Of a stretch of 64,000 bases of DNA, positions 1 to 64,000 are shown piece after piece. Every line of letters begins with the position of its first letter. The stretch's first letter is position 1. The notes under the pieces were generated by a model. That model searched no databases and was not told the DNA's origin. It worked only from the letters and a program-made list of their open reading frames with translations. The translations under genes and the position numbers were made by a program. Where the stretch lies: NCBI GenBank assembly GCA_964023205.1, contig OZ026833.1:43617137-43681136 (forward strand), written 5' to 3'. This DNA comes from Lutraria lutraria (Eukaryota > Mollusca > Bivalvia > Venerida > Mactridae).

Positions 1-150
1 ACTAGTAGTGAGACCCTAACCACTTGACCATCCTACTGACTAGTAGTGAGACCCTAACCACTTGACCATCCTACTGACTAGTAGTGAGACCCTAACCACT
101 TGACCATCATACTGACTAGTAGGGAGACCCTAACCACTTGACGATCCTAG
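1..150. repeat. 38-bp minisatellite, 4 copies
   Basis: Four consecutive 38-bp units begin ACTAGTAGTGAGACCCTAAC at 1, 39, 77 and 115. Differences are single bases, such as AGTAGGGAG in the last copy and CATCATACTG in the third. The array touches the window edge, so its true left end is unknown. Confidence 0.95.
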
Positions 151-685
151 ATCTATGCTTGAGTGTATAATATTATTCTTTGCAAATAGGCCACAATTTC
201 CGATTAATTTCAGCATTCTTAATAAGTATTTCATACTGCATGTTAAACATGAAAAAATGTATGATTACAACTTAATTAGTTTTCTATTTTCTTGCCGTAT
301 GAACTCATATTACAATTTATTAAATTTGGATACAGATGTCAGTTCATTGATGTATGACGAAATTTTATGTAATAATTTTATCATACAATTCTTCAAATAA
401 CCATCCGTTACGGCACACCTTTAACACTTAAGTCAAACTGTAGACGCACCATGATTCTTAAACAGGTTTAAATGTAGGATCAAATCTCAGGACTGACTCT
501 TTAATAGCTTTAAACTAAGGTAATAAGAATGTTCAGAAAAAAACATGCATTACTATATTTTTGTGAGTATCTCGCACATCCAACATGTGCACCAGAAGAC
601 ATAAACATAATAGCAGAATATTAGTTCTCCATTTCCATTTGATGCATATAATAACACCCAAGATAAAACAACCTATGATAGTGTT
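151..685. other. AT-rich intergenic, no gene seen
   Basis: A short plus-strand open frame at 155-400 has AT-biased composition, no recognisable domain and no splice context. I see no repeat or gene here. Confidence 0.5.
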
Positions 686-1525
686 GTTGATTGACTAAAA
701 TCTCATGTTATATACCATCACAGCAAGTACTTTCACCAGGTGTTGATTGGCTAAAATCTCATGTTATATACCATCACAGCAAGTACTTTCACCAGGTGTT
801 GATTGGCTAAAATGTCATGTTATATACCATCACAGCAAGTACATTCACCAGGTGTTGATTGGCTAAAATCTCATGTTATATACCATCACAGCAAGTACAT
901 TCACCAGGTGTTGATTGGCTAAAATCTCATGTTATATACCATCACAGCAAGTGCTTTCACCAGGTGTTGATTGGCTAAAATCTCATGTTATATACCATCA
1001 CAGCAAGAGCTTTCACCAGGTGTTAATTGGCTAAAATCTCATGTTATATACCATCACAGCAAGTGCTTTCACCAGGTGTTGATTGTCTAAAATCTCATGT
1101 TATATACCATCACAGCAAGTGCTTTCACCAGGTGTTAATTGGCTAAAATCTCGTGTTATATACCATCACAGCAAGTGCTTTCACCAGGGGTTGATTGGCT
1201 AAAATCTCATGTTATATACCATCACAGCAAGTACATTCACCAGGTGTTGATTGGCTAAATTTTCATGTTATATACCATCACAGCAAGTACATTCACCAGG
1301 TGTTGATTGGCTAAAATCTCATGTTATATACCATCACAGCAAGTGCTTTCACCAGGTGTTGATTGGCTAAAATCTCATGTTATATACCATCACAGCAAGT
1401 GCTTTCACCAGGTGTTGATTGGCTAAAATTTCATGTTATATACCATCACAGCAAGTGCTTTCACCAGATGTTGATTGGCTAAAATCTCATGTTGTATACC
1501 ATCACAGCAAGTATATTCACCAGGT
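686..1525. repeat. 56-bp minisatellite, exactly 15 copies
   Basis: The unit starts GTTGATTGGCTAAAATCTCA and ends CTTTCACCAGGT. Units begin at 686, 742 and so on, and the array ends at 1525, giving 840 bp, which is 15 x 56 with no indels. Variation is confined to a few columns, for example AAGTACTTT / AAGTACATT / AAGTGCTTT. Confidence 0.95.
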
Positions 1526-1741
1526 GTTGAAGCTATAATTTAGTAGGTCTTCTTAATACAATATAAAACTGTCAACTGATACATTGAAGGATGTTTTTAA
1601 AATTACGAAGACTTCCACGTACATTTTCTTCTGCTTCGATTAAAGTTTGTCAAAGTTTGAAAACTATACTAGCATGTAGATGTACTTTTATTGGTGCATT
1701 TGTATAAAGATATATATTATGTATATTTTGTTTTGTTTGTT

Positions 1742-1971
1742 TATATCGACTTTTACGCCCCTTTTCAACAGTCAGTGTTATATGAGGCAGACGGTTCACC
1801 TAAGTATCGCTCCTGGAAAGAACCAGTACTAGACTCCCATCCTCCGTAAGCAACTGCCTACTTTCTCACATAAAGAGACATGGTCGGTAGCGGGGCTCGA
1901 ACCCACGACTCTCTATCAGTGATAAGTTACAGTGATTACAGCGACCGTAACCACTCAACCACGGAGGCGAG
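1742..1971 (-). mobile_element. tRNA-derived SINE, family A, copy 1
   Basis: Read on the minus strand, it begins CTCCGTGGTTGAGTGGTTAC, which resembles a polymerase III A box. About 40 bp later comes GTGGGTTCGAGCCCCGCTAC (B box). A conserved body of about 140 bp follows (GTGAGAAAGTAGGCAG...) and ends in GTTGAAAAGGGGCG. Three other copies occur at 42152-42343, 46972-47178 and 57567-57802. Shared length and order define the family; the named family cannot be given without a library search. Confidence 0.85.
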
Positions 1972-2475
1972 TCGTATTAAGTATAAAGACTTAGATAAAG
2001 TCATAAATATGATTCACATGTAGATTTCTAATTACGACTTGACAAGAAGAAACAACAATATTTTCCTGTTTATGTGTTGTATGAATGAGTCGAGTAGAAT
2101 ACTTGACCTGCTATTGTTGTAGAAACTTGATGAGAAAGAAATACTTAAGATAACGTTCTATATATACTCATTTTGTATTGCATTCATTATCAACCATCAA
2201 TTTACTTCCGGTCTACGTGATGAAGAGAACGTTGCTAACTTTTACTTTTAGTAAATATTTTGATGTGTCAAATTTTAAGCTTCTATTGTCCGATAAAGTT
2301 CGACATACTCGTAACTGCACGTAAATATCTATTGTCTATTTGTTAGATAAAACAAAAAAAGTTTTGAACCTGTCTCTCAATTGTTTCAAATATGATGGTA
2401 TATATAAACTCTCTCATACTGCAGTGTTCAGTTGTATAATATAAAAGAAAAAAAACGCATTTAGCATTATAGTAT
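1972..2475. other. AT-rich intergenic, nothing recognised
   Basis: No open frame of interest, RNA gene or repeat was recognised here. Confidence 0.4.
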
Positions 2476-2600
2476 TATGAAATAAATATCGCATTTCTGA
2501 GAGGGCATTATTAAACATCACCAGCCTCGGTTAACATTATTTTTCTCGAGCTGACAATATTAAGTAACGCCCTCTCAGAAATGTCATATTTTTATATCAG
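2476..2600. mobile_element. small inverted-repeat (MITE-like) hairpin
   Basis: CATTTCTGAGAGGGC starts at 2492, and its near-exact reverse complement GCCCTCTCAGAAATG ends at 2583. Weaker pairing extends into the flanking AT-rich bases. The loop is about 50 bp. It has no coding capacity and looks like a non-autonomous DNA element or a foldback. Confidence 0.55.
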
Positions 2601-2639
2601 GCCTAAAAAATTACTTGTTTCCGAAAACGGGCTAGAAAA

Positions 2640-4500
2640 AAACAGGGTAGGTAAGTAGGTAATTACCGCCCTGTTTCAATTCTTAGTATTGTGTCAAAAA
2701 TCTATGAAAAGGTAGTATATGATCAAGTCGAACCTACTTTAGGGAAAACAAATTATTGTATAAATTCCAGTCCGGTTTTAGAAGAGGATTTTCAACAGAT
2801 ACCTGTCTAATACATCTTACATACTTTATTAGAACGGAGATGGATAAAGGTCATGTATTGGCATGGTTTTGTTAGACCTCCAAAAGGCTTTTAACACAGT
2901 AGACCACTCCATTATTCTTATGAAACTAAGAGCGGCAGGGCTAGGTGATGATATTTTAAGATGGTTTGAATCATATCTGTCTGATAGACAGCAATTAGTA
3001 GACGTTTCTGGTACCCACTCTGCCACTGCCCCCATTACATGTGGAGTTCCACAGGGGTCCATTCTTGGTCCACTTTTATTTTTAATTTATGTAAATGACA
3101 TGTCAGCAGTGGTAAAAACCAGCTTTTGCTATACGCAGATGATTCTGGTATTCTTGTTTCAGGTAAATGCAAGTCATCTGTGGAAACATTTTTGAAGGAT
3201 GACTTGCACCTGGTTAGTCAGTGGTTAGTTGAAAATAAGTTATCACTCCACCTGGGTAAAACTGAGTCCATATTATTTGGGTCTAAACATAGACTAAGGT
3301 CAAACTCTTCCTTAGAAATTACATGCAATGGTACATATATTGAACAAACTTCTGCTGTAAAATACCTTGGTGCAACCATTGACCATTGACCAGACCCTAT
3401 CTTTTGATTCCATGGCCCGTTCAGTACTTAAAAAGGCTAATGCTAGGTTAAAATATTTATATCGTAAAAAAGGTTACCTTACCCAACACACCAAGAATCT
3501 CCTTGTCAAGGTCTCACTCAGTCACTTAAATCCAAGCTCCAAACTACCCAAAAAAAGTTAATAAGGTTTGTGCTTGACCTAGATGCAAGGTCGCATATAG
3601 GCAATGATCATTTTAAATTCCTTAATTGGTTACCTGTCAATAAACGTGTAGACCAGATCATTCTGTGCCATGTCTTTAAAATAAAAAATAACCTAGCCCC
3701 AGAATATATGGGAGACAATTTCATTTCACAAGATTCCGTGCACTTATATAAAACCAGGTTAAGTGATCAAGGGGGGTTTGCTGTTCCTAAGGTCAAAGGG
3801 TTTGGCATAAAGTCTTTCTTATTTTCAGATATTTGCCAATGGAACAAATTGCCTGCTAGTATAGCACCGTCTGAGAAATTGCCTGTTTTTAAAACAAAAA
3901 TATTTTTTAGACAATTTAGTATGAACTTTTAGTGAATTAAAATAACTATTTATCTATTTAATATTGAAGTAATTTATTACTTACCACTATTTGTTATTTA
4001 TGTAATTCATTATTTTTATTTACCGGTAGTTGATATCCGAGTAATCTGTTATTTTTATTTATTCATCTAGTTATTAACTTATTCATAATAGTGTATTTCA
4101 GTATCGGTACTTCTTTACTTAGACATGCTTTTTTAATAGAATATGATTGTTGATACCAATTAATATGTGATATTGATAATATATACAAAGTAACTGTGAT
4201 AAAATACTCTAATGCATTTATGTTTAATATAATTGTGCAATTTTCAATGGTTCTTTAATCACATATAATGCCTCGCTATGTCATGCCACCAACACTAAAG
4301 GACCACAATGGAAATAAGAGATAACTCTTTTTTGTGTAACCCTTAGTGTTGGTGTGCCTGTCATGGGTTTTAAAAATTCATGTATGTATAACTTGTTTTA
4401 TTATACATGTTGGTTTTATATATCCATGTATGTACATTCAATACTGAATAAAATCTATCTGTCCGTCCGTCCGTCCGTCCGTCTGTCTGTCTGTCTGTCT
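2640..4500 (+). mobile_element. decayed L2/CR1-like non-LTR retrotransposon
   Basis: This is a 5'-truncated LINE in plus orientation. It enters at the start of the reverse transcriptase domain (NYRPVSIL at 2661) and runs through the RT core and a C-terminal region. It ends in a 3' UTR with AATAAAATCTATCTGT followed by a (CTGT/CCGT)n microsatellite at 4455-4499. A short tandem-repeat tail instead of poly(A) is typical of the CR1/L2 groups. Several frameshifts and stops show it is dead. The clade is inferred from motif wording only. Confidence 0.8.
2661..3935 (+). pseudogene. LINE reverse transcriptase remnant
   Basis: This is the coding remnant of the LINE. NYRPVSILSIVSKIYEK (2661 on) is followed by SGFRRGFSTDTCLIHL. 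After a frameshift comes VLLDLQKAFNTVDHSI (RT motif A, from about 2867) with CGVPQGSILGPLLFLIYVND (motif B). After a second shift comes LYADDS (catalytic YADD, about 3129). The part at 3570-3932 encodes the usual RT C-terminal extension, including LNWLPVNKRVDQIILCHVFK. Stops near 3387 and 3559 split it further. It would have encoded an RNA-directed DNA polymerase for target-primed reverse transcription; it is now inactive. Confidence 0.85.
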
Positions 4501-5496
4501 AAATATTTGGAAAACGTTTTGTCTAATTGTCTATCTGGTGTATTACGATAAATTAATGTGGGATGCTTTCCAATTTCACTAGCCTGAACTAAAATGACAT
4601 ATTTCTATAGCAGTGAGACTATTACAAACATTATATAACAATTAACAAAGTAAACTGTTCCTCTCATTTATTCCTAGTGCTCTCAAGAAAGCATAGGAAA
4701 GACATTTTTGCGACGATCTATGACAGCTTTCGTGTGTTAGCCTGCACAAAAGTGAAAATTGAACAACAGCCCAAGTACCAACTCATCGCCGGCCAAGTAG
4801 CCTGGAAAATCTAGGTTGTCCATAACAATATCAATCCAAATGCTGAATGTCAACTTAATCTCTGTACTACATAATCTGTTTTTTTTGTGTAATGTAGTCT
4901 AGATGTGGTCAAAATGATTTAGTATGAAAACTATTTTGAATCTATTTAGGCTTTAATTTTGTCTAAGAAGCAAATCTACACCCAAAAGCATATTAATATA
5001 TTATTACATTCAATTATTTGCTAGATGTGTTGTTTGGCAGTGAAGCAGAGCAATCTCAGTCACAAATAAAGATGGTACATTTTGGCCACATACATGTTTA
5101 AGCTAAGACTGTATCTTACTGCTGCAATATTATCAAAATGTAATGGAAGCTGTTTTAACTGAATAATAATTTTCACAAAATTTACACTGAGTCTTTAAAA
5201 AATGGAGAATTCATCCTGAATATGTGTCACATCATTAAGGATTAAAGATAAGACACCACAATTAGAAAATATTTTTATTAAACGCACATACAATCATGTA
5301 AGATGATGTATAGTTTCACTATGTTATCCGAAATTTGTTGTCCGAAAATCGTACACCACAGTACTTTAAAATTAATGTAATTTCTACTAATGAAAATATT
5401 TAACAATTTTCGGAAATGTGGCATGCACTATATTCAATTCCACTGACGCTTCTGAAACGAAGTATATCCACGAAGATGTAACCAAATTGCCATCTA
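4500..5496. other. intergenic, nothing recognised
   Basis: An AT-rich interval between the LINE tail and the mariner-like relic. No gene, RNA or clear repeat was seen. Confidence 0.4.
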
Positions 5497-6524
5497 CAGG
5501 GTGTCCCAAAAGAAAGGTAACACTTTCATACGTGTACAATTTCCCTTTAAATTGCAGATGAATACATGAAATTTTACAGATATGTAGAACAAATATGTAA
5601 GTTTTTTGTGTCAAAGAACCTTATGAATATATTCAGTATTTGCAATTTAATACAAATTTGAGAACAAAAGTGCATTTTTCATCATTGACGTCGTTTTAGT
5701 AATTTATGACGTTTTTGATGTGACGACTTTTCATCCTCTTTACTTATCATACACGCACGATGAAATGTGCAATCACTTAAATACACATGTCTTTGTTTGA
5801 CTTACTTTACCTTGCATTTGGTTTGTTTCAATCACTGAAAGACACTGTATCTTCAAAATGAACAGTCCAATTATACCGTGGAACGACATTGCACACCGCG
5901 AGTTTCTCACTGTGTAGTGTTCTCTCCAAATAAGAATTATGTCGCTTTTGAAAAGCAAGTTTGTTAATGTGTTCAAAAAGAAGTTTCCTACCTTACAAAA
6001 TATATGGTTCATACAGGATGGTGGTACTATATATACATATCAAGCATTGTACTATACTTTATACACAATATGTTTGGTGATTGAGTAATATTCAGACGAT
6101 ATCTGGGGGTAAAATATTGCGGAATATCTTGACCCACGCATAGTCTTGACCTCAGCCCATGCAACTTTTTTCTTTGAGGACATTCTTTAAGTCAAAAGTC
6201 TGTAGTCCTAAGCCACTAATCAAAGAAATGCTATGAAGTGTTAAAGTGGCATAGATTTCATCGTGTGTGTATGGTAAGTAAAGAGGATCAAAGATTGTCA
6301 CATCAGAAACGACATAAATTACTAAAATGACATCAAGGGTGAAAAATGCACTTTTGTTTTCAAATTTGTATAAAATTGCAAAATATGAAGATATTTACAA
6401 GGTTCTCTGACACAAAAACTTACATCTTTGGTCTACATATCTATACAAAAATTATGTATTCAGCTGCAATTTAAAGGGACAATAAACATGCATGAAAGTG
6501 TTACCTTTCTTTTGGGACACCCTG
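5497..6524 (+). mobile_element. mariner-like element relic with long TIRs
   Basis: The left end is CAGGGTGTCCCAAAAGAAAG at 5497, and its reverse complement ends at 6524. The arms stay recognisably homologous for about 270 bp (5497-5770 against 6250-6524), so these are long subterminal inverted repeats. The left flank is TA; the right flank is TG. The middle holds transposase scraps on the plus strand: FIQDGGT near 6010, resembling the QDGA motif of the second catalytic Asp region, then LDLSPCNFFL near 6150, resembling the SPDLSPCDFFLWG motif of Tc1/mariner catalytic domains. Most of the transposase is missing. Confidence 0.75.
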
Positions 6525-8450
6525 TGTTATGATGTTTGATATATCATGTATATATATGTGTTGTATGATGGTCTTTGATATCATGTATATGTGTTGGGTA
6601 ACATGTGTATGTGTTGTATTATGATGTTGGGTATCATGTATATGTGTTGTATTATGATGTTGGGTATCATGTATATGTGTTGTATTATGATGTTGGGTAT
6701 CATGTATATGTGTTGTATTATGATGTTGGGTATCATGTGTTGTATTATTATGTTGGGTATCATGGATATGTGTGGTATTATGGTGTTGGGTATCATGTGT
6801 ATGTGTTGTATTATGGTGTTGGGTATAATGTGTATGTGTTGTATTATTATGTTTGGTATCATGTATATGTGTTGTTTTATGATGTTGAGTATCATGTATA
6901 TGTGTTGTATTATGATGTTGGGTATCATGTATATGTGTTGTATTATGATGTTGGGTAACATGTGTATGTGTCGTATTATGGTGTTGGGTATCATGTGTAT
7001 ATGTTGTATTATGGTTTTGGGTATCATGTGTATGTGTTGTATTATTATGTTGGGTATCATGTGTTGTAGTATGGTGTTGGGTATAATGTGTATGTGTTGT
7101 ATTATTATGTTGGGTATCATGTGTATGTGTTGTATTATGGTGTTGGGTATAATGTGTATGTACTGTATTATTATGTTGGGTATCATGTGTTGTATTATGA
7201 TGTTGGGTATCATGTGTATGTGTTGTAGTATTATGTTGGGTATCATGTGTTGTATTATTATGTTGAATATCATGTGTATGTGCTGTATAATTATGTTGGA
7301 TATCATGTGTATGTGCTGTATAATTATGTTGGATATCATGTGTATGTGCTGTATTATTATGTTGGGTAACATGTGTATGTGTTGTATTATAGTGTTGGGT
7401 AACATGTGTACGTGTTGTATTATTATGTTGGGTATCATGTGTTGTATTATGGTGTTGGGTATCATGTGTATGTGTTGTATTATGGTGTTGGGTATAATGT
7501 GTATGTGTTGTATTATTATGTTGGGTATCATGTGTTGTATTATGGTGTTGGGTATAATGTGTATGTGTTTTATTATTATGTTGGGTATCATGATCATGTG
7601 TATGTGTTGTATTATGGTGTTGGGTATCATGTGTATATGTTGTATTGTGGTGTTGGGTATAATGTGTATATGTTGTATCATTATGTTGGGTATCATGATC
7701 ATGTGTATGTGTTGTATTATGGTTTTGGGTATCATGTGTATGTGTTGTATTATGGTGTTGGGTATAATATGTATATGTTGTATTATTATGTTGGGTAGCA
7801 AGTGTATATGTTGTATTATGGTGTTGGGTATTATGTGTATGTGTTATATTATGATGTTGGGTATCATGTGTATGTGTTGTATTATGGTGTTGGGTAACAT
7901 GTGTATATGTTGTATTATGGTGTTGGGTATCATGTGTATGTGTTGTATTATTATGTTGGGTATCATGTGTATGTGTTGTATTATGGTGTTGGGTATCATG
8001 TGTATATGTTGTATTATGGTGTTGGGTATTATGTGTATGTGTTGTATTATGATGTTGGGTATCATGTGTATGTGTTGTATTATGGTGTTGGATATCACGT
8101 GTATGTGTTGTATTAAGGTGTTGGGTATAATGTGTATGTGTTGTATTATCATGTTGAATATCATGTGTTGTATTATGGTGTTGGGTATCTTGTGTATGTG
8201 TTGTATTATTATGTTGGGTACCATGTGTTGTATTATGGTGTTGGGTATCATGTGTATGTGTTGTATTATTATGCTGGGTATCATGTGTATGTTTTGTATT
8301 ATGGTGTTGGGTATCTTGTGTATGTGTTGTATTATGATGTTGGGTATCATGTGAACGTGTTGTATTATGGTGTTGGGTATCATGTGTATATGTTGTATTG
8401 TGATGTTGGGTAACATGTGTATATGTTGTATTATGGTGTTGGGTAAACAC
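6525..8450. repeat. 33-bp minisatellite, about 58 units
   Basis: The dominant unit is about 33 bp (core GTATTATGATGTTGGGTATC plus ATGTGTATGTGTT). Variants of 24 bp lack 9 bp, and 39-bp variants duplicate ATCATG (near 7590 and 7695). All variant lengths are multiples of three and the sequence almost lacks stop trinucleotides, so it reads open for hundreds of codons in several frames on both strands (His-Asn-Thr-Thr-rich on minus, Met-Cys-Ile-rich on plus). I regard these frames as by-products of the repeat. The array starts directly at the outer end of the mariner TIR. Confidence 0.92.
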
Positions 8451-8599
8451 TGAGCAATTAAGCATGCACAATTATTTTTAACCATATACTTGTTAAGACA
8501 TTTATAACAAAGCAATACATGTACTACAAGTGATTAACTAAATAACAAATTCATAAAACAATCAAGTCAAGCATTTCAGTAGAAATATGAAAATTTTGT

Positions 8600-9150
8600 C
8601 AAGAACATTATATCAAAATTCTTTCATACATAAGTTTCTATGATATAAAAATAGGACACAACGAAAGCGAAACTTAACTACATAGTTATTCTTTAGCATT
8701 AAAAAAACTTTCGAATTTAAACCATTAGGATAAAGAGTTTTGAGTTTATAAATCCTAAAGGTTTCTTCACAAAGGCGATTTTTAACGATATCAATAGGCA
8801 TAAAAGAAAAATCTGCCAATATATGAGAAGTGTCATTAAAATGTGTTGCAACCAAAGAGGAAAAAGCAGGAAAGCTGTAAAGTTACAAATATCATAGCTA
8901 TGATTATTCATACGTTTAGAAACGTTTTGTGTAGTCTGACCAACATATTGTTTTTTACATCTTTTACAGGTAATCAAATATATAACGTTCTTAGTTTTAC
9001 AGTTAGTATCAACACGTAATTGAAAGGTTTCGCCTGTGACTGAACTAGAAAAATCCGAACTATTGTTGATAGATTTGCAGTGAGTACATCTAGTACTACC
9101 ACAACTTCCAGACGAGTAAATGTTTTGGTCCGTTTTAGAAATATTTGTAC
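8600..9150 (-). pseudogene. PLE#1 GIY-YIG endonuclease remnant
   Basis: This is the endonuclease end of a Penelope-like element. On the minus strand a Cys-rich stretch CGSTRCTHCKS (about 9100) precedes VIYLITCKRCKKQYVGQT (about 8930-8980), which matches the GIY-YIG core of Penelope EN domains with a Y...YVG pair. After a frameshift the C-terminal part continues (THFNDTSHILADFSFMPIDI, then ETFRIYKLKTLYPNGLNSKV, to about 8700). In a live element this would nick DNA for insertion. The RT-side remnant lies at 10289-11060 on the same strand. Confidence 0.8.
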
Positions 9151-9155
9151 TAAAT

Positions 9156-9258
9156 TATCTTAAAAACATTTTTTTGAATTCAAATTATTAATTTTCTTTG
9201 ATAAAATAAGTGCATGCATAAATATCAATATAATCTTATGATAAGATTTTTTATTGTA
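9156..9258. repeat. direct repeat, left copy
   Basis: A block from TATCTTAAAAACATTTTTTT through TTTGATAAAATAAGTGCATG to CTTATGATAAGATTTTTTAT. A second copy lies at 9684-9780. The pair flanks about 425 bp of unrecognised AT-rich DNA. Confidence 0.75.
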
Positions 9259-9683
9259 AGACGGGGGAAGGTAGTGTGCATGGCGGGCACCCCCTCAAAG
9301 TTCTCGATCATATAAAGACATAATTAAAATACGATTAATTAATTCATTCGTTTAATGAAATAGCATTCAATTATTCAGTTCCCAAATATTACGCCCCCTA
9401 GTTTGAAAACCTGGATCCGCCCCTTCTGCATATATGATAATTACTAATAGGACTCATTGTTGGTATTACAATGCTATCATTATCAGTGACATCATGGCAA
9501 ATTTGCAAATTTTAACACATATATTGCATGGTGAGGGGAATATAAAATGGTATTACGCTGAATTATTGATTTATTTCTTAAATTCAAACACATGCATGGA
9601 CGCGAACGTCATAGAAAACACTTCCTTTTTATTTTTAAGAATTTAAGAGAAATGAAAAACCGGAAATTCTGTAGCAACAACAT

Positions 9684-9780
9684 ATCTTAAAAACATTTTT
9701 TTAAATAAAAATTTTTTCTTTGATAAAATAAGTGCATGCTTAAATATCAATCATCTTATGATAAGATTTTTTATTGTAGG
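9684..9780. repeat. direct repeat, right copy
   Basis: Second copy of the block at 9156-9258, with small indels in its T-rich stretch. Both copies lie within the roughly 1.1-kb interval that separates the two halves of PLE#1, so they may be ends or internal repeats of a nested insertion. Confidence 0.75.
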
Positions 9781-9889
9781 AAAAAAATATGATGCCTCAT
9801 AAATGCGAGCCCTGGTCTAAGCCAACTCACAGCTGACTTTGTATCTCGTACAGAAATTAATTTTCGCAATGTTAATTTTACTAAATGAC

Positions 9890-10207
9890 TAATTTGCCAT
9901 GGCAAAAAATTGCCATGGAAATGTTGCCATGGTAATATTTGCCATGGAAATTTTGCCATGGCAAACTTTTGCCATGGCAAAAATTAAAATTTAAAAATTC
10001 ATATTTATTGATAAAAACCATAAAAATTGTGTTAATTATGATACCTACACACCCTTACATAGTGTTTCTTTGGATATTAAAAAAAATTTTGCCATGGCAA
10101 AAGTGCTGATTTTTTTGCCATGGCAAGGCCATGGCGGCCATGGCAAGGCATTTTGCCATGGCAAAATACCGATTTGCCATGGCAAAACGCCGTTTGCCAT
10201 GGCAAAG
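9890..10207. repeat. cluster of palindromic TTTGCCATGGCAAA words
   Basis: About a dozen copies of a palindrome centred on GCCATGGC occur in two sub-clusters (9893-9985 and 10088-10207). Each is flanked symmetrically by T-runs and A-runs, at irregular spacing of 13-25 bp, with one doublet (GCCATGGCGGCCATGGC, about 10127-10143). Spacer bases between the words are not conserved, so it is not an ordinary tandem repeat. It lies inside DNA interrupting PLE#1. Confidence 0.9.
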
Positions 10208-10288
10208 ACAGTTTTTTTTTGTATTTTTCAAGAAAACTAGTAAATATAGAAACATGGGACTTACAATATTTTAATAAGTAACTAAGTC

Positions 10289-11060
10289 CTACAATTTAAT
10301 AATGTTTTTGTTTCTCAAAAACGCGTAAAAGTGGGGGCTGTATTTGACAAAGACCGGCGCGGCAAAAACAAACCGGCGGAGGTTACTTGTTAAATAGTCA
10401 TGAAGGCTTTTAGGTCGTCTGAAAGCTAATATACGTTTAAAGAATTTATGAATATTTTTCACAGTAAAACTCGATGACAAACTCAAAAGGTCCCAATATT
10501 TATTGATTGTTGCACCAATGTCAGGAAGCGACGGATTGTATGTCATTGTGAACGGTATACCACGTGCCTTTTCTTGTGAAGATTGCTGCAAAGCATCCTC
10601 TTGCGACATCCGTGAAACTTTTTCAAATGCATCTTTGATGACGGAGTCCGGGTAATCCCTGTCCTTGACATAACGATGTAATTCACACAATGATTTACTG
10701 AAAATTTCATCATCCGAAATTATTCGTCGATAACGTTTTGCTTGACTAAAGGGTATTCCGTCTTTGCAGCGTTTTGGATGCGATGAACTGTACGGTAAAT
10801 ATTGGTGATTATCTGTTCTTTTGATATGAATGTCCGTCTTTATACTAAGATCAGTTCCTTTCGATACGGATACATCCAAGAAGGACACATTTTCTTTTGA
10901 TATGCTGTGGGTGAATTTAATTGTAGGATGCAATCCGTTTATCTGGTCTATAAATTATTGAAGGTCTTTCAAAGTGTGATCCCATATTAAAAATATATCA
11001 TCTAAGAAACGAAACCAACAAGTCGGTTTCTCTATATTTAAATATAGGATATATTTGTAT
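10289..11060 (-). pseudogene. PLE#1 reverse transcriptase C-terminal half
   Basis: This minus-strand remnant of a Penelope-like RT contains the catalytic motif C as CWFRFLDDIFLIWDHT (about 10985-11030). It is followed by an in-frame stop, then the linker to the endonuclease: SFLDVSVSKGTDLSIKTD, HPKRCKDGIPFSQAKRYRRI, IPFTMTYNPSLPDIGATINK and RRPKSLHDYLTSNLRR. The N-terminal RT half is missing above about 11060. Its endonuclease lies at 8600-9150, across the interrupting DNA. The homologous linker is present in PLE#2, where it is rearranged. Confidence 0.85.
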
Positions 11061-11104
11061 TTCTTAAATCCGAAAGCGTAACACTAATTACATTTTGTTA
11101 TTGT

Positions 11105-11265
11105 ACTGCACGCATTCCCGCCCTTTTACGTTACGTTTAATATGATAATCATTATGACGTAACTTCCGTTATTTTTTTATTTTATTGTTATGTCTTGAGT
11201 AAAGGCGGTTGCGCCGAAACGTAGACAAATAAAGTAATAATACTAGTTCGTATATTTGTGTTTTT
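11105..11265 (+). mobile_element. inverted pseudo-LTR fragment of PLE#1
   Basis: CCCGCCCTTTTACGTTACGT (11118 on) through GCGCCGAAACGTAGACAAAT matches the layout of the PLE#2 pseudo-LTR read in its sense direction. Here it lies on the plus strand, opposite to the PLE#1 coding remnants. Penelope-like elements are known for partial and inverted terminal copies. Confidence 0.6.
11132..11223 (+). ncRNA. degenerate hammerhead ribozyme (PLE#1)
   Basis: TACGT at 11132-11136 can pair with ACGTA at 11219-11223 as stem III. Stem II is GGCG-GTTG-CGCC followed by GAAA. The first core strand reads CTTGAGTAAAG where a canonical hammerhead has CTGANGA, so cleavage activity is doubtful. Confidence 0.5.
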
Positions 11266-11269
11266 TGTT

Positions 11270-11884
11270 GTATAATCCAAATTAATTTACTCTATGATAT
11301 AACTAAATATACTTCAAGCACATGCAGACATTTAAAAATGAAAAAAAAATCTGATAAAGCCAGGACAACTGAAAAACAATTGAAAAAAAAAAGAAATATA
11401 TATCCATAAATAAAAGTCAATAATTCAATAAACAATAAGTTTGAACAATTCGCTTCTGAAAGGAACAAATACAGTAGGCAAACTGTAGGCCTTCATTTCA
11501 TTAAAATCTATTTTCTTCAAATCAAATAATAAAAAAATGTTTAATATAAAAGCTCCATATACAGGTAAATATATCTAAGAAGTCAAAACTTAATCTTCTA
11601 TAATTAAAAAAAAAAAAAAAAAAAAAATTCAGAAAATATTTACAAGATCACCAAAAATGCAAAGAAACCTTTTTCCGATTTTTGCAATAAAATGTGTCTC
11701 ATATTGGAGGAAATGATCTAATTAAGAAAATAAATGGTCACATGACATGTTTCCGTTGAGGAATAAAAAAGTTATGATCATTTTTGTCCACGTGAAATTC
11801 TTTCATTTTGTTGATGCCTTCATCAAAGTTGCTTAAAAAGTCAACTTTTTACATGAAATGTTTACAAAAACACAACAAAATCAT
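11270..11884. other. probable 3' flank or UTR of the NLR gene
   Basis: AT-rich DNA downstream of the NLR stop codon, with an A-run of about 23 bases near 11610. On the minus strand I found no clear AATAAA polyadenylation signal, so the 3' end is not placed. Confidence 0.35.
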
Positions 11885-12434
11885 TTACTGGCAACTTATT
11901 GTTTCAAAGTATAACCTGTCATCATGTTTACATGTGATGTTTATTGTAGATATTGATTCAAGATGTTCAGACATGTATTTCACAGACTCCTTCAATGACT
12001 TCTCTATCTCCTCCACTGACAGTACACTGTGAGTTTCTCCATCAACTGATGTAATCTGACATCCATGTAACTCAACTTTTATATCAGAAATATTTACACA
12101 ACTTTCAATAAAACGATGAAAACATTGACGACTCATTGTGACAAACTCCAGCTTTATCTTCACTTGTGTTACCTGAGGATGTAGTTGTAATGAAACATCA
12201 TCAAGTAACTTCATGTACCACAGTTCTAGTGACTTGAGACATGGAAGAGATTTCACTGTAGACGTCAATGTTTTCATTGTTTTGTTATCTAACCTGTAGG
12301 AACCAATGATACAAAGATGTTCAAGTTGTGAATAATTCAAACAGTTAAATAAATCACTATAACAAAGTCTAACAATCCTATCAGATAATGTACACGTGAC
12401 GGACTGTAAACTAGAATTGTTTACATTGTTACAT
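11885..12434 (-). pseudogene. NLR exon 5, distal part (C-terminal LRR region)
   Basis: This is the distal part of the last coding exon, cut off from its proximal part by PLE#2. It reads open on the minus strand from the insertion point (NNVNNSSLQSVTC) to a TAA at 11885-11887. The sequence has irregular leucine-rich repeat spacing: LEHLCIIGSYRLDNKTMKTL, LPCLKSLELWYMKLLDDVSL, VTQVKIKLEFVTMSRQCF. The final segment is charged (SVEEIEKSLKESVKYMSEHL). It has no start of its own. It is in the frame expected if PLE#2 and one copy of the 8-bp target duplication are removed, so it is the true C-terminus of the gene rather than a separate one. Confidence 0.8.
12427..12434. repeat. PLE#2 candidate target-site duplication, left
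   Basis: TGTTACAT here matches TGTCACAT at 15968-15975 with one mismatch. The two octamers immediately flank the element. Confidence 0.6.
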
Positions 12435-12706
12435 TACAATACAGTTAAAACAACAACAACACGTGTTAAAAAATTCTTTATGTTTCTTAACGTTTCGGCA
12501 TTTAGCCTTCGTCAGAATAATACATAATAACAAACAACGGACGTGACGTCATGTAATATTTGACGTTACGTTAAAGGGCGGAATATATATTATATAAAAT
12601 AAAATAACATGCATGAATGAACAAACTAATGTGTCATTTAGAATTGAGTTATAGTACTATACGGATATAAAATACAAATATTTCCTATAGAATTATGATA
12701 TATAAA
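12435..12706 (-). repeat. PLE#2 pseudo-LTR, 3' copy
   Basis: Nearly identical to 15692-15967, from ATTACAATACAGTTAAAAC (the first bases may belong to the target duplication) to CCTATAGAATTATGATATAT. It includes a hammerhead ribozyme on the minus strand. Confidence 0.9.
12489..12567 (-). ncRNA. hammerhead ribozyme, PLE#2 3' pseudo-LTR
   Basis: On the minus strand AACGTC (12567-12562) provides stem III and the cleavage site after GUC. CTGACGA forms the first core strand. AGGC-TAAAT-GCC forms stem II, and GAAACGTT closes the core, with ACGTT pairing perfectly with AACGT. Stem I can form between ATTACAT just after the cleavage site and ATGTATTATT just before CTGACGA. All invariant core bases that I can check are present. 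Confidence 0.8.
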
Positions 12707-12779
12707 AACCGGTAATAGGAAAAAACGTGATAGTACCTAACTAAAACAAAAATTAAACATTTAACATGTATTTTATACT

Positions 12780-13198
12780 GTAAACAAGGTTTTTGAATTC
12801 ACACCGTTAGGATGAAGCGTTTGTAACTTATGTATCCAAAAAGTTTCCTTGCATAATCGATTAATATTATTGTTTATAACATCAACAGGCATAAAAGAAA
12901 AGTCGGACATATTATGAGTGCCTTCATTAAAGTGGCTAGCAACAAGAAAAGAAAATCCATCATTAGTAAAATTTATGATTATTCATACGTCGTGAAACCG
13001 GTTGCATTGTCTGGCCAACATATTGTTTTTGACATTTTTTACACGTTATTAAGTAAATGACATTTTTTGATTGACAATTACTATTATATTTTAAATCGAA
13101 TGTCCTTTTTGTGACGGAACTCGTAAATGTTGAACCGAAGTTGATTCTGGTACAGTGAGAACATCGTTTTTTATTACAACTCGTGCTGAAAAAATAGT
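12780..13198 (-). pseudogene. PLE#2 GIY-YIG endonuclease
   Basis: The minus-strand frame has a Cys/His cluster CNKKRCSHCTR (about 13155) and then VIYLITCKKCQKQYVGQT (about 13005-13060), the GIY-YIG core, followed by SRRMNNH. A frame change near 12970 leads to FLVASHFNEGTHNMSDFSFM and ETFWIHKLQTLHPNGVNSK, the usual C-terminal endonuclease block, ending near 12780. It is a close relative of the PLE#1 domain at 8600-9150. The role in a live element is DNA nicking during integration. Confidence 0.85.
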
Positions 13199-13383
13199 TT
13201 GGACGTTCAAGTTTCGAAAAATAAGTCTCTGAATGTTGAAACAAATATCTATATAAAGGAAACCAATAACCACCAATACTTGGATTATACATCGTGTCAC
13301 CCTAAGAAATGCAAAGATGGCATACCGTATAGCCAGGCTAAGAGATACCGACGTATAATATCGGATGACGATACATTTCAATC
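13198..13383 (+). pseudogene. PLE#2 RT-linker block, inverted
   Basis: The plus strand encodes LDVQVSKNKSLNVETNIYIK and HPKKCKDGIPYSQAKRYRRI followed by ISDDDTFQS. In PLE#1 (10289-10933) the same block lies on the coding strand, between RT motif C and the IPFT...NPSLPDIG block. Here it is flipped relative to the rest of PLE#2 and lies downstream of that block. ACATTTCAATC, at the end of this block (13373-13383), recurs in inverse orientation at 13603-13613 exactly where the coding-strand sequence resumes. Confidence 0.8.
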
Positions 13384-13394
13384 GTTATATGAAG

Positions 13395-15170
13395 GAGGTC
13401 CCAGTATCGATGTATGGTACTACCAATATCAGGTAAAGATGGATTGAATTCCACAGTAAATGGAATGATGCGTTTTTTCTCTGAGATTGTAGATGATAAT
13501 GCATCTGTTTGTGACGTCTGTGAAACTTTTGTAAAGGAATTGTCTATCACGGACATCGGGAAGTTTCTGTCTATGAAAAATTCACGTAGTTCGTCAAGCG
13601 AAGATTGAAATGTAATATGGTTTGGCGTTTCTTAAATTAATAAAGTCTTCCTCTAGTTTTCCCATAAATAGTGATGCATATGTAGGGGCCATTGAACTAC
13701 CCATTGCTGTACCCATTTTTTGTAAATAGAACTCTTTTCCAAATTTAAAATAATTATTTTCTAGAACAATACCAATAAGACGTGTAATTTCTTCAATCGA
13801 TAAGTTACTTCCATGTAGACCATTTTTTTCTAAAAACGATTTACAAGCGTTAATTCCATCATTGTTTGGAATATTAGTGTAGAGTGAAGATACGTCTAGT
13901 GTTACTAAATACGTGTTTTTTCTTAACTTCATATCTTTCACTTTATTTATAAAGCCAGTAGTATCTTTAACATATGATGGTAGATTTAACATATATGGTT
14001 TCAAAACATAGTCAATGTATTTGGAAATATTTTCAGTTGGTGAATTACAAGCTGATACAATCGGTCTCCCGGGATATTTTAATGGTAGATTATTATCCGG
14101 TGGTTTGTGGGTCTTCGGTAATATATAAAAACATGGAGTCCGTATGTTTGAAGGGAAAATATCGAATTCATTTTCAGTATTCATATCTTCCAAGCATCGT
14201 AAGATATCATGTTTAACAACGTCAGAAGGATCGTCGTTGCATTTTTCATAATATTGATCATTGTTCAATTGTCTCATTACTTCATTTTTATAATCATCAG
14301 TGTTCATGATTACAATCGTATTGGATTTGTCTGCTTTTTTTATCACAATATTTCTATTTTTAAATAATTTCTTAAGCGAGTCTAATTCAGCTTTAGTGAT
14401 ATTACTATAATATCCTTTTCTTTTCTTATCAGACTGCAAAATTTCTTCAGTAACGGCATTAATGTAAAAATCCAAGTAAACATCTCGGCCAGCGGGAGGG
14501 GTAAATGACGATTTAGATTTATTGAAAAACGGGAGGTCATGAAAACTGTCATTTGTTTCAGAGTCATTAACGTCATTTTCTGAATGATTACTAAAGAACT
14601 CTTTAAGTCTTAGTCTGCGGGTAAATTTAAAAATATCTTCTGCGAGTTTAATTTTGTCATGTGATTTAGATTTTGGGCAAAACTTTAAACCCTTCCCTAA
14701 GAGAATGTAATCATCGTCACTTAACTGAACTGAAGAGAGGTTTAGAACTGTCTTCTTTCCCGCCTGTATCTTTCGTAGCCTCCGCTTGGTTTTTCTCCAT
14801 GTCTTCTTGTCTCGTACTCGGATGAACCGCTTGGCGCCTTCTACAACTCTTGTCGTTGTGGCCGCTTGAAGATCCGTTATGGTCTTCATCAGGATTTGAA
14901 GAGTCTGATTGAGGGTTTGAATGTTCGCTGAGTGATTTGCCCCGTTCTTCACGGCTTTTGCGTAAGTTTTCTTTGTGCCCGGGGCTTGGACGTTTTTTGG
15001 ATGATTATTTGAAGTTATCGAATCCAAGAATTCTTCCTGTATCGGATGTGTATTCGACGTATGAACTGGGTTTTGTTCACTGCTGGTAACGTTCGTTGTT
15101 TCCGGTTTATCAACAGACTGTTGTCTTGTTGGTGCGACTTGTTGATTGTAATGTTTTCTTTTCTTCAGAT
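13395..15170 (-). pseudogene. PLE#2 Penelope-type reverse transcriptase
   Basis: A long open frame (about 13594-15170, starting without a clear ATG) encodes a Penelope RT. The order is IVIKKADKSNTIVIMNTDDY, CFYILPKTHKPP, GRPIVSACNSPTENISKYID, LPSYVKDTTGFINKVK, LVTLDVSSLYTNIPNNDGI (motif A) and YLQKMGTAMGSSMAPTYASL (motif B) followed by FMGKLEEDF. The next expected motif, C (a xLDD such as the FLDDIF of PLE#1), is absent. The frame jumps straight to TFQSSLDELREFF and IPFTVEFNPSLPDIGSTIHR (13606-13395). The catalytic core is therefore incomplete. Confidence 0.88.
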
Positions 15171-15671
15171 GTCTTTTTTGACGTCTAGTAGTATTTTTGG
15201 TCGCAATGTTTTTATCAATGTCCGTGATGATACTGACATCCGACTGTTCATTATAACACTTTTTTTAAAATACTGAGGTTTTTTTTCGTGTCGTAGAAGG
15301 ACAACATCCTTCTTCTTTTCTGTTCTTTCATGTATGTCTGCATCAATATTAAACATATCTTCATTCGTCTTCTCATGTCCAATTTCTTTCCTTGCTTCTT
15401 CTAACAGGCGACCGTATTCATTGGATCTCCGTAGGTGGTCTTCACGAATTCGCTCGCAAATGTCTGCGCTGACTTTCCATAGAAGTTTATCTACAGAGCG
15501 TTGTAGGTCTGATGCGTCGCGACCGACGTTCACCGTAAGTTTAAGACGAAGTCCTTTCGGAATCACATCCTCAGCTCTACAGTTGTCTAAGAATTTTGCA
15601 TGGAGCTGGCTCTTCATCTGTTTTTCCGCTAGTTGTTCTAAATTTCGCACACGTGGATCGGATGATGCCAT
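15165..15671 (-). CDS. PLE#2 N-terminal coding region (ORF1-like)
   Basis: A 168-residue frame starts at an ATG about 20 bp inside the 5' pseudo-LTR boundary. It is rich in charged residues: VRNLEQLAEKQMKSQLHAKF is probably helical or coiled-coil, then VIPKGLRLKLTVNVG, then an Arg/Glu-rich helix LLEEARKEIGHEKTNED. Penelope-like elements commonly carry such a charged N-terminal part before the RT. It ends at a stop next to the open start of the RT frame near 15170, so a single frameshift may separate what was one polyprotein. No enzymatic function can be assigned. Confidence 0.65.
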   Translation of the reverse strand: MASSDPRVRNLEQLAEKQMKSQLHAKFLDNCRAEDVIPKGLRLKLTVNVGRDASDLQRSVDKLLWKVSADICERIREDHLRRSNEYGRLLEEARKEIGHEKTNEDMFNIDADIHERTEKKKDVVLLRHEKKPQYFKKSVIMNSRMSVSSRTLIKTLRPKILLDVKKDI

Positions 15672-15691
15672 GTTGTTGAATGAGTGGTAAA

Positions 15692-15967
15692 ATTACAATA
15701 CAGTTAAAACAACAACAACACGTGTTAAAAATTTCTTTTTATGTTTCTTAACGTTTCGGCATTTAGCCTTCGTCAGAATAATACATAAGAACAAACAACG
15801 GACCTGACGTCATGTAATATTTGACGTTACGTTAAAGGGCGGAATATATATTATATAAAATAAAATAACATGCATGAATGAACAAATTAATGTGTCATTT
15901 AGAATTGAGTTATAGTACTATACGGATATAAAATACAAATATTTCCTATAGAATTATGATATATAAA
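15692..15967 (-). repeat. PLE#2 pseudo-LTR, 5' copy
   Basis: Partner of 12435-12706. Differences are a handful of substitutions and an extra TTT in the T-run near 15736. The high identity suggests a recent insertion or tandem-template origin. Confidence 0.9.
15750..15828 (-). ncRNA. hammerhead ribozyme, PLE#2 5' pseudo-LTR
   Basis: Same 79-nt arrangement as at 12489-12567: AACGTC at the 5' end (15828-15823), CTGACGA, AGGC-TAAAT-GCC, GAAACGTT at 15757-15750. The core is unchanged; differences lie only in the stem I/loop stretch (CAGGTCC and TTCTTATG against CACGTCC and TTATTATG). Confidence 0.8.
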
Positions 15968-15975
15968 TGTCACAT
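15968..15975. repeat. PLE#2 candidate target-site duplication, right
   Basis: TGTCACAT, differing at one base from TGTTACAT at 12427-12434. Confidence 0.6.
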
Positions 15976-17836
15976 AAAATATTAACATCCCACAGATATA
16001 ATGAAGTGAGTTCTGTATGTTGTGGAAGATTTAGAGTCAATGTACAGTCGTTATCATCACGTTGGTGATTAACACAAGACACACGAGACAAATTTATATT
16101 TTCAATGAGAACATTGTCAGACAGAAATTTCACCAGATAATGTAAACTGTTATGTTCTATTTTAACATAACACAGAGACAATGATGTCAGATGATGGAGA
16201 CTTCTCACAGGTAATTCTGGTATCAATGGTTTATCTGTACTTAGAATACCACCATCAATACAAACAGTGTGCAGTGTTGATTTATTCTGTAACATGCATT
16301 GAGTGAACTTTACATAATCAGCAGATGACACTCTAACAATATTTATACACTGCAGATTTTTTATCTGATCAAACTGATCAAAATATTCCCTTCTACCACA
16401 ATGTAAATATTTCACATTTGTTGTATTTAGCAATAAAAGTGTTCTCAAAATATCAACATTTTTGGAATATTCATCAAAAAGAAAATCTTCCATTCTTAAT
16501 TCAACAGTTTTATCATTAGATCTACTGACTTCCTTGAAACAATTAACAACAATATTCTGTAATGACTTGAGTTGATTTAGATAAGAATTACTGTAAGAAG
16601 TATTGTTATAGTGAAATAAAGCATTTTTCCTGCATGAAGTTAAATCATCTGATAATTGTAAGTAAATATTGTCAAACATACTTTTAATTCTATCATAAGA
16701 AAATCCAGCAAGTAAGTGAAAGAATTTTTTATATTGAACAACATCATTTAAACATTTCCATGTTTTAGTTACATCCCTAAATAAATTACTGGAGTCAAAT
16801 GATGATATAAACAATGCTGCGAAAAATTCTAGGTAACTTTCATGAATAAAACTGATCTTCAAGTTTTTGACAGAAAAACATTCAAAAACTTCATTTGTGC
16901 ACATGAGACCAATTTTACATAAAAAATCGATTTCTTCAATTGTAAAACAATATGGTTTAGATTGTAACTGTTGTCTACTAAAAACATCTCTAAGATATAT
17001 AAGAGTTCTGGTCATGCTGTCAAGTTTCTTTTCATACCATAAGACTACCAATTGAGATGCAATTATAGGGATGCATATTTCATCAGATAGACCACATTTC
17101 ACAATGTCAGATTTGAAAGCAGATGGCTTTCTTTCTGCAGAAAGTAACTTATTCATATAATTTATGATCTTTTCAATGTAACAGTCTAATGATTTCCCAT
17201 GAATTCCAGAAATTTCAATTTGATGATCAACATATTTACTCGACAGACCTGCAAGTTCTATTCGATATGGTCTGGACGTGGTGAGATAGATGCAATTTTT
17301 ACAGTGCTCTCTTTTTGGCAGTTCATGTGTCTTTTTCCCAACTTTCTTCGGATTCCACTCATCAAGGCCGTCAAAAATAATGAGACAATTATATTGTCTT
17401 AAAATATTTCGTATAGTGATAGGGTCATGGTGATCAAAATAACATTCTTTGATCATATCTACAACATGATAATGTTCAGTATCACGTAGATTTATATAAA
17501 ACACACAATCAAACTTAGACACATATTCGTATTCTTTATCTATCATTTGGCCACACTTAACATTACACCACAAGAAACACAGATGTCGACAGAAAGATGT
17601 TTTGCCAACACCTGCATCTCCAGTGATGTAGATTTCATTGTAGGCCTTATCCTCTTTGTAAAATATTTCTTCAAAACATTCAATTTCTTTAGCTTCCTTC
17701 TTTCCTTTAACAATGCTATTCATTGCAGGAGATTCATATAGGAGTAGAAGATCTGTATCTTTTTTTTCAAGCACCGGCAACACTGGCAAGGTCTTAAAAT
17801 GTCGCTGGTAGAAATCTGTGAGCACTGTCTGAATAT
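15968..17836 (-). CDS. NLR exon 5, proximal part: NACHT ATPase and first LRRs
   Basis: This exon starts after TTTCAG at 17837-17838; its first two bases AT complete the GAT codon begun by exon 4. Residues are counted from the GTG codon at 17825. FYQRHFKTLPVLPVLEKKD is a conserved linker. GDAGVGKTS (69-77, about 17595-17621) is Walker A, LIIFDGLDEW (148-157) is Walker B, and YLTTSRPYRI (180-189) is the sensor block. FIHESYLEFFAALF is the winged-helix end of the NACHT module. After it come irregular leucine-rich repeats (LHHLTSLSLCYVKIEHNSLH, LTSLYLWDVNIL). The family oligomerises with ATP on ligand sensing; the ligand is unknown. The frame is intact up to the PLE#2 insertion, which appends a few foreign residues and a stop, so this haplotype would lose the last 180 or so residues unless rescued. 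Confidence 0.88.
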
Positions 17837-17838
17837 CT

Positions 17839-19525
17839 GAAATTAGAAAATTGCGAATGAAAATAAGAATATATTAGAAAATTACTTTTTATAAATATGA
17901 TACATGTACTGGAGAAATTAAGGATTTCAATCTCTAATTCGAAACCTCCATTTTGAAGAGTACTCAATTACTTGAATTTTACTGACATATTCATGAGGGG
18001 CATGGGTTCAAACCCCACTGGAACCATACTTTTTTCTTTTAATTTTCAGGTAATGTTTCGTATTAAGAACATGAATTTATACAGTAATATGGAAGAAAAT
18101 ATTTATTCCAATTTTTTTTGGTCTAGTTTATTAGAATTTATGCATGGTTAATTAACGATAATCAAGTAACTATCGATTTCTGACACATTTTTTTTCAAAA
18201 CTGGATGGTGAAACTTTTAAAACTTTGGTGTAGACATTATACACACACAGCAATTAATTTTGAAAAAAATAAGAGATGTTGCCCTGCTTTAGTTTTTATT
18301 TTAATGATATTTTATCAATTTGTTACTTTTTGGTAAAAGGCTAAAATCTTGACTAAATGGATTACCTGTTTCATTTTTTCTGAAAAACAGTAATTCCAAA
18401 CATCGTATAAACGATTTGAATTGACTAAACATTGGTTACCCTTAGACTTACACACATTCTTGCATTTATTGTTTGAGAGATAGGCCATTTTTTTATAAAG
18501 GTGACTTCATTTGATTTTGAGGTACTATTTTACGTTAGGGGTAGAGGAACACAAATGGTTGTAACTCTCTTAACTGACGGTAAAAGTTTTTAAAAATTCA
18601 CCTGTATATGTCTTAATGGATATGCAAAAGAATGATAATATCTAAAATACGATCCTTAACACTTCGTATTAGACTTCGAAAACCTTAACTTCAAAATGCT
18701 TGGTAGACTGAACTAAAACAATTACGTTATAATTATCATAGTTATTGTTATGTGTATTTTGTTGAAATAGTTGTAGAATGAGCTTCATGCCCATGATCTT
18801 TGGTTTAAAAAATCTAATATATATTCTGACTGCATGCTCAGTAAATAATATATCTAAGAGTTCCTACAAGTATATTTAAAGAGGTCAAGACATTCCTAAA
18901 TACATTATCTATTAATATACTATTATGTTGCATATTTTGTTTAGTAAGGGACTTATAGACTGATAGAAAATAACATAATTAAAATTAATAGAATCGGAAA
19001 TATGTGTATGATACTTTAAATATTTTGAGCAGTGTAATTTAATGTTATAAAAATACAAATCATAAAAGCTTTAAGATGATGTGAAATACATCAAATTTAA
19101 TTAGAAATCGGTTGAGTTATGACAGGTAGTAAATGACTGGTGTTGGCAGTGATTCACTCAGATACTTCAGCATTTCTGTTGCTAATTTTGACACTTGTAA
19201 AACAGTAATACAGACACACTGGTTACGCCATGCTTTGCTACTTAACGATCAGGGAAATTAACCACTGAGGGAACTAAGTAATACTAAATGGTTCTATTTC
19301 TAGCGGACACTTGCAACGAGTAGTGATATTTGAGCCATGGAACTAATGCTTTGCGCATTTTCAGAACTCTGATCAATTTGAAATTCGTCACCTCCGGAAT
19401 TGTTCAATGTCTGATGAAATCCCATAAAATTAGCATTCAATTATCACGAAGCTAAAATTCACATTAAAGAAAAGCAGCAGTATTGTACATAGTATTTGTA
19501 TAAATAACCTGGTAGTGATTTAACC
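17839..19525. other. NLR intron 4
   Basis: AT-rich intron between the coiled-coil exon and the NACHT exon. Near 17990-18030 it holds GGGGCATGGGTTCAAACCCCACTGGAACC, which resembles the T-arm of a tRNA-derived repeat but has no A box I can find. Nothing else was recognised. Confidence 0.5.
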
Positions 19526-19600
19526 AGACAAACTATCTCAATTGTTAGAGCATTTGACTTGCACACAGGAGGTCGCAGGTTCAAGTCCCGCATCAAGTAC
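19526..19600 (+). repeat. tRNA-Ala(UGC)-like SINE head, copy 1
   Basis: AACTATCTCAATTGTTAGAG (D-arm like) is followed by CATTTGACTTGCACACAGGA, whose loop would present TGC as anticodon, and by GTCGCAGGTTCAAGTCCCGC (T-arm and B box). It aligns along its length with the minus-strand copies at 47202-47273 and 47472-47544. Mismatched acceptor ends argue against a working tRNA gene. Confidence 0.6.
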
Positions 19601-19741
19601 ACTGTTTACAGAACAAAAGATGAATAAATACATTAAGCTACAGCTTCTGAGAGTAATATCATTTAGTAAATACCTAACATACCATTCACACATACAATCA
19701 TTTTAAAGAGTCTATGTAAAGCAAATTGGCAATAATTATAC

Positions 19742-19997
19742 CTGTAATTTCATCCAAGTGATGGCACTTGGGTTGTTGTGTGTTCGACGCCATATCATCT
19801 AATTTTCTCTTAACACCAGTCAATTCATGTTCAACATTGGTGAGTCTTTGATCAAGCAATCGATCCTGTTCTTCCCAGGCTTTAATTGTTTCATCAAAAC
19901 TTTTCCTCATATCTTCATCTAAATCCATTTGCTGTGCATCATTGATTAATGATGGTAAATTAGCAATACCAGCTTTGGCATTGAGTCTAGTCAGAAT
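19742..19997 (-). CDS. NLR exon 4: charged, coiled-coil-like linker
   Basis: A 256-bp exon between ATTGTAG (acceptor, 19998-20003) and GTATAATT (donor, from 19741). It enters in phase 0 from exon 3 and leaves in phase 1 (ACA G), which fits the NACHT exon. It encodes ILTRLNAKAGIANLPSLIND and then a charged heptad-like stretch (MRKSFDETIKAWEEQDRLLD, RLTNVEHELTGVKRKLDDM), probably coiled coil. In related HEPN-NACHT proteins a helical linker separates the two domains; that role is inferred here. Confidence 0.82.
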
Positions 19998-20094
19998 CTA
20001 CAATTGTAATATGAAAATACTTACAAAAATTGTGCATACACGTGTATGATTAATCATAATGTAATGTAGAAGAATATAAACGCTAGTAGCAAAT

Positions 20095-21004
20095 AACAAG
20101 AGGGCCACGATGGCCCTGTCCCGCTCACCAGAAAAAAGAACTTTATAGAAGAACATTTTTCACCTCATTGCTATATATGAGCCTGTATAAATCAAGCGAC
20201 CCACCGGGCAGGGCCAATCTTGACCACAGGCCATCTATTCAACAAACTTAGTACAGGTCCACTAGACAATGCTACGTAACCATAACAAATAGCTAAAGCT
20301 CTAGATAGGCCACATAGTTGCAGACAAATAAGTTTGTAAATTAGACTAAACCCCGGGGCCCATACTTTGAATAAACATGGTAGAGATCCAATAGACAATG
20401 CCACATACAAAATATCTTTAATAGCTCTAGGCATAGTTGTTTCGGAGGAGATTTTAAAAAAAAATCCTATATAAGCCTATATAAATCAATTGAACCCCGG
20501 GGCGGGGCCAATAGTGACCCTAGGGCAATTATTTGAACAAACTTAGTAGAGGTCCACAAGAAATTTAGAATGCTGCACACTAAATATCTAAACTTTAGAC
20601 ATTGTAGTTTTTTGACAAGAAGACTGTTTAACTGTCTAATATAAATAAATGTAAAATCAAGTAACCCATTGGGCGGAGCCAATTTTGACCACAGGGCCAT
20701 AATTTGGACAAACTTGGTAGAGTTCCATTAAACAAAGCTACACACCAAATATCTAAGCTCTAGTCCCTGTGGTTTTGGAAAAGACGATTTTTCCTATTGG
20801 TTGCTTTATCAGTTCTTTTTAACAAATTTGGTAGAGCTTCATGCAAGAAACATCCCTGTTTTGTTGAAATTGACTAACAGCTTAAAAAGGAGATGTTTAT
20901 TAAAGCAATTTATTGAAACACTGACGGATGGACCAACTACGGACGCTCGCACGCACGGACAACACACGATCACAATTTTTATCTCAGATTCTGGTGAGCT
21001 AAAA
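20095..21004 (+). repeat. dispersed AAGAGGGCC repeat, copy 1 (intron 3)
   Basis: The left end AACAAGAGGGCCACGATGGC contains the hairpin AGGGCC-ACGAT-GGCCCT, then CCGCTCACC. The right end is TCTGGTGAGCTAAAA, so GCTCACC and GGTGAGC form short inverted ends. Inside are imperfect internal repeats of the type AACTTAGTAGAGGTCCA...AATATCTAA. Two relatives lie at 21663-21916 and 22940-24236, all in one orientation, antisense to the NLR gene. Confidence 0.75.
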
Positions 21005-21111
21005 GCACAAAGAATTGTAACAAGAATTGAATACTCTGTTATATAAATAATGTGTACATATGTCAACAACTCTACATTCATGATAACGAAGCTAGTGTGA
21101 CAGAAATTTAC

Positions 21112-21180
21112 CGCACTCAGTGTTTTCCATTTATCATCTGAGTCAGCCTCAGGTAAACGCAAATTATCACTATGCATCAG
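21112..21180 (-). CDS. NLR exon 3: end of HEPN domain
   Basis: A 69-bp exon (23 codons) between TATTTCAG and GTAAATTT, phase 0 at both ends. It begins LMHSDNLRLPEADSDDKWKT. Joined to exon 2, which ends RMCRND, it completes RNDLMH, the R-N-x-x-x-H signature of HEPN domains, split exactly at the splice junction. This supports the exon calls and suggests the HEPN active-site residues are retained. Confidence 0.85.
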
Positions 21181-21662
21181 CTGAAATACAATATTTAATG
21201 ATTAATTAATTAACCACTTTAAATATGAAACGTCAAATGAATAGAAATAAGAAACACCTAGAACTCACAGAAATAAATACATAGAATAAGTTATCATATT
21301 ACATGTATTTATACTGTATCACTGACATAGCTGCTAATTAAGTACTACTTAAAATGTTAAAATAGTTAATTGTTGCTGTAGTTGAATTCAGCACACAAAG
21401 ACCCACATTTCTGAAGATATTGCACAGTGACTCATTTCTTTTCATTAATTTATACTGCATGATACTGTCAGTGTGTTTGTGCATCTTTTGCTGTTAGTTT
21501 GCTCCACTTTGAGGTAACAACTTCAGACATTATGAGAATGAAATCCTAAAGAATTAATTAGGTTTATTTTCTCATCATCAATTTATATATTTATATCCAA
21601 TTTTTATCATCTTGCATTCACAAGGTAGCCATACATCATCCAAGTGTATCCAATAATAAGCT

Positions 21663-21916
21663 CAACAAGAGGGCTATGATTGCCCTATATCGCCCTCAAG
21701 AAAAAGTAAAACATCATCAGCCTGTGAAAAATCAAGTGACCAGGGGCGGGTCAATTTTTTACCCCAGGGTAACAGGGATAAATATCTAAGCTTTAGGCCT
21801 TGCAATTTCTGACAAGACATTTTTTGTGTTTTTTTCTATGTAAGCATATAAAAGAATAAATCCTCGGCCCAGGACTAATTTTGACCCCATACACTTTGTG
21901 CTCTGGTGAGCCATAA
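21663..21916 (+). repeat. dispersed AAGAGGGC repeat, copy 2 (intron 2)
   Basis: A shorter relative of 20095-21004: AACAAGAGGGCTATGATTGC at the left and CTCTGGTGAGCCATAAA at the right. Confidence 0.65.
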
Positions 21917-22174
21917 AGCAGGATAATGCTTATGATAGACAGTGTACATACTTCTTTATACAACCTCTGTAGAGCAACACCCTGTGGGAGCTGCAAATAT
22001 TGGCCGTTGTTTAGAGGTTGTTGCTTTGCAGAGGTTAAATGTATAGTAAATATCAGTTTAGTGAAATTTTGAAGGTGTTGTTATAGAGAGGTTGTTGCTC
22101 TACATAGGGCCGCTCTGGAGAGGCTGTACAATGTAAATATTTCAATTTAAAACATATCACATTAGAATGCTTAC

Positions 22175-22527
22175 ATCATTTCTGCACATCCTTAGTCTAG
22201 TGATATCAGCCTCTAAAGAGTAATCTAATGGTGCAGGATTATTTTTCCATACTTGATCTTTTGATGACTTTAAACCACATATGTTCCTCAGAAGACATGC
22301 CAATAATGAAATATCAAAATTTGATAGACACGGGTTGCCACTAACTGGTGGTAGTATCTTCTGCTGATCAGCGTTTATAACCTTCTTGGTTATCAAACTC
22401 TGAATGTCATTATTGTGAGCAGTCAGGAATTTCACCACATCATTAGCAGCAATACTATTCAATACCTGCCTCAGTACATCTGTACCAATCTGTACTAATA
22501 AATATTGATACCTGAAGACAAACATAT
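22175..22527 (-). CDS. NLR exon 2: HEPN domain, DZIP3-like
   Basis: A 353-bp exon between GATTTCAG (acceptor) and GTAAGCAT (donor). Its first two bases complete a GAT codon with the G that ends exon 1. It encodes YLLVQIGTDVLRQVLNSIA, then LITKKVINADQQKILPPVSG, NFDISLLACLLRNICGL, and SLEADITRLRMCRND. This wording matches the DZIP3-type HEPN domain that occurs N-terminal to NACHT in molluscan NLR-like proteins as I know them. The catalytic signature is completed by exon 3. HEPN domains often bind or cut RNA; activity here is inferred only. Confidence 0.85.
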
Positions 22528-22939
22528 CTGAAATCAAACAGAGTTCAATTTAAATAATGTGCATAACGGGAACACAATTATAGTCACTCTGTTACAGAGC
22601 ATGTTTAATCCAATTGGTCATTCAATATACTACATAATTTATGTATTACTTTAATACTACAAGGTTTTGCATCTTTCATTTTTAAGGCACCACAAGTAGG
22701 TTGACAGATTTACATTATTTTTATTAAATCATAATACACTCGGTCCCCCATTGTCATATAGCAAAGCAAACACAGTGTGAACCAAATAAATTGTGAATGT
22801 CAACCGTTGATTTATTTTTTAAGTCAACCAATATGGTTGATCCCTTTGTTGTTGTGTTCATTATACGATGATGTGGCAAGCATACTGTACAAAGTATGAA
22901 GTAGAAATATAGCCTTCAAATTCAAAGTTTTAAATTAAA

Positions 22940-24236
22940 CAACAAGAGGGCCAAGATGGCCCTATATCGCTCACATGACAATCACTGTTCACTCATTAAA
23001 ACATTGTTTTGAACCGGTGACCTAGTTTTTGACCCCAGATGACCCATGTTAGGACTTGTCCTACATATAAATAAGACAAACATTCTGACAAAATTTGGTG
23101 AAGATCCAATCAAAACCATGAAAATTACAGCATAGACAAAGTTTTCCTAAGATTTGACCTCGTGACCTAGTTTTTTCACCCCAGACGACCTATGTTCGAA
23201 TTTGTCTTACATATCATTAAGACAAACATTTTGACTAGGTTTGGTGAAGATATGATCAAAATTTGACATCTACAGTGTTAATAAGGTTTTCCTAAGATTT
23301 GACATTGTGACCTGGGTTTTGACCCTAGGTGACCCATATTTGAACCTTAATATCATTAAGACAAACAATCTGACAAGGTTTGGCCAAGATCCAATTAAAA
23401 CAATGACATTTAGAGCTTTTACAATATTTTTACCTAAGATTTGACCTGGTGACCCTGTTTTTGACCCCAGCTGACCCTTGTTCAACCTTGACCCACATAT
23501 CATTGAGGCAAACATTCTGAAAAGGTTTGGTGAAGATCCAATTAAACTGTAAAATCTACAGTGTTAACAAAGTTTTCCTAAGATTTGACCTGGTGACCTA
23601 GTTATCTACCCCAGATGACCCATATTTATACTTGAATATTATTTCATTAAAACAAACGATTTGACAAAGTTTGGTGAAGATCAAATAATAACTGTGAAAT
23701 CTACAGTGTTAACATGGTTTTTCATAAGATTTGACATAGCGACCTAGATGACCCATGTTCGAAATCGTCCAAGATATTATGAAGACAAACATTCTGACAA
23801 GGTTTCATGATCATCCAATCAAAACAGTGACTTCTAGAGTGTTCACAATGTTTTCCAGCAATTTGCCCTAGTGACCTAGTTTTTCACCGGAAATGACCCA
23901 TTATCAAACTTGGCCTACATATTATTAAAATAAACATTCTGACAAAGTTTCATGAAGATCCAGTCAAAACAATGATTTCTAAAGTGTTCCCAAGGTTTTC
24001 ACTTTTTGGCCCTGGTGACCTAGTTTTTTACCCCAAATGGCCCAATATCGAACTCGTCCGAGATTTTGTTGATATTAACGTTCTGACCCAGTTTTGCAAA
24101 AATTGAGAAAAAAATTGTGCCCCCCTAGTGTGGTCACAACATAAAGTTTGACGACGCACCACGCACACCGCACGACGCCGGACGGAGAGATCCTAATAGC
24201 CTACTTTGTCACTTTGTGACATGTGAGCTAATAAAA
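22940..24236 (+). repeat. dispersed AAGAGGGCC repeat, copy 3, with 144-bp internal repeats (intron 1)
   Basis: The left end AACAAGAGGGCCAAGATGGC and the right end CTTTGTGACATGTGAGCTAA mark the same family as 20095-21004. Inside are about eight imperfect repeats of a module containing GTGACCTAGTTTTTGACCCC and GACAAGGTTTGGTGAAGATC. GTGACC occurs at 23017, 23162, 23307, 23449 and 23593, a period of 142-145 bp. Near the right end is a GC-rich stretch GACGACGCACCACGCACACC. Confidence 0.85.
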
Positions 24237-24392
24237 ATGCATGTTCTATATTGTTCAAATAATTTCTAAATCACCTTTTATTTCACTTAAATATTTCATA
24301 CAGGTATTGAAAGGAAATTCAACTAGATGGTTTGGTTAATTAGATACAAAGATCATTTTCCAATTATTCATTTATTATGAGAAATCTCTTAC

Positions 24393-24573
24393 CTGCTGGG
24401 CCAGGATTTTGTTCAATACCAGCCAATATTAACAACAGTCTTACAAAACAAACTGTCCCTATCATTTTTATCAACACACTAAAGTTGACATAGAATGGTA
24501 TAGATGAGCCAGAACCATGACAGGGAACAAACATTCCCACCCTGCTCCTATATACATCTAGTTCAACACCCAT
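24393..24573 (-). CDS. NLR exon 1: leader with 2A-like motif
   Basis: The first coding exon ends at the donor CAG|GTAAGA (GT at 24392-24391) in phase 1. Two in-frame starts are plausible: ATG at 24573 (A at -3, G at +4; a possible acceptor CACTTTCAG lies 13 bp upstream) or ATG at 24465 (A at -3). The shorter form reads MIGTVCFVRLLLILAGIEQN followed by PGPA, a hydrophobic leader followed by a 2A-like ribosome-skipping motif, GIEQNPGP (24397-24420). The consensus is D-[VI]-E-x-N-P-G-P; here the first Asp is Gly. The HEPN domain starts immediately after in exon 2. Similar hydrophobic 2A leaders are known on sea-urchin NLR proteins, where they can act as signal sequences when skipping fails. Confidence 0.75.
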
Positions 24574-24579
24574 ATTCAG

Positions 24580-25184
24580 TCCTGAAAGTGAGCATAACAT
24601 GAATTGTACATAAATATTATAGTGAAGCATATATATATATATATAATGTTTAGGAAGTAGCAAAGGAAGACCTACTTTATTTCCCTGTCCTCACATCTTT
24701 TATAAGTGACGTATCTTATTGACGTATCGCAGTGACTTTGTACTTAACACGTGATGTACAGGTGAAGTTGTATTTGTTCAATGTCCTTGTATGGAGAACT
24801 TTGATTTTTGTTTAACTGCAACAACGTAGAATGGTATTCATTTGTACATATGTACTCCCCGTATTTTCTGAAACATGTTACTGTACGGATATCGACAAAG
24901 GTCTGATAATCCTCAGGGAATTTATTTATAGCCCTTATTTCAACTGCCATGGTGTTCACCATTGTCATTATTTTATGTTTCGAGCTTCAATTCCCGAAGT
25001 AACATTGGCACATGTGTTGAAGGACTCGTTATTTGGAGGACCTTGCTTTCGCTGACTAGAATTCCGGCGAGGCAATTAGCCAACCGGCTGTTCAAATCAC
25101 ATGATCTGGACGGATCATTACGGCTGTGACCAGAACAGATATCAGACAAAGACCTGCAACGGACTTGACACTACTTAAGTTGTT
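24580..25184. promoter_or_regulatory. NLR upstream region, boundary to the satellite
   Basis: About 600 bp between the first coding exon and the satellite. It should hold the promoter and perhaps an untranslated first exon, since CACTTTCAG before 24586 looks like a splice acceptor on the minus strand. An (AT)n run lies near 24630-24645. No definite TATA box or start site can be named. Confidence 0.35.
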
Positions 25185-28100
25185 TTGTAAACGAAAAATA
25201 TTTCATTTCTAGTACAGGATATTCCGGTGATAGTAATTCATGCATGACTTACACGTGACTTGACGTGCTAAAGATGACAAGAATGTGACGTAACCAGAAG
25301 CATAATTAGGCATTGTTCTTTATTGTCTTACTAGATTGATGCTAGTAAAATATATATTACTATATATAATCGACTTTATCTCTGATATTATATTGAAATG
25401 AGATTGTGCGAGATTTCAAAATTAGATGTTTAGTGAAAGTCTTCACATAGAAGTGCAAAAATGGAAATTTTATGAAGCCTTATTTGTTTTGCATCGATAA
25501 TTTAAGTATTCAATGATCAATACAATGTACTAAGATGAAGAGTTAGAACTATTTAATATACAAATCGACTTCATGCATGTTTTTTAGATATGAATTTGAA
25601 GACAGGATAATAAAATGATTGTACTTCAAAATGATTTCAAAAATGACTTGACGTGTTCTAGATGAAGATAAACAAGGCCATAAGTTAGAGAATAAAAGTT
25701 AGAAATTATTATTTAACTATTTTTGAAATTTTCGAGCGGTCAAATGTATATAACATTTTCATGTCACTAAATTAACAGAGAAAAGGGAAAATGCTGAATT
25801 CTAAGTTAGGCACTTTATTAAAGCTTTCACCTATAAGCACACGAATGACAACTTTATTGCTATCGTATTAATCATCATATTCAGGTGAATTAAATTGTTT
25901 TTAAATAATGGGTTCAAAACTCGAATTTATGTATGTTAATGTATCGCAGAATGTATTAGTTCAATGCATGATATTCCCATGATAGTATTTCATGCATGAA
26001 TATACACCTAACTTGACGTGTTCAAGATGACAAAAATATGACATTAAATGAAACATAGTTAGCATTGTTGCAGGACGTGTTTTAAAAAGAAGGGTCGGCA
26101 TTTTACGTGAATGTTCATGAAACAGTAAAAAGAAAATGTTTAAAATAACGTAGAAAAGGGTTTATTCTGGATCGCAAAGTAACGTTTTGTTAAAACGCAC
26201 ACACCTGATACCTCATGAATGACAACCCGACTGCTACCGCATAAATAATTATGATTATTTAGGTGAATTAATGTTTTAATAGATAAAGGGTTGAGGCTTA
26301 TAAATTAAAAAATCGACTTTATGTATGTTATTGTATCGAAAAAGATGTCATTTCTAGTACAGGATATTCCGGTGATAGTAATTCATGCATGACTTTACAC
26401 TTGACTTGACGTGCTAAAGATGACAAGAATGTGACCTAACCAGAAGCATAATTAGGCATCGTTCTTTGTTGTCTTACTAGAGTGATGCGAGTAAAAATAT
26501 ATATTACTATATATAGTCGACTTCATCTCTGATATTATATTGAAATGAGATTATGCGAGATTTCAAAATTAGATGTTTAGTGAATTTCTTCACATAGAAG
26601 TGCAAAATGAAAATTTTATGAAGCCTAATTTGTTTTGCATCGATAATTTAAGTATTCTGTGGTCAACACAATGTACTAAGATGTAGAGTTAGAACTATTT
26701 AATATACAAATCGACTTTATGCCTGTTTTTTTAATATGAATTTGAAGACAGGATAATAAAATGATTGTAATTCTAAAATGATTTCAAAAATGACTTGACG
26801 TGTTCTGGATGAAGATAAACAAGGCCATAAGTTAGAGAATACAAGTTAGAAATTATTATTTAATTATTTTTGAAATTTCCGAGCGGTCAAATGTATATAA
26901 CATTTTCATGTCTCTGAACTAACAGAGAAAAGGGATAATGCTGAATTCTAAGTTAGGCACTTTATTAAAGCTTTCACCTATAAGCACACGAATGACAACT
27001 TTATTGCTATCGTATTAATCATCATAAATATTCAGGTGAATTAAATTGTTTTTAAATAATGGGTTCAAAACTCGACTTTATGTACGTTAATGTATGGCAA
27101 AATATATTAGTACAATGCATGATATTCCCATGATAGTATTTCATGCATGAATATACACCTGACTTGACGAGTTCAAGATGTCAAAAATATGACATTAAAT
27201 GAAACATAGTTAGCATTGTTGCAGGATGTTTTATAAAACAAAAATGCCATCGAAGGGTCGGCATTTTACGTGAATGTTCATGATACAGTAAAAAGAAAAT
27301 GTTAAAATAACACAGAAAATGGATTATTCTGGATCGCAAAGTAACGTTTAGTTAAAACGCACATACCTGATACCTCATGAATGACAACATGACTGCTACC
27401 GCATAAATAATTATGATTATTTAGGTGAATTAATATTTTAATAGATAAAGGGTTGAGGCTTATTAATTAAAAAATCGACTTTATGTATGTTATTGTATCG
27501 AAAAAGATGTCATTTCTAGTACAGGATATTCCGGTGATAGTAATTCATGCATGACTTTACACTTGACTTGACGTGCTAAAGATGACAAGAATGTGACCTA
27601 ACCAGAAGCATAATTAGGCATTGTTCTTTGTTGTCTTACTAGAGTGATGCGAGTAAAAATATATATTACTATATATATTCGACTTTATCTCTGATATTGT
27701 ATTGAAATGAGATTATGCGAGATTTTAAAATTAGATGTTTAGTGAATGTCTTCACATAGAAGTGCAAAATGAAAATTTTATGAAGCCTAATTTGTTTTGC
27801 ATCGATAATTTAAGTATTCTGTGTTCAACACAATGTACTAAGATGTAGAGTTAGAACTATTTAATATACAAATCGACTTTATGCCTGTTTTTTTAATATG
27901 AATTTGAAGACAGGATAATAAAATGATTGTAATTCTAAAATGATTTCAAAAATGACTTGACGTGTTCTAGATGAAGATAAACAAGGCCATAAGTTAGAGA
28001 ATAAAAGTTAGAAATTATTATTTAATTATTTTTGAAATTTTCGAGCGGTCAAATGTATATAACATTTTCATGTCTCTGAACTAACAGAGAAAAGGGATAA

Positions 28101-31100
28101 TGCTGAATTCTAAGTTAGGCACTTTATTAAAGCTTTCACCTATAAGCACACGAATGACAACTTTATTGCTATCGTATTAATCATCATGAATATTCAGGTG
28201 AATTAAATTGTTTTTAAATAATGGGTTCAAAACTCGAATTTATGTACGTTAATGTATGGCAAAATATATTAGTTCAATGCATGATATTCCCATGATAGTA
28301 TTTCATGCATGAATATACACCTGACTTGACGTGTTCAAGATGACAAAAATGTGACATTAGATGAAACATAGTTAGCATTGTTGCAGGATGTTTTATAAAA
28401 CAAAAATGCCATCGAAGGGTCGGCATTTTACGTGAATGTTCATGATACAGTAAAAAGAAAATGTTAAAATAACACAGAAAATGGATTATTCTGGATCGCA
28501 AAGTAACGTTTAGTTAAAACGCACATACCTGATACCTCATGAATGACAACCTGACTGCTACCGCATAAATAATTATGATTATTTAGATGAATTAATATTG
28601 TAATAGATAAAGGGTTGTGGCTTATCAATTCAAAAATCGACTTTATGTATGTTATTGTATCGAAAACGATGTCATTTCTAGTACAGGATATTCCGGCGAT
28701 AGTAATTCATGCATGACTTTACACTTGACTTGACGTGCTTAAGATGACAAGAATGTGACCTAACCAGAAGCATAATTAGGCATTGTTCTTTGTTGTCTTA
28801 CTTCAGTGATGCGAGTAAAAATATATATTACTATAATATATTCGACTTCATCTCTGATATTATATTGAAATGAGATTATGCGAGATTTCAAAATTAGATG
28901 TTTAGTGAAAGTCTTCACATAGAAGTGCAAAAATGGTAATTTTATAAAGCCTAGTTTGTTTTGCATCGATAATTTAAGTATTCTATGTTCAATACAATGT
29001 ACTAAGATGAAGAGTTAGAACTATTTAATATACAAATCGACTTTATGCCTGTTTTTTAAATATGAATTTGAAGACAGGATAATAAAATGATTGTAATTCT
29101 AAAATGATTTCAAAAATGACTTGACGTGTTCTAGATGAAGATAAACAAGGCCATAAGTTAGAGAATAAAAGTTAGAAATTATTATTTAATTATTTTTGAA
29201 ATTTCCGAGCGGTCAAATGTATATAACATTTTCATGTCTCTGAACTAACAGAGAAAAGGGATAATGCTGAATTCTAAGTTAGGCACTTTATTAAAGCTTT
29301 CACCTATAAGCACACGAATGACAACTTTATTGCTATCGTATTAATCATCATGACTATTCAGGTGAATTAAATTGTTTTTAAATAATGGGTTCAAAACTCG
29401 ACTTCATGTATGTTAATGTATCGCAGAATGTATTAGTTCAATGCATGATATTCCCATGATAGTATTTCATGCATGAATATACACCTAACTTGACGTGTTC
29501 AAGATGACAAAAATATGACATTAAATGAAACATAGTTAGCATTGTTGCAGGATGTTTTAAAAAGAAGGGTCGGCATTTTACGTGAATGTTCATGATACAG
29601 TAAAAAGAAAATGTTTAAAATAACGTAGAAAAGGGTTTATTCTGGATCGCAAAGTAACGTTTTGTTAAAACGCACATACCTGATACCTCATGAATGACAA
29701 CCTGACTGCTACCGCATAAATAATTATGATTATTTAGGTGAATTAATATTTTAATAGATAAAGGGTTGAGGCTTATTAATTAAAAAATCGACTTAATGTA
29801 TGTTATTGTATCGAAAAAGATGTCATTTCTAGTACAGGATATTCCGGTGATAGTAATTCATGCATGACTTTACACTTGACTTGACGTGCTAAAGATGACA
29901 AGAATGTGACCTAACCAGAAGCATAATTAGGCATTGTTCTTTGTTGTCTTACTTCAGTGATGCGAGTAAAAATATATATTACTATAATATATTCGACTTC
30001 ATCTCTGATATTATATTGAAATGAGATTATGCGAGATTTCAAAATTAGATGTTTAGTGTAAGTCTTCACATAGAAGTGCAAAAATGGAAATTTTATGAAG
30101 CCTTATTTGTTTTGCATCGATAATTTAATTTTTCTATGTTCAATACAATGTACTAAGATGAAGAGTTAGAACTATTTAATATACAAATCGACTTTATGCC
30201 TGTTTTTTAAATATGAATTTGAAGACAGGATAATAAAATGATTGTAATTCTAAAATGAGTTCAAAAATGTCTTGACGTGTTCTAGATGAAGATAAACAAG
30301 GCCATAAGTTAGAGAATAAAAGTTAGAAATTATTATTTAATTATTTTTGAAATTTTCGAGCGGTCAAATGTATATAACATTTTCATGTCTCTGAACTAAC
30401 AGAGAAAAGGGATAATGCTGAATTCTAAGTTAGGCACTATATTAAAGCTTTCACCTATAAGCACACGAATGACAACTTTATTGCTATCGTATTAATCATC
30501 ATGAATATTCAGGTGAATTAAATTGTTTTTAAATAATGGGTTCAAAACTCGACTTTATGTATGTTAATGTATCGCAGAATGTATTAGTTCAATGCATGAT
30601 ATTCCCATGATAGTATTTCATGCATGAATATACACCTGACTTGACGTGTTCAAGATGACAAAAATGTGACATTAAATGAAACATAGTTAGCATTGTTGCA
30701 GGATGTTTTATAAAACAAAAATACCATCGAAGGGTCGGCATTTTGCGTGAATGTTCATGATACAGTAAAAAGAAAATGTTAAAATAACACAGAAAATGGA
30801 TTATTCTGGATCGCAAAGTAACGTTTAGTTAAAACGCACATACTTGATACCTCATGAATGACAACCTGACTGCTACCGCATAGATAATTATGATTATTTA
30901 CTATAGGTGAATTAATATTTTAATAGATAAAGGGTTGAGGCTTATTAATTAAAAAATCGACTTTATGTATGTTATGGTATCGAAAAAGATGTCATTTCTA
31001 GTACAGGATATTCCGGTGATAATAATTCATTCATGACTTTACACTTGACTTGACGTGCTAAAGATGACAAGAATGTGACCTAACCAGAAGCATAATTAGG

Positions 31101-34100
31101 CATTGTTCTTTGTTGTCTTACTAGAGTGATGCGAGTAAAAATATATATTACTATATATATTCGACTTTATCTCTGATATTGTATTGAAATGAGATTATGC
31201 GAGATTTCAAAATTAGATGTTTAGTGAATGTCTTCACATAGAAGTGCAAAATGAAAATTTTATGAAGCCTAATTTGTTTTGCATCGATAATTTAAGTATT
31301 CTGTGTTCAACACAATGTACTAAGATGTAGAGTTAGAACTATTTAATATACAAATCGACTTTATGCCTGTTTTTTTAATATGAATTTGAAGACAGGATAA
31401 TAAAATGATTGTAATTCTAAAATGATTTCAAAAATGACTTGACGTGTTCTAGATGAAGATAAACAAGGCCATAAGTTAGAGAATAAAAGTTAGAAATTAT
31501 TATTTAATTATTTTTGAAATTTCCGAGCGGTCAAATGTATATAACATTTTCATGTCTCTGAACTAACAGAGAAAAGGGATAATGCTGAATTCTAAGTTAG
31601 GCACTTTATTAAAGCTTTCACCTATAAGCACACGAATGACAACTTTATTGCTATCGTATTAATCATCATGAATATTCAGGTGAATTAAATTGTTTTTAAA
31701 TAATGGGTTCAAAACTCGAATTTATGTACGTTAATGTATGGCAAAATATATTAGTTCAATGCATGATATTCCCATGATAGTATTTCATGCATGAATATAC
31801 ACCTGACTTGACGTGTTCAAGATGACAAAAATGTGACATTAGATGAAACATAGTTAGCATTGTTGCAGGATGTTTTATAAAACAAAAATGCCATCGAAGG
31901 GTCGGCATTTTACGTGAATGTTCATGATACAGTAAAAAGAAAATGTTAAAATAACACAGAAAATGGATTATTCTGGATCGCAAAGTAACGTTTAGTTAAA
32001 ACGCACATACCTGATACCTCATGAATGACAACCTGACTGCTACCGCATAAATAATTATGATTATTTAGATGAATTAATATTGTAATAGATAAAGGGTTGT
32101 GGCTTATCAATTCAAAAATCGACTTTATGTATGTTATTGTATCGAAAACGATGTCATTTCTAGTACAGGATATTCCGGCGATAGTAATTCATGCATGACT
32201 TTACACTTGACTTGACGTGCTTAAGATGACAAGAATGTGACCTAACCAGAAGCATAATTAGGCATTGTTCTTTGTTGTCTTACTTCAGTGATGCGAGTAA
32301 AAATATATATTACTATAATATATTCGACTTCATCTCTGATATTATATTGAAATGAGATTATGCGAGATTTCAAAATTAGATGTTTAGTGAAAGTCTTCAC
32401 ATAGAAGTGCAAAAATGGTAATTTTATAAAGCCTAGTTTGTTTTGCATCGATAATTTAAGTATTCTATGTTCAATACAATGTACTAAGATGAAGAGTTAG
32501 AACTATTTAATATACAAATCGACTTTATGCCTGTTTTTTAAATATGAATTTGAAGACAGGATAATAAAATGATTGTAATTCAAAATGATTTCAAAAATGA
32601 CTTGACGTGTTCTAGATGAAGATAAACAAGGCCATAAGTTAGAGAATAAAAGTTAGAAATTATTATTTAATTATTTTTGAAATTTCCGAGCGGTCAAATG
32701 TATATAACATTTTCATGTCTCTGAACTAACAGAGAAAAGGGATAATGCTGAATTCTAAGTTAGGCACTTTATTAAAGCTTTCACCTATAAGCACACGAAT
32801 GACAACTTTATTGCTATCGTATTAATCATCATGACTATTCAGGTGAATTAAATTGTTTTTAAATAATGGGTTCAAAACTCGACTTCATGTATGTTAATGT
32901 ATCGCAGAATGTATTAGTTCAATGCATGATATTCCCATGATAGTATTTCATGCATGAATATACACCTAACTTGACGTGTTCAAGATGACAAAAATATGAC
33001 ATTAAATGAAACATAGTTAGCATTGTTGCAGGATGTTTTAAAAAGAAGGGTCGGCATTTTACGTGAATGTTCATGATACAGTAAAAAGAAAATGTTTAAA
33101 ATAACGTAGAAAAGGGTTTATTCTGGATCGCAAAGTAACGTTTTGTTAAAACGCACATACCTGATACCTCATGAATGACAACCTGACTGCTACCGCATAA
33201 ATAATTATGATTATTTAGGTGAATTAATATTTTAATAGATAAAGGGTTGAGGCTTATTAATTAAAAAATCGACTTAATGTATGTTATTGTATCGAAAAAG
33301 ATGTCATTTCTAGTACAGGATATTCCGGTGATAGTAATTCATGCATGACTTTACACTTGACTTGACGTGCTAAAGATGACAAGAATGTGACCTAACCAGA
33401 AGCATAATTAGGCATTGTTCTTTGTTGTCTTACTTCAGTGATGCGAGTAAAAATATATATTACTATAATATATTCGACTTCATCTCTGATATTATATTGA
33501 AATGAGATTATGCGAGATTTCAAAATTAGATGTTTAGTGTAAGTCTTCACATAGAAGTGCAAAAATGGAAATTTTATGAAGCCTTATTTGTTTTGCATCG
33601 ATAATTTAATTTTTCTATGTTCAATACAATGTACTAAGATGAAGAGTTAGAACTATTTAATATACAAATCGACTTTATGCCTGTTTTTTAAATATGAATT
33701 TGAAGACAGGATAATAAAATGATTGTAATTCTAAAATGAGTTCAAAAATGTCTTGACGTGTTCTAGATGAAGATAAACAAGGCCATAAGTTAGAGAATAA
33801 AAGTTAGAAATTATTATTTAATTATTTTTGAAATTTTCGAGCGGTCAAATGTATATAACATTTTCATGTCTCTGAACTAACAGAGAAAAGGGATAATGCT
33901 GAATTCTAAGTTAGGCACTATATTAAAGCTTTCACCTATAAGCACACGAATGACAACTTTATTGCTATCGTATTAATCATCATGAATATTCAGGTGAATT
34001 AAATTGTTTTTAAATAATGGGTTCAAAACTCGACTTTATGTATGTTAATGTATCGCAGAATGTATTAGTTCAATGCATGATATTCCCATGATAGTATTTC

Positions 34101-37100
34101 ATGCATGAATATACACCTGACTTGACGTGTTCAAGATGACAAAAATGTGACATTAAATGAAACATAGTTAGCATTGTTGCAGGATGTTTTATAAAACAAA
34201 AATACCATCGAAGGGTCGGCATTTTGCGTGAATGTTCATGATACAGTAAAAAGAAAATGTTAAAATAACACAGAAAATGGATTATTCTGGATCGCAAAGT
34301 AACGTTTAGTTAAAACGCATATACTTGATACCTCATGAATGACAACCTGACTGCTACCGCATAGATAATTATGAATATTTACTATAGGTGAATTAATATT
34401 TTAATAGATAAAGGGTTGAGGCTTATTAATTAAAAAATCGACTTTATGTATGTTATGGTATCGAAAAAGATGTCATTTCTAGTACAGGATATTCCGGTGA
34501 TAATAATTCATTCATGACTTTACACTTGACTTGACGTGCTAAAGATGACAAGAATGTGACCTAACCAGAAGCATAATTAGGCATTGTTCTTTGTTGTCTT
34601 ACTAGAGTGATGCGAGTAAAAATATATATTACTATATATATTCGACTTTATCTCTGATATTGTATTGAAATGAGATTATGCGAGATTTCAAAATTAGATG
34701 TTTAGTGAATGTCTTCACATAGAAGTGCAAAATGAAAATTTTATGAAGCCTAATTTGTTTTGCATCGATAATTTAAGTATTCTGTGTTCAACACAATGTA
34801 CTAAGATGTAGAGTTAGAACTATTTAATATACAAATCGACTTTATGCCTGTTTTTTTAATATGAATTTGAAGACAGGATAATAAAATGATTGTAATTCTA
34901 AAATGATTTCAAAAATGACTTGACGTGTTCTAGATGAAGATAAACAAGGCCATAAGTTAGAGAATAAAAGTTAGAAATTATTATTTAATTATTTTTGAAA
35001 TTTCCGAGCGGTCAAATGTATATAACATTTTCATGTCTCTGAACTAACAGTGAAAAGGGATAATGCTGAATTCTAAGTTAGGCACTTTATTAAAGCTTTC
35101 ACCTATAAGCACACGAATGACAACTTTATTGCTATCGTATTAATCATCATGAATATTCAGGTGAATTAAATTGTTTTTAAATAATGGGTTCAAAACTCGA
35201 ATTTATGTACGTTAATGTATGGCAAAATATATTAGTTCAATGCATGATATTCCCATGATAGTATTTCATGCATGAATATACACCTGACTTGACGTGTTCA
35301 AGATGACAAAAATGTGACATTAGATGAAACATAGTAAGCATTGTTGCAGGATGTTTTATAAAACAAAAATGCCATCGATGGGTCGGCATTTTACGTGAAT
35401 GTTCATGATACAGTAAAAAGAAAATGTTAAAATAACACAGAAAATGGATTATTCTGGATCGCAAAGTAACGTTTAGTTAAAACGCACATACCTGATACCT
35501 CATGAATGACAACCTGACTGCTACCGCATAAATAATTATGATTATTTAGATGAATTAATATTGTAATAGATAAAGGGTTGTGGCTTATCAATTCAAAAAT
35601 CGACTTTATGTATGTTATTGTATCGAAAACGATGTCATTTCTAGTACAGGATATTCCGGCGATAGTAATTCATGCATGACTTTACACTTGACTTGACGTG
35701 CTTAAGATGACAAGAATGTGACCTAACCAGAAGCATAATTAGGCATTGTTCTTTGTTGTCTTACTTCAGTGATGCGAGTAAAAATATATATTACTATAAT
35801 ATATTCGACTTCATCTCTGATATTATATTGAAATGAGATTATGCGAGATTTCAAAATTAGATGTTTAGTGAAAGTCTTCACATAGAAGTGCAAAAATGGT
35901 AATTTTAGAAAGCCTAGTTTGTTTTGCATCGATAATTTAAGTATTCTATGTTCAATACAATGTACTAAGATGAAGAGTTAGAACTATTTAATATACAAAT
36001 CGACTTTATGCCTGTTTTTTAAATATGAATTTGAAGACAGGATAATAAAATGATTGTAATTCAAAATGATTTCAAAAATGACTTGACGTGTTCTAGATGA
36101 AGATAAACAAGGCCATAAGTTAGAGAATAAAAGTTAGAAATTATTATTTAATTATTTTTGAAATTTCCGAGCGGTCAAATGTATATAACATTTTCATGTC
36201 TCTGAACTAACAGAGAAAAGGGATAATGCTGAATTCTAAGTTAGGCACTTTATTAAAGCTTTCACCTATAAGCACACGAATGACAACTTTATTGCTATCG
36301 TATTAATCATCATGACTATTCAGGTGAATTAAATTGTTTTTAAATAATGGGTTCAAAACTCGACTTCATGTATGTTAATGTATCGCAGAATGTATTAGTT
36401 CAATGCATGATATTCCCATGATAGTATTTCATGCATGAATATACACCTAACTTGACGTGTTCAAGATGACAAAAATATGACATTAAATGAAACATAGTTA
36501 GCATTGTTGCAGGATGTTTTAAAAAGAAGGGTCGGCATTTTACGTGAATGTTCATGATACAGTAAAAAGAAAATGTTTAAAATAACGTAGAAAAGGGTTT
36601 ATTCTGGATCGCAAAGTAACGTTTTGTTAAAACGCACATACCTGATACCTCATGAATGACAACCTGACTGCTACCGCATAAATAATTATGATTATTTAGG
36701 TGAATTAATATTTTAATAGATAAAGGGTTGAGGCTTATTAATTAAAAAATCGACTTAATGTATGTTATTGTATCGAAAAAGATGTCATTTCTAGTACAGG
36801 ATATTCCGGTGATAGTAATTCATGCATGACTTTACACTTGACTTGACGTGCTAAAGATGACAAGAATGTGACCTAACCAGAAGCATAATTAGGCATTGTT
36901 CTTTGTTGTCTTACTTCAGTGATGCGAGTAAAAATATATATTACTATAATATATTCGACTTCATCTCTGATATTATATTGAAATGAGATTATGCGAGATT
37001 TCAAAATTAGATGTTTAGTGTAAGTCTTCACATAGAAGTGCAAAAATGGAAATTTTATGAAGCCTTATTTGTTTTGCATCGATAATTTAATTTTTCTATG

Positions 37101-40100
37101 TTCAATACAATGTACTAAGATGAAGAGTTAGAACTATTTAATATACAAATCGACTTTATGCCTGTTTTTTAAATATGAATTTGAAGACAGGATAATAAAA
37201 TGATTGTAATTCTAAAATGAGTTCAAAAATGTCTTGACGTGTTCTAGATGAAGATAAACAAGGCCATAAGTTAGAGAATAAAAGTTAGAAATTATTATTT
37301 AATTATTTTTGAAATTTTCGAGCGGTCAAATGTATATAACATTTTCATGTCTCTGAACTAACAGAGAAAAGGGATAATGCTGAATTCTAAGTTAGGCACT
37401 ATATTAAAGCTTTCACCTATAAGCACACGAATGACAACTTTATTGCTATCGTATTAATCATCATGAATATTCAGGTGAATTAAATTGTTTTTAAATAATG
37501 GGTTCAAAACTCGACTTTATGTATGTTAATGTATCGCAGAATGTATTAGTTCAATGCATGATATTCCCATGATAGTATTTCATGCATGAATATACACCTG
37601 ACTTGACGTGTTCAAGATGACAAAAATGTGACATTAAATGAAACATAGTTAGCATTGTTGCAGGATGTTTTATAAAACAAAAATGCCATCGAAGGGTCGG
37701 CATTTTGCGTGAATGTTCATGATACAGTAAAAAGAAAATGTTAAAATAACACAGAAAATGGATTATTCTGGATCGCAAAGTAACGTTTAGTTAAAACGCA
37801 TATACTTGATACCTCATGAATGACAACCTGACTGCTACCGCATAGATAATTATGATTATTTACTATAGGTGAATTAATATTTTAATAGATAAAGGGTTGA
37901 GGCTTATTAATTAAAAAATCGACTTTATGTATGTTATGGTATCAAAAAAGATGTCATTTCTAGTACAGGATATTCCGGTGATAATAATTCATTCATGACT
38001 TTACACTTGACTTGACGTGCTAAAGATGACAAGAATGTGACCTAACCAGAAGCATAATTAGGCATTGTTCTTTGTTGTCTTACTAGAGTGATGCGAGTAA
38101 AAATATATATTACTATATATATTCGACTTTATCTCTGATATTGTATTGAAATGAGATTATGCGAGATTTCAAAATTAGATGTTTAGTGAAAGTCTTCACA
38201 TAGAAGTGCAAAATGAAAATTTTATGAAGCCTAATTTGTTTTGCATCGATAATTTAAGTATTCTGTGTTCAACACAATGTACTAAGATGTAGAGTTAGAA
38301 CTATTTAATATACAAATCGACTTTATGCCTGTTTTTTTAATATGAATTTGAAGACAGGATAATAAAATGATTGTAATTCAAAATGATTTCAAAAATGACT
38401 TGACGTGTTCTAGATGAAGATAAACAAGGCCATAAGTTAGAGAATAAAAGTTAGAAATTATTATTTAATTATTTTTGAAATTTCCGAGCGGTCAAATGTA
38501 TATAACATTTTCATGTCTCTGAACTAACAGAGAAAAGGGATAATGCTGAATTCTAAGTTAGGCACTTTATTAAAGCTTTCACCTATAAGCACACGAATGA
38601 CAACTTTATTGCTATCGTATTAATCATCATGAATATTCAGGTGAATTAAATTGTTTTTAAATAATGGGTTCAAAACTCGACTTTATGTATGTTAATGTAT
38701 CGCAGAATGTATTAATTCAATGCATGATATTCCCATGATAGTATTTCATGCATGAATATACACCTGACTTGACGTGTTCAAGATGACAAAAGTATGACAT
38801 TAAATGTAACATAGTTAGTATTGTTGCAGGATATTTTATAAACAAAAATGCTATCAAAGGGTCGGCATTTTACGTGAATGTTCATGATACAGTAAAAAGA
38901 AAATGTTTAAAATAACATAGAAAAGGGATTATTCTGGATCGCAAAGTAACGTTTTGTTAAAACGCACACACCTGATACCTCATGAATGACAACCTGACTG
39001 CTACCGCATAAATAATTATGATTATTTAGGTGAATTAATATTTTAATAGATAAAGGGTTGAGGCTTATCAATTCAAAAATCGACTTTATGTATGTTATTG
39101 TATCGAAAAAGATGTCATTTCTAGTACAGGATATTCCGGTGATAGTAATTCATGCATGACTTTACACTTGACTTGACGTGCTAAAGATGACAAGAATGTG
39201 ACGTAACCTGAAGCATAATTAGGCATTGTTCTTTGTTGTCTTACTAGAGTGATGCGAGTAAAAATATATATTACTATATTTATTCGACTTTATCTCTGAT
39301 ATTATATTGAAATGAGATTATGCGAGATTTCAAAATTAGACGATTAGTGAAAGTCTTCACATAGAAGTGCAAAATTGGAAATTTGATGAAGCCTAATTTG
39401 TATTACATCGATAATTTAAGTATTCTATGTTCAATACGAAGAGTTAGAACTATTTAATTTACAAATCGACTTTTTGCACGTTTTTTGAATGTTGATTTAA
39501 AAATATGATAATAAAATGATAGTACTTCTTAAAAGACTTCAAACATGTCGTGTTCTAGATCAAGATAAACAAGGCCATAAGTTAGAGCAATATAGTTCGA
39601 AATTGATTTTAAGTCTTTTTGAAATTTCCGAGCGGTCAATTATTGTGTCATATTTTTATGTTCGACTGTGTCTTTGAAATAACAGAGAAATGAGTAATGC
39701 TGAATTCTAAGTTAAGCCGTTTATTAATGCTTTCACTTGTTAGCGCATTAATGACAACCTAAATGCTACCGCATGAATTATTATGATCTTTTAGGTGAAT
39801 TAAATTGTTATTAGATAAACGGTTCAACAATCGACTTCATGTATGTAATTGTATCGAAAAATATATTATTTCCAAACATGATTTTCCCTTGATAGTAACT
39901 CATGCAAGACTATATACATGACTTGACGTGTTCAAGATGACAAAAATGTGACATGAACAGAATCATCATTAGGCATTGTTGTATCATACATATGCGAATG
40001 AAGGATCGCCATTTTACCTGAACTTTCATTATAAATTAATGAGAATTTGTCTAAAATAACATTGAAAAGGGGTTGTGCTGGATCGCAAAGAAACCTTTAG

Positions 40101-40560
40101 TGAATACTTACACCTCTTATCGCACGAATGTAAACCTGTCTGCTACTGCAGAAATGTTTATGATTATTTATATGAATTAAGTTATTATTACTATTTAGAT
40201 ATAGGGTTGAATGTTATTAGTTCAATACTCGTCTTTATGTATGTTATTATTTCGATAAAGATATCATATTCAATTTATAATGCTCCCATGATAGTAATTC
40301 ATATTTAAATACACAAGACTTGTGTGTTCAAGGTGACAGGAATGTGACATTACCAGAAGCATAATTAGGCATTGTTCTGTAGTGTTTTTGCACAATCTTG
40401 ATAATAAAACATTTGTATTACTTTTCATAGTCGACTTTGTGTCTGACAATATGTAGAAATGAGGTTATGCTTAATTTCAAAATTGGACATTTCATGAAAG
40501 TCTTCACATACTCGTATATGTGCACAAATGGAAATTTTAAGAAGTCTTATTGGTAGAGCA
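25185..40560. repeat. satellite array with nested higher-order structure
   Basis: AGTACAGGATATTCCGG recurs at 25211, 26356, 27518, 28680, 29831, 31000, 32162, 33312, 34481, 35643, 36793, 37962 and 39123, giving monomers of 1145-1169 bp. From about 27560 to 38680 the lengths cycle 1169-1162-1150, a 3481-bp higher-order repeat present about 3.2 times at near identity. Each monomer has three diverged subunits, marked by GACTTGACG at, for example, 26403, 26792, 27161 and 27565 (steps 389, 369, 404). The left edge is abrupt; beyond 39123 the copies decay progressively. Short open frames recurring inside are by-products of the repeat. Confidence 0.93.
27560..38680. repeat. homogenised 3481-bp higher-order repeat, about 3.2 copies
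   Basis: Within the satellite, corresponding positions recur every 3481-3482 bp with only occasional differences. The same short frame recurs at 28274, 31756 and 35237, and a variant at 30589, 34070 and 37551. The monomer at 27518 joins the pattern only after its first tens of bases, and similarity to the phase ends near 38680, which marks the edges of the last amplification. Confidence 0.88.
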
Positions 40561-42150
40561 CATATAATTCAAATAATATTTTGTATTTTTTAAATATTAA
40601 TTCGGAGACATGATATTCCAATGATGTTAGTTCTTAAATGATTTAAACACGACTAGACATCTTCTAGAGCATGATAACTAATACGAAAAGACAGAAATAC
40701 TTAGAAATTGTGGAAGCGTTCTTGCTATTATATACGTATACGTAAAACAATTCATCAAAGGTGCATATGAATAATATAAGAAAAGTCATGTTTATCGCAT
40801 ATATGTTGGGATAACACACGAACGTGTAAACTCTGTTTTCATTGTGGTCCCAGTAAATATAGTTAATGTATTGTAGTGGCCCTTTCTTAATAAAGTAAAG
40901 GGTGTATTGTCTTGAGCGATGAGCTGTCTTGGATTTTCGAGGGGTGCATTGCCTGTGTGTGAATAGAATGGTTATCGTTCTTTTGGCGTCTGGCTTCCAG
41001 ACAATTCACACCAGACGATTCACCACTTGGCTATTTGTTCAGACAATTCAGCCCCAGGTCAGTTCACCCCTCATTTCTTGAAAATGTACAGAGACAATTC
41101 ACCCAATGTTTATATTTTTCTTTGTGATCAGCACTAAAAGAACACTACTAGTTGCGGTCATGATTCATTAATTAGAGCATGTCGCCCGGATCACCTTGGA
41201 TGGATCCAGGTGGTGACAGGTCATATTTTTATGTTATAATGCTCATACCGTTCACGAGGCTACATGGACAAATCCATCCATGACATTTTCCTTAACTTTT
41301 GGTCCTCATAATGAGGAGAAACTGGCTTTTTGAAGCCGGGCAAGTGCTTATATTAGTTGTTAAATCCAAGAAAACTGGTAAAGTGAAGTGAAAGCTGTAT
41401 GTAACTGAAAATTGTTGAAAAAGTTCATAGATTAAACCCAAATAAATTCGAACAAAATTAAGACAAATTGATGTTACACTTTGACCTAGTGCACATAATT
41501 AGTTTAATGACACATTTCTCTGTACAATATTGTACTCAGTGGAATAATGTTCTAGTAACAATATCGTGCTTTGTGATTGCTCAGTTGATATAACATTCTT
41601 CTTCCAACATAATCATGGATAATTATCGGCTGTTGGTCAGTGATCGAACTACACAGGAATAGAACATTGCAGAATGGTTATACATGTAGAAACCTTAGCG
41701 GATTGAGATACAATTGGTTGTGTTTAGTGGCATTGAAGTAACTGATCATTACGTAGTCAATAAATTTCATAAATCATTGTAACCCCAATTTTTGGCTGCA
41801 AAACATAGAATTTAGTGGTTTGTTCAGAAGGATAATGGTGTCAGAATGAGAAGTCTTGAATTCAACATTTAACATTTTCCAATGGAATTTCTAGCTTTGA
41901 CCAACTACAAACAATGATGTACTCATAACATTTGACAAAAAGTGTTGATTTCTGTCCATAAGTGGAATAGTTGCCGGCGCCATATTTTAGGCTATGTTAA
42001 TACTGGTTAAAATAACAGCCCATGTAAGGTGAACCGGCACCGATATAACCGGGCGGGCACATACATGTATAGTTATACATCAACAAGAAAGCATACTCAT
42101 TTATAAGAAAAATGCTTATACTTGTAATTGTATATATGTACATTTTTATA
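40560..42150. other. intergenic; short CAATTCACC repeats and a hairpin
   Basis: At 40990-41110 GACAATTCACC-type words recur (CAGACAATTCACACCAGACG, GACAATTCACCC), suggesting a degenerate repeat. At 41190-41222 ATCACCTTGGAT and ATCCAGGTGGTGA can form a hairpin. No gene was seen. Confidence 0.4.
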
Positions 42151-42151
42151 T

Positions 42152-42343
42152 CGTTTATATCGAGTTTTACGAGTCATTTATGAGGCGGACAGTTCTCCTA
42201 AGCATCGCTCCTGGGAAGAGCCAGTACAAGACTCCCATAAAGAGACATGGTCGGAAGCGGGACTCGAACCCAGGACCCTCCATCGGTAACAGGTTACAGT
42301 GATTTGAAGGCAGAGACATTAACCAATCGACCACGGAGACGAG
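42152..42343 (-). mobile_element. tRNA-derived SINE, family A, copy 2
   Basis: A slightly shortened copy of the 1742-1971 element, lacking part of the body (the CCTCCGTAAGCAACTGCC block). B box as CTGGGTTCGAGTCCCGCTTC on the minus strand. Confidence 0.8.
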
Positions 42344-42399
42344 TTGTATATATGTACAAGCATCCAATTGTTGTACAATAAATTGCAAAATAAATAAGT

Positions 42400-42640
42400 T
42401 ACCAATGTGTACTTATTGGAAAGGAATGACAACTCTGTGTGAGATTAGGAATTTCGCTCTAATTATATATATATAGCTTAATTTCCAAATTAGACGTTAT
42501 ATAAAAGTTGCTACCGCCTAGACAATTATGATTATTTATATAAATTGAACTGTAAGTAGGTTTTAGTGTTAGAGCTTATCAGTTCACAAATCTACTTTAT
42601 GTCTGTTACTGTTCTATTTTGATATTGATTATTTTGATAC
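42400..42640 (+). repeat. isolated relic of the 25-40 kb satellite
   Basis: CCAAATTAGACGTTATATAA, GCTACCGCCTAGACAATTAT, GATTATTTATATAAATTGAA and CTTATCAGTTCACAAATCTA follow the order of the satellite subunit (AAAATTAGATGTTTAGTGAA, GCTACCGCATAAATAATTAT and so on), but with much divergence. Confidence 0.6.
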
Positions 42641-43059
42641 TCCAAAGGAAATTAGATGTTCATCTACTGGAAAACACATGTTGAGAGCTTTTCTGAAGTT
42701 TTAGTTTTGTCACAATTTAATTCGAGTTTATTTTCACAACATTTTTCTACATGCGTGTTTTGCGAACATTCTATTTGTATCGTTGAAGTACATGCTTATA
42801 TTAACATGTAATTATTATAGGTTTGAATGGGAAACGTTAAAAAAACAATCATTGCTCCTGCAAACGAGTATACTATTAAGCGAATGAACAAATACTTCTC
42901 ATTGTTATCTGTCTATAACGAAAGAGAAGCGAGATATCTTTTTTCACAGGTTACTTGATTTTGTAACCGCTATTATGAAAAAATATCAAGTTGAATCCGG
43001 ATAAGTTACACGTTCAAATTCATCTTTCACCACTTTAAATATGTTATAAGTATACTGTG

Positions 43060-43540
43060 TAAACATGACCCCCCCCCCCCCTAACAGATGCTAATTATAG
43101 TATATATATTCAACTTGGTGAAAATCTTATGGTCAAACAGTCTGCATAAAAATCAATACTGATCAAGAAATGTATTCACTACTGTGGTAACAATGTGAAA
43201 TATAGCTTTTTGTATTTCAAGGACAGATAACTCTTGACATACCAAATCGATTAAGCTAATACATACTCTATATAAAAACCATCAATATTGGAAAAGAAAT
43301 GAAAGCACTAGAGTAGTAACAAGGTGAAATGTACTGCTCTTTGTAATTCAGTGACACGTTACGCTCAACATACTAAGCTGACTAAGCCCAAAATCGAATT
43401 TGACCGAGACCGTGAGGTCAAACAGATTCTGTACCATGGCTGAAAATGAAAGCACTAGAGTGATAACAAGTTGAATATAGCTTTTTTGTAATTAAAGAGC
43501 ACATAACTCTGGACATTTCAGACGATTTGGACCCATAATC
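43060..43540. repeat. degenerate repeats of about 110 bp plus a C-run
   Basis: A run of about 12 C lies at 43071-43082. Three diverged modules then contain GTGAAATATAGCTTTTTGTA followed by CAAGGACAGATAACTCTTGA, at about 43190, 43325 and 43470. This is a bivalve-type dispersed repeat by resemblance. Confidence 0.55.
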
Positions 43541-43629
43541 TTACATAACCAAGATCTTGTGGCCATACACGTCATATCTAAGCATGATTATGATGGCTTA
43601 AAGTATGTGGATCCTAATAGATAACAGGT

Positions 43630-44010
43630 TAAATTTGCGATTGAGGGTTCACAAGGTTTTTGTGTAGTTTGACTGGGTGACCTTATCTTTGGCCCCAAAC
43701 AACCCATATGCTGATGAGCATTGTGACAAAGTTCCATGAACATTAGATAAAAGATGTGGTCTCTGGAATGTTCACAATGTTTTTGTTTATATTTACGAGA
43801 CCTGGTGACCTAGTTTTGACTCCACATGACAAATATACAAAACAGCATAGAAGACATCAAGGCAAAAATGATTAGAAAATTTCATGAAGATTAGATGAAA
43901 TATATTGTATCTAGAATGTTCTCAAAATAATTGAGAACGGAACTGACAGACACCAGACGACGGACATCCAAGGATTACAATAACTCACCTGAGCATATCA
44001 ATTGTAATCC
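43630..44010. repeat. diverged relative of the 144-bp module repeat
   Basis: GGTGACCTTATCTTTGGCCC and GGTGACCTAGTTTTGACTCC, with AAAGTTCCATGAACATTAGA and AAATTTCATGAAGATTAGAT, match the internal modules of 22940-24236. The block ends with GACGACGGACATCCAAGGAT and CACCTGAGCAT. Confidence 0.65.
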
Positions 44011-44639
44011 AAAGTGAAATCGTCACAGAAGCTGAAGATACTCATGAGGTCAACCCCAACTTGCCAAGATGGTATCCCCCCCCAAGTACGCACCAGCAAA
44101 TACATGCTACAAATTCATGTAATTCTATACCCCTTATCAAACTTGATCTGGACCACAAAAGAAACTATACTCGTAGATTAAACAAATATACATGCTGCAT
44201 AGACGGTTAAATTGCATAAAAGAAGTAATGTCTAAAAATCACTTTTGCATGTGTTCAATGCATTCAAATAATATTTCATTTATACATTTTCTTCAATTTT
44301 TGGATGATATTTAAAAGAACATCAGTTTATATAATTTGAGCATTGTTATTTTAAACCATGGTATATAGAATATCAATTCTACAGAAAACTTTATAATCAC
44401 TTGACTGTTTCAAATTAGTTTAGGCCGAAACACAGGATATTTGAGTAGACCAATTATCGGAAAAAATTCAGGATAGACAAGTGTATATAAATTGCTCAAA
44501 TTTTAAAGGATATATAAGTATAGTGCGGCTCAGTCAACAAAATTAGAATCGTCACATCAAAACCCATGTGCTGTATCTCCATGTTTTATTAAAAATGATG
44601 AGAAAATAACGACGGTTGAGTTTAGATAATAGTTGATGT

Positions 44640-44860
44640 AAAGACAAAGAGTGAGTGAGTGAGTGAGGGAGGGGCGTACTTAAGGGCGAGACGGACGTTA
44701 CGGCGTGTTTATTTTCCTTTACTATTTTTCAGTGATTGATTGATTGATTGAGTGATTGAGTGAGTGAGGGAGGGAGGGAAGGAGGGAGGGGCGTTCTTAA
44801 GGGCGAGACGGACGTTACGGCGTGTTTATTTTCCTTTACTATTTTTCAACCCCACAAAGG
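44640..44860. repeat. (GAGT)n/(GATT)n microsatellite with duplicated block
   Basis: A block GGGAGGGGCGTACTTAAGGG through TTATTTTCCTTTACTATTTTTCA occurs at about 44668-44732 and again at about 44785-44849 (GTTCTTAAGGG), separated by GAGT/GATT microsatellite. This is a recent tandem duplication anchored on the microsatellite. Confidence 0.85.
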
Positions 44861-45002
44861 TATTTTTTCAAGCACACAAACGGAATTAAACCCTACAATG
44901 ACCGTTTGGACGTAACGGAAACCCCATAATGCTAACCCTTAACCCAAACCCCATAATGTCGCTCCTTGATGTGCGGACGGACGGACGGAAGAAAGCGTGA
45001 AC

Positions 45003-45600
45003 GCCCTAATTTATCATCAAACTATTCTAAACCCGGCTGCAATTGTATAGTAGGTCAGATTTCACGAGATTAATATTGAATCTCAACAATTGTCAACATT
45101 ATGTTCTCAACCCATTTTGTAATAAGGCTTATGCAAACACAACCCGTTTTAAAATAGTTTCTTTCAAAGTAGTCCAGTAGTTCATCATCAAAGTACTTTG
45201 AACCAAGCTACGAAAGTGAAATGGGACTATGTTATGAGATTAACTTTGAAACGTATGAATATTCAACATTATTTTCTCAACCCGTTTTGTAATAAGGCTA
45301 ATGCAAACACGACACGCTTTGTAAGTAATGTCTCAAAGTAGTCCAGAGGGCAATATTTCATCTACAACGCATTTTAAGCCAGACTGCGATAGTCATGAAA
45401 ATGTGTCTTATTTCATGAAATTAACTTTGAATCTCAAAGAATTTTCAACAGATTAGCTTCAACCATTTTGGAAGTAATTGTAAGCGCCCCAGTTTTTATC
45501 ATTAAATTATTCTAAACTAGGCTGCGATTGTATAATAATATTTGTGTCATATATCACGAGATTATAATTGAATTGAATTTTCAACATTATGTTAAATAAG
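45003..45600. repeat. imperfect tandem repeat of about 165 bp, 4 units
   Basis: Each unit contains ATCATCAAACTATTCTAAAC, TTTCACGAGATTAATATTGA and CAACATTATGTTCTCAACCC or variants. Units start near 45003, 45181, 45346 and 45484; the last two are shortened. Confidence 0.75.
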
Positions 45601-45619
45601 ACCTTTTTTACTTTTGCTG

Positions 45620-46970
45620 TCAGGTTTTATTTATAATGTTATGTCGTTATATAGGAAAAGCAAATTTGTGTTATAAAGTATTTTCTTTTACGAACATTAT
45701 TTTTTTTATGTTTTTAATTAAGAACAGAATAAAGAGATGCTATTGATCCATTCCTTACCCAAACAAAATTTTTTTTTTACACCAGACGCTTAAATCAGTC
45801 ATGCTAGTAATATGCTACTTATATACATTAAGGGTGTAGCACTACTACTGTAAGGATAAGTTTGTAACATTCAACTTTTGCCTAATCACCCATTTGGAGC
45901 TCCTAATAGTTCTAGCAGTTGTAATACACGCTATCTGTTTAATGAACTAATGTAATATACACCACATTGCATGGCGACTTTACAGGCAGAGTTGTGATTA
46001 CTCAGAAAACAAAAATGCAAATTCACGATTGTGTAGCATGAGATTTGAACGACTTGTCCATACTCGTATTATTTAAGGATAGATACTAGTAAATATTGAT
46101 AATATCGAACCTAGCTACAGCAATATTTCATTAAACGAAAGGCAAACATGGAATCTTCCCATAAACATGCTGTCAAGTGTTACCTGTGTTCGTATGATAA
46201 TGTGTATATTTATATAGATTAACTTACAATCGCTAAAATTGTTGAATATAAGTGAGGCTAAGTCGGCTTTTAATAATTGTCTGAAAATTAGTGAAAATCT
46301 AATGACTAGACTCTTTTGCATCAATCAGTTTATTTCTCATGCAAAACGTATGTAAAGCCGCTAACGCAGCTTACCGTATTTGGTTTTCAATTATATAAAG
46401 CAGACATGTATGATATCGTGTTTCGAGTTTCATTGTAAACCTGTCATCATGTAATTAAGTTTGATGTTGATTTGTAACCAAATCCAAGGTTACTGAGCGT
46501 GTGCATTTAAAGTTTAGTGTACATATTTTGGTGAATATGGGGAACTAGGACACCATCAAATTCATAGGTTATAATAATTTAGTTTTGGTTTAAAGTTTAG
46601 AAAACGGACAATATCATTTTATTCACTTTGTATCGCAGAGCGTTAGAAGATTTAGGACATAAACATTTTCTAATGTTAAATCACTTCTTGGTTTTTCTGG
46701 CTTTCATATATATTTTTAAAAACAAAATTGCGTTGTTTATTTTTTATACATGTGTTTAAGAAACGAGTAATGGGCAATTTTATTCAAGAGTGGTATGGTA
46801 CTATTTATTGTAGACCTGCACTTTATGAGCATGCCCGATTTAATTATACATTTGAATACGAAAAATATCAAGATATGCTACCATTCACATAAATAGTGTG
46901 TTACTCGTTTCAGATTAAACACTCATTCTTTACGAGTTCAAGTAACTCGTTACGGTAGAAAACGTATTCA
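45620..46970. other. AT-rich intergenic, nothing recognised
   Basis: No gene, RNA or repeat was recognised. Short minus-strand frames near 46115-46324 have no domain. Confidence 0.4.
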
Positions 46971-46971
46971 C

Positions 46972-47178
46972 ACGCTACCGTGGTCGCTGACTTCAAATCA
47001 CTGCTACCTAGAGGGTCATGGGTTCGAGCCTCGCACTGAACAGTGAACATGTATCTTTATGTGAGAAAGTAGGCAGTTTCTTGCGGAGGATTTGAGTCTA
47101 GTACTGGTTCTTTCTAGATGAACTGTTCACCTAATATGACACTGACTGTTAAAAAGGGGCGAAACACTCGAAATAAAT
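46972..47178 (+). mobile_element. tRNA-derived SINE, family A, copy 3
   Basis: Plus-strand copy: TACCGTGGTCGCTGACTTCA (degenerate A box side), TCATGGGTTCGAGCCTCGCA (B box), GTGAGAAAGTAGGCAGTTTC, then GACTGTTAAAAAGGGGCG. It abuts the tRNA-Ala-like repeat that follows on the other strand. Confidence 0.8.
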
Positions 47179-47188
47179 GTAAAAGGAT

Positions 47189-47306
47189 GAGGAAAATAAT
47201 GTAGCGGTGCGGGGCTCGAACCCGCAAACTACTGCTTGCAAATCAGATGCTCTACCGACTGAACTAATCGGGATTGTGAATATCCCAGCCAATATGCAAT
47301 ACAATA
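47189..47306 (-). repeat. tRNA-Ala(UGC)-like SINE, copy 2
   Basis: The tRNA-like core at 47202-47273 (minus) has a D-arm TAGTTCAGTCGGTAGAGC, an anticodon arm with TTGCAAG and a T-arm GCGGGTTCGAGCCCCGC with a canonical T-loop. The acceptor stem pairs poorly. Flanks (GGATGAGGAAAATAATG and GAATATCCCAGCCAAT) are shared with copy 3, showing a repeat larger than the tRNA core. Confidence 0.75.
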
Positions 47307-47453
47307 TACCACACTGGTACATTCCTCCTTCCTTTTTATTCCAAGTAAATAAATCGCGACAATCACAGGCTCTTTGAACTAACCCAGACATCTGCTTTAC
47401 CCTAGCTCTAGGATTCCAAGGCTAGTCACACACTCACGGCACCAAATGTAATA

Positions 47454-47575
47454 GGAGGAGGTAAAATAATGTACTCGATGCGGGGCTCTAACCCGCGATC
47501 TCCTGCTTGCAAGTCAGATGCTCTACCAACTGAGCTAATCGGGCTGATGAATATCCCATCCAATTTATAATACAA
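47454..47575 (-). repeat. tRNA-Ala(UGC)-like SINE, copy 3
   Basis: Core at 47472-47544 (minus): 73 nt. The acceptor GCCCGAT against ATCGAGT gives six of seven pairs counting one G-U. D-arm GCTCAGTTGGTAGAGC; anticodon loop CTTGCAA (anticodon TGC); T-stem GCGGG/CCCGC, but with T-loop TTAGAGC instead of TTCGANN. It folds well but the T-loop is off-consensus, and it shares its flanks with copy 2, so I call it a repeat rather than a gene. Confidence 0.75.
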
Positions 47576-47641
47576 ACAAACAAACAAGCAAGCAAGCAAG
47601 CAAACAAACAAACAAAACAAAACAAAACAAAACAAACAAAT
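47572..47641. repeat. (CAAA/CAAG/CAAAA)n microsatellite
   Basis: ACAAACAAACAAACAAGCAA followed by CAAGC, CAAAC and CAAAA blocks, adjoining the tRNA-like repeat. Confidence 0.9.
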
Positions 47642-47699
47642 TTGCGTTACTGTCTCCATTGTGGTAATCATGATATTGAATATGTTTATCATTTCATTC

Positions 47700-48300
47700 G
47701 CATTTGTTCATCAAATATCGTTTCTTACTATGATATTTACATATTAGACCTAGACCTTCGGTTTACAAATCTATTACACTCATGCAATATGTAGACTTGT
47801 TAACTCTAAGTATTCTTGCCATGTTCATGCTTAAGATATCAGAAATTTAAAGGTATTGATGTACAACCATTTATTTATCTACTTGTATCATTATAGTAGT
47901 ATGAATTATATATTGTGAATTTCACTCTTTACATTGTGAGTATTATGATAAATATGATCACCTATATATCATTTGTTATGCCTATATTGTATGCTAGATC
48001 TTGTACTTATCGTACCAATCTGTAAATAAATATGCCTTGTCTTGCCTTGTTATGGATACCCCCGTCACACCGGCACGTCCTAAACTGTCAAATTGAGTAC
48101 TATGATTTCTTTTATTTTCTAAAGTAAATCTTTACTTCGGTCACCTGTCACACCGGAGACATATTCTCTGCGATCTGTGCATGTACACGGTGTCCTAATC
48201 GCGACAATAACGCGTCCTTAGAGTTTCTGGTATATGTTGACCATATACCCCTGCCAAAGTCTAAAAAGACTTTTGTTATATATCTAAGTTTAAGCGACTT
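47700..48300. other. intergenic, nothing recognised
   Basis: AT-rich sequence. TGTAAATAAATATGCCTTGTCTTGCCTTG near 48030 resembles a LINE 3' end tail but without a recognisable coding region. Confidence 0.35.
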
Positions 48301-48314
48301 CACTTGCTGGCCTA

Positions 48315-48385
48315 GATAGATAGATGGCTGGCTGGCTGGCTGGCTGGGCTGGCTGGCTGGATGGCTGGCTGGATGGATGGATATT

Positions 48386-48420
<35 letters not shown>
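48315..48420. repeat. (GGCT)n-(GGAT)n-(GATA)n compound microsatellite
   Basis: GATAGATAGATGGCTGGCTG passes to GGATGGATGGATATTGATAG and then eight or so GATA units. Confidence 0.95.
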
Positions 48421-49640
48421 TTCACTGTAAAATGTTAAGACAAACATGGCAAGTACATTAAAACATACATGACAATGAAAGGCAGGTATGAATTAAAGAA
48501 GTCATGTCAATCAACATTATACAGTATGGATAACACAAAAAAGGATAAATCAATGTATCCTATAAACATGACAAAGAATTATTTGATTGACCCTGTGTAC
48601 AATAGGAAGCAATTTTTATACTTTTGAAATGATCTCTACCAATATGTGTTATTTGATCTAAATCCAAAACAAACATTATAATCTTATTTTGAGTGACGTG
48701 TAACTTGTATTTGAGATCTTGAGTTAAACCATTTTTAACTTACCAATACCCCACCCCCTCCCTCTCCCGGAGGCATTTTTCTACAGCATGTTTTCTGAAA
48801 GTGTACGGAAAGACCTACCAAATCCCAGTTTCTACCATCTGTGTGATAGGCCTTTACTCGCCATTTTTGGGCGTTACCATAATTCAAATTTTAAAGTTAA
48901 CATAATACCACAAACAGATCAAAATAAGTTGTGTTAAAGGCTTTGCAATCATAGTTATATGCAAAGAGAATGTAAACAAGAGTGTAAAAGTGTTAAACAC
49001 ATCATCAAATGTGATATAATTTACGTTACCAATATTTTATCATTGAAATAATGTCGCACTAGTATATACTCTAAAATATTCGATTATCATCACATACTTA
49101 CTGTTTCTGGATCCAGCAGAACACTATTTAATGAGTAAATGATACTCAATTATATTTTAGGTAGACAAGGTGACAAAAAGGTCACAATAATGTAGACAAT
49201 ATGGGTATATTATCAACTGCGTTCATTTCCGCTAAGTACATGTATAACTATATCTTGATATTTTTTGCATCAGATATAGTTATACATGTACATGTACTTA
49301 TGTTCATAGTTATATTTTGGTAACTAAAGTGGCATTTAGGCTTAGATGAAAACCATTTCGCTATCAAATTTTCAAATCAATCAATCAAATTAAATAAATC
49401 AATTGTCAATAAATAAATATGTTCATTAATTAAATAACGTTTAATTTAGTATATCAATTTCATAGCAATAAATAGATTTGTTTCTTTTTTTAATGATTAT
49501 GCATTTGTAACCTGTGACCTAGCAGTGGCCATGAAATCGCACATATTGGTTCGGCAGTTTCCGGACAAAATTTATACACTGATGTCATAGAGAGAATGTG
49601 TGTATATCACACAATTAAACTTCATCTTCGGTACATCTAG
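48420..49640. other. intergenic with one hairpin
   Basis: At 49233-49300 TAAGTACATGTATAACTATA and its reverse complement (TATAGTTATACATGTA...CTTA) form a hairpin with a loop of about 18 bp. CTCTCCCGGAGGCATTTTT near 48763-48781 recurs inverted near 52530 (AAAAATGCCTCCGGCGGGAG). No gene was seen. Confidence 0.45.
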
Positions 49641-49659
49641 GTAAAGTGATGAACGACGG

Positions 49660-51435
49660 TGGTCTCGCGGAACTTATGATCAAATTCGACATTGTGTCAG
49701 TGGTTCTCTTGGCAAAGTGATGTCAGGGAAACACTAAAACCATGCCCTTTGCGAACACAAGCTCCTTGTCAAAGCAATTGATCAATTACCCCTGCAACGT
49801 TTTGAAGAAACACACCCTTGCACGGAGAGTATTTCAGTGTGATATAATAACTCAGATACAAGCAGGGCATAACGCATTTGGCCAGCTTGTGCTCCTTTCA
49901 GTTCAACATGAAATATACCTGAACCTTTTCCTGGACATTTCGTCTAGTTGGAGTACCTTATGTTGAGTCGCCAATAGAACCAACAACTAGCCATTCTACA
50001 GACGGCGTATCCTATGTTGTTAAAGGTAATGCCTAATTGAGTGACTGCAGAGTCTTACAGCAGTTCCGGACACATTCGAGCAAGTAGCTGAGACGATTTT
50101 ATGTCAATTGCCTAAAACGTCTCGTGTAGACTTTATATCAGACACATACAACAAACAGTCTATTAAATCATATGAGCGTAGATGACGTGGGGCAGCTCCA
50201 ACGTTCATGCTCTCAGGTAAAAAACAGTAACTCCATGAAATCGGAAGGGCAATAAGACACAGTCGATAAAGCTTATCTTTGAGCAGTGGAAGTCGAATCC
50301 ATATGCTTCAAGATTATACTGCAGAAGTCTTGTAGAGATGGCGTCACAGTCACACTAATTGAGAATTAAAGCACTGAGATTACTGCCAGGAGCGAAGTTC
50401 AAATGTGTTAGATAAAACCATTCTTAAACAATTTAAAGGCCTGTGTTATCATCATTTTGAATCAGAATTTGAATGTGAAGTATGTATAATGTGTACACAA
50501 TTTACACCATTTGATCAATTAACCACAATTACCAAGGAAAAGCTACATTGCCTGGAAGAAGTACGCTAACAGTAAAGACCTATTGAGAAATTACAAGCTG
50601 CTGCACATTTGGAAAATCAAAACAATTTCAGTGCATTCAGCGCTGTGATCTATATACTGTTAATATTTTATACAAGCCATCTATTTTACTGTATGCTGAA
50701 TTTCTGACCTTGTGTCATTATGTAACCTCACTTCTCTCAGAGACAATATAGTGTTCCAGAGCTACTTTTCTGAATGGAATTACACGTAGTGAATTTCGTT
50801 ACCTCAACAGTTAATGCTGAAACGAATGAAACCAACTGAATCATGCATGTATCTCCAGTTTTTATCAAATCTACAAAGTCTACAATATATACTTATATTA
50901 TCTTTCAAAGCTGATGTATGAGGCGTCACATAATTGTAATTAGAAAAAGTAATGTATTACTATAGGAACTTCGCTCCTGTAAATGAAGATTACATGACAA
51001 TATTGGCCATTTTACACGCATGTTTGTTCGGATGAACTTTACTGTGCCATTGAGACATTTGTATGTGTGTTGTATGGTCAACCAAAGTACAACGACATCA
51101 ATAAACCGATGTATGACAAGTATCAAAGTCATGGTTGTGTTCTGAACGCTTTAAGTTATGGACATAAGTTTACTCCCTCCCTGTAGATCTGGTCTCGTAA
51201 CGGATAATTACAAGGTGTGTATTTGAACCTATGCAAAAAGGGCAATCCTGATCTTCTAAAAGTGGATGAAAGTAGTTGGAGATTCGGTCCTGACGACATG
51301 CTGGAATATAACTGCTACGAGGATAATATTGTGCCAAAGTCAAGTGATGCAGAAGACATTGATGATAAAAACGACATTGGGCTAATTAGTATGGTCGATG
51401 TTGTCTATGAAACAGAAAGTGATGAGGATGAGTGA
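49660..51435 (+). pseudogene. decayed copy of a conserved uncharacterised metazoan gene
   Basis: Plus-strand pieces in shifting frames follow one order. VPDTFEQVAETILCQLPKTS then RVDFISDTYNKQSIKSYERR (about 50056-50185) is followed, after a stop, by RGAAPTFMLSGK and then by KSNPYASRLYCRSLVEM (about 50290-50340). FVCVLYGQPKYNDINKPMYD (about 51056-51115) precedes a final frame at 51217-51435 ending in an acidic tail (YETESDEDE). I recognise the block order from a multi-copy family seen in molluscs and cnidarians, whose function I cannot name. Stops and frameshifts show decay. The part at 50369-50443 looks like a later inserted dispersed repeat. Confidence 0.65.
50369..50443 (+). repeat. dispersed repeat, copy 1 of 2
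   Basis: AAAGCACTGAGATTACTGCC through GTTAGATAAAACCATTCTTA to AAAGGCCTGTGTTATC. A second copy lies at 60539-60617. Confidence 0.75.
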
Positions 51436-51439
51436 AATT

Positions 51440-53160
51440 CGTGAACGTTTGTCATCAGAATAAGACAAACATCCTGATGATAATGTGTACAGCTAATGGG
51501 GAACCTGACAGACGTACATGATGCATAACATACAATATTGCACTTAAATATATGCATATAAAATATCATGTATCAATTGGTAACGTAAATGACACACACA
51601 TGTTTGTGTATGTCAATGACACAATGTTTTTTGCACTGTCCTTGTCAATTTAAATTTATTGTTTTATAAATACATATTCTTAGAATACATTTGATGATGA
51701 TTTTATAAAAGTTTCATAGAAAATTTAATGTCGTTACTCGTTTATGAATCATTTAAAAAAGTAACATAAATAAAACCATGTAATGTAAAGCACAATCTGA
51801 TGAATTAGAAAAGTTGGAATGTTAATTTACATATATGTATTGCTAGTAATCAAGTATGTATATTAAATCAATGTTTTATGCATTGGAAAGCGTGTTAAGT
51901 ACTTATCGTACAAAAGGTAACGTTGTGTAACGTAAACTACTACAATGCCAGTCAAACTTTTCCACATTTGTAGCTAGTTATGGGTATTAATGAATATATC
52001 ATAACTACCTATCAATGTATACCTATTTGATCATAGTATGTCATCACAGTAATTTGAATGGTTTCAATGTAACACATATAATTTTATATGTAACGTATTT
52101 TACGTAAAATGAGGACACAAACGAGCATTCAATGACAGAATAACATGAAGATGTGGTAATATGTGCCTAATATGAATACAAACTTTGTTTACGACTGCTT
52201 TTGTGTTGATCGAACATTAACAACTGTCACTTCCCTATCATTTTAGGGTGACACAGGGTAACGTGAATTACAGAGTACATATAGTGTAATAACGTAAAGA
52301 ACACGCATTTGATCGACAAGTAACGCCGCTGGTAATGGTCAAAGCAATTGTTCAAATTGATGAATTATTGAAATATCTTGTATTAGACTTATTAGAAATC
52401 ATTGTCAAATGTATTTTTCGGTAACTGTTATTAGCATGCTGTAGCTCACAAACGCCCAAACGCCCAGACTGTAGACACAGGGAAAATGATCAGAAGCTAT
52501 TGAGCTTTCAAAAAAACGATGTCTACAAAAATGCCTCCGGCGGGAGGGTTTCGCCCAGTAGCCCATAGCCTATGATATTGTGGGTGTATATGCAAAAATT
52601 GTTCATGTGAATATATATTATAATGATCAATATACAATTAGACATATTGAACGTTTAAACAGTAATGAGTCCAAGTGTTAAAGGTCACTATACAGTATAG
52701 CCTGAAGCCAATGATGAAAATGGAAAAAAACTGCTACAATGTTGTTAATAAAGTGTACTGATAATTGATTACTAAATGAACTGAAAACCAAACGTGACAG
52801 ATACATATTTAAGAGATACTCATGATGAAAACAAATGGATGGGTTGTAATGGAACATGACTATATGAAGACATTTTTTTCTCAGAGTCTGTAATTTGTCA
52901 CTTTGATACACAATTTATAGCTAATCCCCATCATAATTATTATGTGTTCAGACTGTAATTTTCCAAGTTTTATCGATGATTTAATACATTGGAAGCCTTA
53001 CACATTACCTCAACATTGAAGAGCATATCAAAAAATTATGATCATTTACTGATCTATCGTGCATGAGTTTTAAGCGTTTAGAAGGATATATACTTTTCAT
53101 GTTTGACATGTATGAAAAAAATCTGAGTGAATACAATGTATAATATCTGAATACTTTTTT
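51440..53160. other. AT-rich intergenic, nothing recognised
   Basis: No gene. Short minus-strand frames such as 52678-52911 have no domain. GCCTCCGGCGGGAGGG near 52533 is the inverse of sequence at 48763. Confidence 0.4.
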
Positions 53161-53175
53161 GATATTTTCTTTAAA
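53161..53175. repeat. LINE target-site duplication, left
   Basis: GATATTTTCTTTAAA, identical to 55038-55052. Confidence 0.85.
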
Positions 53176-55037
53176 CTTTAAAATATAGTATTGATATACG
53201 ATTTGTACGATTGTTCTTTAATAAACTCTTTGACAGTGGATGGTTTCCAACAGCATGGGCTCAACAGGAAATTGTCCCGATCCTCAAAAAAGGGGATTCA
53301 AATTGCCCAAATAACTATCGTGGCATTTCTCTTTCAGATGTCTTTGGTAAAGTTTATTTATCAATTTTAACAAACAGAATAAATTTCTTTACAAAAGTAT
53401 ACCAAAACATATCAGAATCACAGGCTGGCTTCAGAGAAGGATATAGCACTATTGATAACGCTTTTGTATTGTATTTTGTAGTAAATAAATATTTTTGTTT
53501 GAAAAGAAAAGCTATTTACATCGCCTTTATTGATTTTCAAAAGGCCTTTGATTCTATCAATAGACCATTGTTATATAATATTCTTTGTAAAAACGGTGTA
53601 CTGGCTAACTCTTGACAGCTATTAAATCCGTATATAACTCTGTTATAGCTTGTGTCCGAACATCTGATGGTTTAACTGACAATAATACATACCCTATTGG
53701 TCTGCGTCAAGGATGTAAGATGAGTCCAATATTGTTTGTTTTATTTATCAATGAATTGGAGGAAACATTTAAAAAACAATGATATAAGAGGAATTCAATT
53801 ATTTCCAGATATTGTGGAAATTTTACTTTTGATGTTTGCAGAGTAAATATTGAAAAAAAAAACCTATTTTTTAAAAGAGGTGGCCAGTTAGCAGGTAATG
53901 AAAAGTGGTTCTTTAATAACCACCAGATCATATATATAGCTGTTGTCAGCAATTTTACTTATGTTGGTGTATTATTTACAAATAGATTGTCATTGTACAA
54001 AATGGCTAGTGCCATGGCTGTTAAAGGGGAAAAGGCGTTTATGTATATTTTTGCTTCATTGCTTGAATTAGGTTATATACCGTACTCAACTTTTTTTAAA
54101 TATTTGATTCCAAAATAAGTTCTATCATGTTATATGGATCAGAATTATGGGGTTTAATGCAGTTATTGGGGACCTTGGTAGGTTTCCCATGTACATAGTG
54201 GCATCTAAAAGTGTTCTAAAATATTGGATACGTATACTCTCCCTACCAAATAGTTGATTTGTAAAATTATGCTATAACATGTTATTATATTATGATAACC
54301 TGTGTTATGAAAATTGGGTCACAAATGTAAGACTTGAATTACAACAAAATGGTTTTGGTTACATCTGGACAAGCCAGTCAGTAGTAAATTCTAAGCTATT
54401 TCTATTAAATTATACAAATCGCCTTAAAGATCAATTTTTACAGAACTGGAGAAGTGAAGTTACAAATAATAATAAACTGTATTTTTACAAAGATTTCAAA
54501 TTAAATTTTTGCAAGGAACCCTATGTATCAGCAATTGATGTTTTAAAATTCCGAACATGTTTGGCAATTTTCGATTCTCAGCGCATAATCTAATAGATAG
54601 AAAAAGGTAGATATAATTATAATATTTCCAGAGAAAATAGAGTCTGTGTGTATTGTGAAACAGGTTTTGAAGATGAATTTCATTTTGTTCTAGTATGTCC
54701 GTTATATGTCAACATTCGCTCTAAACACATAAATTAAAAAGTTTTGGACCTTACCAACACATACAATTTTGTCAACTAATGTCATTAAATGAAGAAGAAG
54801 GTATAAGAAATCTTGCAATGTATTTATTTTATTCTTTTAAGAAAAGAAATGATTTTTTACTTGGTCTTGATGCATAGAATTTTTTTATTGATAGACATAT
54901 CAGTTACATCTCAGTCTGCACTGTTGTTGTATATATGTAATCATTTCTGTTATTTCTTTGTAAAAATACAATGTTATGTACATAATTATATATGTGTATG
55001 GGCCGGTGGCCTTATATATTTTCACAAAAAAAATAAA
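53176..55037 (+). mobile_element. 5'-truncated non-LTR retrotransposon with intact TSD
   Basis: A 1.86-kb plus-strand LINE fragment bounded by perfect 15-bp direct repeats and ending in AAAAAAAATAAA. It begins inside the RT domain, as expected for premature end of target-primed reverse transcription. The clade is not assigned; the GLRQGC...FINELEE wording points to a group other than the L2/CR1-like element at 2640-4500. Confidence 0.85.
53208..54720 (+). pseudogene. LINE reverse transcriptase and C-terminal region
   Basis: Coding content of the 53176-55037 element. The first frame has LFDSGWFPTAWAQQEIVPIL, NNYRGISLSDVFGKVYLSIL, SQAGFREGYSTIDNAF and FIDFQKAFDSINRPLLYNIL (motif A, to 53615). 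A frameshift follows, then YPIGLRQGCKMSPILFVLFI (motif B, about 53693-53750). The catalytic YADD is not preserved in a readable frame. The frame at 54279-54593 holds NWVTNVRLELQQNGFGYIWT and YFYKDFKLNFCKEPYVSAID. Past it CVYCETGFEDEFHFVLVCPL (about 54645) is a Cys-rich C-terminal motif typical of such elements. It is inactive. Confidence 0.82.
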
Positions 55038-55052
55038 GATATTTTCTTTAAA
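55038..55052. repeat. LINE target-site duplication, right
   Basis: GATATTTTCTTTAAA, identical to 53161-53175. Confidence 0.85.
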
Positions 55053-55154
55053 ATGTCTGAACGATATCTGAATCCTTTTTCTGCATACTGTCAGATGATT
55101 CAGACACAGTGTTTCATTGTTTCAATTTACCTTGTTCTGGTTGTGAGCCAATTG

Positions 55155-55270
55155 TAAAACCTGGCCAAACCATGTTTGAAACATGGCCATATTATGCCCA
55201 AATCGATTTAGAACATGGTCATTGACCATGAACAAACCATGTTTCATCCATGATTTAAACATGGATTGGT
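55155..55270. repeat. cluster of CCATGTTT / AAACATGG words
   Basis: ACCATGTTTGAAACATGGCC (an imperfect palindrome), GAACATGGTCATTGACCATG, AACCATGTTTCATCCATG and AAACATGGATTGG follow within about 110 bp. The words alternate in orientation, without a fixed period. Confidence 0.75.
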
Positions 55271-57566
55271 ATTGATGATAATCGTAGGGTAAGTGTCAGT
55301 GTGAACATGACTTGTCAGTGCGATTATTTTAATACGGGGAAACCTTGCCTCTCTAGCCTATATTTTTTTATTCACTTAATTGATTAAGCTTGACTAAAAT
55401 GGCTTTACATACACCTGTCGGTAAAATGTATAGAAAGACGAAACGAAAATGGTAAAAGCTGGCGGAGATAATGATTAAAAATATCATTAATGAAAATATG
55501 AACTCTGGTAAAGAATACGTCACATTACGGTGTGATTTAACCAATATATAATTGAGGCCATGTGATTTCCTTGAAATCATTGATGTGCAGTCGAATTTTA
55601 CTTAGATTCATATGCATTGTCTTCAAGAATGACAACAAAGTTACAGGTATATACCTAGATTTATTAATACATTACTTAATGAAGTTAATGTAACTATTTA
55701 AGGGTCTTATTGTTGTATATGATTTTTTATGATGTAGTTGACTTTTGAGATTGTTAATGTCAAATCATACACAAATAACTATAGAAAATGACTTACAAAG
55801 ATTGCTTGTTTGTTTATATTGGGTTTTCACTAATTTTCAATAAGTCGATCTATTTGACTAATAAAAAATAAATCTTTTCATTATTTGGCCAAACAAATGT
55901 TAATAACACTCTTGTGGCTTTTATAAGTGCTATCGCAAAATTGTGCATGTTTCATTGAAACGGTCGCACTGGATCTGGGGGTTACATTTATCATTGTTTT
56001 AGTCTTATTGAAAGCGTCAATTCATTGACGAAAATTAGATCGGGTTGACGTATGCGTATTTTCTAGAAAATCCATTTCAGCAAGATTTAAATATTACTTT
56101 GAAAATGTGTTCATTTAATTTTACCTAGACTTTTAAATACGGATGTGTGTCTTCTGCTTATTATGTATACAAATTACATTTCACGACGAGTTATAAAACA
56201 AATAACATTTGGCAGGTGTTCCACCCTCATGAAAGCTAAAATAACAACATTGTACTGATGGCAACGAATATTTTATTAAATCAACGTATAAAGTGAGCGC
56301 TAAATAATTTTGTTATTGCTGTCAAAAATTTCATATATAATATTTTCATTGATTGTATATGAAGGTAGTTATGGGCGAAAAAAATATGTTCATCTGCCAC
56401 ATGGCATCCACTTCTTTACTTCACTATATTCAATTTTGACATAAATATTCGAACTGTGTAATGTGCATTTTGTACTTGGGATATCCCAAGTTATTAGAGC
56501 ATGTAACAAGAAAAGTCATGCTTTTGTTTGAAATTGAAAAGTGTTAAGAATAAAATCTTCGTTATCAATTGATAACGAAGATTTTTCTCATGTTTGATAG
56601 ATTTTACAGGGCAGCGGGAGGTAATAGCCCAGCAATGACACGGCAAATATTTTAATAAATCAATAACTGCATTTTTAAGAAAAAATGTAATGACTATGTG
56701 TATAATCAATAACAAAATATTAGAAGATAAGCGGCACATTGTATATGTCAACATCGCTTGAGACAATAAAGCCAGTAGAAACCGCTAACCTTAAGTTTTA
56801 AAAGTTTTAAATCTCCTGGTTACATTAAACCATACCATGACGCTAAAGTCAAGAGTGATCGCTTAGTTTAGTAGATCATACCGATAACGAAGATTTGATA
56901 ACGAATATTTTAATGTACCCCTTTTATGATGGTCGCAGTAGTTTATTCGAATTTCAAAAGTAATGTGAAATGTATGCTGTTCTTTTTTTATCCCATAGCA
57001 ACAAATATTTACTTTTCTACATGGGTTATGTTATTTATGATGCTATTTTTCTCTATGTGTCACCATTATCGCTAAATAATGGATTGATTTTATTCGGCAC
57101 TTGACTAAATAATTTAAAACTGCCCTACTTTTATGCATGAACATTTTCTTTTCTATCTTTTCTTTTTGCGTTAATGTTGATAACGCAGATTTTACGGAAA
57201 TTAAAAATCCGGCGACATGCTCCTGAGGCGCCATACTTTTGTGCACATTTAGAATATATGTCGTTCTTCTACCAAGCTATACCGACGAAGCGTACATGTC
57301 ACAGAAAAAGCAAGAAAATAAGCTGTGTTTCTTGTTTCTTATGAAAAGCTACTTAATTCAACTCGAACATTGTAGCCGGCGACAATATTGAAAAATTTAG
57401 TTTTGGTGCTTATTTCTTATCAAACGTTCGTTTCACAGAGCTATAAGGGGTTTTGCCTTTTTTACTCAGCTAGGTAGTAGCAGTTCACGATATTAAAACG
57501 GGAGAAAGCTTAAACAAAGATCATTACGTCATTGTTCTGAGAGTTTATGTTTAAAAATCCGGAATA
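55271..57566. other. AT-rich intergenic with one perfect palindrome
   Basis: Apart from the palindrome at 56552-56585 I see no gene or known repeat. GATAACGAAGATTTGATAACG near 56883 repeats half of that palindrome. Confidence 0.4.
56552..56585. repeat. 34-bp perfect palindrome
   Basis: AAAATCTTCGTTATCAA is followed directly by its exact reverse complement, centred between 56568 and 56569, with no loop. Confidence 0.95.
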
Positions 57567-57802
57567 GATCGACTTATTGTTTACGGCCCTTTTCAGCAGT
57601 CAGAATCATATAAGGCTGACAGTTCACTTAATCATCGCTCCTGGGAAGAACCAGTACTAGACTCCCATCCTCCGTAAGCAACTGCCTACTTTCTCACATA
57701 AAGATACATAGTCGGTAGCGGGGCCTGAACTCACGATCCTAGAATCAGTGAGGGCTGCAGTGATTTGAAGTCAACCTTAACCACTCGACCACGGCGGCAG
57801 GT
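57567..57802 (-). mobile_element. tRNA-derived SINE, family A, copy 4
   Basis: A full-length minus-strand copy: CCGTGGTCGAGTGGTTAAGG (A box), GTGAGTTCAGGCCCCGCTAC (mutated B box), GTGAGAAAGTAGGCAGTTGC, and CTGCTGAAAAGGGCCG at the far end. Confidence 0.85.
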
Positions 57803-58127
57803 CAGATTTACAAAGGGTTATATTTTTTTTGATAGTCATAGTAACACAAATTGTATATTAATACGTTTGTAGCAATAGTATTTGTTTTTTACTTTTTTAA
57901 AAACCTGTAGGTATGAAAGTTAAGCAAATTTTCTAGTTACCATGTAATTGTTTTTATATTATAACGTTAGATAAAGTAATGTCTTGTTACAGCCCTGTTT
58001 ATCGTAATATTCAGTTACCAATCATCCGTAAGAGTTCTTGGCAGTCTGTACAGACCACCGACCAGCAACAACAGATATATATATAGGACCTCAGTATTGC
58101 TAGCCACAAAATCCACAGCAAATAAAA
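57803..58127. other. intergenic, nothing recognised
   Basis: AT-rich, with T-runs; no gene or repeat identified. Confidence 0.35.
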
Positions 58128-58841
58128 GAAAGGTGTGATACGGGCGGGTTGTGATTTGAATCTCCCAGACATCAACTGGAATACTCATGGCATAGATGGA
58201 TGCCAGTATTTACAAGACAATAGTTCAACCTACGTACTATTGAATACTGTAACCTGAACCAAGCTGCCAATCTTCTAACTAGACAAGGTAAAATTCTTGA
58301 CATTTTCCTAACTAACAGACCATCATTGATAAATAGATGCACCACCATACCATGCCTTGTCGACCATGACATAGTGCATATAGACTCCAACGTCAGATCG
58401 GCAAAAAGTAAAGAGGAGAATCTATTTGTGGAAAAGGGCAGATATAGCAGGCAGGAAGTCGAGTTCTATACAATTCTAGCAGACATTCATGAACAAGTAT
58501 GGGACTAAAGTTCCTCCATCTGTTCAGCAGATGTGGGAAGATATAAAGTCGACACTCCTGGGCATTCAAAATTGTATGGTACCATGGAAGACCCCCTCTA
58601 CAAGATATAACCAACCATGGATCAACACCAACATTAAACGACTAACACGTAGGAAGAAAAAGAGCTATGATAAAGCCAAAAAGTCTGGAAAATTATCCGA
58701 CATTAACAGATATAAGAAGATCAAACAACAAACCCGCTCAGTATATAAGAAAGCCTTCAACAATTATGGTAAAAGTCTGGAAGATCTGGACATCTGGCAC
58801 AAATGATAACCCTAAGAAATTCTGGACTTGTATTATAAGGG
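58128..58841 (+). pseudogene. LINE endonuclease/pre-RT fragment
   Basis: Plus-strand remnant of a second LINE type. GCDLNLPDINWNTHG (about 58148) matches the GGDFNLPDIxW motif of the apurinic-like endonuclease. ILDIFLTNRPSLINRCTTIP (about 58295) is its usual C-terminal block, and VDHDIVHIDSNVR (about 58347) follows. A frameshift leads to 58489-58806: PWKTPSTRYNQPWINTNIKR and KKSYDKAKKSGKLSDINRYK, the basic linker preceding the RT. PKKFWTC (about 58811) is the last recognisable piece; the RT itself is absent. A foldback element begins at the break. Confidence 0.75.
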
Positions 58842-59120
58842 ACCAAGTTTTTTTTTCTGAATCTACGCAAATGGAAAAAAATAAGCTCTACATCAACTTG
58901 CCGGCAGTATTTCGTCGGCAGTCAACCATTTTGCTACCCAAGAAACTTTTTCACAACGAACGTTCTCACTGACCGTTCAACGTTTAAGGATCAATCAGAA
59001 TCCTCATGATGTACGTGTCATTAGGTTGGGGATTTGGTTGACTGCGACGAAATATTGCCGGCAAAGTGATATAGAGCTGATTTTCTTCCATGTTCATCGA
59101 TTCAGATAAAGAAAACTGGT
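58842..59120. mobile_element. foldback / MITE-like inverted repeat
   Basis: Arms of about 82 bp (58847-58928 and 59035-59116) are inverted copies: GAATCTACGCAAATGGAAAA, AAGCTCTACATCAACTTGCC and CAGTATTTCGTCGGCAGTCA at left, with the matching reverse complements at right. The loop is 106 bp. It abuts the truncated LINE fragment. Confidence 0.75.
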
Positions 59121-60538
59121 GGCGAGAGATAAATAATAAGTTAGTCTAACGAATCGCACCCTTCATGCACGAATTATTTACTCGTAAACATTGCTTTCGG
59201 GTGGTGTAGCGCGTTTGTTCGAGATCGTGTGAATGAATCGGATTTTAGACGCTTTTTGCTAAAAGAAAACGTATATAAAATAATTACCGTTCATATGAAT
59301 TGATGGAAATTATGTTTTTTATGTTTGACATTGTATGGCAATACGATAGGCACTAAAATTATTGATACAATGACATTTGTACAAATTATGGGCAAATTTG
59401 TTGCGTGTGTCAGCTGAAGGCTGAGTTTGGAGTAAAAACCTTTGTTTCTAAACATATGTTTAAACACTTTTTTTCGAAATTTGTTTGTGTGTCTGTCCCC
59501 TATGCATAAAACCTGAATAAGCATCGTATAACAGCAACCAGCATATATATAGACAGACAAGAATCATGTAATGGCACAATAACATACAATCACAAACACG
59601 TATTGCATAAGAACAGGACGTATATTGCACAATAATTTATTGCATATTCACAGCACATAAATGTTTTGCCCATGTTTAAGACAGCAAACTGAAACCATAT
59701 AACGCCAAGTGAACACAGCTTAAAACATGCGGTTATCAAATAAGGAGAAATGGTCAATGCATACTGAAACCGCAACTAAATGTTATAAAAATGACTATAA
59801 AACTCGTAAAGTGAATTGTTGGCATCATGCAATGACATACCAGTATTCGTGCTGTATAACGACGACTAGTCATCGTATAATGAATATTGAACTGGGTATA
59901 TTTATGTTGCACATGAATTTGTGATGTATTCACGACATAATTGTGAAGATTTTGCTTAAAATGTTCATGCAGCTACAGAGTTCCATAAGACGCTTTTAAA
60001 TGCAGTGTCCTGTGATGATTCATCTAATTTAGCAGACATTTGTGTTATTGGGCCAGTTGCGTTAACTATGACACGAAAAGGAGTGGAAGTTGTTCTGTTT
60101 CAAAAACGTCTGTGAATAAAAACTATATTTATCCATTTCGTATAAAAAGGCATAGTTGATTTGCAGTTTTGTCTTATTTGTACAATTTTAAATGGTTTCT
60201 TATACACATGTATCGATAGATCGGGGGCGTATTGTTTTTAGTCACTTTCGTTTGTCTGTATGTTTGTTTGTACCAAACTTGATCTATAAAATCAAACACC
60301 TATAATAATCAAACTTCATATGTTGGTTTCTGTTTCTTATATTTTTCTCTCAGTACTTCTGGAAATGTTGCTAAGTTAATTAAATATATGAACATGCATT
60401 ATGTGCCATGTTGAACTACTTTCCCTGCTTGAAATTTATGAAAGAAAAAAACACATCAACTGGTACATATTAGTAAATTGTGTGATACCCGTTTTATGAA
60501 TGTGTAAATTGTTTAACAATGAAGTACTTAATACACCC
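59121..60538. other. intergenic, nothing recognised
   Basis: AT-rich; short frames at 59291-59560, 59590-59775 and 59727-59924 have no domain features. Confidence 0.4.
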
Positions 60539-60617
60539 AAAGCACTGAGATTGCTATAAGGAACGAAGTTTAAATGTGTTAGATAAAACCATCCATAGAA
60601 ATATAAAGGCCTGTATC
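60539..60617 (+). repeat. dispersed repeat, copy 2 of 2
   Basis: AAAGCACTGAGATTGCTATA through GTTAGATAAAACCATCCATA to AAAGGCCTGTATCAG; partner of 50369-50443. Confidence 0.75.
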
Positions 60618-60636
60618 AGTCAAGAATTTAATGAAC

Positions 60637-60994
60637 AGTTCACAAAATGTTCATGAGCTTATTCCTTAATATTCTATAAATATATTCATGACATACAAAT
60701 TGAACACTTGGTTCATGAACTTTTCCCAACGAAGTTCATGAACAGATGCTACTTATGATGAACAGTTACTCATAGTTCATGAACTCCAGTTGATGAACAG
60801 CCCGTGAAACATAGATTCATGAACTATCGATGAATCATCTTGACAAAACTTGATGCATTTTCATGAAACTTTCATGAATTGATCACGAACTGTTGATGTT
60901 CAATGGAGTTCAGTTGATGAACAATTCGGTACATTTAAATTCATGAAGTATTAATGAATTATTTTGATGAACATCAGTTCATGAAAATACACAC
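60637..60994. repeat. cluster of GTTCATGAAC-type palindromes
   Basis: TTCATGAA/GTTCATGAAC and half words (GATGAACAG, TTCATGAAC) occur more than a dozen times in about 355 bp: GGTTCATGAACTTTTCCC, AAGTTCATGAACAGATGC, TAGTTCATGAACTCCAGT, GATTCATGAACTATCG, CAGTTCATGAAAAT. Spacing is irregular and spacers are not conserved. Confidence 0.85.
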
Positions 60995-61099
60995 TTGACA
61001 TGCCTAGGATAATAAGTCATGGATGGTTTAACTCATGTATTGACCTTGATATTGACAAATAAGACAATATTAGCTGTAAAATATTAAGACTTTATTTTG

Positions 61100-61385
61100 T
61101 AATATTTTATCATTATTGTTAAGAGTACAAATATATATTCGACTTTATCTCTGACATCATATAGAAAAGAAAGTACGTTTAATTCCAAATTAGACGTTTG
61201 ATAAAAGATTTCATATGTAAGCGTTATCTCATAGATCATTATGATTATGTTAGTTCATGTAAATTGGACTAATTCACAAATTAACTTTATGTTTGTTATT
61301 GTTTGATTAAACTATCAGGATTATAACTTATCAATTCACAAACCTACTTCATGTTACAGTTTGATTAAATCATATTTGTTATTCT
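61100..61385 (+). repeat. second isolated relic of the 25-40 kb satellite
   Basis: ATATATATTCGACTTTATCT, CCAAATTAGACGTTTGATAA, TTTCATATGTAAGCGTTATC and CATTATGATTATGTTAGTTC follow the satellite subunit order, and CTTATCAATTCACAAACCTA matches its end. Closer in order to 42400-42640 than to the array. Confidence 0.6.
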
Positions 61386-64000
61386 GAGCACTTCATACGT
61401 TTATTTTCTTTAATAAACAAAAAAAATATTTATCTGTCCGTATGTACATTGACAAAATGTTAACTATCAGAGAAATACACGTGATATATTATTTGAAATT
61501 CAGGAAGCTGAATAAGAAATAGTAAGACAGCTGTCTTCATTCAATTATCATCGAAATAGTTTTCACAATTCTTCTGGATGTACATTATTATTTCAGTATT
61601 TTTAAAAAATATATTGTTCGTTTCTTTAATTAATGATTATATCAACTGTCATAAAAAACATAAAAATCTTATATAACGCCATGGTTATCTATACAGTTAT
61701 TGTTTAGTTAACTGCTTGTGTATTTATTATATTTTAGATCATAAGCTGTGTTTGCATATTTTGTTCTATTTAGATTATGTTTATTTTTTTTAGTTTGCAC
61801 AGCAGGTGTAAATGCTAGTTCTGGATGGATCAAAATTCGAGTATCTTTCTATTTAAAAGTCATACACGACGTACACAGATTAATTTATCGATTTTTTACT
61901 CATTTTAAGGCTTTAGGCACAATGAACGACCCATTGCGACAAATAAATCATATTGTACATTGCATGCATTTTTGAGAACTTGTATCATTAGAAAAAAAGA
62001 AAATAAGTTCTCATGCTGTATAACACCATGAAAACATTGAATACTCGTTAACCGATTTCTGGATTTTAAAATGTGACAATTTCATTTGGATTATATCAAT
62101 ATTTTTTCAATAAATGCATTCACATCTTTTGCTCACTGCAGGGGAATTTTTCTGTCATATATCATGCTATTGATATACATACACAGATAAATATCAGCTA
62201 TTAAGTAGACGTCACTAGAAAGTCGAACCGAAACCTGTTCGATCTTACCTTTGAGGTAATTTTTACAGAAAACTATAGACATCAGATAATTAAAATTACA
62301 TCATGATGAAGCTCAATGCATGTTTAATCGATGTCGGTTATATTATTTTTTTAGTTTAGGTAAGTATTTTTTCTCCAATCGAACTCCAAAGGTTAGGATA
62401 TGTATATATGTGGTTTTTTTATCAACATAAAGTAGAACCATCAAATGAGCTAAAGGGATACAATCCAATAGTTGGTACCTAGTTAATCAGTATGATCGAA
62501 GGAAGACTACTTATAGACATTGTCCAAACTTTAACCATATGGGAACCGCAATATTCGTTGTTTGTGATTTCTAGTAACAACCTTATGTACAACTCTAACA
62601 ATCTTCATAATACTTGATGATAATTGATAATGACAATTGCTGCTAGAAAAATGATTATGCTATAATCATAGTGATTAAAACGAAACAAAATATTATACAA
62701 TATATTCCTTTATTGATATATCGTGTAAGTACAGAGAAATTACTGTTTACTAAAATAATCCATAAAAAAGCATTTAGGCATCATCGTACACAATAGTATA
62801 GGGTATTCAGTGACACCTAATATTCTCGCACAACTCGAAATCATCCAACACACCTGAATACCCTCACGGCATCTACAAATTAGTTATATGGTACGAATAT
62901 TGTCTCTAATGTGAAGAGACAACCCACTATAATATTAATTTTATATTATTGAGAGTGTTGCTTGATCTAGCTCAATACCTAAATGATCTTGTACCGAAAA
63001 CGTTATATATGGATCATAAACATTTTCCACCGAAAACAAAATATGGATGATGAACATTTTCCTTCTCCAAGTTGTATGTATGAACTCTGTTAAAATAGAT
63101 GATTAGACAAAGGTTGTCAATCAGTAAGTTGACAGAGTGTGTTTACGCCTCATTTCCACATGATTGGGTGACAAATCTGTCTGATGTATCCCATATATAT
63201 AACACTCTTAATTTACACAACCTATTGACGTTGTGAGTACTTGTGGCGCATTATTTTGTAACGTCAACTCTGGCGTATTTATTATGTGACGTCATAGAAA
63301 ACATTTCATAAGAATATTTATGTACTGATTTATGTAGTTGATTAAGACTATCCGTTTTTTTATATAATTATGCAAAAGCCAAAATGAAATAAAAGGAGTA
63401 TAATACTGAGAAGTTCTTATAATATTGTATCCATCCGGATACTCTACAGAGATATAATGTTCTCATTTTTATGCAAGTAAATGATTATATGATGTATAAT
63501 GGTATAGTAAGTAAGCTAGTCATGTTTATAAATGTAAATTGATTAATTCAGAAATAATCGGTATAAGATCGATTTGTGGAATCAGCAGTTTAACGTGATA
63601 TCATCTCAGAACATTATGAGACACATACATGCATACAGTTGTACTAATCTTTTCTTTGTAATCTAATTAATGCGATTTTCTAGAATCATGCGTACATGTT
63701 GATTATAATTGTTTGTATATATAACTTTCCTAATACTTTTACATCATCATGTTTTAGTAAAATCAGATTTAAGGTCGATTTCGCTGAAAATTATATACAT
63801 TGTAATTTGTAAATTGAAAAGTAAAATACTGCCTAACAGTATCTATTTTGTTGCTCATGATATTATCTTAGATGAAAGTCGTGTAACATATTTAAGACGA
63901 ACCGGGCGACTATGTCCTAAGATATGATATTTTTTATCAGCTTTCAACAGTAACGAATTTAAAACATTGACCAAAGACAATTCTCATATACATATATCAA
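61386..64000. other. AT-rich intergenic, nothing recognised
   Basis: Short frames at 61748-61975 and 63709-63927 lack domains and splice context. No RNA gene or clear repeat was seen in this last 2.6 kb. Confidence 0.4.

Follow-up and report, generated by a model that had tools for sequence, protein, structure and literature searches.

A probable ribosome-skipping 2A-like leader in a large family of bivalve HEPN-NACHT-LRR receptors

In the bivalve Lutraria lutraria, genes of a large HEPN-NACHT-LRR receptor family carry a separate exon encoding a leader that ends in a 2A-like motif. This leader is probably a StopGo/2A element and a standing part of the family, ribosome skipping being the reading that explains it best. 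The gene structure, the family-wide presence of the leader, and protein-level selection that is strongest at the 2A positions are all seen in the sequence, and from these patterns a skipping leader is very likely to be a feature of the family as such. The window, by which we mean the whole stretch of 64,000 nucleotides that was analyzed, corresponds to C1:43617137-43681136 of the 728.5-Mb assembly.

Structure of the gene in the window

The gene model and the features associated with it are as follows (a slash marks a splice junction):

24574..24583, minus strand: probable 3' splice site of a 5'-UTR intron, TTTCAG/GACTGAAT-ATG, read by eye
24393..24573, minus strand: coding part of exon 1, a 60-codon leader MGVELDVYRSRVGMF...VCFVRLLLILAGIEQNPGPA, ending in phase 1, with a GT donor at 24392-24391
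24397..24420, minus strand: StopGo/2A core GIEQNPGP, with predicted release after Gly and the receptor resuming at Pro
22175..22527, minus strand: exon 2, first and main part of HEPN_DZIP3 (Pfam, tblastn)
21112..21180, minus strand: exon 3, end of HEPN, 23 codons
19742..19997, minus strand: exon 4, linker, coiled-coil-like by eye, tblastn-supported
15969..17836, minus strand: first part of exon 5, NACHT and start of the LRR, frame open as far as the insertion (Pfam, tblastn)
12433..15967, minus strand: putative Penelope-like retroelement in the LRR exon, with terminal direct repeats and an RT-like ORF
11885..12432, minus strand: remainder of the LRR exon, from 3' of the insertion to the stop of the gene, matching nine Mactra C-terminal parts

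Exon 1 (24573-24393, minus strand) translates to MGVELDVYRSRVGMFVPCHGSGSSIPFYVNFSVLIKMIGTVCFVRLLLILAGIEQNPGPA. Its 3' boundary reads CCA GCA G/GTAAGAG (24393), the acceptor of exon 2 at 22527 reads TTTGATTTCAG/AT, and the two exons in one frame give ...NPGPADMFVFRYQYLL, running into the HEPN_DZIP3 domain. Joined, the five exons amount to 909 codons with zero stops, and all four introns are GT-AG. Within this one gene, HEPN_DZIP3 (E 1.7e-22, 80.2 bits vs. a cut-off of 27) and NACHT (E 9.8e-14, 52 bits vs. a cut-off of 26.7) both exceed their Pfam cut-offs, and tblastn with bivalve relatives gives matches at the leader and at exons 2 (HEPN), 4 (linker), and 5 (NACHT). The call of exon 3 comes from its splice sites and phase and from how it fits into the alignment of the proteins; no tblastn match of its own with bivalve relatives was found at the locus. 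The LRR was identified from weak Pfam support together with homology to Mactra C-termini. The HEPN RNxxxH motif (RN-DLM-H) straddles the junction of exons 2 and 3 and satisfies the RNase motif Rx4-6H, and its residues R144, N145, and H149 are invariant (9/9) in the protein alignment.

The first-pass annotation of this DNA had proposed that the leader of exon 1 is spliced in frame onto the HEPN domain, and the 909-codon stop-free model, the phase, and tblastn all bear this out. The range that it gave (22175..24573) stops within the gene, and it missed a likely 5'-UTR acceptor, TTTCAG/GACTGAATATGG, close 5' of the ATG; a pre-Met stretch resembling such an acceptor was found in several of the paralogues sampled. 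Around the first Met of exon 1, position -3 is A and position +4 is G, and the first Met of two Mactra proteins (P0002 and P0012) aligns to it by tblastn. Intron 1 contains a degenerate 145-bp tandem repeat of 7.3 copies (window 23008-24044).

The 2A core

GIEQNPGP is the sole match to (D/G/C/N)(V/I)ExNPGP in the six frames of the window, and the core pattern appeared in 0 of 200 first-order-Markov random windows; for NPGP alone the window has two occurrences, against 0.125 expected. Genome-wide, a degenerate DNA pattern for (G/D/E)(V/I/M)ExNPGP has 229 exact sites, against one for the reversed pattern. A chance motif is ruled out by the random windows and by the genome-wide pattern set against its reversed control. 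By hand count, the 100 core sites listed of the 229 comprise 77 D-type, 21 G-type, and two E-type sites.

A 2026 survey broadens the StopGo motif to (D/G/C/N)(V/I)ExNPGP, a definition that covers the window core, and reports Gly at the p12 position to be as prevalent as Asp (PMC12846837). The survey also describes L-rich upstream motifs in viral StopGo, among them motif 5, which has its (A/G/S)G end at p12 and favors Pro at p15; the motifs assayed were 1, 3, 4, and 6, excluding motif 5, which is the L-rich class with G at p12, and chimeric 2As were often inactive (PMC12846837). The LLLILA-G of the window agrees with the wording for motif 5, a comparison made by description, in which p15 differs (Gln in the window vs. 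the preferred Pro).

Gly in place of the consensus Asp had been taken, on first pass, as a reason to leave the efficiency of the element in question. The substitution is indeed present, but as a sign of low efficiency it does not stand: Gly is a regular functional variant (PMC12846837), and by itself it therefore gives no reason to expect low efficiency. The idea that the Gly core is a damaged 2A is ruled out by the survey and by the presence of Gly in 10 of 10 aligned leaders.

The window copy within a dispersed repeat

The same annotation had taken the window gene for a HEPN-NACHT-LRR receptor and missed a retroelement in it, so that a correction is needed: this copy is not a complete receptor gene. 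A putative Penelope-like element cuts the LRR exon, and the gene is one of eight near-identical dispersed copies. The exon is interrupted at 15967 and the LRR reading picks up at about 12432, with the result that the window copy has no intact C-terminal LRR region. That the insertion is a Penelope-like element is suggested by its RT, by the repeats at its ends, and by a stretch that to the eye resembles GIY-YIG. The terminal direct repeats (15967-15692 and 12706-12433) are identical in 270 of 276 alignment columns, and the RT-like ORF (15264-13594) scores 24.8 bits for RVT_1, under the cut-off of 29.6.

Seven further copies, on C7, C9, C11, C16 (two), C18, and C46, are 99.0-99.9% identical to the window copy over 3.35 kb. 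This identity includes the introns, so the near-identical copies spread by DNA. Five of the sister copies (one of the two on C16 and those on C7, C9, C11, and C18) were compared over 40 kb each, and all five match across window 6.6-28.8 kb, the retroelement region included, with indels of up to about 4 kb; the outermost matches, at window 3.5 kb in the C18 copy and at 51.2 kb in the C11 copy, coincide with the limits of the fetched sequence. The NACHT exon is frameshifted in four of these five sampled copies, the one on C18 keeping exon 5 open, and the frameshifted C7 copy also has a broken core, GNEQNPGP. An intact receptor at the window locus is ruled out by the retroelement in the LRR exon and the decay of the sister copies. 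The window gene is thus carried within a large dispersed repeat and is in decay; the evidence at the level of the family comes from the arrays and from Mactra.

The window contains several other elements. Just upstream of the gene is a tandem array with a unit of roughly 1160 bp and about 13 copies (25175-40555), the copy number of which apparently differs between the dispersed copies, based on offset BLAST diagonals. A GIY-YIG domain (E 1.5e-6) and a neighboring ORF with no Pfam match (8717-9154 and 10289-10954, minus strand) are perhaps a second Penelope-like remnant. Also present are a 33-bp minisatellite of about 56 copies (6645-8445), open in several frames on both strands, a tRNA-Ala (TGC) call (47471-47544, minus strand), and a partial reverse transcriptase (53175-53615, plus strand) that is LINE-like by guess.

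Leader and HEPN exons across the genome

The HEPN exon has at least 150 scored matches in the genome, mostly on C18 and C19, and the leader has at least 148 (at E up to 1). Of the 148 leaders, 126 are followed on the same strand by a HEPN exon at a distance of up to 15 kb (median 756 bp). Conversely, a same-strand leader exon lies upstream of 124 of the 150 listed HEPN exons, vs. 0 in the opposite-strand control; these 124 were paired by position, not all of them being read as sequence, and include recent and decayed copies. No leader was detected upstream of the other 26 listed HEPN exons. A one-locus accident is ruled out by this pairing and by the tblastn matches of the relatives.

We read the sequence upstream of 21 paralogous HEPN loci (L029-L044 and L046-L050), which were hand-picked for spread and are the only basis for the share of intact cores: 14 have an intact core, three a decayed one, and four no leader in the fetched stretch. 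For one of those four (L029), positional pairing places a leader 12 kb up. Likely working genes lie in the arrays on C18 and C19. Leaders are lost or decayed in some paralogues and in some Mactra relatives, and thus the receptors can do without one.

Two further sets of matches deserve mention. Among the sites listed, eight clustered G-type cores (GVEPNPGP, GVESNPGP) fall at C17:22.72-23.00 Mb, and seven weak leader matches in that region (E 0.015-0.13) have none of the listed HEPN exons downstream; the cluster may represent another gene family that carries a 2A leader. Tandem leader-like matches occur at C4:13.108-13.116 Mb (eight) and C9:36.707-36.710 Mb (four). They end before or inside the core, with stop codons in 7 of the 12, which suggests decayed or otherwise used leader arrays.

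The leader in Mactra antiquata and other relatives

A search with the gene model returned 11 proteins, seven of them from Mactra antiquata, and two more searches raised the number from this species to 13; a region search with P0005 brought in only one Mactra protein. The protein search relatives would place the origin of the sequence in a bivalve. The motif G(I/V)ExNPGP stands directly before HEPN in nine of the 13 Mactra relatives. P0017 has no N-terminus, and of the 12 Mactra proteins in which it is present, three have lost the core (P0006, P0007, and P0015, which start MAGIASNPGT, MAGVDPDLT, and MAGVSPTDN). None of the other 72 of the 85 proteins found matches the core or NPG(P/T) patterns. 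In the Mercenaria relatives P0008 and P0020 no leader was seen (P0008 starts late), and a PDB search with P0005 gave no match at E 0.01.

Across ten leader-bearing proteins (mean identity 44%), six of the eight core positions are invariant, one admits V or I alone, and x varies freely. These ten are the window and nine Mactra proteins chosen for NPGP, the invariance of which is by construction; beyond NPGP, the core's G and E do not vary either. Only eight of 901 eight-residue windows are as conserved, one of them being the core and the other seven covering Walker A and Walker B. The spacer after NPGP differs in both length and sequence among relatives.

In a tree built without the leaders, the leader label needs two changes, and the tree is best read, as far as these sequences go, as a leader present early and lost twice. 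Leader-bearing proteins are on several branches, with P0003 among the deepest; the fork there is poorly settled, and close to it are the two Mercenaria proteins in which no leader was seen. The clustering of leaders on the tree is nonsignificant, given that 102 of 500 label shuffles need as few changes.

Selection on the leader

For 18 leaders read as DNA (the window, 14 intact, and three decayed: L035, L044, and L049), pN/pS rises with distance from the core: it is 0.13 for the core itself, then 0.30 (codons -10..0), 0.55 (codons -20..-10), and 0.84 (codons -30..-20). These values are descriptive averages, as the compared pairs have common ancestry and synonymous changes outside the core are close to saturated. 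In the 15 intact leaders core pN/pS is 0.058, although this set (like another of 12) was picked by the intact-core pattern, which lowers the value by construction. The gradient is what a nascent-chain element acting in the exit tunnel should leave. On this evidence the leader is a shared, selected feature of the family. The original observation of a 2A-like leader directly on a HEPN-NACHT-LRR receptor has thus held up, by conservation in the bivalve family and by protein-level selection.

Proposed mechanism and alternatives

While the leader is being made, its L-rich tract together with G(I/V)ExNPG would sit in the exit tunnel. The Gly-Pro bond would be skipped, the leader released, and the receptor restarted at Pro (PADMFVFRYQ...). 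Most of the receptor would then be cytosolic and leaderless; in a small share of molecules, made without skipping, the leader would stay attached, and these may end up in the secretory pathway or in a membrane. The window copy is a retroelement-interrupted relative, distinct from the working gene. We infer skipping itself, its efficiency, and any second location.

An incomplete skip could also be the purpose of the design, in which case the unskipped leader would be a signal or anchor and the skipped-to-unskipped ratio would set cytosolic vs. secretory or membrane targeting. Such a design has been proposed for sea-urchin NLRs, and two destinations from one mRNA were also suggested on first pass; we regard this dual-targeting switch as a tentative possibility. 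It is favored by hydropathy (the best 11-residue Kyte-Doolittle mean is 2.1-3.2 in 22 leaders, one of them decayed), by pN/pS <1 for 20 codons above the core, and by the sea-urchin precedent, where a P3A mutant of the leader sends a reporter to the Golgi (PMC4981915). However, of the 15 intact own-genome leaders 13 have a basic residue within their hydrophobic stretch, as do four of nine Mactra leaders, and the stretch begins about 33 residues in, if the start is the first Met of exon 1. The hydropathy of the leader permits, short of showing, a signal or anchor.

Termination at the 2A without resumption is rather unlikely as the main outcome. The leader exon would then limit receptor synthesis, perhaps under translation stress. 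Release without resumption is one of three outcomes named for sea-urchin 2As, and control by stress via eEF2 is proposed (PMC4981915), but the present data do not separate this outcome from full skipping. That the leader is simply an N-terminal signal or anchor, with NPGP there by chance and no skipping, is very improbable; the N-terminus is indeed hydrophobic, yet constraint falls on the 2A core positions, and the spacer after NPGP is variable. Least probable is a relic of a non-LTR retrotransposon 2A, captured as an exon and now without function: such elements are known to carry 2As (PMC4981915), and the 77 of 100 listed core sites that are D-type are scattered, several of them identical, as retrotransposon 2As might be, but a relic should keep neither a low core pN/pS across paralogues nor the same core in the window and Mactra. 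The scattered D-type sites are probably 2A-bearing retrotransposons, and these are a possible source of the leader, which would then be a retrotransposon 2A later put to use.

Returning to skipping as the preferred reading, an extension that we consider improbable is that the whole NLR family (>100) needs it for the mature N-terminus, as a sensor reading ribosome behavior. If true, this would possibly make the family the most extensive case of StopGo in cells. The skipped/unskipped ratio, or else the leader peptide once freed, would serve as a readout of the cell's own translation machinery, and a pathogen that disturbs elongation or release would alter receptor location or amount.

Comparison with known systems

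The closest parallel is SpNLR2A of Strongylocentrotus purpuratus, which also has an N-terminal hydrophobic leader ending in 2A before NACHT-LRR and belongs to a multigene family (Roulston et al. 2016, PMC4981915). A 2A at the N-terminus of an NLR, as in SpNLR2A-type signals, is likewise found here. There, a leader of like build gave about 80% skipping in vitro, and both skipping and secretory targeting were assayed. The N-terminal domain is HEPN_DZIP3 here vs. DEATH in SpNLR2A (a comparison by description), the core has Gly vs. the D of the motif as given in PMC4981915, and the leader of the window is about 60 codons on its own exon vs. 26 residues. Scale and phylum also differ, with 124 leader-linked HEPN exons in one bivalve genome. 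The differences in N-terminal domain and core residue point to a separate assembly of the sea-urchin and bivalve leaders, which we consider plausible.

By description, the leaders resemble viral motif 5 StopGo (PMC12846837) in the core (D/G/C/N)(V/I)ExNPGP, the L-rich stretch, and (A/S)G at p11-p12. They differ in being cellular and N-terminal rather than inside a viral polyprotein, and in p15, which is mostly Gln (own genome) or Arg (Mactra) vs. Pro.

The receptors themselves resemble those of the pearl oyster Pinctada fucata, for which PMC9646362 reports >50 NACHT proteins with N-terminal HEPN_DZIP3. The likeness extends to the N-terminal DZIP3-like HEPN with Rx4H, NACHT, LRR, and large clustered expansions. 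In the passages of that paper on these proteins a 2A leader goes unmentioned, and NPGP and "2A peptide" are absent from its text (PMC9646362). Among the literature matches listed, there was no paper on 2A in mollusc NLRs.

Non-LTR retrotransposons bearing 2A, and 2A cores in animal genomes, were reportedly described by Odon and colleagues in 2013. Those 2As are reportedly in proteins of mobile elements and have a D-type motif, vs. a receptor leader here. Such retrotransposons are not known to be linked to HEPN receptors.

The sea-urchin NLRs are a precedent, but the bivalve case is set apart from them by its phylum and effector domain as well as by the core residue and the scale. A second phylum, another architecture, a Gly core, and 124 leader-linked exons in one genome would mean that 2A and NLR were joined more than once in animals or have been kept together for a very long time. 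Intact, decayed, and lost leaders occur side by side in one genome, and the role of skipping in innate immunity can therefore be tested on natural variants.
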